Shown here: positions 1 to 64,000 of the stretch, piece after piece
Layout of the letters: each line of letters opens with the position of its first letter
Numbering within the stretch: position 1 is the first letter of the stretch
Assembly (NCBI RefSeq): GCF_020524585.1
Contig: NZ_JAIVLK010000003.1
Span: 434,001-498,000, forward strand
Reading direction: 5' to 3'
Length of the DNA: 64,000 nt
Source of the DNA: Celeribacter naphthalenivorans
GTDB taxonomy: Bacteria; Pseudomonadota; Alphaproteobacteria; Rhodobacterales; Rhodobacteraceae
Program-made: the position numbers and the translations under genes
The notes under the pieces: model-generated
The model's database searches: none
Seen by the model: only the letters and a program-made list of their open reading frames with translations
What the model was told of the DNA's origin: nothing

Positions 1-616
1 CGCCGCCGATCTCGACCATGTAATCGGTGATGCCAAAGCTCTTGAGCGTGCGCGCGACCTGATCGACGCCGAAACCTTTGCCGATGGCGGAGAGGTACAC
101 TTCTGCGCCGTCGTTCATCTTGGTGAGGGCACCGTTTTCCACTTTCAGCGAACGCGACTGACCGCTGCGCGCCATGGCGTCGGCGATTTGTGCGTCGCTG
201 GGGGTGTCCATGCGGGTGCCATTCGCGCCAAAGCCCCAGAGATCGATGAGCGAGCCGACGGTCACGTCAAAACGACCCTCGGTGGCGTCATGCACATGAC
301 CTGCGGCCAGCATCACATGTTCCAACTCGGGGGAGACGGTCAGCGTGTCGCCTGCGGAGGCAGCGTTGAAGCGGGAAATCTCAGAGGACGCATCCCAGTT
401 CGACATCTGGGTGTTGACCTTGGCCAGCGCCAGATCGACGGCTTTCTGCACCTCGGCCTTGTTCACGTCTTTGGTGTGATCGACGGCGACGATGGAATAG
501 CTGGTGCCCATCGTGAGACCGGTGAGTTCCAGAACGGACCACCCTTTCTTGCAGGCGGCCAGACAGATCGGCATGACCATGAAGCTACGGCGAGAAAGGA
601 GGAAAGAGTCGGACAC
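1..616 (-). CDS. apbE: ApbE family FAD:protein FMN transferase, 3' end outside window
   Basis: The reading frame is open from a GTG at 616 to the window edge, so the C-terminus is missing. ApbE transfers FMN from FAD to a threonine of target flavoproteins outside the cytoplasmic membrane; NqrB and NqrC, encoded next door, are classic substrates. The N-terminus combines a twin-arginine motif (SRRSFM, residues 8-13) with a lipobox (LAAC, residues 19-22), so a Tat-exported lipoprotein is predicted. Family motifs are visible, including GLTMGTSYS after the lipobox and SAIGKGFGVDQVA near the edge. A GGAG seven bases before the GTG supports this start; an in-frame ATG at 580 would remove the Tat motif. 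The gene is divergent from nqrA rather than downstream of nqrF as in Vibrio. Confidence 0.9.
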   Translation of the reverse strand, partial: MSDSFLLSRRSFMVMPICLAACKKGWSVLELTGLTMGTSYSIVAVDHTKDVNKAEVQKAVDLALAKVNTQMSNWDASSEISRFNAASAGDTLTVSPELEHVMLAAGHVHDATEGRFDVTVGSLIDLWGFGANGTRMDTPSDAQIADAMARSGQSRSLKVENGALTKMNDGAEVYLSAIGKGFGVDQVARTLKSFGITDYMVEIGG

Positions 617-785
617 GAGGCTGCTCCACTAAGCTGCGATGTTTCAATCTGCGATGTTCTGCATGCTTCTGCGGCAGAATGACATTGGGTTCAACACTAA
701 AGTAAAAGAACTGCCCTCGGAAGCCTTCCAAACCGTGGCTCATTATCGCATAAGGTAGCCGGAAAATGGACAGGGCTTAAAAGAC

Positions 786-2129
786 GTGCAGCAACATGTG
801 TTGAAGAAGGGTCTCGACGTTCCGGTGCTGGGTGCACCTGACGCCAGGATCGAAGATGCAGCAGCGGTCCGGACCGTCGCCGTGCTTGGGCAGGATTATC
901 TCGGTCTGAAACCGCGTTTGGCGGTGGAAGAAGGGGATGTGATTGCCGCTGGTGCACCGGTTCTGGCGCATAAGGATACGCCGGAGGTTCAGGTCACGGC
1001 ACCTGTGTCCGGTCGAATCAAGGCGATCAATCGCGGCGCGCGTCGCGTGTTGGTTTCTGTCGAGATCGAAGTGGATCCGACGGCCGCCGAGCCGGTCGAC
1101 TTTTCACAAATTGGTGATGACAGCACGGCCGAGGGCGTGACGCAGAAACTCTGCGCCTCCGGGCTTTGGACCTCGCTGCGCACGCGGCCCTATTCTAAAG
1201 TGCCTGCGCCCGATACCAAACCCGCCGCGATCTATGTGACCGCGATGGACAGCGAGCCGCTTTGTGGCGATGCCGCGCTGATCATTGGGCAGGACGCCGA
1301 GGCCTTCGCGCGCGGACTTCAGGCCGTGGCTTTGTTGACCGAGGGCAAGACTTATCTTTGCCAAGAGATCGGTGCGGATATTCCGGGGGCTGATCTCGCG
1401 GGCATCACGGCGGTCGGGTTCTCCGGCCCGCACCCTTCGGGGCTTGCTGGCACGCATATGCATTTCCTCGAGCCGCCGTCGGCGTCGAAAATCGTCTGGA
1501 CCATCGGCTATCATGATGTGATTTCCATCGGAAAGTTGATGCTGACCGGGAAACTCGACGCGAGCCGCATCATCGCGCTCTCCGGTCCCATGTGTTCGAA
1601 CCCGCGCCTTGTGCGCACGGTGATGGGCGCGTCGATGGAGGACCTCTGTGCCGAGGATCTGAACACCGACACGCCGATCCGTGTGATTTCCGGCTCGATC
1701 CTGAGCGGGCGCGCTGGTGTGGGGCAAAACGGCTATCTGGGCCGTTATGCGCGTCAGATCACCCTGATCGAAGAAGATCGCAAACAGATTCCGATGGGCT
1801 GGATTCGTCCGATGCCGTCGAAATATGCGTTCCAGCCGGTGTTGGGCTCTGCGTTCTCCAAAAAGCTTTATGCTTTGACCTCGAATTTGAACGGCGGGCG
1901 TCGGGCCATGGTGCCGCTTGGTACGTTTGAGGCGCTGATGCCGCAGGATTTCCTGCCGACGCAGCTTTTGCGCGCGCTTCTCGTGATGGACACGGACCTA
2001 GCACAAGCGCTGGGCGCTCTGGAGCTGGACGAGGAAGACGTCGCGCTTTGCGGCTTTGCCTGCCCGGCGAAATATGAATACGGCCTCGCGCTTCGCGACA
2101 GCCTCACCAAGATCGAGAAGGAGGGGTAA
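786..2129 (+). CDS. nqrA: Na+-translocating NADH:quinone reductase subunit A
   Basis: This is the first gene of nqrABCDEF. NqrA is the peripheral cytoplasmic subunit of the sodium-pumping NADH:ubiquinone oxidoreductase and contributes to quinone binding. The 447-aa product has the family opening (KKGLDVPVLG at residues 7-16), an early biotinyl/lipoyl-like lobe (GDVIAAGAPVLAHKD) and the usual family length. The start is a GTG at 786. An upstream in-frame ATG is followed at once by a stop, and no better start is visible. The Shine-Dalgarno sequence is weak (AGGG about 12 bases upstream). A 169-base gap separates it from the divergent apbE and must hold both promoters. Confidence 0.95.
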   Translation: MQQHVLKKGLDVPVLGAPDARIEDAAAVRTVAVLGQDYLGLKPRLAVEEGDVIAAGAPVLAHKDTPEVQVTAPVSGRIKAINRGARRVLVSVEIEVDPTAAEPVDFSQIGDDSTAEGVTQKLCASGLWTSLRTRPYSKVPAPDTKPAAIYVTAMDSEPLCGDAALIIGQDAEAFARGLQAVALLTEGKTYLCQEIGADIPGADLAGITAVGFSGPHPSGLAGTHMHFLEPPSASKIVWTIGYHDVISIGKLMLTGKLDASRIIALSGPMCSNPRLVRTVMGASMEDLCAEDLNTDTPIRVISGSILSGRAGVGQNGYLGRYARQITLIEEDRKQIPMGWIRPMPSKYAFQPVLGSAFSKKLYALTSNLNGGRRAMVPLGTFEALMPQDFLPTQLLRALLVMDTDLAQALGALELDEEDVALCGFACPAKYEYGLALRDSLTKIEKEG

Positions 2130-2133
2130 GGCT

Positions 2134-3333
2134 TTGGGTCTTCGCAATTTCTTCGACCGGATCGAGCCGCATTTTGAAAAAGGCGGCAAGTATGAAAAGT
2201 ATTTCTCCATCTACGAGATGGTGGAAAGTCTTCTTTATACACCGAAAACGGTCACCACCGTCGCGCCCCACGCGCGGTCTTATGTCGATATGAAGCGGAT
2301 CATGACCTATGTGGTCATCGCCACGATCCCGACAATCCTGTTTGCGCTTTATAACACCGGGCTTCAGACCAATATGGCGATTGCCGAATACGGTCCCTCG
2401 GGCTGGCGCGCGGCTATCATCGAGGCGCTGGGCATCGGGTTTAACGCCGAGAGCATTCTGGCGAACATGGCGCATGGGCTTTTGTATTTCCTGCCGATCT
2501 ACATCGTGACGCTGGTCGCGGGCGGGATTTTCGAAGTGATCTTCGCGGTCGTGCGCGGCCATGAGGTGAACGAGGGTTTCCTTGTGACCTCCATGCTTTA
2601 CACGCTGATCATGCCGGCCTCGACGCCTCTGTGGATGGTGGCTTTGGGCATCATCTTCGGGGTCGTGATCGGCAAAGAGGTCTTCGGCGGCACGGGCAAG
2701 AACTTTCTCAACCCCGCGCTTGTGGGTCGTGCGTTCCTTTATTTTGCCTATCCGGCTTACATGTCGGGCGACTCGATCTGGACGCCTGTCGATGGCTTCT
2801 CCGGCGCGACCGCTCTGGCCATTGGCGCCTCTGAGGGCGTCGGTGCATTCGCGGCGCATGGCATCAGCTGGATGGACGCGTTTGTCGGCACGATCCAAGG
2901 CTCGCTGGGCGAAACCTCGACCATCGCTTGTATGATCGGGCTTGCCTTCCTGTTGCTGACCAAGATCGCCAACTATCGCCTGATCATCGGCTGTATGGCC
3001 GGGATGATGGCGTTTTCCGGTCTTCTGAACTTTATCGGCTCCGACACCAACCCGATGTTTGCCATGCCGTGGTATTGGCATCTTGTGACCGGCGGTTTCG
3101 CCTTTGGTCTCGCGTTCATGGTGACCGAACCTGTGTCCGGCGCGCATACCAACATGGGGCGTTATATCTACGGGGCTTTGATCGGCTTTATGGTCGTGAT
3201 GATCCGCGTGGTGAACCCGGCGTTCCCCGAAGGCATGATGCTCGCCATCCTCTTCGGCAACGTGTTCGCACCGCTGATCGACTATTTCGTCGTGCAGGCC
3301 AACATCAAACGGAGGGCCAAGCGCAATGTCTGA
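2134..3333 (+). CDS. nqrB: Na+-translocating NADH:quinone reductase subunit B
   Basis: NqrB is the largest membrane subunit. It carries a covalently bound FMN and forms part of the sodium path. The product is 399 aa with about ten hydrophobic segments. The FMN attachment motif SGAT is at residues 223-226, with Thr226 as the predicted flavinylation site. The start is set at the TTG at 2134. It lies eight bases after a strong AAGGAGGGG and gives LGLRNFFDRIEPHF, which aligns with the normal family N-terminus. The open frame extends further upstream into nqrA but without homology. The gene overlaps nqrC by eight bases, consistent with translational coupling. Confidence 0.95.
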   Translation: MGLRNFFDRIEPHFEKGGKYEKYFSIYEMVESLLYTPKTVTTVAPHARSYVDMKRIMTYVVIATIPTILFALYNTGLQTNMAIAEYGPSGWRAAIIEALGIGFNAESILANMAHGLLYFLPIYIVTLVAGGIFEVIFAVVRGHEVNEGFLVTSMLYTLIMPASTPLWMVALGIIFGVVIGKEVFGGTGKNFLNPALVGRAFLYFAYPAYMSGDSIWTPVDGFSGATALAIGASEGVGAFAAHGISWMDAFVGTIQGSLGETSTIACMIGLAFLLLTKIANYRLIIGCMAGMMAFSGLLNFIGSDTNPMFAMPWYWHLVTGGFAFGLAFMVTEPVSGAHTNMGRYIYGALIGFMVVMIRVVNPAFPEGMMLAILFGNVFAPLIDYFVVQANIKRRAKRNV

Positions 3334-4138
3334 AGCGAATGAAAACAAAGGCTTGATCCGTCGTTTCCTCGACGCCCCGCCGGACAGTGTGGGCAAGACG
3401 GTCTTCGTCGCCGTCGCGCTCTGTCTCGTGGCCTCGATGGTTGTCTCCGCCGCCGCGGTTGCGCTGCGCCCGATCCAGGACGAGAACAAACTGCGCGACA
3501 AGCGGATCAATATTCTTCAGGTCGCGGGCGTTTATGACGAAAACACCCCGGTGAATGAGGCGTTTGAGGCCTTCGAGCCGCATGTGCTCGATCTCTCGAC
3601 GGGTGAGTTCACCGACGCCTTCGAGACCTCCGAATTCGATGCGCTGGCCGATGCCAGAGACCCGTCGATCATGCGCCCGATTGACGAAGACCCTGCCGGT
3701 CTTGGCGGTCAGATGCAGGCGTATCGCCTCGTCTATCTGCTGCGCGACGACAGCGGGGCGCTCGACAAGGTGGTGATGCCGATCGAGGGTTACGGGCTCT
3801 GGTCCACGCTCTACGGGTTCATCGCACTTGAAGAGAACGGCAACGACATTTTCGGTCTGCAATTCTACCAGCACGGCGAAACGCCGGGTCTGGGGGCCGA
3901 GGTGGACAACCCGCGTTGGAAGGCGCTCTGGCGTGGCAAGAAACTCTTTGCCGAGGATGGTGATCTTGCGATCACCGTGGCGAAAACGCCGCCGCCCGAA
4001 GGCACGGATTATTATGTGGACGCGCTCGCAGGTGCGACGCTGACCTCGCGCGGGGTGGATAACCTTGTGCGGTTCTGGATGGGTGAGGCGGGCTACGGCA
4101 GCTTCCTTGAGCATCTGCAAGCAGGAGAGGTGAACTGA
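3326..4138 (+). CDS. nqrC: Na+-translocating NADH:quinone reductase subunit C
   Basis: NqrC is anchored by an N-terminal transmembrane helix (about residues 26-45) and has a periplasmic FMN-binding domain. The flavinylation motif is AGAT at residues 235-238, with Thr238 as the predicted FMN ester site, in the context [15 protein letters not shown]. The ApbE encoded at the left edge would install this FMN. The product is 270 aa, the usual family size. The ATG overlaps the end of nqrB, and its last base overlaps the nqrD start, so the genes are coupled in one transcript. Confidence 0.95.
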
Positions 4139-4791
4139 TGGCACAGACATATCGTTCGCAACTGATCGACCCGTTGGTCGACGACAACCCGATCACCTTG
4201 CAGGTTCTGGGCATCTGCTCGGCGCTTGCGGTGACCTCTTCGATGCAGGTGGCTTTGGTGATGTCCATCGCCGTGACGCTTGTGACAGGCTTCTCGTCGA
4301 TGTTCATCTCGATGCTGCGCAACCAAATCCCAAGCTCGATCCGCATCATCGTGCAGATGGTCGTGATCGCGTCTCTCGTGATCCTCGTTGACCAAGTGCT
4401 CAAGGCCTACGCCTATGAGATTTCCAAGACGCTTTCCGTGTTCGTCGGCCTGATCATCACCAACTGTATCGTGATGGGCCGTGCCGAAGCATTCGCGATG
4501 AAGAACCCGCCGATTGCGAGTTTCATCGACGGCGTCGGCAACGGTCTTGGCTATGGCTTGTTGCTCATGGTCGTGGCGGTGGTTCGCGAGCTGTTTGGCT
4601 CCGGTTCGCTCTTTGGCATCACTATCCTTGAAACCGTGAACAACGGTGGCTGGTATGTGCCGAATGGTCTTCTGCTCCTGCCGCCCTCGGCCTTCTTCGT
4701 GATCGGTCTGATCATCTGGGCCGTGCGCACGTGGAAGCCGGAACAGGTCGAAGAGCGTGAATATAAAATCCAGACGGTGGAGGGCCACTGA
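4138..4791 (+). CDS. nqrD: Na+-translocating NADH:quinone reductase subunit D
   Basis: This is an integral membrane subunit of 217 aa with six predicted helices. It belongs to the NqrD/RnfE family. NqrD and NqrE are inverted homologues that hold an intramembrane iron centre with cysteines from both subunits. The relevant cysteines are present: Cys27 in LGICSAL and a second in ITNCIVMG. The gene begins within an ATGA overlap with nqrC and ends in a TGATG-type overlap with nqrE. Confidence 0.95.
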
Positions 4792-5399
4792 TGGAAGGTC
4801 TCATTTCACTCGCGGTCAAGGCCGTCTTCATTGAAAACCTTGCGCTGTCGTTCTTTCTCGGCATGTGTACCTTTCTCGCCGTGTCGAAGAAAATTTCGAC
4901 CGCGATGGGTCTCGGCATCTCTGTGATGGTGGTGCAGGCGCTCACCGTGCCTGCGAACAACCTGATCCTGACCAAACTGCTCGCGCCCGGCGCGCTGGCT
5001 TGGGCCGGGTTCCCGGATGTCGATCTGACCTTCCTTGGCCTGATCTCCTACATCGGGGTGATCGCGGCTCTGGTGCAGATCCTTGAGATGGTGCTCGATA
5101 AGTACTTCCCGCCGCTCTACAACGCGCTTGGCGTCTATCTTCCGCTGATCACGGTGAACTGCGCCATCATGGGCGGCTCTTTGTTCATGGTAGAGCGGGG
5201 GTACAACTTCGCCGAATCTGCCACCTACGGTCTGTCTTCGGGCTTTGGCTGGGCGCTGGCGATCACTGCGATGGCCGGTGTGCGCGAAAAGCTGAAATAC
5301 TCTGACATCCCGGACGGGCTTCAGGGGCTTGGCATCACCTTCATCACCGCAGGTCTGATGGCGATGGCCTTCATGTCCTTCTCCGGCGTGAAACTGTAA
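4791..5399 (+). CDS. nqrE: Na+-translocating NADH:quinone reductase subunit E
   Basis: NqrE is the membrane partner of NqrD, 202 aa with six predicted helices. Both iron-site cysteines expected for the family are visible: Cys26 in FFLGMCTF and a second in VNCAIMGGS. The start codon overlaps the nqrD stop by one base. A 15-base gap containing a GGGAGGG-type ribosome binding site separates it from nqrF. Confidence 0.95.
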
Positions 5400-5414
5400 G
5401 GGAGGGCCAGGATC

Positions 5415-6638
5415 ATGATGACATTCAGTCTGGGCGTTCTGCTCTTTACCCTGATCGTGATCGCGCTTGTGGCGGTCATTCTTGCGGCGCGCTCGAAACT
5501 CGTGAGCTCGGGCAACGTCAACATCACCATCAACGGCGAAAAGACGATCTCCGTCCCTGCCGGTGGCAAGTTGTTGCAGACGCTGGCCGGACAAAAGCTG
5601 TTCGTGCCGTCGGCTTGTGGCGGTGGTGGCACCTGTGCGCAGTGTCGTGTGCGCATCCATTCCGGCGGCGGGTCCATCCTGCCGACCGAGGAGAGCCATA
5701 TCACCAAGCGTGAGGCCTCCTGTGGCGACCGCCTGTCCTGTCAGGTGGCGGTGAAGCAGGATATGGAGATCGAAGTGCCCGAAGAGGTCTTCGGCGTCAA
5801 AAAGTGGGAGTGCACCGTGCGCTCGAACCACAACGTGGCGACCTTCATCAAGGCGCTGGTTCTGGACCTGCCCGAAGGCGAGGATGTGAACTTCCGCGCT
5901 GGTGGCTATATTCAGATCGAAGCGCCTGCGCACAAATTGTCCTATAAGGATTTCGATATCGAGGAAGAATATCGCGAAGACTGGGACAAGTTTAACCTCT
6001 GGCAGTACGAATCGACCGTCACCGAGCCGATCGAGCGCGCCTATTCGATGGCGAACTACCCGGATGAGAAGGGCATGATCATGCTCAACGTCCGCGTCGC
6101 CTCGCCGCCGCCGCGTTCCGAAGGCATCCCGCCGGGTCTGATGTCGTCCTACATTTTCAACCTGAAACCCGGTGACAAGGTCACGATTTCCGGTCCGTTC
6201 GGCGAATTCTTTGCGCGCGACACCAAAAAGGAAATGGTCTTCATCGGCGGCGGTGCGGGCATGGCGCCGATGCGCTCGCATATCTTCGATCAGCTCAAAC
6301 GCCTCGAGAATCGCGACCGCAAGATCACCTTCTGGTACGGCGCGCGTTCGAAACGTGAGATGTTCTTTGTTGAGGACTTCGACGAACTGGCCAAGGAATT
6401 CCCGAACTTCACCTGGCACGTGGCGCTCTCTGACGCCCTTCCGGAGGATGATTGGGGCGGTTACACCGGTTTCATCCACAATGTGCTCTTCGAGGAATAC
6501 CTCAAGAATCACCCGGCGCCTGAAGATTGCGAATATTACATGTGTGGCCCGCCCATCATGAACCAATCCGTGATCAACATGCTGTTGGATCTCGGCGTGG
6601 ACCGCGAAGACATCATGCTCGATGACTTCGGGGGCTAA
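5415..6638 (+). CDS. nqrF: Na+-translocating NADH:quinone reductase subunit F
   Basis: NqrF is the electron entry subunit; it oxidises NADH through FAD and passes electrons to a [2Fe-2S] cluster. The 407-aa product shows an N-terminal transmembrane helix (about residues 5-25), a ferredoxin domain with cluster cysteines in [10 protein letters not shown] followed by a distal Cys, a FAD-binding RAYSMANYP motif, and a ferredoxin-reductase NAD site with [12 protein letters not shown]. The C-terminal [10 protein letters not shown] is typical. It is the last gene of the operon, and a strong terminator follows 25 bases later. A second ATG at 5418 is an equally possible start. Confidence 0.95.
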
Positions 6639-6662
6639 TCCCGCCATAGGTTTGAAATAACG

Positions 6663-6707
6663 AACTGCCGCCAAGCCCAGTGGGGTTTTGGCGGCAGTTT
6701 TCGTTTT
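6663..6707 (+). terminator. Rho-independent terminator after nqrF
   Basis: A 12-bp perfect stem (AACTGCCGCCAA at 6663-6674, complement at 6688-6699) is followed by TTTTCGTTTT. It lies just after the nqrF stop and should end the nqr transcript. Confidence 0.9.
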
Positions 6708-6751
6708 GAGCCTTGGGAACTTTGGGAGATGAGTCGCCAGACAAGCAAAAC

Positions 6752-6786
6752 AAAAGCCGCCAGACTGACGTCTCGCGGCTTTTTGT
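6752..6786. terminator. Second hairpin with flanking A and T runs
   Basis: AAAAGCCGC (6752-6760) pairs with GCGGCTTTT (6775-6783), and an inner AGAC/GTCT stem extends the hairpin. A runs and T runs flank both sides, so it could act in either direction. It probably backs up the nqr terminator and blocks read-through from the minus-strand gene to the right. Confidence 0.6.
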
Positions 6787-6916
6787 CTTCGATCTAGGTG
6801 TGACGAATCAAGATTTCATGCGGGCAGGCCGTGCTTAACCGACTGAAATCATTGAAGTGGCTAATGCTCGGAATCAAAGAATGTGCCACTGGAATCAGAT
6901 TGTCTTTCGCAACATC

Positions 6917-6950
6917 AAAAAAGGCCGCCAAGCAAAGTGGCGACCTTTCT
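6917..6950 (-). terminator. Terminator of the 338-aa minus-strand gene
   Basis: AAAGGCCGCCA and TGGCGACCTTT form an imperfect stem. On the minus strand the hairpin is followed by CCTTTTTT. It sits about 35 bases past the stop codon at 6984. The stretch 6639-6983 otherwise contains only the three hairpins described here and no convincing gene. Confidence 0.75.
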
Positions 6951-6983
6951 CAGTGACTGATAGGAATGTGCTCGAGAGGCGAT

Positions 6984-8000
6984 TTAGGCTGAAGTTTGCA
7001 TCTCGCTCAGCTTCAGGTACTGGTCGGCGAATTCTCGAACGCTTGGTAATTCCTCTCGCTCGAGGGGAGGATTGTCGCCCCATGTCGCTCCGATATAAAA
7101 TTCTGCGTCCCACGGGTTCCGCAACCCATCCACCACTTTAGCGGGAACCGCATCCCTTCCTGCCAGAACTCGTTCGTACGTTTTTGGATCAAGCGCTTGC
7201 CCTTGGAAGATGGCGCTATCCACATATCGTTCATACAAACGAAGAAGCAGGGCCTTGAACTCAATACGAGCATTCACATAGTCGAAGGGGATTTCACTCC
7301 AAGCCTTGACCCTAGCGTGCTTGTATTTGGGGTGTGGCTTAAGCTTGATCGCGATGGAGGTATAAACCTTGTCATGTTCGCCGGAGTAGTTCAGCTGGTT
7401 TCCGACAAGATCGCGAGAATTGCAGATTGGGATAACCCCCTCCAAGATACCATCGTTCTCATGTTTGAGAATTTCGGCGAGAATTGCATAGGAATTGTGT
7501 CTGTTTGTTGGGCGTTCACTCATTTGATTGTCATAGAGAGGGTTGGTCAGCCACTCCTCGCGCACACAGAATGCTTCCGAAAGCTCAGCATATGCGGCGC
7601 CGTTCAGCTTATCCACCAGCAGGGTGTCGTCGAGGAAAATAGCAGGTGTGATGCCGTACTCCTCAAGTGTTCGCACGGCATCCATTAAGGTGTAGCCATA
7701 AGCGCTGTAGAGATGCCGAATGCGTTCAGCAGTCCGCCTCGCCGTGTCGTCATAGTGACCGTAATCACTATATTCGCCTTGGGTTTCAGCATCCTTAAAA
7801 GCTGACAAGATCATCACCACCAGATTGCTAAGTGGCAGATCCCCCAGTTGTTCAGCGCGTTTTTCCAGATAAACACGTAACTCAGCGGTGGGTCGGATCG
7901 TAAATGCTTTGGCATCAATGGTCTCCATCTCGGCTTTTTGGGGCATGGAGACAGGTCTCGAAACTGCACGTCGCAGCAAATCACCCAGCATCGCTTTCAT
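6984..8000 (-). CDS. Unidentified 338-aa protein with possible ribbon-helix-helix-like N-terminus
   Basis: I do not recognise this protein. Residues about 30-70 (IDAKAFTIRPTAELRVYLEK and on) resemble the strand-helix-helix pattern of Arc/MetJ-type DNA-binding regions. The remainder is a mixed helical, charged soluble domain with no motif I can name. No signal peptide or membrane segment is seen. ATG 8000 is chosen because AGGAG lies seven bases upstream; a GTG immediately before it is also possible. It is transcribed in the same direction as the adjoining degenerate tni operon and has its own terminator. It may be leftover cargo of that element. Confidence 0.65.
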   Translation of the reverse strand: MKAMLGDLLRRAVSRPVSMPQKAEMETIDAKAFTIRPTAELRVYLEKRAEQLGDLPLSNLVVMILSAFKDAETQGEYSDYGHYDDTARRTAERIRHLYSAYGYTLMDAVRTLEEYGITPAIFLDDTLLVDKLNGAAYAELSEAFCVREEWLTNPLYDNQMSERPTNRHNSYAILAEILKHENDGILEGVIPICNSRDLVGNQLNYSGEHDKVYTSIAIKLKPHPKYKHARVKAWSEIPFDYVNARIEFKALLLRLYERYVDSAIFQGQALDPKTYERVLAGRDAVPAKVVDGLRNPWDAEFYIGATWGDNPPLEREELPSVREFADQYLKLSEMQTSA

Positions 8001-8114
8001 CACTAGACTCCTATTATCTGTATCGAAAACATAATTGATTCGAATGGATCATGAAAGGTGAACCTATTTGAATCAGATAGAATCTACTCTGCATAACGCT
8101 ATACCTTGCGACCG

Positions 8115-9954
8115 CTACACCGAAAGAAACTTCAACCGGTCGTTCTCAGCACACTCACAGTACGCATCTTCGATAACGGCGCGTGGGTAGATCTTGCTGT
8201 AGCGCGCCGGAAACGGCATCGGATCAATCCCAAGCTTCTCAAGTTTGCTGCTGACGTGCTTCGCTTGGGTTCCGATTTGATGGGCAAGGCAACCGAGGGT
8301 CACATAATCATCCAAGAAGCGATTGAAGGAGCGCTGCGAAAACGTAGTCATCCGCAAGCCATTACGCGCGCAGCGCACAACTTCTCCCAGCAGGAACCCT
8401 TCGTGGGCCAACATGGCGATTGTGGGATCATTAACTCTGAGTAGACGCTTCAAATCGCGTTTGCTGTAGCCTTCCGGCCAATCACTCCCAGCCAGCGCCC
8501 TCAAATCCCGCCAGTTGACCAGAAAAGTCCCGAAATGCGCCCTACCTTTTGTGGGCTCGATATGACGGACCTTCCTGGTCTGAAGCATTTTAACAGTCTG
8601 GACATAGCTCAGCTTGGTCATGCTGATGCTGTCACGAATGGTGGCGTAGTCGGATCGGTCGCCCCCTTCCCCGGCCGGCGCGTGCAGACAGCTGTCGAGC
8701 AGCCTCTGAAGTTCTTCGCGCGGATAGCTTTGGGTGAACCCGTCAAGTTTGAAGGTCGGCGTGATGAGATCCGAAGCTGCAATCTTGTCGAAGGTACAGG
8801 GCGGGCATCCAAGGTATTCACCGGCCTTCTTCCGGCGCAGGCCTCGTGCGATGTCGCGAAGGAAGTCCGAGTGCTTGTCGACATCAAAGTAGAAGCGATT
8901 GCTGTGTTCTGGCGGGATGCCATCACGGGCCGCGAACGCTCTCTGGATTGCATATATCCTGTCCCCCCATGATGCCGTATTCCTGAGATGCCGAGGAAGC
9001 ACTGTGTAACTGTCTTTTCGGGCAAGGCTGCCCCAGAACCATTTCACCTTTGTCGATTGGATAGTGCGACCAGATGTAATTGCGCACGATGTTGATAAGG
9101 GGTGCGTGCCTCGGGCAACTCCGCTTATGTGTTATCCAGCGGGCAAAGGGACCAAAATCAGTGAAATATCCGGGCCTCTCACTCCCAGAGTTTTTCTGAA
9201 TATCGGAGAGCGCGTTGCTGATGCCCTCTGCGCCGGACAGACAGGCCTGAAAGCCCTGATCAGCGGCGTAAGACAGCTGCGCGCCCGATAGATTTTCGCG
9301 GCGCATCCGGGCACCATGCACTATCAAAACCCCAAGGCTTTCGCAGAAACAGGTGACGACATCGAAGTCGATCCGGTTGAGCCACGTCCCGTCAGAACAG
9401 CCTTCCAATCGTCGAGCTAGCCAAGTTTCAAAGCGGGTGCATTTCCCGTGTACCGGGGGCCTCAGTCCGGCAACGCTATCCCGCACCCGTGCCGCAAAGT
9501 CACTGGCATGCCGGGGATAGTTAGCCTCCGGCAGTGCGATCAACTCAACATCGTGCTTTGGGCAGTGACGCAGCTGTGCGATCTGCCAGTGCATCCTGCA
9601 GTGGGCGCTATATAGGCCTGCTGCTCTGATATCCTCACGCAGGCACTCTGGACAGACCAGTTGACGATTGCGAAGAAAACACCTTGCAGTCAGAGTCTCG
9701 TCGTTCAGCACATAGTGTCTCTTGTCGAAAAGTCTAACGCTATAGCGCGCGAGCGCAGCAACATCGACACCGGACAGATCTGACGCGTCGGCCAGAGCTT
9801 GGGCATCACCGCCGACCAAATGCTTCCAGTTCAGCCCCATGTCTGAGCAAAAATCCTGCACATGTGGTGAGCCATTCAATGCGGCCAGACGAGAAATAAA
9901 CGAAGTCGCGGGTTCAAAGGGCATAAGCGGAACGGTAAGAGCGAGCCGGGTCAT
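8115..9954 (-). pseudogene. tniQ: tniQ, frameshifted (target-selection protein of a degenerate transposon)
   Basis: TniQ proteins (relatives of Tn7 TnsD) choose the insertion target. The N-terminal part (frame ending 8923) has the family zinc pattern CPEC...H...CPKH. The C-terminal part continues in another frame (8115-9047). The frames join at the run of six C on the plus strand at 8963-8968. Removing one base gives EYGIMGDRIYAIQRAF, which aligns without gaps to FGLNTSRTVRLLKKM of the intact tniQ at 22257-24080. The gene is therefore a one-base insertion pseudogene, unless the run is a sequencing error or a slippery site. The start overlaps the tniB end by four bases. Confidence 0.85.
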
Positions 9955-10952
9955 GCAAGCTCCCCCTTTATTTGACGACGACTTCGATCTTCCCTCTCAA
10001 GAGAAGACAGGAGTTTTCCGGGATTGATTGCCAGAAAATCTTCACTGAGAAAGGGGTTCAGTCCGTCAATGCACCCCGCGCGACGCTGAAACGCTGACGC
10101 AAAATCCTGCAAGCCCAGAGTTTTACGCTCTGCTACCAGCGCTTCTTCAATCGCGCCGATGATGATCTCGATCACCAGCCCGAATTCGTCGGAAGCGGCA
10201 TGTATCAACCTGCGGACGGTGTCAGTCTGAAGGATGATAGCCTCAACTCCAAGGTCACCAGCGTGAGCGTACTGTTCGACCACAGATCTGATGCTCCTGC
10301 CATCCGACGCATAGCTGACAGGGGCGAAATGAATTGGTTCTATGCGTCTTGCAAGCTGGGCGTCGAGATCGAAGAGATCCATGAGGCCTGGCATCCCGCT
10401 GAGAATGATCCCGACCGGCCACATCCTGTTCTGCATAATTGACTTGAGGGTATTGACCACATCCTGCATCTCGGAGCGAAAGCGGCTGGAGTAGAAATCC
10501 TGGGCTTCGTCGAGGTGTAGGAACATAGTTTGCCGTTGGCGCAGGTGATTTTGCACGAGTTCCCAGATAATTCCGGATGTCCGATCCCGTCGGATTGGGT
10601 AGCCCAATGCCTGCAGGCAGGAGTGGCCGACATGTTTGAGCGTAGCGGGTGATGGCACCGTCAAGCTTACGGCATCGGCGCGCACAACGCCGTCGGTCAG
10701 CATCTGCAGATTACTGTGCCTGCTGAAGAGCCGCCGGATCGCCGTAGACTTTCCAGATCCGGAGCGACCAATAACCGCTATTCCATGCGCTTCATGATGC
10801 TGCCCGTGCTCGATACCGGCACGCCGGTGATAGAGTAGTGCGTCAAACCTCGCTTCCAGTTCGCGGTACCGCGCATGTGTGACAAAGCGCTTTTGCAGGG
10901 CCATGACCTTCTGTCCAATATCGAAAGCTTTCTGTTGTTCCGGCGTCATCAT
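9951..10952 (-). CDS. tniB: TniB/TnsC-like transposition AAA+ ATPase
   Basis: TniB is the AAA+ regulator that links the target-bound TniQ to the transposase. The 333-aa product shows Walker A GRSGSGKS at about residues 61-68 and Walker B LHLDEAQD near residue 150. It is clearly homologous along its length to the TniB at 24077-25093, including the SGMP motif (ILSGMPGL). The reading frame appears intact. Because tniQ downstream and tniA upstream are damaged, it probably does not support transposition of its own element. Confidence 0.9.
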   Translation of the reverse strand: MMTPEQQKAFDIGQKVMALQKRFVTHARYRELEARFDALLYHRRAGIEHGQHHEAHGIAVIGRSGSGKSTAIRRLFSRHSNLQMLTDGVVRADAVSLTVPSPATLKHVGHSCLQALGYPIRRDRTSGIIWELVQNHLRQRQTMFLHLDEAQDFYSSRFRSEMQDVVNTLKSIMQNRMWPVGIILSGMPGLMDLFDLDAQLARRIEPIHFAPVSYASDGRSIRSVVEQYAHAGDLGVEAIILQTDTVRRLIHAASDEFGLVIEIIIGAIEEALVAERKTLGLQDFASAFQRRAGCIDGLNPFLSEDFLAINPGKLLSSLEREDRSRRQIKGELA

Positions 10953-12846
10953 TCATCCTCCAGGGACCAGCTGTCAGACTGCGGTAGAGAGGTGTGGCCT
11001 CGCGTTTCGTAGGCCTTCCTCTTTCGGGATGGCGCGGGTTCAATGAAACGCCCGAACGGAGCTTCCCGCTGCGAGGCGGTCGCTGGAGCGGGTTCGTCCG
11101 GTAGCTGCTGTGCCTGAAAAAGGGAACGCTCGATCTGTGCGAGCTGGGTCTTCCCCGCATTTTGAGGTGTAATCCCGGCACGCAGCCGAGCCGCCTTATC
11201 GATCGCCCTGATGTTCGCGATCGCGCGGTCTCGCACGTCTTCTGTCAGTTCCGCTTCACTGGCATAGCGCTGCAGCAGGACCCGGTTTTCCGCAATCCAG
11301 TCCGCCAGTGAGATGCCATCGAAGTTGCCTTTCACAGGGGAGGCGCTGTGCCACTCATTCCCGATCCTGATGGAAATTTCCCCGATATCTTCGGGGTCGA
11401 TTCTGATGGTGAATTTGCGGTTTCTGGATCGTTTGAATTTTTCGCGCAGTTCCGGACAGCTGTAGAAGTTGCCAAAGAAACGGATGCCGCGTTTCGACAG
11501 GATGCGCTCGAACTCGTGACCAAGAACTGTGCGGCGGACATGTCGATCCGGAGGGGCGGAGATCCCGCGATCACGGACGAGTTCTTTCCAGCGATTGGCC
11601 GGGGTCTGACCTCCGAGACCGCCATGTGGCTTGTTATGATAATAGTCGACGATGAAATACGTAAGTATACGCGCCAGATCGTCGTCATCGAGCGCGGCGT
11701 TTCCTTCGCTGTCATAGTCCCCGCGTTCGAGCGGATTGGAAAAGGTCCTTCCGGAAAGGCGTGGCATGAGCCCTGTTGTGAGGGTTCCGAAGGGGCGCTC
11801 AATCCGACCGCGCAGTTCGGGGATTTTGACCGGCGCGAATTGCATGATACCGCCAAGGCCGTTGACTGCGGCCACGAAAGCATCGGCAAAGAAAGCCGTG
11901 CCGGTGTCACATGCCACACTGGAAATGCCACCGTGCTGGTTCCAAGGCGACTGTGCGCCAAGGGCCCGGGCCAGATCGCTCTTGTCCGTCACGATCATAT
12001 TCAACAGCTGGACAGCTGCCTCCGCCGAGGGGTTTTCGACGATCAGAAGTCCCAAAATACAACGACTGGCGCAGTCAATGGCGGCATAAATCCAACGACG
12101 CCCTTTGGGCAGGGCGCGCCTCTGTTCGTCCGTCATGATCTGATAAAGACCAACGATGGTGAAATATGTGATCAGATCGACCTGCCACTCGTCGACTTCA
12201 ATTCGCTCCATCGGAAACTGCACATCAAGGCCACCTGACCACATCGCATATTTCTTGCGCGTCGCGTCCAGGCCGAAGCGCGCACAATCCGTTTCAAATG
12301 GATCGAGCGCATTGATGCGCCGCCGGATCGTGGCAGGGCTGGGAGTGTGCAGTGGCTTCAGGTTCGCGGCTGCGCGGTTCGTGTTCTCTTCTTTGAAGCG
12401 TAGTCTCGTCTGCTCAATGACCTCTTCCATCGTCGGTCGGTTCACGTTGGCATAGGTCAGCACGCAATCCTGCAGCAGGGCTTCGACGTCGTGACTGAAA
12501 TAGCCGGATATCCAACCCGATCCGGTTTTGCGGGGGGCCAGCGTCATTGGGTCGAAGCCGCTGTTGCGCAGTGTGCGCAGATGATTCAGTAAAGTTCTCC
12601 CGCAGGGCAGCTGGCGCAGGGGCAGGCGCTCGGAGGCCCTGATCCGCCGCCCGAGAAAGTGCCGGGCCAGTTCCTGATCCGCGACCATCTGCTCCAGCCG
12701 CTGTCTGTGCTGACGGACGCCGGTCTCTGTGAGTTTCAGTTCCCCCGCTTCATGCAGGCGGTGCATTGCCATGCAGGCGAGGTAGAGCCAGATTGTTTTT
12801 GCACGCGTTTCGTCGTCGAGCCCGTCCAAAGTCGGGGCGCGGGAGC
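10949..12846 (-). pseudogene. tniA: tniA, DDE transposase missing its N-terminus
   Basis: TniA is an rve-fold DDE transposase. The catalytic surroundings are present: IEVDEWQVDL (Asp), ACDTGTAFF (Asp) and PELRGRIERPFG (Glu). Homology to the intact TniA at 25086-27260 starts only at SRAPTLDGLDDE, matching about residue 80 of that protein. The N-terminal DNA-binding part is therefore gone. The open frame continues upstream to 13372, but that extension is only the antisense of an EcoRII-like gene fragment and should not be annotated as protein. The deletion also removed the transposon end that would lie upstream of tniA. Confidence 0.85.
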
Positions 12847-13252
12847 TTGCTTTATTACGAACGTTTTGACCTGCGAAATAATCCCGTTTGAAAAGCAGGT
12901 GGTCATCGAGGCGAAGAAGCGTCCCGACTTCATTCTTCCTTCGCTCGCCTTCATCAGCAGCGGTGAAGCCATTGCCGCAACTGGTCTGATCCTGAGCGCC
13001 AAAACCACCCTGCGCGAGCGCTGGAAACAGGTCGAGCGTGAAAAAGGCGAACGCAGGCTGTATCTGACTACGGTTGATGAAAACATCGCGGGCAACGCCA
13101 TTCAGGACATGGCGGGCATCGGCGTCCAGCTCGTGATCCCCGAGAGCCTGATGGACGCCAAAGAGACCGAATATGCCGGGCACAAGAACGTCCTGACCTT
13201 CCGGAGGTTTTGCGATGAAGTGGTGGAGCCGAATTTGGCGGTTTGGGGATAG
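12847..13252 (+). pseudogene. Fragment of an EcoRII-like type II restriction endonuclease (C-terminal nuclease domain)
   Basis: The plus-strand frame ending in TAG at 13252 reads IEAKKRPDFILPSLAF, then LSAKTTLRERWKQV, then YLTTVDENIAGNAIQDM and VQLVIPESL. This is the order of conserved blocks in the EcoRII C-terminal endonuclease domain as I know it: KKPDF, K-TTCKDRW, LLTL, ISENQ-EM and LVVP. The N-terminal half, including the effector-DNA domain, is absent. The frame upstream of about 12850 is antisense to tniA. The fragment marks where a deletion or insertion fused the transposon remnant to an older restriction gene. No cognate cytosine methylase is in the window. From 13253 to 13450 nothing further is recognisable. 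Confidence 0.7.
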
Positions 13253-13450
13253 TGCGATCGCCGGTTGTTTAGGCATGGCGGAAACCAGCCCTGCATTGCA
13301 CGCCGCACGAATGTCCGGTTTGTGGATATGCCCGCTTACACCAAGTACGTTCTCTCGCTCATGACACTGCACGTTCCATTTTCCCCCTTGAGTTGTGCAG
13401 TCAGGGAATTACATTCACTCTAGCACATTTATAATATTCCGGTTTCCCAC

Positions 13451-15394
13451 ATGTCTTTCTTTTCGCAAACCTCCCGCATGGGTCGCCTGACCACCGCACT
13501 TGGCGAGGACGTTTTGGTCCTGATGCGCTTTGAAGGCGAGGAGCGGATCAACGGGGTGTTTAGTTACCACGTCGACTGTCTTGCCTCCGCCGATGATATT
13601 GATTTCGATGCGCTTTTGGGCACGCACGCCACCGTCACGCTGCGCACGCATGACGGCTCGGACAAGCCTTTCGATGGCATCATTTCCGAAGCGCGTTGGA
13701 TGGGTGCGGGCGAGAATGGCCATCGCTATCGGTTGACGCTCAAGCCGTGGTTCTGGCTCGCGTCGCTCCGTCGCAACCAGCGGATTTTCCACAATAAAAC
13801 CGTGATCGACATCCTCACCGAGCTCCTCGGCGCCTATGCTTCGGCGGGCAAGATGGAGACCCGGCTGACGCTCGAGTATCCCGAGCTCGAATACACCGTT
13901 CAGTACCGCGAGAGCGACATGGATTTCGCCGCGCGGCTCATGGAACGGCACGGGATTTCCTATCATTTTGAACAGGATAGCGGATCGCACCTGATGGTTC
14001 TGACCGACATTGTCGAGAGCCACGCGACCATCGGCGAACGCCCGTTCAAACCCTATGACGGCCACCATCAGGAAGAGATCGAGCACTTTTGGGAATGGCG
14101 CCCGGCGCGGCGGATCACGACGGGCGCTGTGCGGCTGACGGATTACAATTTCAAGACGCCGACCGCGGCGATGGAAACCAATTCTTCATCTTCTTCGAGC
14201 TATGCTCAGGGCCAGATCGAGAGTTTTGAATGGCCGGGGGATTACCTCGACCAGGGCCGTGGCGATGTGGTCGCGCGGCTGCGCTCAGAAGGCGAGACCG
14301 GCCAGGACCGGCGCTTTGAGGCGCAGGGCGATATTCCTGCGCTTGGCGCGGGGCTGCGGGTGACGCTTGGCGGTGAGCCTCTGCCGGGTACGGGAGAGGA
14401 CTACCTCTGCCTCGTGGCGTATCACAGCTACACGTCGGACAATTACGGCTCCGGCGGCGAAGAGGGCGACGGCTACGCCTACACCGGGCGCTATGTTTTG
14501 CTGCCCGCCGACGCGCCCTTGGTGCCGGAGTTGAAGACCGCGCAGGCGGATGTGAAAGGGCCTCAGACCGCGGTGGTCGTGGGCGATGGCGAGATCGACT
14601 GCGACGAATACGGGCGCATTCTGGTGCAGTTCCACTGGGACCTCGACGCAGCCTATTCGATGCGCTGCCGTGTGTCGCAATCCTGGGCGGGCAACGGCTG
14701 GGGCGGCATGGTGATCCCTCGGATTGGGATGGAGGTTGTGGTCGAATTCCTCGACGGCGACCCGGACAAACCGCTGGTCACCGGGTGTGTGTATAACGGC
14801 AAGAAAATGCCCCCTGCCGCGCTTCCTCTACACTCGAGTAGATCCACTTTCAAAACCAATTCAGTCGACGGTGAAGGCTTTAACGAACTGACCTTTGAAG
14901 ACAAGGCCGGTGAGGAGTTTGTCTATCTTCACGCACAAAAGAATCTCGATATGCATATTGAGAATTCGTCTCAACGGCGCGTCGAATTTGATGATGCTGT
15001 TTCGGTTGGCAATGATTCAATGCTCTCCGTTGCGGCCAATCGGACTGTTTCCGTTGAAGGCGATATGGGGCTGACTGTCATCGGCGCATTAAGTGAAAAA
15101 ATTGACGGTAATCATGGCCACAAAGTGGGTGCTGACTTCTCGCTGCAAACGGGCGGAGATTTGACGCTCAAAGCAGGTGGGGAGATTGTTATCGATGCGT
15201 CGAAAATCACACTTGTCGCGGGCGGTTCTGCAGTTGTGGTGCAAGGAGGAGCTGTGAATGTCGCTCCTGTTCTGAACGTCGGCAACGCCTCTCCGGGAGC
15301 AGCCGCCATCCCAGCCATTCCGGCTGTTCTGAAGGCTGCAGCAGGCGAAGGCTCACCTTTTGTCAGCCACTGCCCCCTTAAAGACGAAGCCTAA
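13451..15394 (+). CDS. vgrG: Type VI secretion tip protein VgrG
   Basis: VgrG trimers form the puncturing tip of the T6SS and carry effectors. The 647-aa product has the gp27-like N-terminal half (SFFSQTSRMGRLTTALGED onward), the gp5 OB-fold region (about residues 370-460, with WAGNGWGGMVIPRIGMEVVV and DGDPDKPLVTG), and a C-terminal beta-helix repeat region (about 470-600). The last 50 residues are Ala/Pro rich. No core T6SS genes are in the window, so this is an orphan tip served by a T6SS encoded elsewhere. Base composition drops after about 14820, where the cargo-specific end begins. No strong ribosome binding site is seen before the ATG. Confidence 0.93.
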   Translation: MSFFSQTSRMGRLTTALGEDVLVLMRFEGEERINGVFSYHVDCLASADDIDFDALLGTHATVTLRTHDGSDKPFDGIISEARWMGAGENGHRYRLTLKPWFWLASLRRNQRIFHNKTVIDILTELLGAYASAGKMETRLTLEYPELEYTVQYRESDMDFAARLMERHGISYHFEQDSGSHLMVLTDIVESHATIGERPFKPYDGHHQEEIEHFWEWRPARRITTGAVRLTDYNFKTPTAAMETNSSSSSSYAQGQIESFEWPGDYLDQGRGDVVARLRSEGETGQDRRFEAQGDIPALGAGLRVTLGGEPLPGTGEDYLCLVAYHSYTSDNYGSGGEEGDGYAYTGRYVLLPADAPLVPELKTAQADVKGPQTAVVVGDGEIDCDEYGRILVQFHWDLDAAYSMRCRVSQSWAGNGWGGMVIPRIGMEVVVEFLDGDPDKPLVTGCVYNGKKMPPAALPLHSSRSTFKTNSVDGEGFNELTFEDKAGEEFVYLHAQKNLDMHIENSSQRRVEFDDAVSVGNDSMLSVAANRTVSVEGDMGLTVIGALSEKIDGNHGHKVGADFSLQTGGDLTLKAGGEIVIDASKITLVAGGSAVVVQGGAVNVAPVLNVGNASPGAAAIPAIPAVLKAAAGEGSPFVSHCPLKDEA

Positions 15395-15396
15395 TC

Positions 15397-16347
15397 ATGG
15401 TTGGTGTAACGATAGATCAGTTCCTGTCCCCGAAGGGCTCTCCTGCATGGCTTGTTTTGGACGGGGTGAATTGCCCTGATCTTTCGCATTTTCTCGGGCG
15501 AACCGCGAACTGTTGCTTTTATCGCGAAACGGGTCAGAAGCAGCCCATTCATGCGCCTTGGATGATCAGCATCGATGATAAAATCTCCGAGATGGCGTCT
15601 TTCCTTCCGAATGATACGCATTGGGGATTCATCTTTACGTCCCATTGGCCCATACGAGATTTGCGTGCACATTTTCGGCGCTACACGATGCTGAAAACGC
15701 CGCAGAATGAGGCTCCAGTCTATTTCCGTTTCTATGATCCTCGTGTGTTGTTCGACCTTAGTCATGCACTTGAGGCAGAGAAACTCCGGATGTTTATGCG
15801 ACCATTCGACCGGCTTGCGCTTCCTTTATCCCCTCTTCTCGGTGAAAGATGTGGTCTTTCTCCTTTGGCTCACCATAACGAATTCAGGTCTAAGTTTCTA
15901 ACGCTCCCGCTCCCGCCAGCATATCCGCCGGAAAGTGGGTCTCAGAGTTTTCAGATCGGAACAGCCGAGTATCGGCGCTTTGAAAGTCTGCAAGCCCGGA
16001 GGGCTGAACGCAAGTTGGCTCGCGAGTTGCATCTTATGGCCCGGAACAGGTCCGATACCGAAATTCTTGACATTGCAGCGGCAGCACCCGCGCGCGCAGC
16101 GAGATATGATTTGAAGTCCGTGCGCCAAATCAGGTTGTTCGCGAATTGCATGCTTAAATTCGGAATCACCTTCGACGAAAGTCACCCGGGGGCGCGAGAG
16201 GTTTTAACTCTGAGGCGGGCCTCTGTTCGCGAAAAATTTGTCGCTTTGCAAAACTGGTACACAACTGCGAGCGACAAGTCCTTTCCTGCACAGGGGTCTC
16301 AGGATTTGGATATTTGGGATCAATTGGAAAGAATGCGCATTTCATGA
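15397..16347 (+). CDS. DUF4123 effector-loading adaptor protein
   Basis: The product is 316 aa. Its N-terminal half matches the DUF4123 pattern: WLVLDGVNCPDLSHFL at the start, then WGFIFTSHWPIRDLRAHFRR, YFRFYDPRVLFDL and a conserved tail. DUF4123 proteins act as chaperones that load a downstream effector onto the cognate VgrG. The gene begins two bases after vgrG ends and its stop overlaps the effector start (ATGA). This is the standard vgrG-DUF4123-effector order. The C-terminal half is alpha-helical and charged, and is probably specific for this effector. Confidence 0.85.
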   Translation: MVGVTIDQFLSPKGSPAWLVLDGVNCPDLSHFLGRTANCCFYRETGQKQPIHAPWMISIDDKISEMASFLPNDTHWGFIFTSHWPIRDLRAHFRRYTMLKTPQNEAPVYFRFYDPRVLFDLSHALEAEKLRMFMRPFDRLALPLSPLLGERCGLSPLAHHNEFRSKFLTLPLPPAYPPESGSQSFQIGTAEYRRFESLQARRAERKLARELHLMARNRSDTEILDIAAAAPARAARYDLKSVRQIRLFANCMLKFGITFDESHPGAREVLTLRRASVREKFVALQNWYTTASDKSFPAQGSQDLDIWDQLERMRIS

Positions 16348-17996
16348 CAGATTATGTTCCAACACTGGATGACATCGAAGCGTTGGTCGGTGCGCATCCC
16401 GATAAATTCTCGTCCCCGCTGCAAACCATGCGGTCTATTTCCAGTGCTCGTGCCCAAGGGGAAACGGTCAGTGAAATCACTGCGCAACATCATTATGGGG
16501 ATTATTTGTCCAATGGTGGCGAACCACTGAGTTCGGATGGTGCCATTCCGTCAGCGGAAGCATTGCACGATCAGCCTCAAGGCAAAGCAGGATGCGATTG
16601 CGAGGCGGCTATGCCATGTTGCGTGAATTCGATCACGCTCGGCTGCTCGCATCGAGAGGGACGCCTTATCTTGCCACAGGAGGATAAAGGTGACGGCCAG
16701 TCTCAGTGCAAACTCGTTCTTGTGGCGGATCAAGGGGGCGCTTCCGGATATGATCTGCTGAAGGTGACGCTCGACAGGACACCTCATGGCGACTGTGTCA
16801 TGCCAAAGCAGATGCCAAAATCCCTGATCAAAATGGAAGGCGGGGAGACAGAAGAAAAGACCGAAGAAGACTATGAAATTCAAATGTCTTATCCCGGAAA
16901 TACCGATCTTGGACAAACGGACATCGAAAGATTTGTCAACGCCACAAAGCACACACTGTTTGGCGATCTGGAGAAACTTGGAACAAATTATTCTCTAAAG
17001 CTCGACACTTGCAGTGGCGAGACGACGTTCGACAGCGTGCTTCAGGTTTATCCCAAACTCGAATGGACGGCTGCAAGTTTTGGCTACGAGATCAAAGGCA
17101 CCTACTACACGGACTTTACCTTTGTTCCCAGCGTGGCTTTGACCGGTAAGCTCAACGGTACTTTCGGCGCATCTACCTTTTCCATCGATGGCAAGGGAGA
17201 GAGCAAAACCGATCCGGAAAATCATTCCAAATCCCTTATTCCTTTCCTCGACAAGACGCTGTCCAAACTTCAGGACCTGACGGGTGAAGGATCGAGAACC
17301 AGCGAAAAATCCACACATTCGTCGATTTCAGTGTTCCACAAGGTCAATCTCGGAACGAGTAAATTCAAGCTGGTGGAGCATCCCACCGATCCGGCTGCCG
17401 TAGGGATCGAAGCGAATGTGACAATGGGCTTCGCCCCTCTGATCGGGATCGAAGCCAAGCTCGATATCATTGATGCACTTTTGACGGCGGCGCAGGCAAG
17501 CGCAGCATCCGGTCTTGCTACGGCTTTGAAGAAAGCCCGTGAGGCGGCGGCGAACGGGTTGGGGAGCAAAGATGGCCCGGCACACTTTGTTGCGAAGGCA
17601 GGTGTCACTTTGGAAGTCACAGGTCAAATAGGGACCGGAACAGTAAATCTGAAGCGGGCCGTCAATTCATCCAAATGGGATGGCACAGGAGAAGTGGGTG
17701 GATCTCTGGGGTTAGCTATCGTCGCTATCGTAGAAGCCGAAGGGCGTATTTACAGAATAAGCGGTTCCTTAAGCGCGTCTGGAAAAGCGGCATCCTCGAT
17801 CAAGGTCGTCCTCAAAACACTGACTGCACAACAGAAAGAAAAGATGAAAGACAGTAAATTGAATGTCAGGTCGGAATGGGATGGGATTAAAATCACCTAC
17901 TCTTCACAAGCAAAGGCAATGTTTTATAGCTCTCGTGCGGTAAATGGCGAAGTCGTCGTTCGCAAGCCGGAGGTGTTGTATGAAACCTATTTTTAA
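16344..17996 (+). CDS. Putative T6SS effector, 550 aa, activity unknown
   Basis: I do not recognise a toxin family. Position argues for an effector: it starts in an ATGA overlap with the DUF4123 adaptor and is followed by three exported paralogues and a PAAR gene. About residues 85-110 contain a cysteine-rich segment (CDCEAAMPCCVNS, then CSHREG). The middle is rich in beta-strand-like stretches. Residues about 375-410 form an alanine-rich helical stretch (LTAAQASAASGLATALKKAR) that could be amphipathic. The C-terminal half contains further glycine/serine-rich strands. No signal peptide is visible. ATG 16344 is chosen because the frame upstream only duplicates DUF4123 sequence. A membrane-acting or envelope-targeted toxin would fit the exported immunity candidates, but this is inference. 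Confidence 0.6.
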   Translation: MTDYVPTLDDIEALVGAHPDKFSSPLQTMRSISSARAQGETVSEITAQHHYGDYLSNGGEPLSSDGAIPSAEALHDQPQGKAGCDCEAAMPCCVNSITLGCSHREGRLILPQEDKGDGQSQCKLVLVADQGGASGYDLLKVTLDRTPHGDCVMPKQMPKSLIKMEGGETEEKTEEDYEIQMSYPGNTDLGQTDIERFVNATKHTLFGDLEKLGTNYSLKLDTCSGETTFDSVLQVYPKLEWTAASFGYEIKGTYYTDFTFVPSVALTGKLNGTFGASTFSIDGKGESKTDPENHSKSLIPFLDKTLSKLQDLTGEGSRTSEKSTHSSISVFHKVNLGTSKFKLVEHPTDPAAVGIEANVTMGFAPLIGIEAKLDIIDALLTAAQASAASGLATALKKAREAAANGLGSKDGPAHFVAKAGVTLEVTGQIGTGTVNLKRAVNSSKWDGTGEVGGSLGLAIVAIVEAEGRIYRISGSLSASGKAASSIKVVLKTLTAQQKEKMKDSKLNVRSEWDGIKITYSSQAKAMFYSSRAVNGEVVVRKPEVLYETYF

Positions 17997-18906
17997 GCTG
18001 CTTTTCACCGTTCTCATCAGCACAATCGGAGGTTCAACAATGGCAAATGAACGTGACCCCGCCCAAACCGCCCTTGGGATGGACATTTCTCTTTCTGGTG
18101 TGCAGCTTGATCTGCGCGTGAATGATGTGCCGATCGCAGATCCATCGTTCCCGCTCGGGGCAGACGGGCCGTTTTCAACGACAATGACACTGAACAGTGC
18201 CTTCGCTTCGGGTGAAAATTCGGTCACTCTGTCGGTGGTCCCGAACGCCGAAGTATCGCCTGGCTGGGACCAACATGCCCATGCACGTTTTGGGTATTGG
18301 CCCGCAGCCGATTTTCCGATGCCTTTTGATGACCGAGCTTTTGCAATAGATGTCCAATATCGCCTTGAAACGGATGCGACGGAAGGCGAGTTCTCTGTAA
18401 CATATGCAGCTCAGGAGTACCTGACAGCATCACAGGCCGGGGACATCGCATCGACCGACGAAGGAGACATGTTCGGGCTGACCCTTGATATCGGGTTGAA
18501 CTTGCCGCCACTGGCATGGATGCAGGGGCAACTCCTCACTCCGGACGCAAAGATGCAGCGTGAACTTGTTGAACAATACGCAAAGCTTCATGCGCACATT
18601 GCCCAAGGTTTTGACGGTATGAACGAAGCTCTCGCGCCCTATTTCACGCGGCAAGCCGCTGCATTTGGCGTAAGCTTGGAACAGTTCATCGAGTTGAACG
18701 TTCGTCCGATGTTCGGGCCTGAAAGCGGTACGGAATTTCTCCCGTTCGACATCTCGAAATCTGAACTCCGCCTGTATGGGAATGGTCGGCTCGCTGCGCT
18801 CGTCCCAATGCCATTGACCTATCGAAACGAAGCCTATGGTGAGGAAGGGGCGTTACTTATTTACTTCTGGAAGGACCAGACGGGGCAGTGGCAGATCATT
18901 CATTGA
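17980..18906 (+). CDS. Exported protein, paralogue 1 of 3 (probable immunity protein)
   Basis: The product is 308 aa with an N-terminal signal sequence (MKPIFKLLFTVLISTIGGST, then MANE). It begins 17 bases inside the effector gene, after a GGAGG. It shares with the next two genes a common layout: an N-terminal block with LDLRVNDVPIADPSFPL, an alternating-strand middle, and a nearly invariant end RLAALVP...YFWKDQTGQWQIIH. An exported location next to a T6SS effector suggests a periplasmic immunity protein. No domain name can be given from reading alone. Confidence 0.7.
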   Translation: MKPIFKLLFTVLISTIGGSTMANERDPAQTALGMDISLSGVQLDLRVNDVPIADPSFPLGADGPFSTTMTLNSAFASGENSVTLSVVPNAEVSPGWDQHAHARFGYWPAADFPMPFDDRAFAIDVQYRLETDATEGEFSVTYAAQEYLTASQAGDIASTDEGDMFGLTLDIGLNLPPLAWMQGQLLTPDAKMQRELVEQYAKLHAHIAQGFDGMNEALAPYFTRQAAAFGVSLEQFIELNVRPMFGPESGTEFLPFDISKSELRLYGNGRLAALVPMPLTYRNEAYGEEGALLIYFWKDQTGQWQIIH

Positions 18907-19883
18907 GATTGGTACAGAAACGCACGGTTGAGTGGGGCCATTATGTGTTCGGCATCATGCTGTTTGGAATGGCGTTTCTTGTGCCCGACACGGCTGAAAC
19001 CGAAGAGATAGCCTTGCGTAACACTGCGATCCTCATGGATTTGTCCGTTACCTCGGGTGCGGTGGATGTCCGTGTGGAAGAGGTGCCCCTTTTTGATCCT
19101 GCCGCTCCGATAACGGCCTCACAAACTCTCGACACACAGTTTCCGATCAATCAGGCGTTTCATTCCGGCGATAACACGATGACGTTTCGTGTGCGCTTTA
19201 CCCCTTCATCGGATCCGGTCGTCGTCCCTTCACTTAAAGTTGCGATAGGGGCCTACACGGGCATCAGTTGGCCAAGCATTGGTGAAAACAGACCGTTGGT
19301 GTCTGACTTTGAACTCAAACCTGTCTTGACACCTGAGGGCAGGTATCTTGTGGAAGTCCAAGAACGCCATTCTGAGCAGGAGGTACTACAAGCAGGAGAA
19401 TTAACGCATATCTCAGGCGATGGCCTACCGGAAAGCTGGAACACCTATCAGTTACGTTTAGAGGTCGCTCTGCCGCTGTCCGAATTCGCATGGCAACAAG
19501 GACAGATCCTGTCTGCAACGCCAGATACCGAGCAAAGTCTCAGAGATGAATATCAGCGTCTGTTTCATATTCTTTCCCAAAAAGACAGTGCGCTATACCG
19601 GCAAGCTTTGTGGCCATTTCTGAGCAATATGTCTGCGGCGCAAGGGCTCGACACAGAGACCTATACGGCAATGTCGCTCGATCCTGTCATCGGTCCGCAG
19701 AGCGACTATGATCCAGTTCCGTACTCCGCCGTAGGGTCGCATCTTGAACTCTTCAGGGAGGGACGCTTGGCGGCACTTGTTCCAATCCCTCTCAAGTTTC
19801 GTCATCGTGAGTGGGACGATGAAGCTACGCTTTTCATTTACTTTTGGAAAGACCAGGCTGGGCAATGGCAAATCATCCATTGA
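18888..19883 (+). CDS. Exported protein, paralogue 2 of 3 (probable immunity protein)
   Basis: The product is 331 aa. A GTG at 18888 starts translation 19 bases inside the previous gene. The N-terminus has a positively charged start and a hydrophobic stretch (HYVFGIMLFGMAFLVP), so export is likely. The shared blocks are present: VDVRVEEVPLFDPAAPI near the start and YFWKDQAGQWQIIH at the end. It is the most diverged of the three in the middle region. A later start near the hydrophobic stretch cannot be excluded, but the identical overlap geometry at the next junction supports 18888. Confidence 0.65.
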   Translation: MADHSLRLVQKRTVEWGHYVFGIMLFGMAFLVPDTAETEEIALRNTAILMDLSVTSGAVDVRVEEVPLFDPAAPITASQTLDTQFPINQAFHSGDNTMTFRVRFTPSSDPVVVPSLKVAIGAYTGISWPSIGENRPLVSDFELKPVLTPEGRYLVEVQERHSEQEVLQAGELTHISGDGLPESWNTYQLRLEVALPLSEFAWQQGQILSATPDTEQSLRDEYQRLFHILSQKDSALYRQALWPFLSNMSAAQGLDTETYTAMSLDPVIGPQSDYDPVPYSAVGSHLELFREGRLAALVPIPLKFRHREWDDEATLFIYFWKDQAGQWQIIH

Positions 19884-20839
19884 CGGGAGATCGCGTTCCT
19901 CTGAGAGCTTTCGTGATCTTGGCCTATGTTTGCGCCGCTCTTGGGGGCTTTGCTGCGCCTTCATTGGCAAACGAACTCGCCCCTTCGGAAACAGTGCTTG
20001 GGATTGATCTGGATCTAAGCGCCGCCGCGCTCGATTTCCGTGTCAATGATGTGCCTATCCTGGATCCGCAGGCCCCTCTGAGCACTGACGCGCAGATCGC
20101 AACGCAGCTGACATTGAATGAGGCCTTTACCAAAGGCCAGAATACCATATCTTTCGCTGTACAGTTCAAACCGAACTCAGAGTGGACGCCAGGCCTTCAT
20201 CTTCGACTGCATTCCTGGCCAGCCGGAACCATACCCGAGCTGTTTCAGGGATCGGATTTTGTTTTTGATGTAATAGTAGCTGTTTCGCAAAATGATCCGG
20301 GCAAGCTCGAAATGACACAGATGGTTGGCTCAGGGGAGCCGCTGGTCAAAATCGCCGAGATACACCAAACGGCTGGCGATGGCACAACCGATGGTTGGAA
20401 CACATGGTCGATGACAGCAGAGGTGATGATCGATTTCCCGCAGGACGCTTGGCAGTCCGCGCAGGTTCTTGAGGTCACGCCCGAACTACGACGAGAACTT
20501 TCTGGTGAATATATGAAGCTGCATTCCGCGCTTGCAGAGGGAGGACGCACCGCTCAAATGGCTTTGGCCCCCTATATCCATCGTCTTGCCGGGGGCGTTG
20601 GCGCCAGCGACGCGGAATATTATACCTCCGGCTATGAGGCGTTACTTTCCGGAGACGCTGGGTTTACGCTCCGTCCGTTCGATGCCGATGAAAGCAAGGT
20701 GCAGCTTTATGGTCATGGCAGGCTTGCTGCTTTATTACCTCTTCCAATCCGATATTGGAATCCCGAAGCAGAACAGGAAGCCAGCCTTTTCATTTACTTT
20801 TGGAAAGAGCAGGCTGGGCAATGGCAAATCATTCATTGA
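19865..20839 (+). CDS. Exported protein, paralogue 3 of 3 (probable immunity protein)
   Basis: The product is 324 aa. ATG 19865 again lies 19 bases inside the preceding gene and starts with MANHPLTG. A signal sequence follows (AFVILAYVCAALGGFAAPSLA). Conserved blocks are LDFRVNDVPILDPQAPL and the terminal YFWKEQAGQWQIIH. The open frame extends upstream of 19865, but that part is read within the previous gene. Three copies may protect against several variants of the upstream effector, or reflect recent duplication. Confidence 0.65.
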   Translation: MANHPLTGDRVPLRAFVILAYVCAALGGFAAPSLANELAPSETVLGIDLDLSAAALDFRVNDVPILDPQAPLSTDAQIATQLTLNEAFTKGQNTISFAVQFKPNSEWTPGLHLRLHSWPAGTIPELFQGSDFVFDVIVAVSQNDPGKLEMTQMVGSGEPLVKIAEIHQTAGDGTTDGWNTWSMTAEVMIDFPQDAWQSAQVLEVTPELRRELSGEYMKLHSALAEGGRTAQMALAPYIHRLAGGVGASDAEYYTSGYEALLSGDAGFTLRPFDADESKVQLYGHGRLAALLPLPIRYWNPEAEQEASLFIYFWKEQAGQWQIIH

Positions 20840-20871
20840 AATTGGATAAGATTAGGATCGGTATTACATGA
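20821..20871 (+). other. 16-codon coupled mini-ORF, relic of a paralogue start
   Basis: At the end of paralogue 3 the sequence repeats the start used by paralogues 2 and 3, ATGGCAAATCATTCATTG, again with a 19-base overlap. The frame encodes only 16 residues (MANHSLKLDKIRIGIT). It then stops in an ATGA overlap with the PAAR gene. It is either the relic of a lost fourth copy or a leader that couples PAAR translation to the immunity genes. Confidence 0.5.
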
Positions 20872-21128
20872 AACCTGTGGCATGCTTAGGGGACAAACAC
20901 ATTTGCCCAATTCACGGGAGCAACGCGATTGTAAGTGTTGCCTCCAAATCCACCTGTGACGGATTGCCGGTTGCATGTGTAGGAGATGTAACTGGATGTG
21001 GTGCTACCATCACGTCTGGCTCATCAAGCTGCATAACTGACGGAAAACAAACGGCTTACGTTGGTTCAACAACCAGCCATGGTGGAACGATTGTGTCCGG
21101 ATCTTCGAAACAAATGATCCCCGATTAG
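20868..21128 (+). CDS. PAAR-domain T6SS tip protein
   Basis: The 86-aa product is a bare PAAR domain: repeated Gly-rich strands with ACLGDKHICPIHG at the N-terminus, VACVGDVTGCGATITSGSS in the middle and AYVGSTTSHGGTIVSGSS at the end. Conserved His and Cys residues for the metal site are present. PAAR proteins sharpen the VgrG spike. It closes the module that opens with vgrG. No toxin extension is present, so the separate upstream protein is the likely effector. Confidence 0.9.
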   Translation: MKPVACLGDKHICPIHGSNAIVSVASKSTCDGLPVACVGDVTGCGATITSGSSSCITDGKQTAYVGSTTSHGGTIVSGSSKQMIPD

Positions 21129-21584
21129 CGACTGTACCTGTCGTTAGCAGCCCCCAAAGTGGATTACGAGTACAGGCGTAATACCTTGTATAAAGGGCAA
21201 TCGGGTGTCGCCCCCGCATTTGGTGCCTTCCGAGACTAGAAACCTAGGCCATATTGGCGTTACGCGCCAATACCGAAGCACTAAATCATGTACTTCCGGC
21301 CCAGAGCCGACCTTGGCATATCCAAAAAGACTTTGACTGCAGCATGGTCATTTGATTCAGGGCGACCGTCCCGTCACCTCATGTCGCATCGCAGACGACA
21401 ACCGGTGCTTTGGATTCGGATAGCGGTCCCCAGCCAGATTTGCGCAAAGCGCACCTCCAACCTGTAGAGGGCAGCATCAAGCGACACGCGGCCTTACCCG
21501 CTCCCGGCGTGGTTCCTCCAGAGGAAAGCTCTTTTGACGAAAAAGGAAGCAAACCATGCTAAAAAGGAAACTAATCCTGATTAG
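21129..21584. other. Intergenic DNA between PAAR gene and transposon left end
   Basis: No convincing gene is seen. A hairpin without a T tract is present (ATTGGCG at 21253-21259 pairing with CGCCAAT at 21265-21271). This DNA was next to the tRNA-Lys gene before the transposon inserted. Confidence 0.5.
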
Positions 21585-21589
21585 TCACA
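21585..21589. repeat. Target site duplication, left copy (TCACA)
   Basis: TCACA directly precedes the terminal TGTCGGGTGACA and is repeated at 44364-44368 beyond the other end. A 5-bp duplication is what Tn7-family transposition generates. Confidence 0.92.
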
Positions 21590-21703
21590 TGTCGGGTGAC
21601 AGATAACTTGTCCATCAAAAATTCGGTAAGTATTTGAAATTATTAAATATGGACCAATATAAGTGACACCGTTTTGTCCATTGGTGACAGATTCGTTGTC
21701 CAT
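21590..21703 (+). repeat. Transposon left end with three transposase-binding repeats
   Basis: Repeats are L1 21596-21615, L2 21663-21681 and L3 21684-21703. Each reads GTGACA, then 5 or 6 bases, then TTGTCCAT. L2 and L3 are nearly adjacent and L1 is 47 bases away at the tip. This uneven spacing is typical of the left end in Tn7 relatives. Confidence 0.85.
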
Positions 21704-21735
21704 TTCCTCATATTTCTGCAGATTATCCTGAGACG

Positions 21736-21763
21736 AAAAAAAAAGCGCCCTATTAGGGCGCTT
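21736..21763 (-). terminator. Terminator of the 119-aa membrane protein gene
   Basis: AAGCGCCC (21743-21750) pairs with GGGCGCTT (21756-21763) around a five-base loop. On the minus strand it is followed by a run of nine U. It shields the transposon end from outward transcription. Confidence 0.88.
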
Positions 21764-21788
21764 CGTCAGGCAGTGCTATGTAGATAAC

Positions 21789-22148
21789 CTAAATCGTTTC
21801 GGCATATGCCAAAAGTGTAATGAGTCCGAAAAAGAGCAGCAGCAAAAAGTGAATTGGCTGCTTTTTAAACGCTTGACGAGTTCCGGGGGCATTTATTGCA
21901 ATAGGGGCGGCCCTTATGCCAAGCGCGATAATGTTCGAAAAAAGATATACTGCAAAAACCACATAGACCAATGCCAACACGACTGGATCATCAGGCATGC
22001 CATTTATTTTTAAAGCCATAAAACCGCTTATCGCAGAAATAAGTGGAAGCCCGAAAAACCATACAAGGATTTCCTCTGATTTCGCTTGAAAGCCCGGAAA
22101 CGTAATATGGGCGAAGAACGTGTATGGAATAATCAGTAGCCATGGCAT
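21789..22148 (-). CDS. Small membrane protein of unknown function, 119 aa
   Basis: The product has about four hydrophobic segments: residues 2-20, 28-45, 57-80 and 100-118. Short loops join them (GFQAKSEEI and NAPGTRQAFKKQP). No family is recognised. It lies between tniQ and the left end of the transposon and is low in GC compared with tniQ. A strong terminator follows it. Its place at the extreme edge suggests a recently acquired cargo gene or an accessory factor of the element. Confidence 0.6.
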   Translation of the reverse strand: MPWLLIIPYTFFAHITFPGFQAKSEEILVWFFGLPLISAISGFMALKINGMPDDPVVLALVYVVFAVYLFSNIIALGIRAAPIAINAPGTRQAFKKQPIHFLLLLFFGLITLLAYAETI

Positions 22149-22256
22149 CCATGGCTGATCTGAGAAGTAAGTAATTGCTATATATAAAAAGTCGAATGGA
22201 CGACGGTATGGACGTATTTCAAGTGATCTTTAAGAAGATTCATGCTTGTCTCCGAT

Positions 22257-24080
22257 TCAATTTGGTTTCACGGACGAGATGCGCCCAACGTGCTCGGCAG
22301 GCTGCGCCTCGTCCCGCAGGAAAACCTTGTTTAGATTTGGCGGGAAATCAATCGGCATGATCCCCTTTCGTTCCAACCGGCGAGCGACATGATTGGCCTG
22401 AATACGAGCCTCGGCGGCAAGAGCGCCGAGGGAAACATACCGATCAGAAAATACGGCAAGATCCGCTTCTGCAATCAACCTGTTGTGCCGTCGTTGTCGC
22501 TCGTTCCAATGCCGCCGTGCTGGTAAATGCCCCTGGCGCATGAACCAGGCGATTGTCTCGGTGTTTAGGTGGAGCGCGGCTCGCGACTGCTCTATGGTCA
22601 GCCAGCCCTCGGGTGGCCAAGCCGCGGGTCCGTAGGCGAGATCACGAAGCTCTTCACGATTCACGTAAAGATCGCAGATCCTGTGCGCGCCTTGTTCCCG
22701 CCCCACGAAACTGAGCTGTTTCTCCACGATCATCGAGATGATCTCCTCGGCTTTGACTGAGGCGGCGCTGGCCGCTGCCGCGATCCGAGAACAACCGGGC
22801 GGTGGCCCTTGGACCAGAACCGACTGACCAAAGACCGCGTTTCTCAGGTCGTCGATATTGTGCTGTGAGTAGAGGTCCGCGACGTTTTCGGTACTGAAGA
22901 CGGGACACACCAAACCAACATGCTTGAACCGGTCGAACATATCAGGCGTCACGCCAAGCCGCTTGGCGGCCTTCACCCGTGGTAGATGAGACGCAAGCGT
23001 CGAAAGCAATGGCTCCACCTCGTCCACCGACAAAATCCTGCCCTTCTCCGTCATCTTCTTGAGCAACCGAACGGTTCGGGAGGTGTTCAAACCAAAAGTA
23101 GCCGCAGCGCTGTTCACCGAATGACATCTGCGCGCTCTGCACTCTTGCCCCAGCAGAAATGTACCGGCAGGGATCGGTTGATTGTCGAAAACAAATTCTG
23201 CAACCTCAGACACAAGCGGCTCATAGCGTTGATCGGATTGGACCGTGAGGAGCCAACGCCAGAGGTTGCCGAAGTTGGAATAATATCCGCCGCGCGAAGA
23301 CGGGCAATTTTTCCATATTTCGCAGAGGAGCGGTTGGAACCCCTGCGTGGATGAAGTCAGGCGCTTAAAGGCTGCCCCTGTCGCCGCCGCAAGCTGGTCT
23401 TCCGTCAGCTGCCCCGGAGACGCCTGTGCTCCGAAGCAAAGCGCTACCCCCGCTTTCTCACAGAACTGGGCAACGACACTGATCGCTAGATTATCGAACC
23501 AATGGTCGGGTTTCTGCCCTTCGAGGCGGGTCAGCAGCCAGGTCTCGAAATGGCTGGTTCGAAAGGTCTCGGTCGCGGCTTCGTGCCGTATGAATTCAAA
23601 TTTGTTGTCAACGATTTGGGCAAAATCCATCGCGTAGCGCAATGAAGAAGGGCGTGGCAGTGTAATGATGGGTGCCCCATGAATCGGACAGGTTCGAAAC
23701 TGGGCAAGCTGCCAGTGCGCTCTACTGTGCCGTTCCAATCGCCCACCTCGGCCATCGTCGTCCACAACGCATCGCGGACACAGGCGTACCGCGCGACGGT
23801 GGGCCATGGGGCGGTCCAGAAGGTGACCGCGAAAACTGAAACGTCCTTCTGGCCGAGGCTGAAAGCTCTCGCGCGCCAGAAGCCCACAATCTGCGCCAAC
23901 GATATCAGCGAACTCTTCTATGGCAGACTGCCGACCATTTTGGAAATGCGGCCAGTTCACGCCGAGATCACTCACGAAATCCGCGACGTGGGTGATGCCG
24001 TGTTTCATGGCGATACGGGAGGCCAGGCCGATGGCTGGTTCACCCGAAAAGGCGGGCAGCGTCAGAAGCAGGGTGGTCAT
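22257..24080 (-). CDS. tniQ: TniQ/TnsD-like target-selection protein
   Basis: This 607-aa protein is intact and resembles the frameshifted copy at 8115-9954 along its whole length. The N-terminal TniQ domain carries a zinc-binding pattern: CPRC near residue 98, a conserved H-AHWQ, then CPIHG. The long C-terminal half has repeated helix-turn-helix-like segments (e.g. TVRLLKKMTEKGRIL and TIEQSRAALHLNTETIAWFM), as in TnsD proteins that read a fixed attachment site. The element sits beside tRNA-Lys(UUU), so this protein is the likely reader of that gene. Its ATG overlaps the tniB stop by four bases. Confidence 0.92.
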   Translation of the reverse strand: MTTLLLTLPAFSGEPAIGLASRIAMKHGITHVADFVSDLGVNWPHFQNGRQSAIEEFADIVGADCGLLARESFQPRPEGRFSFRGHLLDRPMAHRRAVRLCPRCVVDDDGRGGRLERHSRAHWQLAQFRTCPIHGAPIITLPRPSSLRYAMDFAQIVDNKFEFIRHEAATETFRTSHFETWLLTRLEGQKPDHWFDNLAISVVAQFCEKAGVALCFGAQASPGQLTEDQLAAATGAAFKRLTSSTQGFQPLLCEIWKNCPSSRGGYYSNFGNLWRWLLTVQSDQRYEPLVSEVAEFVFDNQPIPAGTFLLGQECRARRCHSVNSAAATFGLNTSRTVRLLKKMTEKGRILSVDEVEPLLSTLASHLPRVKAAKRLGVTPDMFDRFKHVGLVCPVFSTENVADLYSQHNIDDLRNAVFGQSVLVQGPPPGCSRIAAAASAASVKAEEIISMIVEKQLSFVGREQGAHRICDLYVNREELRDLAYGPAAWPPEGWLTIEQSRAALHLNTETIAWFMRQGHLPARRHWNERQRRHNRLIAEADLAVFSDRYVSLGALAAEARIQANHVARRLERKGIMPIDFPPNLNKVFLRDEAQPAEHVGRISSVKPN

Positions 24081-25093
24081 TTGCGCCTCCGTTTCGCCCC
24101 AAATTCAACGACATCTTCCTCCGGCGTTCGGCCAGCCAAGAGTAGACGGGCATTTATGGCCGTGTAGTCCTCCCTGAGGAACGGGTTGCAATCCGCCGCG
24201 CAGCCGGAGCGGCGCGCAAAGGCGCGAGCGAAACAAGAAGCGTTCAGTTCGGAAGCCCCCTCCCGCATGGCAATCTCAATGGCATCCAGCAGCAGTTCGA
24301 CCGTAAGGCCGAACTCACCGGCGGCAGCATGGATCAACCGTCTGCCGAAAGGATTTTCCTGCACATTAGTGTTCATCGCGAGATGGGCCGCTTGGGCATA
24401 ACCTGCGACCATTTTCAAAACGGGCTGGGTGTCTTGAGCCGCATCGAGCTTTTCAAACTGGACCGGCGAGAAGCGCCGGGCCAGTTGCGGGTCTTCATTT
24501 ATCAGCGCCGTCAGTTGCGGCATGCCGCTCAGGATAACGCTGACGGGCCAGACCGGGTGGTTCATTAACGCTTTCAATGTGTTGATCATCGCCTGCATCT
24601 CGCGCGCGTTCTGGTTGATGCAAAGATCCTGCGCCTCGTCAAAATGCAAAACTAGGGTCTGTCGCAGGCGAAGATTGTTATGGACCAAATCCCAAATAAT
24701 TGCTGATGTTCGGTCGCGGCGGAGCGGGTATCCCAGCACGTTCAGACAGGCAAGGCCGACAAACTTGACGCTTGCCGGCGATGGGATACTCATGCTGACC
24801 GCTTCGGCCTTCTCGAGCCCAGGCTCCAGTATCTGAAGATCACGATAGGTGGTGAACAACCGCCGGACCGCCGTGGTTTTGCCCGAGCCGGAATCGCCTA
24901 TCACGGCGATACCGTGCGCTTCTTTTTGGCCACCAAGCTCCAGATCCGCCCGTCGGCGCTTGATGAGCCGGGTGAACGCGCTTTGCAGCTCGTGATAGTT
25001 TCGGTGGGTGAAGAACCGGGACCGGAGGCTGGCAAGTGTTCTGTCGATATCATCCAGACCACCTGATGCCTTTGTGAAATCTTGATCATTCAT
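24077..25093 (-). CDS. tniB: TniB/TnsC-like AAA+ ATPase
   Basis: The product is 338 aa and connects TniQ at the target to the TniA/TnsA transposase. Walker A is GDSGSGKTTA, Walker B is LVLHFDEAQDL and the sensor region has ILSGMPQL. ATG 25093 overlaps the tniA end by eight bases. The open frame begins 51 bases further upstream, but that part lies inside tniA. Gene order tnsA-tniA-tniB-tniQ with overlaps at every junction shows a single translationally coupled operon. Confidence 0.92.
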   Translation of the reverse strand: MNDQDFTKASGGLDDIDRTLASLRSRFFTHRNYHELQSAFTRLIKRRRADLELGGQKEAHGIAVIGDSGSGKTTAVRRLFTTYRDLQILEPGLEKAEAVSMSIPSPASVKFVGLACLNVLGYPLRRDRTSAIIWDLVHNNLRLRQTLVLHFDEAQDLCINQNAREMQAMINTLKALMNHPVWPVSVILSGMPQLTALINEDPQLARRFSPVQFEKLDAAQDTQPVLKMVAGYAQAAHLAMNTNVQENPFGRRLIHAAAGEFGLTVELLLDAIEIAMREGASELNASCFARAFARRSGCAADCNPFLREDYTAINARLLLAGRTPEEDVVEFGAKRRRK

Positions 25094-27260
25094 CGTCGAA
25101 CCCCCAGTCATTTTCGTCCGTATCGTCGGGGCTGTTCTGCTCATCCTCTGCGCCTGTTGGGGCCGCTATTGGGCCGGTGTCCTGAGGCACCTCGAGATGT
25201 TCCTCTGGCAGCATGATCCGTTGCCCGAAAAAGTCATCCGCAGGTGTTTCGAGGATCGCGGGGCCGGTTCTGAAGCTTGTGCCGTTAAACAAGTTCGCCT
25301 GAATGGCTTGGATCTGCTTGTGAGATGGTTCCCCGGGAAGAACACTTGCGCGGATGCGAGCAGCCTTGTCGATCGCGCAAATTTCTTCGACCGCTCGCGT
25401 TCGGATCGGCTCCGACAATTCCGCCTCATGAGCATGGCGCTGTTTGATCGCCCGGAACTTTTCGGTCCATTCGCTCAGCGAAACCCCGTACAGCGGTTTG
25501 GCGGAAACAGCCTCTGCTGTCTCCCATTTCCCATCTATCTCGATGGAGATTGCGCCAATATCAGCAGGGTCGGCTTTGACACGAAGTGCGGCTTTACGGC
25601 CTTTAGTCCAAAGTTGGCGCAGCGCTTCACAAGAATAATGATGCGAAAACAGTTCGATCCCCTTTTTCGAGGGGACTCGAGAGAATTCCACACCCAAGGC
25701 TGCGCGAAGGGTGTGAATATCGGCTGGTTCACTTACTGCAAATTGCTCTTCCAGCTCGCGCCAGCGGCTGGCAGGCGTTTGACCATTTAGGCTGCGGTGT
25801 GGGCGGTTGTGATAATAGTCAATGACATAGAGCGAAAGAACTCGGGTCAGATCTTCATCGTCCAGAGCTGTGCGTTCCTCAGTCGGATAGTCGCCGCGCG
25901 CAACCGGATTGTGAAACGTACGCCCGCTCAGGTGGGGCATCAGGTTTTGGCTCAAGTTCCCAAAAAAGCGTTCGTTATGTCCGCGCATCTCCGGAATCTT
26001 TACTGGCGGATGTAGCATCGTGGCGCGCAGGCTGTTCACCGCACTACTAAAGTCCGTCGAAACAAACGCTGCGCCAGTGTCCGCGCAAACCATTGAGAAG
26101 CCTGCGCAAAAAGACCATGAGGACTGCGCACCAATGGCGCGTGCGTAATCGGTCTTGTCGACCGACGCCATCCGCAATGCCCGCATGGCTGCTTCTGCGC
26201 TCGGTCTATCAACCACCAGTAGCGACAGAATGCATCGGGTGGCGCAGTCTATGATTGCATATAGCCAGCGTCGGCCTTGCGGAATCTGATCGCGGATCTC
26301 ACGCGGTAGCCTTTGCAAAAGACCAATCCGCGAAAAGTGCGTCCGAAGATCGACCTCCCATTCGTCGATCTCTATGCGTTCCCCGGGAAACTGTGCCATT
26401 TCTTGAATGCCAAGGCCGCTTGATGCAAATTTCTTCCGGGCGGCATCAATGCCCTCGCGCAGCGCTATCATTTCAAACGGGTCAAGCTGCGCAATGCGGC
26501 GCTCGATGGTGCGAAGGCTGGGAATAGTCAGTGCCGAAAGCCCGTCTGCCTCGCGCGCAGCGTTGGTCTTTTTGATCATACCTCTGGTGTTGGTCGCGAC
26601 GGCGCGAGCGTCGCTTCCGCCCAGTTTGCCGAACTCGCGGATTCCCGCTTGGATGAGATCTTCGACTTCTGGTTCAAAATTACTCGTGCACTTCTCAGCT
26701 TGCCGCTTCCGCGCTAGAACACGAAGATCCAATCCGGATCGAACGAACTTTCGATAGTGCCGTCGAATGGATCTGGTGGAGGGGGGCTGTGGAACTGCAA
26801 TATGATCGCCGAATCTTAGCTGACGAACGGGGAATTGTTGATTGATCAACCCCTTGGTAATATTTGGAACTACTTCCTCTAAGGCCTTGGCTAGTCCCTC
26901 ATCTGTCAATGTGACTTTACTTTGGCATTCGAGTTCGTAGATTGCGGTCAGAATGCGCCCTAGAAAAACAACCCGGTGTCGTTCTGAGGGTGACAAAAGG
27001 GTGAGGTCGATGCTGGTCGTAGCCGGTGTGTTGTTGTGGGCAGGTGGCGGCGTGTATTGCCACCGCCCGCTTTCGCGCAACAAAGCAATGTCCTCCCATG
27101 TGAAATACTCAACCACCGCGGGTTCATCGAGCCTGCGTAGCGTGGTTCCGCTGTAGTCGGACGCTTCCGCCGCATATGAGGTTGAGCCGATTGTCACCGT
27201 GGACCCCGGACGGAGCGCCCGCATAATGGGACGAGTTTTGGGAAGCGGGAAAACTGTCAT
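25086..27260 (-). CDS. tniA: TniA/TnsB-like DDE transposase
   Basis: The 724-aa product contains an N-terminal beta-rich region (TVTIGSTSYAAEA at about 21-33), helix-turn-helix segments, and an rve catalytic core. The expected acidic residues are in IEIDEWEVDL, VCADTGAAFV and PEMRGHNERFFG. The C-terminus (residues about 560-724) is charged and variable, where TnsB proteins contact TnsC. It should bind the six terminal repeats and join the 3' ends to the target. The start overlaps the tnsA stop (ATGA). Confidence 0.93.
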   Translation of the reverse strand: MTVFPLPKTRPIMRALRPGSTVTIGSTSYAAEASDYSGTTLRRLDEPAVVEYFTWEDIALLRESGRWQYTPPPAHNNTPATTSIDLTLLSPSERHRVVFLGRILTAIYELECQSKVTLTDEGLAKALEEVVPNITKGLINQQFPVRQLRFGDHIAVPQPPSTRSIRRHYRKFVRSGLDLRVLARKRQAEKCTSNFEPEVEDLIQAGIREFGKLGGSDARAVATNTRGMIKKTNAAREADGLSALTIPSLRTIERRIAQLDPFEMIALREGIDAARKKFASSGLGIQEMAQFPGERIEIDEWEVDLRTHFSRIGLLQRLPREIRDQIPQGRRWLYAIIDCATRCILSLLVVDRPSAEAAMRALRMASVDKTDYARAIGAQSSWSFCAGFSMVCADTGAAFVSTDFSSAVNSLRATMLHPPVKIPEMRGHNERFFGNLSQNLMPHLSGRTFHNPVARGDYPTEERTALDDEDLTRVLSLYVIDYYHNRPHRSLNGQTPASRWRELEEQFAVSEPADIHTLRAALGVEFSRVPSKKGIELFSHHYSCEALRQLWTKGRKAALRVKADPADIGAISIEIDGKWETAEAVSAKPLYGVSLSEWTEKFRAIKQRHAHEAELSEPIRTRAVEEICAIDKAARIRASVLPGEPSHKQIQAIQANLFNGTSFRTGPAILETPADDFFGQRIMLPEEHLEVPQDTGPIAAPTGAEDEQNSPDDTDENDWGFDDE

Positions 27261-27952
27261 GCCGCCCTCGCTTTCACTAGGCTATGCTCGCCGATCAGGC
27301 CTTCGCTCAAGACCTGTATTTGCCCCTCAAACGCAGCACGAAAAGCCGCACGATATCCACGACCAGCTAGGCCTGTCAGGGTCGCAAGATCGGCCATACT
27401 CACTATCCCTTTGCGCTTCTCCAGCGCGTCTGTGAGGGCACGATCTGCTTCTTGGTCGGCATGTTTCGAGAACTCAATGTACCGAAGCGCATTTTGCGCT
27501 TGCGCGCGGGTGAAGCTCTGGTCGGTGACGAGGATCAGGTCGTCGGCGAGTTCGCTAGGTAGATGCCGTTTTATAGCCCCAAGTTTCTCGCGAAACACGT
27601 CCGTAACTTTAGCCGCAGGTTTCACAGCGACAGCCAGCCTGCGTCCGTCCGTCAATGTGACCAACAGGTCGATATGGTGGCGTCCTTTCTTCCCCGATGC
27701 GTCGATGAACTGCACTTCGAATGGTTGCTCGATCAGGTCGGCGAAATTCGGGCGAGTTGTCGCCATATGTATCGTCAGGAGTTCCAACAAACTTTCGAAC
27801 TGGATCTGGAAGCGATGACCATCGTGTTTTCTGGCTACCGTTGTCCAACCGCGACAGCTGAACCTGGATCGCATTGCCACCTTGCGTGCGGCGCGCGACA
27901 TGAGAGGGAGGGTGACGCCGGAGCTGTTCTCCGCGCCTTGAATGGCATTCAT
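27257..27952 (-). CDS. tnsA: TnsA-like transposon endonuclease
   Basis: TnsA cuts the 5' ends of a Tn7-type element so that transposition is cut-and-paste. The 231-aa product shows the nuclease signature: Glu53 in FESLLEL, Asp95 in RHHIDLLVTL and Lys111 in RRLAVAVKP, separated as in the TnsA fold. The C-terminal part has a winged-helix-like segment (IVSMADLATLTGLAGRGYRAA). ATG 27952 has AAGGA eight bases upstream; the longer frame from 28039 has no support. In the third catalytic block valine replaces the usual glutamine (VKP rather than QVK-like), a small departure. Confidence 0.85.
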   Translation of the reverse strand: MNAIQGAENSSGVTLPLMSRAARKVAMRSRFSCRGWTTVARKHDGHRFQIQFESLLELLTIHMATTRPNFADLIEQPFEVQFIDASGKKGRHHIDLLVTLTDGRRLAVAVKPAAKVTDVFREKLGAIKRHLPSELADDLILVTDQSFTRAQAQNALRYIEFSKHADQEADRALTDALEKRKGIVSMADLATLTGLAGRGYRAAFRAAFEGQIQVLSEGLIGEHSLVKARAA

Positions 27953-28071
27953 TGGTGTTTTCCTTGCGTACAAAAGTTGGTCGCGAGCAGTCGCCTGCAC
28001 GCGTTTTTGTTTGACTTTTGTTCCGGAAAAGATGATCAATGGGCCAACAACTGGGGATCATTGATCTTCAC

Positions 28072-28112
28072 AAAGGGCCTGGAAGTTACCGCTTCCGGGC
28101 CTTTGGCTTTTC
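28072..28112. terminator. Hairpin between tnsA and the Ner-like gene
   Basis: GGCCTGGAAG (28076-28085) pairs with CTTCCGGGCC (28092-28101), one pair being G-U. A and T tracts flank both sides. It should stop minus-strand transcripts from the regulator gene before tnsA, giving the tns operon its own promoter at about 27955-28065. Confidence 0.6.
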
Positions 28113-28135
28113 TGGGTATCTGTTGGTTTTTTAGG

Positions 28136-28372
28136 TCATGGGTGTCTACCTTCCTGAAGTGGTTCTCCGGACTCGCCCCAGATTTCTTCGATGTCTTTGC
28201 CGAGATGAGCTGCGATTGCAGTTTCAATGCGTTTTGAGACGTGCCGTCGCTTTGCTGCATGGACGACTGAGGAGGCGCCTACCCCAAGTTCACGAGCAAT
28301 CTCGGAAAATGAAGAACCACGCTCTCTCAAGGCTGCCTTCAACCATTCATGTCGGTTTTTGATTTCTGGCAT
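28136..28372 (-). CDS. Ner/Nlp-like DNA-binding protein
   Basis: The 78-aa product (MPEIKNRHEWLKAALRERG onward) has a helix-turn-helix in FSEIARELGVGASSVVHAA, followed by RRHVSKRIETAIAAHLGKDIEEIW. This matches the Ner/Nlp family, which includes the Ner repressor of phage Mu. Such proteins repress transposition genes. ATG 28372 with a GAGG five bases upstream is preferred to the longer frame from 28408. Its place just upstream of the tns operon, in the same direction, suggests it controls the transposase operon. Confidence 0.75.
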   Translation of the reverse strand: MPEIKNRHEWLKAALRERGSSFSEIARELGVGASSVVHAAKRRHVSKRIETAIAAHLGKDIEEIWGESGEPLQEGRHP

Positions 28373-28705
28373 TGTTGCCTCGCTGCTGATTCGTTTATCG
28401 AATCGCACACTTTATTTGACATCGCAACATATAGTTGATTTTGTCCATTTATTCGAATTATATTCTATATGTTGTGTGTGTATGTCTGTTTTATTTAGCC
28501 TTCAGACGAAGAAAACAGACACGAAAAGCGGATAAATTGACTGCGCTATAGAATGCCTGTCTGGAAAACCGCGCCCTGGAGGCGAAGTTTGCGATTTCCA
28601 AGGGGAAACGGGGCGAAATGTTGAGCTATGCGCTCGGCAACTGGTATTCTGAAAAGCTTCATCGTTGAAGAACCAATTCACAAAGCCATTCAAAACAAAT
28701 TGTTA
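28373..28705. other. AT-rich intergenic DNA between two regulator genes
   Basis: The part next to the Ner-like gene (28410-28500) is markedly AT-rich and probably holds its promoter. At 28561-28651 a plus-strand frame (LENRALEAKFAISKG, ending EKLHR and a stop) looks like a short coding relic. It could be the tail of an old transposase, but it is too short to assign. Confidence 0.4.
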
Positions 28706-28933
28706 TTATGAATCTTGCGCAGAAGCGTCGGGCTGCACCAATTCGATATGACTAACGCCAAGTGCCTGTGCGAGTTCGTACAGGGTGATCACTGTAGGGT
28801 TGCGCTTACCCCTCTCTAAGCCGCTCAGGTACTGCTGGCTAAGGCCTGAACGCTCCTCGATCTGCTCCTGTGTCAGGCCCTTCTCCCGACGCAGGCGTGC
28901 AAAATTCCGACCGACCAGTTTGCGCATATCCAT
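28706..28933 (-). CDS. Xre/Cro-type helix-turn-helix regulator
   Basis: The 75-aa product (MDMRKLVGRNFARLRREKG onward) is a single HTH_3 domain with LTQEQIEERSGLSQQYLSGLE, then RNPTVITLYELAQALGV. This compact form is common for controllers of mobile elements and restriction-modification genes. An earlier in-frame ATG (28942) adds three residues. It is divergent from the cargo gene at 29031, so its operator may lie in the AT-rich gap 28934-29030 and regulate both sides. Confidence 0.85.
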   Translation of the reverse strand: MDMRKLVGRNFARLRREKGLTQEQIEERSGLSQQYLSGLERGKRNPTVITLYELAQALGVSHIELVQPDASAQDS

Positions 28934-29030
28934 GTGCGCCAAGGTCGCGGTTTACATACTTTAATGTTATCAACTATAATATGTAATCGCCACTTTTGTG
29001 GCATCTTCTGACGACATGACGAGTAACGAA

Positions 29031-29882
29031 ATGAAGAGATTTTCTTGTAGCTTAGTGTTCTGTGGTGTTGTTGCCGCTGTCACCACGTTTCTGCCCATTA
29101 CCGCCCACGCCCAAGACAGACTGACCGAAACGCTGACGCCGGAGCCGCGCCCTTACCCCTACGCCATCCTCGACATTCAACCGGGGGCGGAGGCGATGGA
29201 CGCGGCCAGTATGTTCGGCGAGCGGATGATGCTGATCCTCGTGCCCGAACAGGTCGCGCTGCGGGTCGAGAATGGCGAGGGGCGCGCCTTTGCTCTGACC
29301 TTTGACCAGAAGCTGGTGACGCAGGGCGTGGGACTGCACACCCGAATGGGCCGCGATCCCTATGCCGAGATCACCGCTACGCTGGCGACCGAGGCCATGG
29401 GCGGGCGGGTGCTGCAAATCCGGCGCACAATTCGCGAGCCGAACGAGAACCTGCCCGAACCTGCCGCGTTAATAGCGCAGTTGGAGGAACGCTATGGCTC
29501 GCCGTCGCAACGCACGGCCTACGGTGCGACCTGGGCTTGGGGGGATGACGGCTTTATTCCCGATCTTGACGGTCAGCCGCTGCACGAGATCACGACTGTG
29601 GATCGCTTTGGCTCCCGCAAGACGACACAGTATCGGCCCTGTTCAGGCGGCTTCAGTGGCGAAGCCGAGTACCGTTTCCGCCAGCACCGCGAAACACCGA
29701 TCATGCCGGGATGCACGGCGCTGTTCTCGGTCAGCTTCAACGGCGGTGCGCAGACTTCAACCGTCAGCTTTTCGCTGACCGATTTCGACCTGATCCGCCA
29801 GCATGTGGCCGAGGTGGATCGTCAGATCATCGAGGCGCTGACGGACGACGCGCCGGTCGCACCCGCCGATATGGACCTGTGA
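29031..29882 (+). CDS. Exported protein of unknown function, 283 aa
   Basis: A signal peptide is clear (MKRFSCSLVFCGVVAAVTTF, cleavage after AHAQ near residue 28). The mature part has no membrane segment and no motif I can name. It contains paired cysteines (RPCSGGF and MPGCTAL) that could form a disulfide. ATG 29031 is chosen because it starts the signal peptide directly; ATG 29016 is possible. The gene is GC-rich, unlike the dnd genes further right, which suggests a separate origin for this part of the cargo. Confidence 0.6.
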   Translation: MKRFSCSLVFCGVVAAVTTFLPITAHAQDRLTETLTPEPRPYPYAILDIQPGAEAMDAASMFGERMMLILVPEQVALRVENGEGRAFALTFDQKLVTQGVGLHTRMGRDPYAEITATLATEAMGGRVLQIRRTIREPNENLPEPAALIAQLEERYGSPSQRTAYGATWAWGDDGFIPDLDGQPLHEITTVDRFGSRKTTQYRPCSGGFSGEAEYRFRQHRETPIMPGCTALFSVSFNGGAQTSTVSFSLTDFDLIRQHVAEVDRQIIEALTDDAPVAPADMDL

Positions 29883-29886
29883 GGCT

Positions 29887-30183
29887 ATGACCGACATTGC
29901 ATCTGAGACCCAGACCTGCCCGTTCTGCTACACCGAGATGGACGCCCGGGCAGATGTTTGCCCAAACTGTCTGGCCACCAAGGACACGACACCCGAATGG
30001 GCCAAGCGCCTGAAGGTCTACTGGTCGGCGGCTGTCGTCATATTCATCGGGCTTGCGCTTGCCTTCATAGACGGCAAGGGCATGAACTGGTGGGGGATGC
30101 CTTTTGTGGGCGTAGGCGTCTTCCTCCTGCTCAAGGCCCGCAAGGTAGACGTCTCGGATGTGATTTGGCACCGTAAGGAATAG
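29887..30183 (+). CDS. Zinc-ribbon membrane protein, 98 aa
   Basis: Residues about 11-28 form a zinc ribbon (CPFCYTEM, then CPNC). Two transmembrane helices follow: VYWSAAVVIFIGLALAFI and WWGMPFVGVGVFLLL. Proteins of this shape are small membrane-anchored sensors or adaptors; the specific role is unknown. It starts five bases after the exported protein gene, so the two are co-transcribed. Confidence 0.6.
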   Translation: MTDIASETQTCPFCYTEMDARADVCPNCLATKDTTPEWAKRLKVYWSAAVVIFIGLALAFIDGKGMNWWGMPFVGVGVFLLLKARKVDVSDVIWHRKE

Positions 30184-30194
30184 GAAGCCCTCTC

Positions 30195-30350
30195 ATGGAA
30201 ACTCATTGGATCGACAGCTCGAAGCGCAAGTCTGCTCTGGCAGCAGATGACGTGCCTTACGAAAAACAGTTCGACGGCCCATGGCGTGGGAATAAGGATG
30301 GCAAGCCTCCTTTCGGCGCGAGAGAATGTCCTGATGTGATGAGAAAGTAA
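30195..30350 (+). CDS. Small ORF, 51 aa, unknown
   Basis: ATG 30195 follows AGGAAG at a normal distance, and the frame ends in TAA at 30350, six bases before the phosphoesterase gene. The product is hydrophilic (METHWIDSSKRK at the start, FDGPWRGNKDGKPPFGARE later) and has no recognised motif. It fits neatly between two co-oriented genes, which supports translation. Confidence 0.45.
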   Translation: METHWIDSSKRKSALAADDVPYEKQFDGPWRGNKDGKPPFGARECPDVMRK

Positions 30351-30355
30351 TACTG

Positions 30356-31159
30356 ATGCCTCGTTTCTTGGTTTGGAGTGACCTGCATGATGAATTCTGG
30401 GAAGGTTTCGACTTGCCCGACCTGTCTGCACGTGTAGATGGGGTGCTGATCGCGGGCGACACCCATACGATGGGTCGCCATCTGGAAATCCCAGCACGGG
30501 CGGCGCGCAAGTATGGCTGCCCGGTCGTGGCGATCTGGGGCAACCACGAACCCTACGGTTCGATCTGGTCGGAGCTGTTGGCGGAGGAAGAGCGCCAACT
30601 TGCGGCGTTCCGCGCTGAGGGCCTCGACATCCGTGTGTTGCATGGCGCGGCCACCGAGATCGCGGGCGTGCGCATCATCGGCGCGCCTCTCTGGACCGAT
30701 CTGCAACTTTATCCCGAGTTCGACTATCTGGCCGAAATCATGGTCTCCAGCCAGATGATGGATTATCGCGCGATCCGAACCACGCCGAAGGCCAAGTTTA
30801 CGCTCGATCACATGCGAAGGCAGCACGCAAAAGACAAGAAGGCCATACTTGCTGAGCTGAGCAAGCCCCATGATGGCAAAACGGTCGTCATGACCCATCA
30901 TATGCCCGTCCGTGAGTTGATCGCCCCATGGCGAACTGTCGGAAGCAACATAAACCGCGCGCTGAACAACGCCTTTGCCAGTGACCTTTGGGACGAGGTC
31001 CGGGGCTTTGACATCCATACATGGATCTGGGGCCATAGCCATGAGGGGGAAGCCTGGACCGGCGAGGGAGATCATGGTCCGATCCGCTTTGTCACGAACC
31101 AGCGGGGGTATCCTGGGGAAGGGACTGAGTTCGATCCGGCCTGTGTGCTGGAGGTCTGA
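30356..31159 (+). CDS. Calcineurin-like metallophosphoesterase, 267 aa
   Basis: All metal-binding motifs of the family are in order: SDLH (residues 8-11), AGDTH (about 33-37), WGNHE (about 60-64), THHMP (about 180) and WGHSHEG near residue 228. Members hydrolyse phosphate mono- or diesters; the substrate cannot be told from sequence. It ends the 29031-31159 gene group. It has no signal peptide, so it acts in the cytoplasm. Confidence 0.85.
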   Translation: MPRFLVWSDLHDEFWEGFDLPDLSARVDGVLIAGDTHTMGRHLEIPARAARKYGCPVVAIWGNHEPYGSIWSELLAEEERQLAAFRAEGLDIRVLHGAATEIAGVRIIGAPLWTDLQLYPEFDYLAEIMVSSQMMDYRAIRTTPKAKFTLDHMRRQHAKDKKAILAELSKPHDGKTVVMTHHMPVRELIAPWRTVGSNINRALNNAFASDLWDEVRGFDIHTWIWGHSHEGEAWTGEGDHGPIRFVTNQRGYPGEGTEFDPACVLEV

Positions 31160-31161
31160 TA

Positions 31162-31376
31162 CGCCTAAAGACGCAACAGTGTGGAAACTGTTGGAGGCGT
31201 TGACTTCGCCCAGCTACATATACCCCTAGAACGCGTTGCAGCGTCGGGTACCCACACAAAAATCAGCTCCTGCATTGTGCCTATCGGAAACGGCTAGATG
31301 CGGCACGGGTCATCTAAACAGCGGCTCAAGCACCAAATAGCCCCATAGACTTCCAGCCTGACTTCCACTAACTTCC
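31162..31376. promoter_or_regulatory. dnd upstream region with inverted and direct repeats
   Basis: An inverted repeat (CGCCT...CAACAG and CTGTTG...AGGCG, 31162-31198) lies just after the phosphoesterase gene. It has no clear T tract. Three direct ACTTCC repeats at 31349-31354, 31361-31366 and 31371-31376 lie immediately before the dndB ribosome binding site, spaced 12 and 10 bases apart. This spacing suits a regulator binding one helical face. Confidence 0.4.
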
Positions 31377-31391
31377 GTTCAGGAGGTGCCT

Positions 31392-32477
31392 ATGGCAAAC
31401 GAACTGACCTTTGAAGCGATCCGCGGTGTGCAGTCTCGCACTGCCTACTACACCGTCATGGTTCCAATGAAAATGGTTCCTCGCCTTTTCATCTTCGACG
31501 GAGACGATCTGCCGCCCGATCTACGCGCACAACGTGTATTGTCGAAAGCGAGGGTTCCGCAAATTGCGAACTATCTGGCGGAAAATTGGGACAATTATAT
31601 TCTGTCCTCCCTTTGCGCTTCTGTCGATGGAGATCTCACATTCACGCCCGCCAGCAGTGACGGTGCACTAAAAAATGTCGGGACTCTCAGTTTTGCTATG
31701 GATGCACGTATTATCCTAAACGACGGTCAGCATCGCCGGGCGGCTATCGAAGATGCCTTGAAGACACGGCCTGCTTTAGAGAACGAAACAATATCGGTTG
31801 TTATATTTGCGGATCGTGGCCTGGAACGAAGCCAGCAAATGTTTGCCGATTTAAATATGAATGCGGTGCGTCCCTCGAATTCACTTAACATTCTTTACGA
31901 CAAGCGTGATCCTCTTGCAGGTCTCTCCGTTGAAGTGTTTCGCCAAGTCCCATTCTTTAACCGCTTTCTCGAACTCGAAAAAAAATCTCTCTCTAACCGA
32001 ACAACGAAACTCTACACCCTTTCAAGTTTGCAGCAAGCGCATGAGTGGATGGTCGGCCCTGCAGGTGATCGCTTTGGCGCTTCTACGCTCGATAAGGTCG
32101 TGCGGTTCTGGAATTCGCTTTATGACATTATGGATGATTGGCAAAGACTGGACGGCGGTAGCCTGAATGCACATGACCTTCGGCAGAATACAGTGCACTC
32201 CCATGGTGTTTTGCTGCAGTCCTTCGGTGTTCTCGGTGGTGCGCTGATCGATGCCTTTCCTGTAACATGGGCCGAGAAGCTACAATCACTGTCATCCTTA
32301 GACTGGTCACGGCGCAATGCGGCCCTTTGGGAGGGTAAGGTAATGAACGACGCGCGTATGAATGGGCAACGCAGAAGCGTTCTGCTTGGCGCCGCCGTCT
32401 TGTTTGAAACAGTCGGTTTGCCATTGGAGCCCAGAATGAAAGCTGCAATCGATGCACAGGGTCAGGTTGCCGCATGA
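31392..32477 (+). CDS. dndB: DndB, DGQHR-domain protein of DNA phosphorothioation
   Basis: The 361-aa product has the defining DGQHRRAAIEDAL motif (about residues 113-125), with SVVIFADRGLERSQQMFADLN following. In known dnd loci DndB is a negative modulator of phosphorothioation that also affects operon expression. ATG 31392 sits five bases after AGGAGG; the in-frame GTG two codons earlier is less likely. It overlaps dndC by four bases and opens the dndBCDEA operon. Confidence 0.9.
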   Translation: MANELTFEAIRGVQSRTAYYTVMVPMKMVPRLFIFDGDDLPPDLRAQRVLSKARVPQIANYLAENWDNYILSSLCASVDGDLTFTPASSDGALKNVGTLSFAMDARIILNDGQHRRAAIEDALKTRPALENETISVVIFADRGLERSQQMFADLNMNAVRPSNSLNILYDKRDPLAGLSVEVFRQVPFFNRFLELEKKSLSNRTTKLYTLSSLQQAHEWMVGPAGDRFGASTLDKVVRFWNSLYDIMDDWQRLDGGSLNAHDLRQNTVHSHGVLLQSFGVLGGALIDAFPVTWAEKLQSLSSLDWSRRNAALWEGKVMNDARMNGQRRSVLLGAAVLFETVGLPLEPRMKAAIDAQGQVAA

Positions 32478-33919
32478 GCCAAGACAAAAACACCAATATG
32501 ATTAACACCCCTCTCACCTTCGACGCACTAGAGGAGCGGATCAGAGTCGCCTATTGCAACGATAATCGACCCTGGGTCATTGGATATAGTGGCGGAAAGG
32601 ACTCGACTTGCGCACTGCAGATGATCTGGCGGGCGTTACAAGCACTACCAGCACCAGAGCGGCAGAAGCCGATTTACGTATTGAGCTCGGACACATTGGT
32701 GGAAACACCGGTGATTGTGGATTATATCGACGAGGCGCTCGCCAGGATAAATAGCTCCGCCAAGGCACAAGGAATGCCAATTACGGCACATAAGGTCCTA
32801 CCAGATGTTGGCGATAGCTTTTGGGTTAATCTCATAGGACGTGGCTATCCCGCGCCTTCGCGGCGGTTTCGATGGTGTACTGAACGTCTGAAAATTGATC
32901 CCGCGAATGCCTTTATCAAGCAACGCGTCGCCGAGTTTGGCGAAGTTGTCATGGTCCTCGGCGTGCGAAGCGCAGAAAGCGCAACACGCGCACAAGTCAT
33001 TGCACTTCATAAATTGGAGGGGAGCCTGTTTTCAAGACACTCCTCGCTTCTTGGCGCTTTTGTTTTCACACCAATCGAAGCACTCTCGGTCGACGATGTG
33101 TGGGATTATATTCTCCAAACCCCTTCTCCTTGGGGTGCGGACAACCGCCAACTTCTGAAAATGTACCGCAACGCTCAAGCAGGCGAATGCCCGCTCGTGG
33201 TCGATAAAAATACAGAAAGTTGCGGCAATTCGCGATTTGGATGCTGGGTATGCACCGTCGTAACAAAAGATAAAGCTATGGAAGCGATGGTCGACAACGG
33301 CGAAGAGTGGCTTGAACCGCTGTTGGAAGTCCGCGACTTTCTGGCTGAAACGCTTGACCCGGAACGGAAGAAAGTTGTCCGTGATTATAGAAGGCGAACA
33401 GGACGGGTCACACTCAATCGTTCTGGCGATGGATTGATACCAGGCCCGTACAAGTTCGAGTTCCGTCAGGAAGTTTTAAAGCGACTGCTTGAAGCCCAGA
33501 AAGAAGCCGCCAACCTTGTTGTGGGCGAGCCTGCGCCGACACTCATCCATGAAGTCGAAATCCATGAAATTCAACGCATTTGGCGCAGAGAATTGGGAGA
33601 TTGGAGCAACACCGCATATCGGATCGTGAAGGAAGAACTAGGCAAAGACCTTTTCGCTCATAAAGCGGATGACTTTGAGTTTTCGTCGCGAGACGGTGAC
33701 ATCCTGCGGCAGGTTTGCGATGAGCACGAAGTTCCATTGCAGCTACTGAGTGAGTTACTTGATGCTGAACGATCGGTTCAAGGGATGCGCCGCCGCACGT
33801 CTATCCACAGCAGGATCGCCAACATCCTCGAGAAAGAATGGCGCCCAGAAGAAGAAGTGCTCGCTGATTTGGCGATCGACACAGAAGAGGACGAACCTTC
33901 GGAAGAAGGACTAGTTTGA
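32474..33919 (+). CDS. dndC: DndC, phosphorothioation sulfurtransferase
   Basis: DndC is a PAPS-reductase-like N-type ATP pyrophosphatase with an Fe-S cluster. It passes sulfur toward the DNA backbone. The P-loop SGGKDST is at residues 39-45. A cysteine set (CPLVVDKNTESCG, then FGCWVC) at about 238-262 is suited to the cluster. Length is 481 aa, normal for the family. It overlaps dndB by four bases and dndD by one base. Confidence 0.93.
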   Translation: MSQDKNTNMINTPLTFDALEERIRVAYCNDNRPWVIGYSGGKDSTCALQMIWRALQALPAPERQKPIYVLSSDTLVETPVIVDYIDEALARINSSAKAQGMPITAHKVLPDVGDSFWVNLIGRGYPAPSRRFRWCTERLKIDPANAFIKQRVAEFGEVVMVLGVRSAESATRAQVIALHKLEGSLFSRHSSLLGAFVFTPIEALSVDDVWDYILQTPSPWGADNRQLLKMYRNAQAGECPLVVDKNTESCGNSRFGCWVCTVVTKDKAMEAMVDNGEEWLEPLLEVRDFLAETLDPERKKVVRDYRRRTGRVTLNRSGDGLIPGPYKFEFRQEVLKRLLEAQKEAANLVVGEPAPTLIHEVEIHEIQRIWRRELGDWSNTAYRIVKEELGKDLFAHKADDFEFSSRDGDILRQVCDEHEVPLQLLSELLDAERSVQGMRRRTSIHSRIANILEKEWRPEEEVLADLAIDTEEDEPSEEGLV

Positions 33920-35859
33920 TGAAGTTCAGCGAAATAACTCTCGAAAATATTGGCCTCTACGTCGGGAAGCATAGTTTCAATCTCGAGACCACGCCCGCAG
34001 ACGGATCCAATGTCGTTGCTATTCTTGGGCACAATGGCGGCGGCAAGACCACCTTTCTGGACGCAATCCGGTTGGCTCTCTACGGCCGTAGAGCGCTCGG
34101 ACCAAGGACCGCTCAGTCGACTTACGAAGATCATCTTCTAAGGAAAATCAGCGCAACAGCCTCTTCCCGTGACGCTGCGATCACGCTTTCATTTGAGAGA
34201 GTGGAGAATGGGCAGGACGTATCTTACTCGGTCACCAGAGCATGGTCAGCCAGAGGCAGGTCGATTGTCGAAAGTCTGGACCTTGTAAGGGAAGGTCAAC
34301 CAATCTTGGATTTGGACCGCACTGAATATGCTCAGTACGTCGAAGAACTGGTGCCCTTTGGTCTCTCCCAACTGTTCTTCTTCGACGGGGAGAAGATCCA
34401 GGAGATTGCGGACGAGGACGGCAGCGTCGGCCTGCGAGATGCCATTCGCTCTCTCCTCGGGTTGGACATTATCGATCAATTGCATACTGACTTGACGGTC
34501 TATACTAGCCGCCGGGCTGACCAAGACACATCAGGGAACATCGAGCGTTTGCTCGCGGAGCGTGAAACTCTTCAGAAAGAGCTCGCGGCTCAACAAGATC
34601 TTCGCGCCGAACTACAAAGCAAGTGCGATCAAGCGGCCAGGCGCGTAGAGCGATCAGAAGCCGCATTTCGTAGCGAAGGCGGCCGTCATGCACGTTCGCG
34701 CGAAGAAGTGCTTGCGAGGCTTCGTTCAGCTGAAGAGGGTCAGGCCGAGCTGAGCGCACAGCTGAAGCGCGGAGCAAATGAGCTCTTGCCGCTGAGCTTG
34801 GCCCCAGTGTTGGTGCAAAAGCTACATCGCAAAGCCAGCGAGGTACGACGGGGAAATTACTCGCACGCCATCAAGGATTTCATCGACGCGTTCGAAAAAC
34901 ACTGTCGCACCGGCCGTCCAACAATGGGCCTTTGGTCTGACGATCACTTTGACGACCTTCGATCAGATGTCAGCACAGAAGGTGGGGAGCGGAATGTGCA
35001 CCTCTGGGCTGAGCCGGATTGGATTCTTCAACGACTTAGTCAGCTCAGTGACGGCCGCCAAGACCTAATGGCACAGCTTGCGGTTAAGCTTGACCGGAAT
35101 CGCGAACTCAAAGCGAAGCTAAAGAGGGAGCTGGATGGTTTCGACACGGGACAAGCAGAACAGGCCCTTGCAGAGCTAAAAGAGGCAGAGCGAACACTCG
35201 GAGGGCTGGAGCGTGATCTGCATCTCCGTGATGAAGAAATCGAACGAAAGATGCGAGAACTGGACACGCTCGAGCGCCGTTTCACGCACGAGGAAAATGC
35301 GCTCAAGAAACTGGCCCAAGAAGAGAGAGGTTCCGATCTCGCTCTACGTGCTCAAGCCGCGCTTTCATCTTTCGGCAGTGCTTTGCTGAACGATCGGATC
35401 CACCGCCTACAAACGGAATTCGTTTATTGTTTCAATCGCCTAAGCCGCAAGAAGTCCTTGGTTTCCAACGTGGAAATTGACCCAAGCGACTTCAGCGTGA
35501 TCCTGATCGGCACTGACGGCGTTGCCATCGAGAAGAGCAGCCTGTCAGCAGGAGAACGTCAGATATATGCGATTTCCATGCTTTGGGCGCTCGGCAATAC
35601 GAGCGGCCGTCAATTGCCGATCGTCATTGATACCCCCTTCTCGCGGCTCGACCAGACTCATCGGCTCTCCATTGTGAGAGACTATCTGCCGACGGCAAGT
35701 AGCCAAGTTATCTTGCTTTGCACCGATACAGAGATGACGCCACCTCTCGCCGAGTGCCTTACGCCACACATCGCCCGGACCTACAAACTTGAAGCGACTA
35801 CGGAGGCCAGGAGAACCTCAATCTTCTCCGTCAGTGATCTGTATGAGGAACTCGCCTGA
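33919..35859 (+). CDS. dndD: DndD, SMC-like ATPase of phosphorothioation
   Basis: The 646-aa product has Walker A GHNGGGKTT (residues 38-46), a long charged coiled coil (about 200-440), the ABC signature LSAGERQIYA and Walker B LPIVIDTPFSRLD. DndD ATPases are thought to open or shape DNA for sulfur insertion. ATG 33919 shares its A with the dndC stop; the TTG three bases earlier is unlikely. The stop overlaps the dndE start. Confidence 0.93.
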   Translation: MKFSEITLENIGLYVGKHSFNLETTPADGSNVVAILGHNGGGKTTFLDAIRLALYGRRALGPRTAQSTYEDHLLRKISATASSRDAAITLSFERVENGQDVSYSVTRAWSARGRSIVESLDLVREGQPILDLDRTEYAQYVEELVPFGLSQLFFFDGEKIQEIADEDGSVGLRDAIRSLLGLDIIDQLHTDLTVYTSRRADQDTSGNIERLLAERETLQKELAAQQDLRAELQSKCDQAARRVERSEAAFRSEGGRHARSREEVLARLRSAEEGQAELSAQLKRGANELLPLSLAPVLVQKLHRKASEVRRGNYSHAIKDFIDAFEKHCRTGRPTMGLWSDDHFDDLRSDVSTEGGERNVHLWAEPDWILQRLSQLSDGRQDLMAQLAVKLDRNRELKAKLKRELDGFDTGQAEQALAELKEAERTLGGLERDLHLRDEEIERKMRELDTLERRFTHEENALKKLAQEERGSDLALRAQAALSSFGSALLNDRIHRLQTEFVYCFNRLSRKKSLVSNVEIDPSDFSVILIGTDGVAIEKSSLSAGERQIYAISMLWALGNTSGRQLPIVIDTPFSRLDQTHRLSIVRDYLPTASSQVILLCTDTEMTPPLAECLTPHIARTYKLEATTEARRTSIFSVSDLYEELA

Positions 35860-36233
35860 TGCATTTCACAAAACTCAAAGTGTCATCAGAAGCCACCGGT
35901 CGCCTAAGAATGTTGCGGCAACGCAGCGGCCTTACGCCAAACCTATTGTGCCGAATGGCGCTAACCTCATCGCTGGAAATGGGGCCTGTAGGCGGAATGG
36001 CTACACCTGAGGAGAGCGGACAAGAATTCAACGCGTACACGTTGTTCGGATCTGATCAACCAATTTTCCTGTCCCTTCTCTCGCTTGTTGAGACAAGTGA
36101 CGACGAAGAGCTAGACGACGAAGAGCTTTTACGCCGCCTGCGGTGCCATATAGACCGCGGCATAGGTTATATCGCCATACGCATCGACACACCTGCCGAT
36201 GCAGCCAGGCTGCTATCCGGGGAGGCCGCATGA
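35859..36233 (+). CDS. dndE: DndE, nicked-DNA-binding protein of phosphorothioation
   Basis: The 124-aa product carries the DndE pattern: LKVSSEATGRLRMLRQRSGL, then NLLCRMALTSSLE, and a C-terminal helix near CHIDRGIGYIA. DndE binds nicked DNA and is required for phosphorothioate insertion. It overlaps dndD by one base and dndA by four bases. An acidic insert (DDEELDDEELL) precedes the C-terminal helices. Confidence 0.9.
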   Translation: MHFTKLKVSSEATGRLRMLRQRSGLTPNLLCRMALTSSLEMGPVGGMATPEESGQEFNAYTLFGSDQPIFLSLLSLVETSDDEELDDEELLRRLRCHIDRGIGYIAIRIDTPADAARLLSGEAA

Positions 36234-37402
36234 CCCGAGCTCCAATCTATCTCGATCACAATGCCTCTACTCCCGTAGACGAAATGGTCATCGCCAAGAT
36301 CGTCGCGGCGATGCGCGAATTGCCAGCCAATCCATCTGCAGTAGATCATCGCGAAGGAGCTGCCGCCTCAGCTGCCGTTGAGAACGCCCGCGAGCGAGTA
36401 GCGAAGGGGATCAATGCGAGATCTGCCGACATCATCTTCGTGAGTGGCGCGACCGAGGCCAACAACCTGGCAATTGTCGGTGCGATGCAAGCCACGAACA
36501 AGACGGGCCGTAGCAGGATCGTGACCGTCGCAACAGAACATCCATCAGTACTCGAAGCAGCCAAACACGTTGGTGCCACTGACGAGATCGTCGTGCTCCC
36601 CGTTGACGAACAAGGACAGATCGACCTCGATTCACTTGAAGCTGAGCTTAAAAGAGGCACAACACTTGTCAGCTGCATGGCCGCGAATAATGAAACAGGA
36701 GTCTACCATCCCCTTTCGGAAATCGGGCAGCTTTGTGAAAAGTACGGCGCTCTCTTTCACTGCGACCTTACCCAACTGACAGCATACCGCCCCATCGACG
36801 TCCAGTCGTCTAATATTCACCTCGCAAGTCTCTCCGGTCACAAAATGTACGGCCCCAAGGGAACGGGTGCACTCTATTGCCGTCGCCGGCGCCCTCACGT
36901 CGCGCTTGAACCAATCCTCCGAGGGGGTGGCCAAGAGCGAGGGCTGCGCTCTGGCACGCTCAATACGCCTGGGATCATCGGGTTAGCGGCAGCTTTCGAG
37001 GTGAGAGAACCGCGGTTAAAGAAAGCCGCCAGTATCGCTGATCTTCGCGACACCTTGGAGCGACGACTTGTCCGGGAAACAGGCGCCTTCGTAAATGGTG
37101 GCGAGTCTAATCGCCTACCCAATACCGTCAACCTATCCATTCCCGGCATTGAACCACTAGCGCTCATGAGACGGCTGAGTAAGCAAATTACTTTCTCGAG
37201 CTCCAGCGCCTGTTCTACGCAGTCAGTACAAGACTCGCACGTTCTTGAAGCTATGTTCGGACCCAACACTGAGCGAACGAAATGCGCATTTCGCCTCGGT
37301 CTTGGCTTCGGAACGACGAAGGACCAAGTCGAGACTGCCGCTGAACTATTTATCGAAGCGGTTTCCGGCATTCGTCAGGGCCGCGTAGGGAGCGCCGCCT
37401 AA
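36230..37402 (+). CDS. dndA: DndA, cysteine desulfurase
   Basis: DndA mobilises sulfur from cysteine for the Dnd pathway. The 390-aa product begins YLDHNASTPVDE. It has the PLP-site blocks GATEANNLA, CMAANNETG, HCDLTQLT and the lysine motif SGHKMYGPKGTG, and the catalytic Cys in SSSACSTQS. ATG 36230 follows GGGGAGG; the longer frame from 36143 lies inside dndE. Carrying its own desulfurase makes the transposon-borne pathway independent of host IscS. It ends two bases from the convergent DUF262 gene. Confidence 0.92.
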   Translation: MTRAPIYLDHNASTPVDEMVIAKIVAAMRELPANPSAVDHREGAAASAAVENARERVAKGINARSADIIFVSGATEANNLAIVGAMQATNKTGRSRIVTVATEHPSVLEAAKHVGATDEIVVLPVDEQGQIDLDSLEAELKRGTTLVSCMAANNETGVYHPLSEIGQLCEKYGALFHCDLTQLTAYRPIDVQSSNIHLASLSGHKMYGPKGTGALYCRRRRPHVALEPILRGGGQERGLRSGTLNTPGIIGLAAAFEVREPRLKKAASIADLRDTLERRLVRETGAFVNGGESNRLPNTVNLSIPGIEPLALMRRLSKQITFSSSSACSTQSVQDSHVLEAMFGPNTERTKCAFRLGLGFGTTKDQVETAAELFIEAVSGIRQGRVGSAA

Positions 37403-37404
37403 CT

Positions 37405-39231
37405 TCAGAAATTCAAATCGAAGATCCTCATTGCTTGCGCCGTCAAGGCCTCTTGGCGCGCGCTCGCTTGGTCGGCACCCCATTCCTCATTCTCAGCCAA
37501 GACTTGATTGATCTGCAGGCGGGACTCCTGCAAAATCGCCCGCTTGTTATGGAAAGGTCTATTGCCCGCCCGGTTGTTTTCATCCTCGCTAAGCAATGTC
37601 AGATTTCCAATCTTGTGCAGATGAGGCAGCATCTCCAATCCCGCCTCTTCGGGATTTTGTGGGCTGACATGCTCCAAAGTCATGGCCCGAATGTCGATCG
37701 ATACATTCGGGGCCATCACAGTTGGTCGGCCGTTTGCTTGGCCGTTGTACCAAGCCAACATGAACTCTGAAATAGCCAGAAGGTACTTTAGCTCCTTCTT
37801 GTTCTTGTCGTAGTCCAATCCATCAAGCTGGCGCTTCAGCGCTTCAGTGGTCGCATAGCGATCCAAAAGATCTCGCAAGATTGCCTCCAGATCCGCGAGG
37901 CGATACTCGTTTGGAGTATCTCTAACCTTCGTGATCATCGGGCCGATTTTTCGATCGTATTCGGCGATCCTGGCGCGCGCCAACACCCCATAGCGAAACG
38001 CAAACCGCTCTAGGACGCACACCAAACGTTCTTGATGGTCTGCGCGCAGACTTTGGGCTGCATAGACGAGTGGGAGTATCCAAAGTTGCTTCAAATCACG
38101 AAGCGTGTAAGCAAGCCTCTCTGACATAACCGGTGACAGGTTCAACCCGCCACCAACGATGTTTCCTTCAGCGAGGGCGCTGATCTTCAGCATGTCCGTT
38201 TTGAGAGCTTCAACTCTCTGGACGAGAGCTCTGGCGTCTGCGGCCCCCAGCAACTCGCCGCTCGCGAGCTCCTCAAAGTGCATTGCCTCGAATTCAGTGG
38301 ATGTGCGGGCGATATTGAAACGCCGCCCCGTCCGCGCTTGGTAGGCAAGCACAAGGTAATCATCGGGATTAGGAGCGATGCCACTTATTTCCTTCCATGC
38401 AGCAGCCAGCTGGTCTTTCTCCGCCGCCTCGAGCCTTTGACCGGCCCGCTCCATTGTGGTTGCACGCAGGAGATCACAGTCACTGACAGGCAAGCCTCTG
38501 TTGTTCAGAACCCTAAATATAAGACTCGCGTGTTCGGGGGCATTTGCCTCGATGTGCACCACCTCCCAGTCTTCGAGGGCGCTTGCGTAGAACTGGTTCA
38601 GCGCATTGAATTCACGCTCAGGCGAACCCGTGGCATCCCGCCGCTCCTGAAGCATAGCGAAACATGCTTCATATGCTGCTGCAAGCCGCCTATGCGACGG
38701 AGCTAGTGCTTGCACATCATCTCCTCTCAAAAGCCCTTTGAAAACAGCATCATCAGTATCATTCAAGGTTAACGGATAGACATCCTTGGTTTCCATGAAA
38801 TCTAGGTCTTTGTTCATGATGAAGCGCGAAAAGAGTGTTTCCGCCATCGTCGACAACGCTGATGCGAGCGCCGGAGAGCCCTCGCGAAATAATTCAGAAG
38901 CCGAGAGGCAATGTTGGCGCAAGGACGCGACAAATAGCAGGAAGGTGGCAAAGCGCTGCTGTCCATCAATGACTTCTCTTCTGGGGCGGACCAAGCCGCC
39001 TGGGTCTTTTGGTGAAGTGACGACTGAGCCGAAGAAATGCCGTTCACGCTCACCATTTATTCGTCGCTGCCAACAACGCCGCACATCGTCAATGAACGCA
39101 TCGATTTGCTCATTTTCCCATTCGTAGGCACGCTGGTAGGCGGGTACGCGAAAGAGTGTCATACCACCAAAAAGGGCAGACACCGTGGTCGGCGTGGCGC
39201 GCTGGCACAGCAGATCTGAAACTTTTTCCAT
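37405..39231 (-). CDS. DUF262/DUF1524 protein, SspE/GmrSD-like nuclease
   Basis: The 608-aa product has the DUF262 NTPase features YQRAYEW (32-38) and DGQQRF (89-94). Its C-terminal DUF1524 HNH-type region (about residues 520-575) contains LEHVSPQNPEE, then KIGNLTLLS and NRAGNRPF. Family members include SspE, which acts with phosphorothioate modification, and GmrSD, which cuts modified phage DNA. Here it stands tail to tail with dndA and is the last gene of the five-gene convergent operon, 11 bases after the 172-aa gene. A role as phosphorothioate-sensing nuclease is inferred from family and place. Confidence 0.85.
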   Translation of the reverse strand: MEKVSDLLCQRATPTTVSALFGGMTLFRVPAYQRAYEWENEQIDAFIDDVRRCWQRRINGERERHFFGSVVTSPKDPGGLVRPRREVIDGQQRFATFLLFVASLRQHCLSASELFREGSPALASALSTMAETLFSRFIMNKDLDFMETKDVYPLTLNDTDDAVFKGLLRGDDVQALAPSHRRLAAAYEACFAMLQERRDATGSPEREFNALNQFYASALEDWEVVHIEANAPEHASLIFRVLNNRGLPVSDCDLLRATTMERAGQRLEAAEKDQLAAAWKEISGIAPNPDDYLVLAYQARTGRRFNIARTSTEFEAMHFEELASGELLGAADARALVQRVEALKTDMLKISALAEGNIVGGGLNLSPVMSERLAYTLRDLKQLWILPLVYAAQSLRADHQERLVCVLERFAFRYGVLARARIAEYDRKIGPMITKVRDTPNEYRLADLEAILRDLLDRYATTEALKRQLDGLDYDKNKKELKYLLAISEFMLAWYNGQANGRPTVMAPNVSIDIRAMTLEHVSPQNPEEAGLEMLPHLHKIGNLTLLSEDENNRAGNRPFHNKRAILQESRLQINQVLAENEEWGADQASARQEALTAQAMRIFDLNF

Positions 39232-39242
39232 TTTAATCGACG

Positions 39243-39761
39243 TTACCCAATTTCACTTCTAAGTATGTCCTGGTAGCGGATCAGAAAATTCGATGGGTCC
39301 GATGGCTTTGGTCCCATTCTGCTTCTGAGCAGTTCAAATCCGCCGGCGGCATACAGATTCAAAATGTGCATGCCCTCCGCCGATAAACGCGTAGGGGAGG
39401 CAACCTGAAGAAGCTTCGCGATCGACCTCTCAAGTTGCTGTTCAGAATAGTCTTCAGAATGAAGGGCCGTTACTTCCGCATCTACCAACAATCCTGCGAT
39501 ATACTCACGGTATGGTTCATACTCATTTGGATAACTCGCAAGGAAGTTTGCTCCGTCGAGCATTTCACTTGTGCCCGTCTTTCTGCAAGAAAGACCAAGC
39601 ATTAGCCCCGCGTAATATGCATCAAAAAGGATGAGTGACCCTCGAGTCGCATCTGATGACTTTGTTCGGCCGAACATTCGCTGATCGACATAATCGAAAT
39701 ATATGCGGGCCTCTTTGTGGAGCACAAATCCGCGCGCCCGAGCATTTTGATCAAGTGTCAT
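39243..39761 (-). CDS. Unknown 172-aa protein of the convergent dnd-linked operon
   Basis: I do not recognise this protein. It is soluble and mostly alpha-helical by composition, starting MTLDQNARARGFVLHKEARI. Its start overlaps the end of the ATPase gene by four bases, so it is probably made in step with that protein and may be its partner subunit. It has no cysteine pair, membrane segment or catalytic motif that I can name. Confidence 0.7.
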   Translation of the reverse strand: MTLDQNARARGFVLHKEARIYFDYVDQRMFGRTKSSDATRGSLILFDAYYAGLMLGLSCRKTGTSEMLDGANFLASYPNEYEPYREYIAGLLVDAEVTALHSEDYSEQQLERSIAKLLQVASPTRLSAEGMHILNLYAAGGFELLRSRMGPKPSDPSNFLIRYQDILRSEIG

Positions 39762-41698
39762 ACCGATGTTCTCCCGCTTTGGAATTGGAAGAATGCGTTC
39801 TTGCTGTCATCTATCTTTACGGATCCGTCCGATTGATCGATTGAAGCTGTTATAAATTGGGTGTCTGCACGCCTTTCGAAAGAATCGGCAAAGCCCTCAC
39901 GCTCACTCGAAATGACGAAAATGATAAGTTGGTCAAAGATCTTCGGGATCAATGCCCCAACGTTCTGCCGCAAAACCAGGTCTAAGGAGACTGCCGGAGA
40001 GTCGACAATGAAGGGAAGCCGAGCTGGCGCTTCCGCCAAGAGGGCGGTCAAGAAAGCATAGCAAACCGCGAGCTTTTGCCCTTCACTCGCACTATCTTTC
40101 GGGAGGTTTTCTTCGTTAACAAGATGCAGACGGCCGTCGATCCTGGACACACGAATGATCTCATTGTCCAGAATCTTTTCCAGCTGAACGTTTGTTCGAT
40201 CCTTGACGAACACCTGAAGCCGTTCTTTTGAGAGTTTCCGCGCGCGCCTCGCTGCAAGGATCAGCTTGTCCGCAGCTGTAAAGTAGCGATTATTCTCGCT
40301 GGCTGTTTCGTACGCCTTCCTCCGCTCCTTTTCCATTTCTCGGCAAGCGGGAAGGTTTCGCTTCCAGTCCGCCTCATCAAGCGAAATAGGCACATCCGTC
40401 AGAAAGCGGAGAGCCTGATCTTTTCTGGCCTTTTCCGCCGAAAGCTCGCCTTTTTCAGATGTGAGCCTCTCTACTTCCTCCATGCCAGCTTGCGCTTTCT
40501 CGATATCCAGGCGCGCTCGCTCTTGTCCGACCGAGGTCAGCCGATCTTCGGCATCGCTCAGGTCTTTGATCACCTCGGAGAAGGAGCGCCGATCGACACT
40601 GTCCGTAAGCTTGTAACGGATATCATTGATGACGCTTACTTGCTCGTCACCTAGATGGTCGTCAGCATGCGAAAGAATATGGCTCCGCTTCTCGTCATCC
40701 AATTCGACGCCGCAAACGCACCTGTCTTGCACTGCGAGATCTTCGAAAAAGGATCTAGAGGATCTCGGCAACCTTTTTTCTTTTAGCGTCTCACTTAAGG
40801 TGTTTAGTCTCGCGACAACAAAAGTGTGGAGACTTAGTGGGGAGCGAAAGCTCGAAATCGCACTGCTGGAATATTTTGCGATATCACTACTGGCAGATCG
40901 ACTTCGATCATCAATATCCTTCTGCCTCTCCTGAAACTCCTCGTTTTCGTAACCCAACTCGCGGCAGCGGTCGTCGATCTCGTTTAATCTTCCGTCAATT
41001 CTTTCGAGAGCACGATCAAGCGACACTTTTTCCTGATTGAGCTTAGCAAGAACGTCCTTCGCTTCGATGTACTCTCGCTCAAGTCGATTTACAGCCGCTT
41101 GTTCAGAAGCAGTGGTTACTTCCCTGTTTCGCTTCTTTCGATTACCTTTAAGGGTCTCTATTTGGCCGATAAGATCATCAAAAGAATCAGTTCTATATAG
41201 CGCCTCAATCGCCTTATCCGCAGCAGCGGCGCCATCTTTGAGCATATCTTTTGCAAGTTCACCATCAAAGACGAACAGATCAATACTTCGACTCAAAGCT
41301 GAGGCTAACGGTGGATCAATTGAGCTTAGGAGGTGTCCAGATTGCTTACCGCTCTGGACGGTTGTTGTGTAGAAATAGTGACGCCCCATCTCAAAATCGA
41401 AATCAATCCGAAACGCCAGCCTTTCTCCAGAAACCATAAGAATGAGCTCGAAATATCCCTCCTTAGTGGTTCGGTCAGCCTGCAACGCTGAAATCGAAAG
41501 GGATTGATCCAGACGGCCCGTTAGGGCCGACCGCAAAAGCGCCATCGTCGTGGTTTTACCCGTTCCGTTTGGCATTTGCAGAAGGACGTGACTGTATTTA
41601 CCCGGATCAAGAGCGACACTGGCATCGCGCAAATAGCCGCGCAGTCCCTTTGCGTTCCAACCTAGAACAAGAACGTTATTACTTGTCACGTTGAGCAT
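39758..41698 (-). CDS. SMC/DndD-like ABC ATPase of the convergent operon
   Basis: The 646-aa product has Walker A MPNGTGKTTT near residue 45, a coiled coil (about 190-260), and a central CVCG with following histidines (near residues 327-345) that may bind metal at the coiled-coil bend. A second coiled coil, the signature-like SASEGQKLAVCY and Walker B LPFIVDSPAVSLD follow. It is distinct in sequence from DndD. It resembles the ATPases that pair with helicases in several defence systems. Overlaps of 20 bases with the upstream 67-aa gene and four bases with the downstream gene show coupling. Confidence 0.8.
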   Translation of the reverse strand: MLNVTSNNVLVLGWNAKGLRGYLRDASVALDPGKYSHVLLQMPNGTGKTTTMALLRSALTGRLDQSLSISALQADRTTKEGYFELILMVSGERLAFRIDFDFEMGRHYFYTTTVQSGKQSGHLLSSIDPPLASALSRSIDLFVFDGELAKDMLKDGAAAADKAIEALYRTDSFDDLIGQIETLKGNRKKRNREVTTASEQAAVNRLEREYIEAKDVLAKLNQEKVSLDRALERIDGRLNEIDDRCRELGYENEEFQERQKDIDDRSRSASSDIAKYSSSAISSFRSPLSLHTFVVARLNTLSETLKEKRLPRSSRSFFEDLAVQDRCVCGVELDDEKRSHILSHADDHLGDEQVSVINDIRYKLTDSVDRRSFSEVIKDLSDAEDRLTSVGQERARLDIEKAQAGMEEVERLTSEKGELSAEKARKDQALRFLTDVPISLDEADWKRNLPACREMEKERRKAYETASENNRYFTAADKLILAARRARKLSKERLQVFVKDRTNVQLEKILDNEIIRVSRIDGRLHLVNEENLPKDSASEGQKLAVCYAFLTALLAEAPARLPFIVDSPAVSLDLVLRQNVGALIPKIFDQLIIFVISSEREGFADSFERRADTQFITASIDQSDGSVKIDDSKNAFFQFQSGRTSV

Positions 41699-41882
41699 CC
41701 TCTTCGAGGATAAGTTCTATTGTACCCTCAATCCTATGTGGTGGAGGCAAAGCTCCTAACGTCGCATTCAGCAATCGCTCCGTGGACTGCTGAACCGAAA
41801 TGTTGTGAGAAACTTTTTTGGAAGCCTCTGCGATCGCAGCTGCAATTTCTTGTGCAGCCGTGGTCTGATCCGGACCATTCAT
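41679..41882 (-). CDS. 67-aa protein of the convergent operon, unknown
   Basis: This small acidic, helical protein (MNGPDQTTAAQEIAAAIAEA at the start, TIELILEEDAQRDK at the end) overlaps the helicase gene by four bases and the ATPase gene by 20 bases. Conserved coupling on both sides argues that it is real. It could be an adaptor between helicase and ATPase; no family is recognised. Confidence 0.6.
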   Translation of the reverse strand: MNGPDQTTAAQEIAAAIAEASKKVSHNISVQQSTERLLNATLGALPPPHRIEGTIELILEEDAQRDK

Positions 41883-43771
41883 AGTTCTTCCCTCCGCGTC
41901 CCGCTCAGCTCAGCAAGCCACTCATAACGTCTAATGTCAGTCGTGTCGCTGTCATCTTCATCGCCGAAATCGATAAAATCCAATACATGCGCTCTTTTAT
42001 TGACGTTGCTAGGATCGGTACGCAAGCAACGACCAAGTCGCTGGATGGTTTCGAGCTTGGCCCGCGCAGATGAAAACAGAACAATATTCCTGACAGATTT
42101 AATGTCGATGCCTTCAGATAGGCGATGGCAACTCACCAAACAATCGAGCTTCCCCTGGGCAAAATCCAACAATCGCTGCGGCTCATCTCCTTCGTAATAG
42201 GTGCCAAAGACAATGCCCGCTTCCAAAAGATACCTCTGGACCAGTTCCCCGTATTTTCGTGTTTCTACGAATATCAGAGATCTCTCATAGAGCTCAGGGT
42301 TTGCCGCTAGGTGGTCCTTGAAGGGCTCCAACTTCTCAGTCGTAACCTTTCGAACACGTGACAGCTCGCGATAGAGCGCTTCATCACTTACAACTTCACC
42401 CGCCGCTTTTTTTCCGTGATGTCGTTTGATCAAGTTTCGAATTTCCACCCGATCTTCATCCGATAATTCGTACTCCAAGGCGGTGTAGTCGAACTCACAC
42501 AGGATGCCCCTACGAATTGCATCTTCAATTTCAAATTTAAAGATGACTGGGCCGATTTCCGTTTCGATGAAACCGTTTCCAACTTCATCATACTCTCTCT
42601 CTGGTGTTGCGCTCAGCCCCAATCGATATCCAATCGGAGAAACCCATCCGGTCAGAGAGCTGACCTGCGCGGGAGACCCGAACCCATGCACCTCATCACA
42701 AATTATGAGAGTTCTTTCTAACGTACCATCAACGCTGGAAAGGAAATCTGACAAGTAGCTTTGAGAAACAAGCAACAGTCTCCTTCCGCGACTGGCGACA
42801 AATCGCGGCCCTTCCCGGTTTTGACCAAAATGGCGATAGATCCGGTAGGCGCTGTCCGTCACCATTGCTTGGAACCATTGTTCTAGCAGGTCATTTCCCC
42901 GCATCGTTACAATGACAGTATCCACTAAGTTTAGAGACGTGAGCTTTTCGATGATGCGAAGTGCGGTTCGCGTCTTTCCAGTTCCGGTAGCCATTTCAAG
43001 CACACCGTTCTTTTTGGACAAGAAGCACTCAATCGCGTCGTCTTGGTGGCGCCACCTGCTATCAGCTTTGTCTTGTCGTTCGGAGCGACGGCTCGGTCGA
43101 TAAAACTGCGCTAGGTTGCCGCGGATGGCTTCGGGAATATCGAAGCATCGGACATTCGGGTCGCTGTTAGTCCAGAGCCGCTCAAAACGTTTTCGATGCG
43201 ACTCAACCCGCGAGGCATCTCGTGGGTCCGCCCAGCTCAGGAAGACGTCAAGGCTTTCAAAATTTCTGCGCCCTTGCTCGGTTTCATTTTGAGAACCGTG
43301 GAACACAACACTATCACCAGTATAATCCCTAAAAATTCCGAGTTTGGGATGATAATCACCACTTAGCTTGCCGGTTGGGACGGCCAAGCGGACAGTCAGA
43401 AGCTTTTCGGCAATCATGTAGGAGAGTGTTTGGACGGGTTTGGAACTCGCGCTTTGTGCAAGTTCGTCCACCTCTTCTCTCAGCGCTTGGAGGAGCACCT
43501 CGTCGTCGATCGCATCCGAGCCTTGTTTGATCGCTGCCCAGTCTTCAGGCTTAAGCTTAGGACTGGTCAGTAGTCTCATTGTTCCGCCGTTTTGCGCGAA
43601 ACCTGCGATCCCAGTCGCCACCCGTTGTAGCCAACCTGAAGTGAAATACCCCACACCCCGGTCATAGGACACCGAATGAGCAAGGCACGGATTCATCAGC
43701 ACCTGATCGATGTCATCCTTCGAGGTGTCAACGTCAGATGGAAAGGTTAGAGATCTCAGGGATTTGTTCAT
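41879..43771 (-). CDS. PLD-nuclease/SF2 helicase fusion protein
   Basis: The 630-aa product begins with a phospholipase-D-like nuclease domain (about residues 15-190). Its signature is YHPKLGIFRD followed by FHGSQNETEQG. An SF2 helicase follows, with motif I MATGTGKTRTA, motif II ICDEVHGFGS, motif III GLSATPERE and motif VI IQRLGRCLR. This layout occurs in restriction-like defence enzymes. ATG 43771 has AGGA about eight bases upstream; in-frame GTG 43789 and ATG 43786 are alternatives. It is the first gene of the convergent operon, so its promoter should lie at 43775-43900. Confidence 0.85.
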   Translation of the reverse strand: MNKSLRSLTFPSDVDTSKDDIDQVLMNPCLAHSVSYDRGVGYFTSGWLQRVATGIAGFAQNGGTMRLLTSPKLKPEDWAAIKQGSDAIDDEVLLQALREEVDELAQSASSKPVQTLSYMIAEKLLTVRLAVPTGKLSGDYHPKLGIFRDYTGDSVVFHGSQNETEQGRRNFESLDVFLSWADPRDASRVESHRKRFERLWTNSDPNVRCFDIPEAIRGNLAQFYRPSRRSERQDKADSRWRHQDDAIECFLSKKNGVLEMATGTGKTRTALRIIEKLTSLNLVDTVIVTMRGNDLLEQWFQAMVTDSAYRIYRHFGQNREGPRFVASRGRRLLLVSQSYLSDFLSSVDGTLERTLIICDEVHGFGSPAQVSSLTGWVSPIGYRLGLSATPEREYDEVGNGFIETEIGPVIFKFEIEDAIRRGILCEFDYTALEYELSDEDRVEIRNLIKRHHGKKAAGEVVSDEALYRELSRVRKVTTEKLEPFKDHLAANPELYERSLIFVETRKYGELVQRYLLEAGIVFGTYYEGDEPQRLLDFAQGKLDCLVSCHRLSEGIDIKSVRNIVLFSSARAKLETIQRLGRCLRTDPSNVNKRAHVLDFIDFGDEDDSDTTDIRRYEWLAELSGTRREEL

Positions 43772-43789
43772 GGGACGATCCTGCATCAC

Positions 43790-44294
43790 ACAGGAGGGAT
43801 TTGGAAGGTTGAAATGTGCAACGACGTGCTACCCGGGGGCTGATGCAGTGACTGCCCTTCCGATGAGATCAATGGGTCCTGAGCCTAGAACAAACAACCC
43901 GGTTTTGCCGAGGTTCCAGTCGCGATCGAAGAGACGGAGAGCAAGTGTCGGGCTGCGGTAGCGTCCCTCGCATGATGCTCAAGGGGCGCCTCGGCGTGCA
44001 GGCCAATATCATCAGTCCAATAGGTCTCAATGCTCAGTTGCAACATTGTCGCCGCGTTTCGAGGACCGCTTTGTCCACATTGCTACCGCGATGAAGCGAA
44101 TACTTCTTCGATGCCGGTTGAACGACAGTGTATGAGAGGGCGTGGCTGCGCAGCAACTGCTCGGCTTGACGGCTGGCACGGGCCGTTGATCGGCGCCGCG
44201 TTGCCTAAGCCCCTATGATGACTGACCGCCGGGACGGCGCAGAATCGAAAGCTTGATCGAATTAATGCCATGCTCACAGGGTAAATTGCCTTCA
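43790..44294. other. Non-coding stretch between the defence operon and transposon right end
   Basis: No gene can be supported here. The left part probably holds the promoter for the helicase-led operon. Short open frames lack ribosome binding sites and recognisable products. Confidence 0.5.
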
Positions 44295-44363
44295 ATGGAC
44301 AAAAACTCTGTCACAAATGGACAGAAACCTGTCACAAATGGCCAAGTCAGGTGTCACCCGACA
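44295..44363 (-). repeat. Transposon right end with three transposase-binding repeats
   Basis: On the minus strand R1 is 44338-44357, R2 44317-44335 and R3 44295-44314. Each reads GTGACA, 5 or 6 bases, then a close match to TTGTCCAT. The three are packed two bases apart, unlike the spread-out left end. Repeat lengths (20, 19, 20) mirror those at the left end. Confidence 0.85.
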
Positions 44364-44368
44364 TCACA
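44364..44368. repeat. Target site duplication, right copy (TCACA)
   Basis: It matches 21585-21589 and lies directly beyond the terminal CCCGACA, 12 bases from the encoded CCA end of tRNA-Lys. Confidence 0.92.
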
Positions 44369-44380
44369 CTAGGAAGAAAG

Positions 44381-44456
44381 TGGTGAGCCGTGCAGGATTC
44401 GAACCTGCGACCCACTGATTAAAAGTCAGTTGCTCTACCAACTGAGCTAACGGCCC
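44381..44456 (-). tRNA. tRNA-Lys(UUU)
   Basis: The minus strand folds as a standard tRNA: acceptor GGGCCGT/ACGGCTC, T-loop TTCGAAT, encoded CCA, and anticodon loop CTTTTAA with anticodon TTT at 44421-44423. The transposon ends just beyond its 3' end and leaves the tRNA intact, so it is the likely attachment gene. Confidence 0.95.
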
Positions 44457-44570
44457 ACTCTCTCAGTCTCATCGACTGTGCGGCGGGGTTTAATGTCGTG
44501 GGTCAGGACCGTCAAGCGCAAAACTGAGATTTTCTTGGAAAAGGTTCCGACAAGGTTTATATGCCCGCCC

Positions 44571-45407
44571 ATGCAACAGGATTTTGACACCTCCCGCCGC
44601 CTCCCTTTTCTGAAAATGCATGGGCTAGGCAATGACTTCGTGATTGTTGATTCACGGGGGCGGGACGCGATTGTCACCGCTGAACTGGCACGCGCCGTGG
44701 GCGACCGCCATCGTGGGGTCGGTTTCGATCAGCTGGCCGAGATTCGGAGCTCGGATGCCGCAGACATTGATCTCGATTTCTGGAATTCCGACGGATCGCG
44801 TGCGGGCGCTTGTGGCAATGCCACGCGCTGTGTCGGGAGGTTGATGTTGGATGAGACGGGGAAGGGCGAGATCACGATTCGCACCGAGCGGGGGATTTTG
44901 ATCGCCCGACGTGCGAGTGATGAAGTCTCGGTCAATATGGGCCATCCACAACGCATGTGGGACGAGGTGCCTTTGTCGCATCCCGTCGATACCGATTTCC
45001 TGCCGCTCGAGGGCGAGCCAGTCGCGGTGGGCATGGGCAATCCTCATGCGGTGTTCTTTGTGCCGGACATCAAAGCGGTTGATGTCGCCGGTTGGGGCAA
45101 GCGCGTCGAATACGATCCGCTTTTCCCGCAGCGCACGAACGTGGAGTTCGCCGAAGTGCGGGCCCGCGACGAGATTAGAATGCGTGTCTGGGAGCGCGGC
45201 ACGGGGATCACGCTGGCCTGTGGCTCCGGGGCCTGTGCGACGGCTGTGGCGGCCTCTGTGCGCGGCCTGACGGACAAAAAGGTGCGGATGGAGGTCGATG
45301 GCGGCTGGCTGACGCTCGATTGGCGTGAGGACGGCGTCTGGATGACCGGACCGACGCAGCTGGTGTTCCAGGCGGAGTTCGACACGTCTTTCTTGGAGCG
45401 CGTCTGA
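44571..45407 (+). CDS. dapF: Diaminopimelate epimerase
   Basis: DapF converts LL- to meso-diaminopimelate for lysine and peptidoglycan synthesis. The 278-aa product has both catalytic cysteines, Cys81 in [10 protein letters not shown] and Cys217 in [12 protein letters not shown], and the N-terminal block [16 protein letters not shown] 44571 gives the normal N-terminus; the frame is open from 44478 but without homology. It shares one base with mtaB. Confidence 0.95.
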
Positions 45408-46666
45408 TGTCCGCCAATCCCCCGATTTTTGCGACACTCGGCTGTCGCCTCAACGCCTATGAAACCGAGGCGATGAAAGAGCTGGCCGAGGCCAATGGGG
45501 TCGAGAACGCCGTGGTGGTCAACACCTGTGCCGTGACCGCCGAAGCCGTGCGTAAGGCCCGCCAGGAGATTCGCAAGCTGCGGCGCGAAAACCCTGAGGC
45601 GAAGATCATCGTCACCGGATGCGCGGCGCAGACGGAGCCGGAGACCTTTGCCACGATGGGCGAGGTCGATTTGGTGATCGGCAACACGGAAAAGATGCAG
45701 CCCGAGACCTGGCAGAACATGGGGCCGAATTTTATCGGCGACACCGAACGTGTGCAGGTCAATGATATCATGTCGGTGACGGAAACCGCCGGGCACCTCA
45801 TCGACGGTTTCGGGCGGCACCGGGCCTATGTGCAGGTGCAAAACGGCTGCGATCACCGCTGTACGTTTTGCATCATTCCCTATGGCCGGGGCAATTCGCG
45901 CTCTGTGCCCGCCGGTGTCGTGGTCGATCAGATTAAGCGGCTGGTGGATAAGGGCTTCAACGAGGTCGTGCTCACGGGGGTCGATCTGACGTCTTGGGGG
46001 GCGGATTTGCCGGCCACTCCGCGTTTGGGCGATCTGGTGATGAGGATTTTGAAACTGGTGCCGGACCTGCCGCGGCTCAGGATTTCGTCGATTGATTCCA
46101 TCGAGGCCGACGAGATGCTGATGCAGGCAATCGCAACTGAGTCGCGTTTGATGCCGCATCTGCACCTGTCTTTGCAGCATGGCGACGATTTGATTCTGAA
46201 ACGCATGGCGCGGCGGCACCTGCGCGACGATGCGATCCGGTTTTGCGAAGACGCGCGCAAACTTCGGCCAGAAATGACCTTTGGTGCCGACATCATCGCG
46301 GGCTTCCCGACGGAGACCGAAGCGCAGTTCGAGAATTCGATCAAACTGGTGACCGATTGCGACCTCACGTGGCTGCACGTCTTTCCCTATTCTAAACGCG
46401 AAGGCACGCCCGCCGCGAAAATCCCGCGTCAGGTGAACGGCAAAGTGATCCGCGACCGTGCGGCGCGGCTTCGGGCCGTGGGGGATGAGCAGGTGCAAAA
46501 GCATCTTGAGGCTCAAATTGGCCGTGAGCATGTGATCCTGATGGAAAACCCGCATATGGGGCGGACGGAACAGTTCACCGAGGTGAGTTTCGAGACAGCT
46601 CAAGACGAAGGCGCGATCCTCAAAGCCGTGATCACAGGCGTCAAAGGCACGCAGCTCACCGCATGA
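45407..46666 (+). CDS. mtaB: tRNA t6A37 methylthiotransferase MtaB
   Basis: MtaB is a radical-SAM enzyme that turns t6A37 into ms2t6A in tRNAs such as tRNA-Lys(UUU). The 419-aa product has the N-terminal TLGCRLNAYETEAM cluster domain, further cysteines in NTCAVT and TGCAAQ, and the radical-SAM CDHRCTFC followed by IIPYGRG. A C-terminal TRAM-like region is present. It overlaps both dapF and the GST-like gene, forming one operon one kilobase from its likely substrate gene. Confidence 0.92.
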   Translation: MSANPPIFATLGCRLNAYETEAMKELAEANGVENAVVVNTCAVTAEAVRKARQEIRKLRRENPEAKIIVTGCAAQTEPETFATMGEVDLVIGNTEKMQPETWQNMGPNFIGDTERVQVNDIMSVTETAGHLIDGFGRHRAYVQVQNGCDHRCTFCIIPYGRGNSRSVPAGVVVDQIKRLVDKGFNEVVLTGVDLTSWGADLPATPRLGDLVMRILKLVPDLPRLRISSIDSIEADEMLMQAIATESRLMPHLHLSLQHGDDLILKRMARRHLRDDAIRFCEDARKLRPEMTFGADIIAGFPTETEAQFENSIKLVTDCDLTWLHVFPYSKREGTPAAKIPRQVNGKVIRDRAARLRAVGDEQVQKHLEAQIGREHVILMENPHMGRTEQFTEVSFETAQDEGAILKAVITGVKGTQLTA

Positions 46667-47316
46667 GACCCATTCTCTATTCCTTTCGCCGCTGTCCCTA
46701 TGCGATGCGGGCGCGGCTTGCGATTGCTTCGGTGGGACTTGAGGTCGAGCTGCGCGAAGTGGTGCTTCGTGACAAGCCACAGGAGATGCTTGCGGCCTCG
46801 CCGAAGGGCACCGTGCCCGTGCTGATCACCGAGACCGGCGTGATGACCGGCGTGATCGAGGAAAGTCGCGAGATCATGGATTGGGCGCTGGCGCAGAACG
46901 ACCCTGAGGGGCTTCTCGATATGCCGCCCGAGGGCGAAGAGTGGATCGCGCAGATCGAAGGCCCGTTCAAGGTCGCACTGGACCGCTACAAATATGAGAC
47001 GCGGTACGAGGGGGTGGAGCCGCTGGCCGAGCGAGAGAAGGCAGCCGCCATTCTGAGACAGGTGGACGAACAGCTTCGCGAGCGTCTTTGGCTTTATGGA
47101 GATCGACCCAGCTTCGCCGATCTGGCGACGATCACCTTCGTGCGACAATTCGCCATGGTGGACCGGGCATGGTTCGAGCATGAGGATTGGGCGGGGATTC
47201 AGGGATGGTTGGCGCGGTTTCTGGCGTCAGAACGGTTTGCGCAGATTATGCTGAAATATGAAAAATGGCAGCCGGGAGGTGATCCGGTGATTTTCCCGGC
47301 CATTTCATTGAATTGA
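46663..47316 (+). CDS. Glutathione S-transferase family protein
   Basis: The 217-aa product has a thioredoxin-like N-terminal domain with SFRRCPYAMRARLA (residues 7-20), the glutathione-site SPKGTVPVL followed by an ESREIMDW block, and an all-helical C-terminal domain with DRPSFADLATI. The CPYA start is reminiscent of glutaredoxin-2/omega-type members. The substrate is unknown. The start overlaps the mtaB stop (ATGA). Confidence 0.85.
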   Translation: MRPILYSFRRCPYAMRARLAIASVGLEVELREVVLRDKPQEMLAASPKGTVPVLITETGVMTGVIEESREIMDWALAQNDPEGLLDMPPEGEEWIAQIEGPFKVALDRYKYETRYEGVEPLAEREKAAAILRQVDEQLRERLWLYGDRPSFADLATITFVRQFAMVDRAWFEHEDWAGIQGWLARFLASERFAQIMLKYEKWQPGGDPVIFPAISLN

Positions 47317-47560
47317 TATTCAACGAAAAACACGAGTTACCCGCAAATCGCATCCGTGTTGGCGAATATAGGTATCTCGGAGATGTATCTTATCTGTCCC
47401 CAAGACACCACACCGCGACAGATCGCGCGTGTTCACAATTCATTGAATGCTAGACGTGAGCGCCTGCGCTCGCTAAAACCGCCTGCGAAGGGCTGCGGGA
47501 AAACTGCGGCCTCTCATGCATTGGCCGGGGAGGACCGGCCGAAGAAATTGGAGAATTGCA

Positions 47561-48124
47561 GTGTCCCACGTAGATGAACACGAAGGCACCCGACGCGATT
47601 TCCTGTACTACGCCACTGGTGGCGCAGGTGCAGTTGCCGCTGGTGCCGTAGTCTGGCCGCTGGTCAACCAGATGAACCCCTCCGCAGACGTTCAGGCGTT
47701 GAGCTCGATCCGCGTTGATATCAGCGGGATCGAGGTCGGCACGCAGCTGACCGTCAAGTGGCGCGGCAAGCCGGTGTTCATCCGTCGGCGCACCCAGGAT
47801 GAAATCGACGCGGCGCGTGCGGTGACCATGGACGAGCTGGTCGACCCGGTTGCTCGGAACGACAACAAAGACGCGACGCTCGATGCCGAAGATCAGAACC
47901 GCACCATGGACGAAGCTGGCGAATGGCTGGTGATGATGGGCGTGTGTACTCACCTCGGCTGTGTGCCGCTGGGCGATGGCGCCGGTGACTTTGGCGGCTG
48001 GTTCTGCCCCTGTCACGGCTCTCACTACGATACCTCCGGTCGTATCCGCAAAGGGCCGGCGCCCGAGAACCTTCCGGTTCCGGTTGCCGCCTTCGACGGC
48101 GACACCGAGATTGTTCTGGGCTAA
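47561..48124 (+). CDS. petA: Cytochrome bc1 complex Rieske iron-sulfur subunit
   Basis: The 187-aa product has a twin-arginine/transmembrane anchor ([11 protein letters not shown], then [13 protein letters not shown]) and the Rieske cluster motifs CTHLGC and CPCHGS near residues 128 and 148. It passes electrons from quinol to cytochrome c1. GTG 47561 follows GGAG and gives the normal start [14 protein letters not shown]. The 244-base gap upstream holds the petABC promoter; no gene is seen there. Confidence 0.95.
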
Positions 48125-48135
48125 GGGAGGAACTT

Positions 48136-49449
48136 ATGTCTGGTATTCCGCACGACCATTACGAGCCGAAGACGACACTCACCAAAGGTGTCGAAAGACG
48201 GCTTCCGATCATCGGCCTGATCTATAACACGCTGATGATCCCGACCCCGAAAAACCTGAACTGGATGTGGATCTGGGGCATTGTGCTCGCCTTCTGCCTC
48301 GCGCTTCAGATTGTCACCGGTATTGTTCTGGTGATGCACTACACCCCGCATGTCGATCTGGCTTTCGCCTCTGTCGAACACATCATGCGTGACGTGAACG
48401 GCGGCCATATGCTGCGTTACCTGCACGCCAACGGCGCGTCGCTGTTCTTCTTCGCTGTGTATCTGCACATTTTCCGCGGTCTCTACTACGGGTCTTACAA
48501 GGCGCCGCGCGAGATCACCTGGATCATCGGCATGATCATCTACCTCCTGATGATGGCGACCGGCTTTATGGGCTACGTTCTGCCCTGGGGTCAGATGTCC
48601 TTCTGGGGCGCGACCGTGATCACCGGCCTCTTCGGCGCGATCCCGTTCATCGGCGAGCCGATCCAGACCTGGCTTCTGGGCGGACCGGCCGTGGACAACG
48701 CCACGCTGAACCGCTTCTTCTCGCTGCACTACCTCCTGCCCTTCGTGATCGCAGGTCTGGTGATCGTGCACATCTGGGCCTTCCACAACACCGGCAACAA
48801 CAACCCCACGGGTGTTGAAGTGCGCCGCACCTCGAAAGCCGAAGCGGAAAAAGACACGCTGCCGTTCTGGCCGTATTTCGTGATCAAAGACCTCTTCGCC
48901 CTGGGCGTGGTTCTGATCGCTTTCTTCGCGGTTGTCGGTTTCATGCCGAACTACCTCGGCCACCCGGACAACTACATCGAAGCCAACCCGCTTTCGACGC
49001 CTGCTCACATCGTGCCGGAATGGTACTTCCTGCCGTTCTACGCGATCCTGCGTGCCTTCACCGCTGACGTTTGGGCCGTACAACTCGTGTCCATGCTCAC
49101 CGGCGGCATCGTCGATGCGAAGTTCTTCGGTGTGCTCGCCATGTTCGGCGCCATCATCGCCATGGCCCTCGTGCCGTGGCTGGACACCTCGTCCGTGCGT
49201 TCGGGCAAATACCGTCCGAGCTTCAAATGGTGGTTCTGGCTTCTGGCCGTGGACTTCGTCGTGCTGATGTGGGTTGGCGCCATGCCGACCGACGGCATCT
49301 ACCCGTATATCTCGCTGATCGGCGCAACCTATTGGTTCGCCTACTTCTTCGTGATCCTCCCGCTTCTGGGTGTGCTCGAGAAACCGGCCCCGCTGCCGGC
49401 CTCTATCGAAGAAGATTTCGCGTCCCACTACCCGGGCGCGGCAGAGTGA
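48136..49449 (+). CDS. petB: Cytochrome bc1 complex cytochrome b
   Basis: The 437-aa product has eight transmembrane helices, the paired haem-ligand histidines in the second and fourth helices, and the Qo-site [13 protein letters not shown]. It starts [13 protein letters not shown] after GGGAGG. It lies 11 bases after petA and 17 before petC, as in the alphaproteobacterial fbc operon. Confidence 0.97.
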
Positions 49450-49466
49450 GAAAGGAAACAGGGACA

Positions 49467-50285
49467 ATGATCAAGAACCTCACCCTCTCCGCCCTCACCG
49501 CTTTGGGTCTTTCTGCCACGGCCGCTCTGGCCGCTGGCGAAGGTGGGCATATCCATGACGTGGACTTCTCCTTCGAGGGCCCGTTTGGCAAATACGACCA
49601 GATGCAGCTTCAGCGCGGTCTGCAGATCTACACTGAGGTCTGCTCCTCCTGTCACGGCATGAAATTCGTGCCGATCCGCACCCTCGCGGATGAAGGTGGC
49701 CCGCAGCTTCCCGAAGATCAGGTGCGCGCCTATGCGTCCCAGCTTTTGGTCGCTGACGAAGCCTCCAACATGCATCTCTTCGACTATGACGAAGGCGCTG
49801 CGCGTCCGCTGACCGAGAACGACCACTTCCCGGCCAACAATGCGCAAAACGCACCGGACCTGTCGCTGATGGCGAAGGCGCGTGCGGGCTTCCACGGTCC
49901 GGCGGGCACGGGGATCAACCAGTTCCTCAAAGGCATTGGTGGCCCCGAGTATATCGTCGCCATTCTCACCGGCTACACCGGCGAGGAGAAAGTCGAAGCT
50001 GGCACCACCTATTACGAGAACACCGCCTTCTCGACCGGTTGGATCGCCATGGCTCCGCCGCTTTATGGTGAGGACGTCGAATTTGCTGACGGTCACTCCA
50101 ATGAGCTGCACCATGAAGCCGAAGACATCGCAGCCTTCCTGATGTGGGCGGCTGAGCCCAAGATGATGGCCCGCAAGAAAGCCGGTTTTGTCGCCGTGAC
50201 CTTCCTTGTGATCCTGACCTCGCTTTTGTACCTGACGAACAAAAAGCTTTGGGCGCCGCACAAAGGCAAAAAGACCACGCTCTGA
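49467..50285 (+). CDS. petC: Cytochrome bc1 complex cytochrome c1
   Basis: The 272-aa product has a signal peptide ([20 protein letters not shown]), the haem site CSSCH with the following GMKFVPIR, the axial Met in WIAMAPPL, and a C-terminal membrane anchor ([16 protein letters not shown]). ATG 49467 after AAAGGA is the start; the long open frame upstream lies inside petB in another frame. A strong terminator closes the operon. Confidence 0.96.
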
Positions 50286-50306
50286 GTTAGAGTTGGTTCG
50301 AATGAG

Positions 50307-50334
50307 AAAGCGCCCCAAATCGGGGCGCTTTTTT
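50307..50334. terminator. Bidirectional terminator between petC and thiQ
   Basis: AAGCGCCCC (50308-50316) pairs with GGGGCGCTT (50322-50330), followed by a T run on the plus strand and, read on the minus strand, by TTTCTC. It serves petABC and probably also thiBPQ. Confidence 0.9.
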
Positions 50335-51029
50335 CATGGTCCAATGTAGGCTTTGAGCCCTTCTGGCGGATCGGTTTTCATCTCTGCCCAGTCTCTGGGT
50401 GGCTGGCCATGCCCGTCCTCGATCCAGATCACCAGATTGGCGAAGCGGTCCACATCCGCGATGTCATGGGTGACCATCAACATGGTCGCACCGAGTTTCT
50501 CGCTGACTTCTTTGGCCAATCCGATCATCTCACCCCGCATCGCCGGTCCCAGTGCGGAAAACGGCTCATCCAGCAGGATCAGAGGCTTTTCCTGCACCAA
50601 CACCCGTGCGAGCGCCACACGGCTCTGTTGCCCGCCAGACAGCTCCGCAGGGCGGCGTGTCTCCATACCTGCGAGACCGACGGCACTCAGTGCTTCGGAC
50701 ACACGCTCTTGCTCCGCTTTGCTCAGGCGCAGGTTGGGCCTGATCCCAAGCCCGACATTCTGCGCCGCTGTCATATGGGCAAAGAGGTTGTTGTCCTGAA
50801 ACAGATGCGAGATCGGCCGCGCGTGGGGCAGGGCCTGTGTCACGTCTTTCCCATCCCAAAGCATTGCGCCCGCGTCCGGCACCTCGAATCCGCCGATGAG
50901 CGACAACAGCGTGGATTTCCCCGCGCCAGATGGACCGATGATGGCGACACGGGCGCCGTTGGGGATCGAAAAGTCAGCAGAGAGGGTGAAATCCCCCTGT
51001 GTCAGGCGGATGGATCGAAGCTCAAGCAC
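50334..51029 (-). CDS. thiQ: Thiamine ABC transporter ATP-binding protein
   Basis: ThiQ powers thiamine/TPP uptake. The 231-aa product has Walker A GPSGAGKS, signature LSGGQQSRVALAR, Walker B LILLDEPFSALG and the switch His in VTHDIAD. It overlaps thiP by eight bases and is the last gene of thiBPQ under TPP riboswitch control. Confidence 0.92.
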   Translation of the reverse strand: MLELRSIRLTQGDFTLSADFSIPNGARVAIIGPSGAGKSTLLSLIGGFEVPDAGAMLWDGKDVTQALPHARPISHLFQDNNLFAHMTAAQNVGLGIRPNLRLSKAEQERVSEALSAVGLAGMETRRPAELSGGQQSRVALARVLVQEKPLILLDEPFSALGPAMRGEMIGLAKEVSEKLGATMLMVTHDIADVDRFANLVIWIEDGHGQPPRDWAEMKTDPPEGLKAYIGP

Positions 51030-52566
51030 GGCGTCTCCCCCAAAGATCGAAGATGTAAAACAGAGCCAAACTCAGCCCCAAAAGCAGCAAAGCCGCACCC
51101 ATCGCCTGGTCCATGCGGTAAGACCCCATGAGGCGATAAATTTGCAAAGGGAGCGTCGCGGCCTCTGGGCGGGCAAAGAGAGCAATCACGCCTAAATCCC
51201 CCATCGAAAGCGCGGCAGCAAGCCCGGCAGAGAACCCCATGGGCACACGTAGGCGTGGCAAAAGAACGAGCCGAACCCGGCTGAAACCAGTCAAACCAAG
51301 ACTGTCAGACAGGCGCCCGTAGTCACGCTCTGCGCCACTCAAAGCCGGACCCAAAGCGCGCAAGATAAAGGGCATCGACATCACAGCATTGACCAGCGCC
51401 GTGATCGGCAGCGCCCAATCGGCGGGATCGGTAATCGCAAAGAGCACGATGTAAAGCCCCGTGCCCATCACAAGCGGAGAGGCGGCGATGGAGGACATGC
51501 CAATGATCTCAAGGCTACGAAACCGAAGCGCGGCGAGCGCAAGTGTCAGGGACATGAAGATTGCCAGAAACGCGGAGCCGATGGCCGTCAAAATCGACCG
51601 CAAGGCCGCAGACCAGACAGAACCGGGCAGGTCGATCAGGCCGGGCGCGCCACGCAAGGTGATGGCGAGCAGGGGCGTCAAAAGAAAGACACTGATCAGG
51701 CCAACCCAGAGCATATCGAGCGCCCGAGCCGGAGCGTTGTGGGCGTCGAAGCGTTGCACCACGCGACGAAGCCCGCCGGACCCCATCTGTGGCACGCGAA
51801 ATTTCAAAGAGGCTGTCGCCGCGACAGCGCAGATCACCACTTGGATCAGGGCCAAAAGCGAGGCTTTGCCAAGGTTGAAGTCATAGCGAAACGCCTCATA
51901 GATCGCGAGTTCGACTGTTGTCGCCTTGGGGCCGCCGCCAAAGGTGAGCGCGATGGCAAAGGAGGTGGTGCAGATCAGGAAAATGACGGTGAAGGCGCCG
52001 GGGACAATCTCTTTGAGCATCGGCAGTTCGAGGTGACGAAAGATGTCGCGCGGGCCGAAATGGAGCGAGGAGGCGAGACGGAATCTTTCCGCCGGAATGG
52101 CCCCCCACCCCTGAAGCAAAAGCCGGGTCGCCAGAGGCAGGTTGAAAAACACATGCGCCAACACGACGCCGTGAAAGCCGTAGATCGAAATAGGCTCTAA
52201 TCCAGCCCAACTCAGCGCAACAGAGACAAATCCGGCATTGCCGAACACGGCCGTCAGGCCAAGGATCGCCACGATGGTGGGCAAGATAAAAGGCGCGCCC
52301 AAAAGCGTGATCAACAGGCCGCGACCTGGAAAGCTGCGCCGCGCCAAAGCGCGCGCGGCGGGAATGGCGAAGAGGACGGAAAGCGCGGCGGACAAAAGTG
52401 CCTGCACCACTGTGAAGCGCACCGCCATCCAGTCAAAACGGGAGAGGGCGGAAAAGCTTTCCGCCCGCAATGCCACCGCGCCCAATGTGCCAACGCTCAA
52501 GGCGGCGACCAGCGCCGCCGCGATGAGACCGGGCCAGAGGGTTACTGAGAAAACGCGCTGCGCCAT
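51022..52566 (-). CDS. thiP: Thiamine ABC transporter permease
   Basis: The 514-aa product is a fused double permease with about twelve transmembrane segments and two binding-protein-dependent transport domains. This layout is characteristic of ThiP. Its start overlaps the end of thiB by 25 bases and its end overlaps thiQ, so the three genes are coupled. Confidence 0.92.
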   Translation of the reverse strand: MAQRVFSVTLWPGLIAAALVAALSVGTLGAVALRAESFSALSRFDWMAVRFTVVQALLSAALSVLFAIPAARALARRSFPGRGLLITLLGAPFILPTIVAILGLTAVFGNAGFVSVALSWAGLEPISIYGFHGVVLAHVFFNLPLATRLLLQGWGAIPAERFRLASSLHFGPRDIFRHLELPMLKEIVPGAFTVIFLICTTSFAIALTFGGGPKATTVELAIYEAFRYDFNLGKASLLALIQVVICAVAATASLKFRVPQMGSGGLRRVVQRFDAHNAPARALDMLWVGLISVFLLTPLLAITLRGAPGLIDLPGSVWSAALRSILTAIGSAFLAIFMSLTLALAALRFRSLEIIGMSSIAASPLVMGTGLYIVLFAITDPADWALPITALVNAVMSMPFILRALGPALSGAERDYGRLSDSLGLTGFSRVRLVLLPRLRVPMGFSAGLAAALSMGDLGVIALFARPEAATLPLQIYRLMGSYRMDQAMGAALLLLGLSLALFYIFDLWGRRRA

Positions 52567-53516
52567 TCGGCAATTGCCTCATCCCGCAGGGCTGCGGCTT
52601 CGTCTTCTCCCAAAAGGATTGCCTTGTCGGGGTAGTTCAACTGCGAAAATGCCTCGGGCCATTGCTCTTTCGGAAGCGCGGAAGGATAGGACCAGTTGGC
52701 GGTCGGGATGATGCCTTGGAACGCGGGCGACAGGACGAAATTCATGAATTGATCCGCCAAGTCCGGCTGATCCGTGCCTGCGAGTTTCGCGGTCAGTTCG
52801 ACGGACATGTAATGCCCTTCGTCGAAGAGGGCTGCGGATTTGGTTTCGTCCTCTTCGGCGATGATGTGATAGGCGGGGGAGACGGTGTAGGAGAGCACCA
52901 TGTCGACCTGACCGTCGGTGAACATGCCGTAGGCCTCTGACCAACCTTTGGTCACGGTGGTCACCTTGGGCGCCAGTTTCGCCCAGGCGTCTTCGACCTC
53001 ATCGCCAAAGACCTCATGCCCCCAAAGCACCAGTGTAAGGCCCGAGCTTGAGGTGCGCGGGTCTTGGATGGCGATTTTCCAGTCTTCGTCGGAATTCACC
53101 AGCTCATGAAAGGATTTCGGCGGGTTGGTGATTTTTGTGTTGTCATAAACGAAAGCCGCGAAAGACCAATCGAAGGGCAAAAACGTTTCATCGGTCCATT
53201 CAATCGGCATGGTCAGGGGCGACAGGTCCACGCCATGAGGCGCGAACAGGCCGGTGTCGCGGGCTTGTTTCATCGCATCCACGTTGATGCCGATCGCCAC
53301 GTCTGCCTTGGTCCGTGCGCCCTCAAGACGAATGCGCGGAAGGACATCGCCGGTGATATACTCCAGCTCGCAATCGCATTCTTCCTCAAACGCCGCCTTG
53401 ATCGCGGGACCGGGGCCCCATTCAGAGGCGAAATAATCCGGGGCATAAACGGTGAGGGTCTCTGCCTGAGCAGAGGTTGCGGCCAGCAGTGCCGCAAGGG
53501 TCAATCCATATTTCAT
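52542..53516 (-). CDS. thiB: Thiamine-binding periplasmic protein
   Basis: The 324-aa product has a signal peptide (MKYGLTLAALLAATSAQA) and the ThiB pattern LTVYAPDYFASEWGPG, then DVLPRIRLEGARTKADV and VLSYTVSPAYH. It captures thiamine or its phosphates and delivers them to ThiPQ. ATG 53516 starts the signal peptide; ATG 53534 upstream adds six residues. Confidence 0.92.
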   Translation of the reverse strand: MKYGLTLAALLAATSAQAETLTVYAPDYFASEWGPGPAIKAAFEEECDCELEYITGDVLPRIRLEGARTKADVAIGINVDAMKQARDTGLFAPHGVDLSPLTMPIEWTDETFLPFDWSFAAFVYDNTKITNPPKSFHELVNSDEDWKIAIQDPRTSSSGLTLVLWGHEVFGDEVEDAWAKLAPKVTTVTKGWSEAYGMFTDGQVDMVLSYTVSPAYHIIAEEDETKSAALFDEGHYMSVELTAKLAGTDQPDLADQFMNFVLSPAFQGIIPTANWSYPSALPKEQWPEAFSQLNYPDKAILLGEDEAAALRDEAIAEWRSAFSQ

Positions 53517-53570
53517 GGCTCGCTCCATAGTCATATGGGCGAAGAAAAAGGTCGCGTGTCGAACATCGCT

Positions 53571-53661
53571 GATACCTTCCCTCCGCCGGTGTTAGCCGGT
53601 TCAGGTTCAACGGGTTCGCGTTTGCATCTCAGCCGTGTTTGGCACGGGCACCCCGAGGTAG
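53571..53661 (-). promoter_or_regulatory. TPP riboswitch (THI element)
   Basis: On the minus strand the conserved blocks occur in order: CGGGGTGCC, CTGAGA, AACCTGA and CACCGGCGGAGGGA. These are the thiamine pyrophosphate sensor elements. It lies about 55 bases before thiB and should shut off thiBPQ when TPP is plentiful. Confidence 0.95.
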
Positions 53662-53809
53662 GCGCGAAGCTATGGAAGCCCGTGGCGAAGTTCAAGCGTT
53701 TTCGATGAGATGTGCGGATCGGCTCATAACGGCTCTTTGAAGGCTCGGAGGTGGACCCGTGAGACCTAGGGGCGTAGTCTGATCTCATGAAAATTGGTGA
53801 GAGGATGCC

Positions 53810-54721
53810 ATGAAAGTTACCAGTTTGTTTTTTTGTTTGGGCGCGTTGACCGTGTCGGCGCCCGCTTTTGCGAATTCTGTGCCGGTGGGCTTTGGCACGA
53901 AAGTTATCTGTGAGGGTCTGTCGGGGCGCGCAGGCTTTGCTGACGAGGCCGCGATTTTGGAAATGGACGGGCGTGTCGTGATCCTGCCTCAAACGATCTC
54001 TGCCTCCGGCGCGCGCTATGAGAACGAGGCGGAAGATGTCCTGTTCTGGATTAAGGGCGAAGAAGCGCTTTTGGGCTGGAATGGGGTCGAAATGGATTGT
54101 TCTCTCACTGGGTCCGAGGCGCCATGGGTGGCCCGCGGCAATGAGCCAGGCTGGCGCATCTCGGTGAGTGAAGGCCAGATGCAGGCGGAATTGGACTATG
54201 GCGAAACCGTCCTTGAAAGCGTGTGGCCTTTGGCGCAAGTCGAAGAGGCAAGCCTGACGTATCAAACCGCAGAGCTTGATCTGACGGTGTCGCCGCAGCT
54301 CTGTCACGATGACATGTCTGGACAGGCCTATCCGGAAACCGTGACACTGACCCGAGGCGACAATAGTTTTCAGGGATGTGCGGGGGAGACGATGGATCTT
54401 TTGAATGGGCCAGAGTGGCAGATCGAGGATGTCTCAGGTGCTGGCGTGATTGATGCCAGCCATATCACATTGGCATTCGACGGTGATCGCGTGGCGGGGT
54501 CAACCGGCTGCAATCGCTTCACGGGTGGCTTTGAGCTGACCGGTGAGGGGCTGCGTTTCCTTCAGATGGCGGTGACCCGCATGATGTGCCCGGAGGCCCT
54601 GATGCAGCAGGAGGCACGTGTGTTGGAGGCTCTGTCCAAAGTGGAGCGCTTCGACATCGACGAGACCGGCGCGCTTGTGCTCTACGGTCAGGGTGAGCCG
54701 CTGATCACGGCACGTCGATAA
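53810..54721 (+). CDS. Exported MliC/META-domain protein
   Basis: The 303-aa product has a signal peptide (MKVTSLFFCLGALTVSAPAF). An MliC-like segment follows, ending ALLGWNGVEMDC (about residues 85-97), then a COG3650-type block opening VARGNEPGWRISV. The C-terminal META domain (about 200-300) has GSTGCNRFTGGF and MAVTRMMCPEALMQQE. MliC domains inhibit c-type lysozyme; META domains occur in heat-shock and motility-linked envelope proteins. The exact role is unknown. Confidence 0.8.
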   Translation: MKVTSLFFCLGALTVSAPAFANSVPVGFGTKVICEGLSGRAGFADEAAILEMDGRVVILPQTISASGARYENEAEDVLFWIKGEEALLGWNGVEMDCSLTGSEAPWVARGNEPGWRISVSEGQMQAELDYGETVLESVWPLAQVEEASLTYQTAELDLTVSPQLCHDDMSGQAYPETVTLTRGDNSFQGCAGETMDLLNGPEWQIEDVSGAGVIDASHITLAFDGDRVAGSTGCNRFTGGFELTGEGLRFLQMAVTRMMCPEALMQQEARVLEALSKVERFDIDETGALVLYGQGEPLITARR

Positions 54722-54734
54722 AGGAAGTCGATAA

Positions 54735-54766
54735 AGAAAAACGCCGCCCTGGACTGGGGCGGCGTT
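54735..54766 (-). terminator. Terminator of ilvD
   Basis: AACGCCGCCC (54740-54749) pairs with GGGCGGCGTT (54757-54766). On the minus strand TTTTTC follows directly. It may also stop the META-domain gene from the other side. Confidence 0.85.
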
Positions 54767-54792
54767 CTCCCTTTTCGGGCTGGATTAGAGCC

Positions 54793-56637
54793 TTATTGCG
54801 CGTCTTCCGGCAGGATGCGCACCCCGCCTTTGTCCGCCGCAGAAGCCAGCATCGCATAGGCCTTGAGCGCAGTAGAAACGGCGCGCGGACGCGGGGCCGC
54901 AGGTTTCCACGGCAGCGGGCCTTTCTCTTCGCGACGGGCCGCAAGCACGGCGTCATCGACCTTAAGCTGGATCGAACGGTTCGGGATGTCGATTTCGACG
55001 GTATCGCCGGTTTCCACCAGCCCGATCAAACCACCCTCGGCCGCTTCGGGGGAAACGTGGCCGATGGACAAACCCGAGGTGCCGCCGGAGAACCGGCCAT
55101 CGGTCAAAAGCGCGCATTTCTTGCCCAGACCTTTGGATTTCAAATAGGACGTCGGGTAGAGCATCTCCTGCATCCCCGGACCGCCTTGCGGCCCCTCGTA
55201 GCGGATGATGACCACTTCGCCAGCTTGCACTTCGCGGGTCAAAACGCCGTTCACCGCATCGTCTTGCGATTCGTAAACGCGGGCGGTGCCAGTGAATTTC
55301 AGGATGCTTTCATCCACACCTGCCGTTTTGACGATACAGCCACGCTCGGCGATGTTGCCGAACAGAACCGCCAGACCGCCGTCTTTCGAGAAGGCATGTT
55401 CCACAGAGCGGATCACGCCATTTTCACGGTCGGTGTCGAGTTCCTTGTAGCGGTTCTCGGTCGAAAACGCCTGAGTCGTGCGCACGCCGCCCGGTGCCGC
55501 TTTGAAAAGCTGCTCGGCCTCGGGGTTGTTGGCAACCGTGATGTCCCATTGGGCAATCGCCGCCGCCATCGTGTCGCTGTGCACGGTGCGCACATCGCCA
55601 TGCAGCAAGCCGCCACGATGCATTTCGCCCAGAATGGAGAAGATGCCACCGGCGCGGTGCACGTCTTCCATATGGACGTTATGGATGTTCGGCGCGACTT
55701 TGCAGAGGCAGGGGACCTTGCGCGACAGGCGGTCGATGTCTTGCATGGTGAAATCCACCTTGCCCTCATAGGCGATGGCCAAGAGGTGCAGCACCGTGTT
55801 GGTCGAGCCGCCCATGGCGATATCGAGGGACATGGCGTTTTCAAACGCTTCGAATGTGGCAATCTCACGCGGCAGGTAGCCCGGCAGCTCCTCTTCGTAG
55901 TGCTTCTTGGTGATCTCGACGATCTTACGCCCGGCCTCGAGGAACAGGTTCTTACGATCCGCGTGGGTGGCAAGCGTCGAGCCGTTGCCCGGCAGTGCCA
56001 GACCCAGCGCCTCGGCCAGACAGTTCATCGAGTTGGCGGTGAACATGCCAGAGCACGACCCACAGGTCGGGCAGGCGTTTTGTTCGAACGCGTCGACCTG
56101 TTCGTCGGTGTATTGATCATCGGCGGCGGCAACCATCGCATCGACGAGGTCCACAGCGCGCTCGAGATCACCGATCTGCACCTTGCCGGCCTCCATCGGG
56201 CCACCGGAGACAAAGATCACCGGAATGTTGAGGCGCATCGCGGCCATCATCATGCCAGGGGTGATTTTATCGCAGTTGGAGATACAGACCATGGCATCGG
56301 CGCAGTGCGCGTTGACCATATACTCAACCGAATCCGCGATGATTTCGCGCGAGGGCAGGGAGTAGAGCATCCCGTCGTGGCCCATCGCAATGCCGTCATC
56401 GACCGCAATGGTGTTGAACTCTTTCGCTACACCGCCCGCTTTTTCAATCTCGCGGGCCACCATTTGGCCGAGGTCCTTGAGGTGGACGTGGCCGGGCACG
56501 AATTGCGTGAACGAGTTCACGACCGCGATGATTGGCTTGCCAAAATCTCCATCGGTCATGCCGGTCGCGCGCCAAAGGCCGCGGGCACCGGCCATGTTCC
56601 GGCCATGGGTCGAGCGGCGGGATCTGTAATGAGGCAT
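54793..56637 (-). CDS. ilvD: Dihydroxy-acid dehydratase
   Basis: IlvD makes the 2-oxo acids of valine and isoleucine synthesis and needs an iron-sulfur cluster. The 614-aa product starts [20 protein letters not shown]. It has cluster cysteines in SNCDKITPG and [16 protein letters not shown], and the C-terminal [18 protein letters not shown] 56637 fits the family start; ATG 56661 would add eight residues. Length is normal for the family. Confidence 0.96.
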
Positions 56638-56784
56638 GGTGTTGGCTTTCTGTAACGTCATATGAACCGCCTATTGGGCGGGTTGACGTTGCATAAGGCT
56701 TTCGGCGCGACATTTCCAGTCACGACCGCATGTGCGCAGATGAATAATCTTGCTTGAATCGAGGCCGATCCGGTGATCTGGCGC

Positions 56785-57843
56785 TTAAATCAGCTTTTTC
56801 TTGCGTTTGAGCGTGTCGCCAAATTCAAGCGAGGGTTCGAGCGTGACGATCTCACCCCCTGCTGCGTTTTCATCTTCGACCCGGTTGGCGATGATCTGCG
56901 CCGCAGCGCGTCCGATCTCGGCACGGCAGGCATCCATCGTCGCCAATTTGCGCGGTAGACCATCGAGAAATTCGATGCCGTTGAACCCGGCAAGGCCGAT
57001 ATCGCCCGGCACGTCGATGCCGTTGTCGAGGCAATACATCAACCCACCAGCACCGATCATGTCATTGGAATAATAGAGGAAATCGAGCGGGTCTTCTTCG
57101 TTGCGTTTGAGAATGGTCTCGGTCATCTCGCGGCCTTTTTTAAGTGCGGAGCCGCCGGAGTAGAATTCACTGTCGGCAATCTCGAGACCGGATTTCGCGA
57201 GCACTTCTGTGAACCCCTCGAAACGTTTGCGGGCGCGGTGGTCGAGCGGCATTTTGGTGCCGAGAAACCCGATCCGTTTGTAGCCCGCGTCGACGATGGC
57301 CTGCGCCATTTTGCGGCCCGCACGACGATGCGAAATGCCAACGGCGGCGTCGATCGCCTCGCCATCGGTGTCCATGATTTCCACAATCGGAATTCCGGCG
57401 GCGGCCATCATCGCCTTGGCGGCTTCGGTATGCTCGAGCCCTGCAATAATCACACCGGAGGGACGCCAGGACAGCATCTGATAGAGCACTGCTTCTTCGC
57501 GTTCGGGTTTGTAATTGGTGATGCCGACGACGGGTTGTAGTTCGGTGTCTTCGAGCACTTCGTTGATGCCGGTCATGACCTCGGGGAAGACCATGTTGGA
57601 CATCGAGGGGATGATCACGGCGACAAGGTTCACGCGCGACGAGGCGAGGGCACCTGCGATTTTGTTCGGTACATAGCCCAGCTCGCGGGCGGCTTCCAAA
57701 ACTTTCGTCCGCGTCGCCTCAGACACATCACCTCGGTTGCGGAGCACGCGGCTGACGGTCATTTCAGAGACGCCGGAGGCCTCAGAGACGTCTCGAAGCG
57801 TGAGCGGCCGTTTCGACGGTGCGTTTCCTGAACCCTGTGACAT
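56785..57843 (-). CDS. LacI/GntR-type transcriptional regulator
   Basis: The 352-aa product has an N-terminal LacI helix-turn-helix (LTLRDVSEASGVSEMTVSRV), the hinge-helix NKIAGALASSR, and a periplasmic-binding-protein-like sensor core. Overall it resembles the gluconate repressor GntR of the LacI family. No sugar gene is adjacent, so the ligand cannot be told. ATG 57843 follows GAGGG; the open frame starts 63 bases earlier. An operator-like palindrome upstream suggests autoregulation. Confidence 0.85.
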   Translation of the reverse strand: MSQGSGNAPSKRPLTLRDVSEASGVSEMTVSRVLRNRGDVSEATRTKVLEAARELGYVPNKIAGALASSRVNLVAVIIPSMSNMVFPEVMTGINEVLEDTELQPVVGITNYKPEREEAVLYQMLSWRPSGVIIAGLEHTEAAKAMMAAAGIPIVEIMDTDGEAIDAAVGISHRRAGRKMAQAIVDAGYKRIGFLGTKMPLDHRARKRFEGFTEVLAKSGLEIADSEFYSGGSALKKGREMTETILKRNEEDPLDFLYYSNDMIGAGGLMYCLDNGIDVPGDIGLAGFNGIEFLDGLPRKLATMDACRAEIGRAAAQIIANRVEDENAAGGEIVTLEPSLEFGDTLKRKKKLI

Positions 57844-57923
57844 GGCCTGACCCTCTGAACTGTTTGTAATTCCTGTCAGTCTACACCATAAAATTGCCTT
57901 GTCCATCTGGCGTGGATGAAAAT

Positions 57924-57937
57924 TGTTAACGCTAACA
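57924..57937. promoter_or_regulatory. LacI-type operator palindrome
   Basis: TGTTAACGCTAACA is a 14-base near-perfect palindrome with the central CG usual for LacI-family operators. It lies 81 bases before the regulator start. A second hairpin (GATGCCCC at 57967-57974 pairing with GGGGCATC) lies further right without a T tract. Confidence 0.7.
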
Positions 57938-58106
57938 TTTCATACCCTTCCTGCGATCCGTCATTTGATGCCCCGTGTGGGGCATCTGTGTGTATTTGGT
58001 TGGGGAAGCAAAGCCAGCGCCAATCAGCCGCAAGTGCGATTTCTCAGCGGCAAGGCGCGCCTCACCCCTTGTGCTGTGATAGTCCGCGAGGCTATGAGAC
58101 CAATGT

Positions 58107-58183
58107 GGCCCCGTGGCTCAACTGGATAGAGCAGCCCCCTCCTAAGGGGCAGGTTGCAGGTTCGAATCCTGCCGGGGTCACCA
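58107..58183 (+). tRNA. tRNA-Arg(CCU)
   Basis: It folds with acceptor GGCCCCG/CGGGGTC, anticodon stem GCCCC/GGGGC, loop CTCCTAA and anticodon CCT at 58141-58143, T-loop TTCGAAT and encoded CCA. No insertion is seen at its 3' end. Confidence 0.95.
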
Positions 58184-58231
58184 TATTCACTGAGTAGACG
58201 ACATGACCTCTTGGCCGTTCGGACTTAGACA

Positions 58232-60520
58232 TCAGCTGGCTTTTGAGAGCGTACCCGGAGAGGATTGTTGGCTGGTCTGAAATTTTGCGACGAGATCCGC
58301 AAGCGTATCTGCCTGCATGCTCAGGATCGTGCAGGCGGAGGTGGTTTCTTCCGATGTGGCGGCATTGCGTTGTTGTGCGCGGTCGATCTGGTTGACGGCT
58401 TCGTTAATTTCAGAAATGCCGGAGGCCTGTTCTTTCGAGGATGCGGCGATGTCGCGGATGAGGGTCGAAATTGACGCGATCGATTGGAAAATCAATTGCA
58501 GAGATTCGCCTGTTGTATTGACCTTTTCCACGCCATTGAGAACCTGATTTCCGGATTTGACAATGAGATCATTGATCTCACGCGCCGCTCCAGAAGAGCG
58601 TTGAGCCAACTCGCGGACTTCGGAAGCGACGACTGCAAAGCCACGACCAGCTTCTCCCGCGCGCGCTGCTTCGACGCCAGCGTTGAGCGCGAGAAGATTG
58701 GTTTGGAAGGCGATGTCATCGATCACCGAGATGATTTTCGAGATTTGTGTCGAGGAGGTTTTGATCTCTTCCATGGCCATGACCGTGTCTTCAACCACTT
58801 TCGAAGTGCTTTGCGCTTGCTCAGAGGTTTCGCTGACCAGCGTATTGGCCTTATGCGCATTCTGGGCCGCAGATTGGACGGAGGCCGTCAATTCATTGAG
58901 TGCGGTTGCGGTTTCTTCCAGTGTGGCGGCGTTGCCTTCGGTCTGGCGCGACAGATCCGAGATTGCACTGGTGATCTGCTGGGCGCCCTCATTGATTTCA
59001 CCGGTGGCATTGCCAATTGAGAAGACGAGCTCAGACAGGCGATCAACGGTTTGGTTGAAGTTGACCCGCAGGGGGTCGTATTGGTCGTCGAATTTTTCGG
59101 CGATCTTCACATCCATATTGCCCTCGGCCAGCCCCTGAAGGGCCGTCGCGAGAAAATCAATGACGCGGGAGAGCTCTGCTGCGCGCGCAGCACGTTCGAT
59201 CTCTTCTTGGCGAAGGCTGGCCTCTTTCGCGTCCCGCTCTTGTTGTTCGCGCAAACGCTCCTGGCGTTCGCGTTCCGCTGCTTCTTCGCGTTGACGTTCT
59301 TCATTCGCAGCATGGTCCGCGCGTGCTTTTTCGGCATCTTCTCTCAGACGTTGCTGTTCTTTTTCCAAATCTCGATTGGCGTAGAGCGTCTTCCGAAGGC
59401 TTTCGAGAGAATGCGCCATGGCGCCGATCTCGTCACGACGCGTCGTACCCGAGACGTCTTGTTCATAATTGCCGTCGGCCAGCGCATTCACATCCTTGAG
59501 CATCGTGGCCAAGGGCAGGCGGACTTTGCGATGAGAGGAGAGAAGGATCGTGCCAATTGTCAGCATCAGAATGAGCAAGCCGGTGATGACGTTTATCAAA
59601 ACTTCCTGGCGCACCGGAGCGGCGAACACATCGCGCGGTACATCGAGGATTGTGGCCCAGGTCCGGTTCATGCCATTGGCCGTGAAAGGATAAACGACCC
59701 GGATGACGCCATCGGGCAGCCCGCGAATGATGCGGGGTTGACCGTCACCGAGCGCGGCTTTGACCTCTTCCAGACCGATGCCATCGTAGACTTGCATCAG
59801 GCGTTCGGAATTCTGATGTGCGAGCCATTTGCCATTGCTGTCCAGCAAAGCCATTTGGCTGTCTCCGAACACCTTCATGTTCGACAGAAGCTCCGTCAGA
59901 TGTGCCAGCGTGATATCGACACCTGTAACGCCAATGATTTCACCGTTATGCCGCACAGGGACCGAAACCGATGTCATCAACTGACCGTCATCCGTTTGAT
60001 AGGGCTCTGTGATCAGGCTTTTCCCGGTGCGCACAGGTTCGGCAAACCATTCCTGAGATGGGTCAACTGTGAAGGTCTGAAAGTCGAGGCCGCCCGAGTC
60101 GTTTTTGGTCCAGTACGGCGTGAAGATGCTGTCCGCGTTCAAGCCGTCTGGGCCACCGATCAAGGTCGATGCCGTGCCGCCGGGCACCGCTGACATCCAG
60201 GAGGAATAGAGATTCTCGAATTGCATCGGAACATCTTCCAGCATCGAAATGATCTCGGCGCCTTGCGGCTGATCCGTGCCGACATAGCCTTCGATCATCC
60301 CGCTGAGCGCCAGACCCGTCGAGGTGGCTTGGGTCACCAAAAGGCCGACCTGATCCCCCGCCCATTCCGCCCGTTCGGTGGCCGTTTGCAGAATGCGATC
60401 GTTCACCTTTTCAGATGTACGTAGGCCATTGAAGGCGGTGATGCCGACAACGATGACCGAGATGATGACACCCGCTGCAAGGATGAGTTGACCGGAGACG
60501 GTCTTTAACGAGATCTTCAT
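58232..60520 (-). CDS. Methyl-accepting chemotaxis protein with Cache sensor domain
   Basis: The 762-aa receptor has two transmembrane helices (about residues 10-30 and 295-318) around a periplasmic dCache-type domain (e.g. [20 protein letters not shown] and GVTGVDITL). It then has a HAMP domain, a very charged coiled coil rich in Arg, Glu and Gln (about 375-455), a second HAMP-like segment and the signalling hairpin ([20 protein letters not shown]). No CheR-binding pentapeptide is at the C-terminus. The ligand is unknown; dCache domains often bind amino acids. Confidence 0.92.
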
Positions 60521-60638
60521 AGCGCACTCCAAGACGAAATTCGTGGGAGTTATCGCACCTAATCTCTTAATGGACTGCGAAGATGGTCTCAGATTTATAA
60601 GGTCAAAGGGTCATAATGCTGAAAAACAGGGGGTATTT

Positions 60639-61337
60639 TCAGACCATTTTAATGACATCGCGCGGGCAGGACAGCATGTAGCCTTTGCGGGCAATGTTTT
60701 TGACCAGCAACTCGCTCACCATCTGATTCCCAAGCGTATCACGCAGGCGTTTGATCCGCGTCGCACCCGCGGCCTCGTCGCAATCGGCGGAATTGCGGCC
60801 CGAAATCACCGCTTCGATCTCAGCGCCGGACAGGACGTCATCGTCGAGACGCGCTTCGGCCAGAACGGAGAGGGTTTCAATTGCGGCAGGGGTCAGTTTG
60901 AATTCCATATTGTTCAGGTAGACCGTGTTCTCCGCGCGGGAGATCAGGAGCGAAGAGACCTCGATCCCGCGCTTCTCTATTTCGCTCATCCGCTTGTTCA
61001 GCGCGATGATCACAACGAGGAACACGAGGGCTGCGATCAAGAGCGCGGTGGAAAACACCAAGAGCACGAAAATCACCATGCGGTAGGAATTGAGCACGTC
61101 GGAAAAGGAGGTGCCCGATTGCGCGAGGATTTCGAGCAATTTGATTTCCGCCTGAGTGGTCAGGTCGTTCTCAACGAAAATCCGCTCGACCCGCGCGTTG
61201 AACGCGTTGGCGTCCGGCAGGTTCACGAACAGCAACACGGCGGCGATCAACAGAATCGCGACAATCGCCACGACGCCATAGATCGCCACGCGCGATACTT
61301 TGCGGCTGTCAGTATCGGAGGAAATAGTCGCCAGCAT
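60639..61337 (-). CDS. Membrane-anchored winged-helix regulator, C-terminal DNA-binding domain
   Basis: The 232-aa product has two hydrophobic helices (about residues 17-40 and 90-112) enclosing a roughly 50-residue loop, then a C-terminal domain resembling the OmpR/ToxR winged helix (FKLTPAAIETLSVLAEARLD and TRIKRLRDTLGNQMVSE, then RKGYML). In ToxR and CadC the DNA-binding domain is N-terminal with one helix, so this is the reverse order. With two helices both ends can be cytoplasmic and the loop periplasmic. It overlaps the 95-aa exported protein gene upstream by 29 bases. Confidence 0.65.
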   Translation of the reverse strand: MLATISSDTDSRKVSRVAIYGVVAIVAILLIAAVLLFVNLPDANAFNARVERIFVENDLTTQAEIKLLEILAQSGTSFSDVLNSYRMVIFVLLVFSTALLIAALVFLVVIIALNKRMSEIEKRGIEVSSLLISRAENTVYLNNMEFKLTPAAIETLSVLAEARLDDDVLSGAEIEAVISGRNSADCDEAAGATRIKRLRDTLGNQMVSELLVKNIARKGYMLSCPRDVIKMV

Positions 61338-61596
61338 CGGCTTTGACCTCGCCCAGTTTCTCTTCGGGGATCATCGCGACGATGGAGAGAAGATGCCAGC
61401 CCTCTTTCTCAAGCCGCGGGCCAATCGCCTGTGCCGCCGCTTTTTTCGAGCAGTGCTGGTCGCCCACCTCGGCCACGCCGAAGTGCAGCTTGAGCGGATT
61501 GTCACGCTTGGCTTTGTAGCTGGCGTAACAGGAGGCGCTGGCCAGACCGGGCAGGGTGGCGAGCGCAACAATGAGGGGGAGAAGGTGCTTTTTCAT
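61309..61596 (-). CDS. Small exported protein, 95 aa
   Basis: The product has a signal peptide (MKKHLLPLIVALATLPGLAS, cleavage near SAS), two cysteines in the mature part (CYASYK and DQHCSKK) and a helical tail. I do not recognise the family. ATG 61596 starts the signal peptide; the frame is open from 61653. Translational overlap with the membrane regulator suggests that the two act together, for example as signal modulator and receptor. Confidence 0.6.
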   Translation of the reverse strand: MKKHLLPLIVALATLPGLASASCYASYKAKRDNPLKLHFGVAEVGDQHCSKKAAAQAIGPRLEKEGWHLLSIVAMIPEEKLGEVKADAGDYFLRY

Positions 61597-61770
61597 GCTC
61601 GCGATCCTGTGAGTTTCGCGGATGTTATTCAATAGCAAAGCCAGTTTTGCCACCTGTTATCCAATGACAGTCCGCTGTTATTGAGCGATTTTCCCAAAAC
61701 CGGCCATCACCGTCCCATCAACGTGCTCAGCCCTCGAAAAGGCGGGCCGCAGGCTTTGAAAGGACGACCG

Positions 61771-62247
61771 ATGAGACTGACCAAATTCACCGCAGGGCTG
61801 CTTGCGCTTTCCATTGCCACCGCTGGCATTTCCGCCGCACCGGCACGCGCCGGAGACAATGACGCCGCTTTGGCGCTGGGCGGGCTTTTGACCCTCTTTG
61901 TCATCGGCAAGGCGCTGGATGACAGGAACGACAATAAAGTCAAAGTCACCCAGCCACGCCCCGACAAGGACCGCACCCCCGGGCGGGACTGGGGGCATGA
62001 GTATCGCATTCCGAACCAATGTGTCGTGAGTGCGGGCTATGGCAACAAACACCGTCTGGTGGCTTTGGAGAACTGTATCGAACGCCAAACCCCTAAAAAG
62101 GCCCGTGTGCATTTGCCGCGCGCCTGTGAGACCCGTGTGCAAACCCGTCAGGGCAAACAGGATGCCTATGACGTCGGTTGCCTGAACAATTTCGGCTACC
62201 GCATCGACCGTGATCGTGATCGCGACCACGGTTACAGCCGACGCTGA
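61771..62247 (+). CDS. Exported basic protein, 158 aa
   Basis: The product has a signal peptide (MRLTKFTAGLLALSIATAGI, then SAAPARA), a hydrophobic stretch (ALALGGLLTLFVIGKAL) and a basic domain with four cysteines in the mature part (QCVVS, ENCIE, RACET, VGCLN). It ends in an Asp/Arg-rich tail (DRDRDRDHGYSRR). It is not assigned to a named family. AAAGGA seven bases before ATG 61771 supports the start. Confidence 0.65.
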   Translation: MRLTKFTAGLLALSIATAGISAAPARAGDNDAALALGGLLTLFVIGKALDDRNDNKVKVTQPRPDKDRTPGRDWGHEYRIPNQCVVSAGYGNKHRLVALENCIERQTPKKARVHLPRACETRVQTRQGKQDAYDVGCLNNFGYRIDRDRDRDHGYSRR

Positions 62248-62302
62248 GTTATAAAAATCGAGCAGATACGCGGTTTCATGTCCCCATGTGTCGCGTCAAC
62301 TT

Positions 62303-62338
62303 GCGGGTGGGTTCATGCGTCCCACCCGCTTTTTTCTT
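62303..62338 (+). terminator. Terminator after the 158-aa gene
   Basis: GCGGGTGGG (62303-62311) pairs with CCCACCCGC (62321-62329), followed by a run of T. It separates the 158-aa gene from rnhB. Confidence 0.9.
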
Positions 62339-62370
62339 GCGCCTCTCTCAGGCTTCGGCTTCACAGGGGT

Positions 62371-63009
62371 ATGACAAAACCGATCCCTGATTACAGTTTC
62401 GAAGAGGCCGCTTTGCGGCGTGGCTACACCCGTATCGTTGGCGTGGATGAGGTGGGGCGTGGCCCCTTGGCCGGTCCCGTGGTGGCCGCAGCCGTGTGGC
62501 TAGACCCGGATCACATCCCCGAAGGCCTCAACGATTCCAAAGCACTGACCGCGAAGCGACGCGAAGCGCTCTATACCGAGATTTTCACGAAGGCCGATGT
62601 CTCCATCGCCTCCTGTTCCGTCGAGGAGATCGACGAGATCAATATCCTTCAGGCGTCCTTGCGGGCGATGGAGCGGGCGGTGGCCGGGCTCAAGGTCAAG
62701 GCGGACTATGTGCTGGTCGATGGCAACAAGGTGCCGCCGGCGTTCGGGCTTGATGCCGAGGCCATCGTCAAAGGTGATGCACGCTCTTTGTCGATTTCGG
62801 CGGCTTCAATTGTGGCAAAAATATGGCGTGATCGCCTTATGGTGGATTTGGCGCAACAGTACCCCGGCTATGGCTGGGAGAAAAACGCAGGTTATGGGAC
62901 CAAGGTGCATCTCGAAGGCTTGCGAGATTTTGGTGTGACCCCGCTCCATAGACGTTCGTTCAAACCTGTACACAATATCTTGTATCAAGGTAAAAACATA
63001 AGTGACTGA
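62371..63009 (+). CDS. rnhB: Ribonuclease HII
   Basis: RNase HII removes RNA from RNA-DNA hybrids and single misincorporated ribonucleotides. The 212-aa product has the catalytic GVDEVGRGPLAGPV (Asp26, Glu27), LNDSKALT, and the later VLVDGNKVP and KGDARSLSISAASIVAK. ATG 62371 gives the family-like start. It ends at the GANTC cluster that precedes ccrM. Confidence 0.95.
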   Translation: MTKPIPDYSFEEAALRRGYTRIVGVDEVGRGPLAGPVVAAAVWLDPDHIPEGLNDSKALTAKRREALYTEIFTKADVSIASCSVEEIDEINILQASLRAMERAVAGLKVKADYVLVDGNKVPPAFGLDAEAIVKGDARSLSISAASIVAKIWRDRLMVDLAQQYPGYGWEKNAGYGTKVHLEGLRDFGVTPLHRRSFKPVHNILYQGKNISD

Positions 63010-63046
63010 TTCGAAAAAGAAATTGACTGCGAATCCCGGATGACTC
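63008..63046. promoter_or_regulatory. Three GANTC methylation sites upstream of ccrM
   Basis: GATTC (63008-63012), GAATC (63031-63035) and GACTC (63042-63046) lie within 39 bases, about 80-115 bases before the ccrM start. CcrM methylates GANTC, and in Caulobacter its own promoter carries such sites, so methylation-dependent autoregulation is likely. Confidence 0.7.
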
Positions 63047-63066
63047 ATCTTTAGGCCCATAAATGA

Positions 63067-64000
<934 letters not shown>

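What the first reader, a model, noticed from the sequence alone, without database searches (positions are those of the whole stretch)
37405..43771. Five-gene operon facing dndBCDEA in place of dndFGH
The dnd modification genes are complete, but no DndF, DndG or DndH is visible. Instead a tightly overlapping operon runs toward them: PLD-helicase, 67-aa protein, SMC-like ATPase, 172-aa protein and DUF262/DUF1524 protein. Overlaps indicate one functional unit. It may be a little-described phosphorothioate-linked restriction module. A four-gene PbeABCD partner of archaeal dnd genes is known to me by name, but I cannot say whether this is its counterpart.
Basis: partly seen in the sequence, partly recalled or inferred. 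Interest (0 to 1): 0.88.

Follow-up and report, generated by a model that had tools for sequence, protein, structure and literature searches.

The report
Two sulfur-sensing DNA defences in one operon
A bacterium related to Roseobacter carries, inside a jumping DNA element, genes that put sulfur marks on its own DNA, facing a five-gene operon that looks like two already described kinds of weapon against unmarked viral DNA; the parts are known, and the joining of the two is the modest new point.

Summary
The first four are PbeABCD, the phosphorothioate (PT)-linked cassette of archaea and bacteria: PLD-helicase, small protein, CxC-type ABC ATPase, and PbeD, whose predicted fold matches DndE. The fifth gene falls in one clade with DndI of Salmonella (DUF262/HNH nickase; PADLOC "Orf5") and keeps the seven DndI landmark residues checked. 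DndF and DndH models found nothing in the genome. Of 87 non-redundant PbeA loci, the DndI-like gene is in 10 of 35 with dnd genes and 0 of 52 without; in 7 of the 10 it directly follows PbeD. Genome samples searched with the fifth gene gave three members not used in the profile: all have dnd, two have Pbe. So it follows the PT writer and is best read as a second restriction arm, not an obligate Pbe subunit. The whole set is cargo of a 22.8-kb Tn7-like transposon with intact ends beside tRNA-Lys. Most likely action: one PT writer, two PT-aware effectors. New variant of a known kind; no function tested.

The parts
31386..32477 (+). dndB, regulator of the PT writer
   Evidence: PADLOC DndB 1.1e-128, TIGR03233 401.6 bits, cut-off 328
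32474..33919 (+). dndC, sulfurtransferase; specificity-loop triple Ser-Arg-Arg before Cys135; residues 408-453 match the Sp-DndD small-protein family
   Evidence: TIGR03183 536.3 bits; Pfam PF20306 41.3 bits against cut-off 27.2
33916..35859 (+). dndD, ABC ATPase of the writer
   Evidence: TIGR03185 477.6 bits; Walker motifs present
35859..36233 (+). dndE, DNA-binding partner of DndD
   Evidence: TIGR03184 and PF08870 above cut-offs
36230..37402 (+). dndA, cysteine desulfurase
   Evidence: PADLOC DndA 1.7e-126; SSACS motif. TIGR03235 352.5 bits is below its cut-off of 480
41879..43789 (-). PbeA: N-terminal PLD (HxK...GSxN) nuclease-like domain + SF2 helicase (start GTG 43789 or ATG 43771)
   Evidence: PADLOC PbeA 3.7e-194; H147, K149, G165, S166, N168 and main helicase motifs invariant in the nine aligned sequences, window included
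41679..41882 (-). PbeB: 67-aa small protein, by position
   Evidence: no library hit itself; same place and size as PbeB; small proteins of L041 and L042 match Pfam Sp-CxC, that of L052 (50 aa) does not
39758..41698 (-). PbeC: CxC-type ABC ATPase (CVC at residue 327, Walker A/B, SEGQ)
   Evidence: 30-37% identical to PbeC of Halorubrum, Priestia, Methylobacterium; motifs
39243..39761 (-). PbeD: DndE-fold protein, probable DNA-binding partner of PbeC
37405..39231 (-). Orf5/DndI-like: DUF262 NTPase with P30-Y32-Q33 and DGQQR 89-93, plus DUF1524 HNH nuclease (H521, N552)
   Evidence: PDB 9jfl DndI E 2e-37 over residues 18-605; clade with DndI 100/100
37403..37404 (.). 2-bp junction between the convergent stops of dndA and the DndI-like gene
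   Evidence: coordinates
21590..44363 (.). Tn7-like transposon carrying the whole PT system
   Evidence: 12-bp exact terminal inverted repeat (17 of 20 over 20 bp), 5-bp duplication TCACA; only such pair in the window
27257..28039 (-). TnsA-like endonuclease
   Evidence: PF08722 2.4e-06, 28.4 bits, cut-off 26.5
25086..27260 (-). TnsB-like transposase (weak match, below cut-off)
   Evidence: PF13683 4.6e-04, 20.3 bits, cut-off 26.5, and gene order
24077..25144 (-). TnsC/TniB-like ATPase
   Evidence: PF05621 6.8e-20
22257..24080 (-). TniQ target-site protein
   Evidence: PF06527 4.5e-12
44381..44456 (-). tRNA-Lys; 17 bp lie between its 3' end and the transposon end
   Evidence: ARAGORN, sequence

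Best explanation
A complete PT writer (DndBCDEA) marks host DNA, and the facing, probably co-transcribed genes encode two PT-aware effectors: PbeABCD and a DndI-type nickase. Shown by sequence or predicted fold: PbeC is an ABC ATPase related to DndD and PbeD has the DndE fold, so PbeC-PbeD is built like the writer's own DndD-DndE pair; PbeA is a helicase with an intact PLD half-site; the fifth protein is a DndI-clade NTPase-nuclease with its sensor and active-site residues kept. Inferred: PbeBCD scans DNA as DndCDE does, but having no sulfurtransferase it reports sites that carry no PT mark, and PbeA then translocates on that DNA and stops its replication or cuts it. Independently the DndI-like protein nicks DNA; on PT-marked host DNA its ATPase is stimulated through the Y32 pocket and it lets go. 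The two arms share one self-mark. Carriage in a Tn7-like transposon moves writer and both effectors together.
For: PbeA 3.7e-194 and Orf5 1362.6 bits; homology of PbeA, PbeC and PbeD to dnd-linked cassettes in Halorubrum, Priestia, Rhizobium and Methylobacterium; PbeD fold like DndE; full-length DndI match and clade; DndI landmarks P23/Y25/Q26/D83/R87/H508/N541 map to P30/Y32/Q33/D89/R93/H521/N552; Orf5 clade in 10 of 35 dnd+ and 0 of 52 dnd- PbeA loci, Fisher 4.6e-5; three members found without a Pbe query and not used in the profile, all beside dnd; no DndF or DndH; transposon ends. Papers: PMC6459918 (section 8 and passages read), PMC11662687 (sections 17, 19-21 and passages read).
Confidence: 0.72

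Rival explanations
1. PbeABCD and the DndI-like protein form one five-subunit machine: the fifth protein is the PT-reading and cutting subunit that PbeABCD recruits, so neither works alone.
For: Direct succession after PbeD in 7 of 10 clade-positive Pbe loci, kept while the block lies convergent, divergent or co-directional to dnd; distance correlation of Orf5 with PbeA 0.79 and PbeC 0.74.
Against: 25 of 35 dnd+ PbeA loci lack it; it lies elsewhere in L108, L118 and G1297, and G1324 has it with no PbeA match in the genome; its correlation with DndD is as high, 0.81; DndI of Salmonella works with DndBCDE without Pbe (PMC11662687).
Confidence: 0.15
2. The fifth gene is an ordinary GmrSD-type enzyme against modified phage DNA that sits in the same island by chance.
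For: Pfam names are GmrSD_N and GmrSD_C; such genes are common: 44 of 390 genomes of the order match P0006 at E 0.001 or better.
Against: It falls with DndI, apart from 23 generic DUF262-DUF1524 proteins of sampled genomes, 100/100; none of those 23 shows a dnd or Pbe gene in the short flanks held (up to about 1.5 kb a side), whereas each clade member whose neighbourhood I looked at has dnd genes.
Confidence: 0.07
3. The Pbe arm kills or arrests the cell on infection (abortive), with PbeB as a restraint released by the phage, as proposed by Rakesh et al.
For: PbeA keeps a PLD half-site; proposal in PMC10853773 section 16; small, fast-changing PbeB.
Against: In the tested archaeal system PT-marked virus escaped and Pbe without PT was not toxic, which fits discrimination by marking (PMC6459918 section 8).
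Confidence: 0.2

Closest known systems
PbeABCD of Haloterrigena jeotgali A29 (PMC6459918)
   Same: Gene order helicase - 66-aa - ABC ATPase - 152-aa beside dnd genes; ResIII and helicase_C in PbeA by Pfam, PLD by NF042964 and motif
   Different: Window operon has a fifth gene, faces dnd convergently, and its writer includes dndB; no function tested
CxC ABC ATPase-DndE systems (Rakesh, Aravind and Krishnan 2024, PMC10853773)
   Same: CxC motif in PbeC, DndE-like fold in PbeD, HKD-SF2 PbeA, small protein
   Different: The word DUF262 is not in the main text of that paper (0 occurrences; figures and supplements not seen)
DndI of Salmonella enterica Cerro 87, PDB 9jfl (PMC11662687)
   Same: DUF262 + DUF1524, full-length match, same clade, sensor and active-site residues
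   Different: There it is co-transcribed with dndFGH; here it follows pbeABCD, and DndF and DndH were not found
PADLOC 'Orf5' models PDLC02686-02702
   Same: P0006 scores 1362.6 bits to PDLC02697, so the family is already held in a defence database
   Different: The database's system definition was not visible to me
Tn7-like transposons with DND cargo (PMC8649781)
   Same: TnsABC-TniQ genes, ends, site beside a tRNA; the paper's table lists 14 for DND (passage seen)
   Different: The passages seen do not tell whether Pbe or DndI genes are carried

Membership tests
PbeABCD | Gene order PbeA-PbeB-PbeC-PbeD on one strand | tested here: met
   (PbeB by position)
PbeABCD | PbeA: PLD + SF2 helicase | tested here: met
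   PADLOC 3.7e-194; HxK...GSxN and helicase motifs invariant in nine aligned sequences
PbeABCD | PbeC: ABC ATPase with CxC hook | tested here: met
   CVC at 327, Walker A/B; 26-37% identity to PbeC of L039-L043
PbeABCD | PbeB: small protein of the Sp-CxC family | tested here: inconclusive
   67 aa in the right place, no profile hit itself; the small proteins of L041 and L042 hit PF20304, that of L052 does not
PbeABCD | PbeD: DndE-like | tested here: met
PbeABCD | PT-dependent virus resistance | not testable with these tools
   needs bench work
DndI | DUF262 + DUF1524 along the full length, in one clade with DndI | tested here: met
DndI | DGQQR, PT-sensor Tyr, HNH His/Asn | tested here: met
DndI | Gene neighbour of a PT writer | tested here: met
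DndI | PT-stimulated ATPase, nicking, toxicity without PT | not testable with these tools
   needs bench work
DndI | Co-transcribed with dndFGH (as in Salmonella) | tested here: not met
   DndF and DndH not found in the genome; this is the setting of the type member, not a trait of all: 61 genomes with dndBCD and dndI lack dndFGH (PMC11662687 section 17)
DndFGH | DndF and DndH present | tested here: not met
   one model each, with positive control; DndG not searched in the genome
SspE | Closest to SspE rather than DndI | tested here: not met
   SspE 5.6e-10 in two short pieces against DndI 2e-37
Tn7-like transposon | TnsA, TnsB, TnsC, TniQ genes | tested here: met
   (TnsB match below its cut-off)
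Tn7-like transposon | TGT...ACA ends and 5-bp target duplication | tested here: met

The most novel reading that the evidence does not exclude
PbeBCD is a 'blank' copy of the writer DndCDE: PbeC and PbeD correspond to DndD and DndE, and the small protein stands where the DndC tail docks on DndD, with the sulfurtransferase left out. It would read the same sites as the writer, find them unmarked, and load PbeA, while the DndI-type protein of the same operon supplies nicks at which the helicase starts: a nick-and-unwind restriction with writer-derived recognition.
Probability: 0.2. Interest if true: 0.7.

Novelty: new variant of a known kind. Interest (0 to 1): 0.42.

Why it matters
How PbeABCD stops viruses is unsettled: one group reports no DNA cleavage (PMC6459918), another argues for it (PMC10853773). 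Here Pbe is joined in one operon to a DndI-type nickase that would share the same self-mark, and the pairing recurs in several Alphaproteobacteria and one Chloroflexota contig. Deleting one arm at a time in one small portable block would tell the two effects apart. That the DndI-type gene follows the PT writer and not Pbe also says which parts can be exchanged.

Tried and rejected
PbeD by sequence: profile searches against DndE in both directions and hhalign gave nothing significant, PDB sequences nothing; only the fold showed it. Foldseek on the same model showed no DndE in the 50 rows listed of 230; VIA-align 2 on Foldseek's 1000 best-ranked chains did.

PbeB as a freed DndC tail: the DndC tail matches Sp-DndD and a profile of the wider small proteins (61 loci; hhalign E 8e-5, probability 61%), but the small proteins of this window's own clade (20 loci) do not (probability 0.5%). 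Kept as a bold reading only. The small ORFs were picked by a composition rule, so some may be wrong.

Co-evolution as a test of which module owns the fifth gene: correlations with both modules are similar and there was no host-tree control, so inconclusive.

Rows dropped: L057's DUF262 protein scored 554 bits but falls among generic ones in the tree, so it was taken out; with it the count is 11 of 35. L048 and L056 were dropped as near-identical to L041 and L043; L037, the same contig as L046, was left out of the count. L045 (a Listeria record, a DUF262 hit of the plasmid search) had no Pbe or dnd match and was not counted, as it was not a PbeA locus.

TIGR03238 in the own genome rang nowhere, controls included, and is not used. 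Promoter- and terminator-like sites were no more than in shuffles.
Full report
Observation. The window holds dndB-C-D-E-A on the plus strand (31386-37402) and, 2 bp further on, the end of five genes on the minus strand. Genes 1-4 overlap by 4, 20 and 4 bp; gene 5 follows after 11 bp. DndB, DndC, DndD and DndE pass NCBIfam cut-offs; DndA is named by PADLOC only. One DndF and one DndH model found nothing in the whole genome, while both rang on a Priestia plasmid used as positive control; DndG was not searched there. The host is taken to be a relative of Roseobacter, because G239 of the same family has the contig length and gene place of the record 'Uncultured Roseobacter'.

Identity of gene 5. 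It has GmrSD_N and GmrSD_C domains. The best solved relative is DndI, 9jfl, over residues 18-605 (E 2e-37); SspE reaches 5.6e-10 in two short pieces. In a tree with DndI and 23 generic DUF262-DUF1524 proteins, ten Orf5 proteins and DndI form one side of a branch with 100/100 support; DndI is a long branch, and an eleventh protein, from L057, falls with the generic ones. The DndI landmarks of PMC11662687 (sections 17, 19-21 and passages read) map to P30, Y32, Q33, D89, R93, H521 and N552. Tyr at the PT-sensor place is in 10 of 11 Orf5 rows (L057 counted) and 7 of 23 generic rows (Fisher 0.0024); of two later members one has Tyr, one Phe. PADLOC already holds this family as 'Orf5'.

Distribution. 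In 390 genomes of the order, a full-length match to PbeC is in 3 and a full-length match to gene 5 in the same 3, side by side (own genome included). With six plasmid loci, G029, the window and one later genome, minus two duplicates, 87 loci were scored; 'dnd' means a DndC match above 300 bits or a DndE match above 80 bits on the stretch held. A DndI-clade gene is in 10 of 35 loci with dnd genes and 0 of 52 without (Fisher 4.6e-5); for stretches of 15 kb or more 10 of 32 and 0 of 30 (8.8e-4). The profiles were built from part of these loci. In 7 of the 10 the gene directly follows PbeD, in one Chloroflexota contig (L062) it is on the same strand 710 nt after the ABC ATPase with no PbeD match between, in two it lies elsewhere. 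The block PbeABCD-gene 5 is convergent with dnd in five of those seven (window, L046, L038, L039, L155), co-directional in L052 and divergent in L051, so it moves as a block.

Test that did not start from Pbe. The gene 5 profile was run over 385 genomes of the class, 398 of the phylum and 394 of the class of the Nocardioides locus (at most three candidates scored in a genome). Six genomes carry clade members above 590 bits; the next matches listed are at 266 bits or less. Three of the six supplied rows to the profile (G000; G1072, taken as L052 from its contig length; G1107 = L108). The three new ones (G810, G1297, G1324) all have dnd genes beside the match; two have Pbe, and G1324 has no PbeA match in its whole genome. 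None of 23 generic relatives showed a dnd or Pbe gene within the short flanks held. Gene 5 thus follows the PT writer. Distances of Orf5 correlate about equally with Pbe (0.74-0.79) and with DndC, DndD and DndE (0.65-0.81), less than within DndC-D-E (0.92-0.95) or PbeA-PbeC (0.945); ten loci, no host control.

Carrier. The window has a TnsA-like, a TnsB-like (weak), a TnsC/TniB and a TniQ gene at 22257-28039. A 12-bp exact inverted repeat, TGT at the ends, flanked by the 5-bp duplication TCACA, bounds 21590-44363. It is the only such pair in the window; 60 Markov resamplings gave 0.23 pairs on average, at most 2, and none starting with TGT. The right end is 17 bp from tRNA-Lys. The two nearest relatives do not show these transposition genes on the 47.9 and 48.6 kb examined, so this carrier is not shared with them there. 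Tn7-like elements with DND cargo are in print (PMC8649781, passages read; 14 in its table).

How it most likely works. Shown elsewhere: archaeal DndCDEA-PbeABCD gives about 10^4-fold protection, needs PT, and spares PT-marked virus, without visible cleavage of viral DNA (PMC6459918); DndI nicks DNA, its ATPase rises on PT-DNA, and it harms cells without PT (PMC11662687). Inferred here: the window's writer supplies one self-mark for two effectors. PbeC-PbeD is built like the writer's DndD-DndE pair, so Pbe probably scans as the writer does. PMC12193691 (passages read) predicts that DndC residues 433-482 of E. coli B7A bind the DndD head and reports pull-downs for DndC with DndD; residues 408-453 of this DndC match the Sp-DndD small-protein family, which makes a docking role for such small proteins plausible, though this window's PbeB could not be tied to it. 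The DndC specificity triple is Ser-Arg-Arg, not one of the three classes assigned in PMC12193691, so the PT motif is unknown.

Novelty. Each part is known. A PbeABCD-DndI operon was not met in what I saw of searches for PbeABCD (10 papers), PT with SspE, DndFGH and helicase (40 of 52 listed), PbeA, PbeC and DUF262 (11 papers) and DndI, PbeABCD and Dnd (20 of 53 listed); most of these papers were seen as listings only, no supplements were seen, and the library lacks most subscription journals. Hence: new variant of a known kind.

Noticed in passing
window 21590-44363: Tn7-like transposon with intact ends and TCACA duplication beside tRNA-Lys carries the whole PT system; its transposition genes were not found around the module in the two nearest relatives
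   Followed up: yes
window 32474-33919 (DndC residues 408-453): The DndC tail matches Pfam Sp-DndD, the small-protein family of related systems, near the part predicted in print to dock on the DndD head
   Followed up: partly
window 32474-33919 (just before Cys135): DndC specificity triple Ser-Arg-Arg, shared with Rhizobium and Methylobacterium loci, fits none of the three motif classes in PMC12193691; DndI-clade genes occur with SRR, SKR and RPK triples
   Followed up: partly
window 28998-29882: 294-aa cargo gene between the TnsA-like gene and dnd, no Pfam match
   Followed up: no
window 30356-31159: Calcineurin-like phosphoesterase gene just before dndB; a relative lies in the Methylobacterium dnd locus (L039 923-1687)
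   Followed up: no
L040 (Priestia megaterium plasmid pBMG4): One plasmid carries dndBCDE, dptFGH and PbeABCD together
   Followed up: no
L042 12001-13971 and L043: Rhizobium PbeA is annotated from an internal start, leaving out the N-terminal residues that tblastn matches in the same open frame
   Followed up: no
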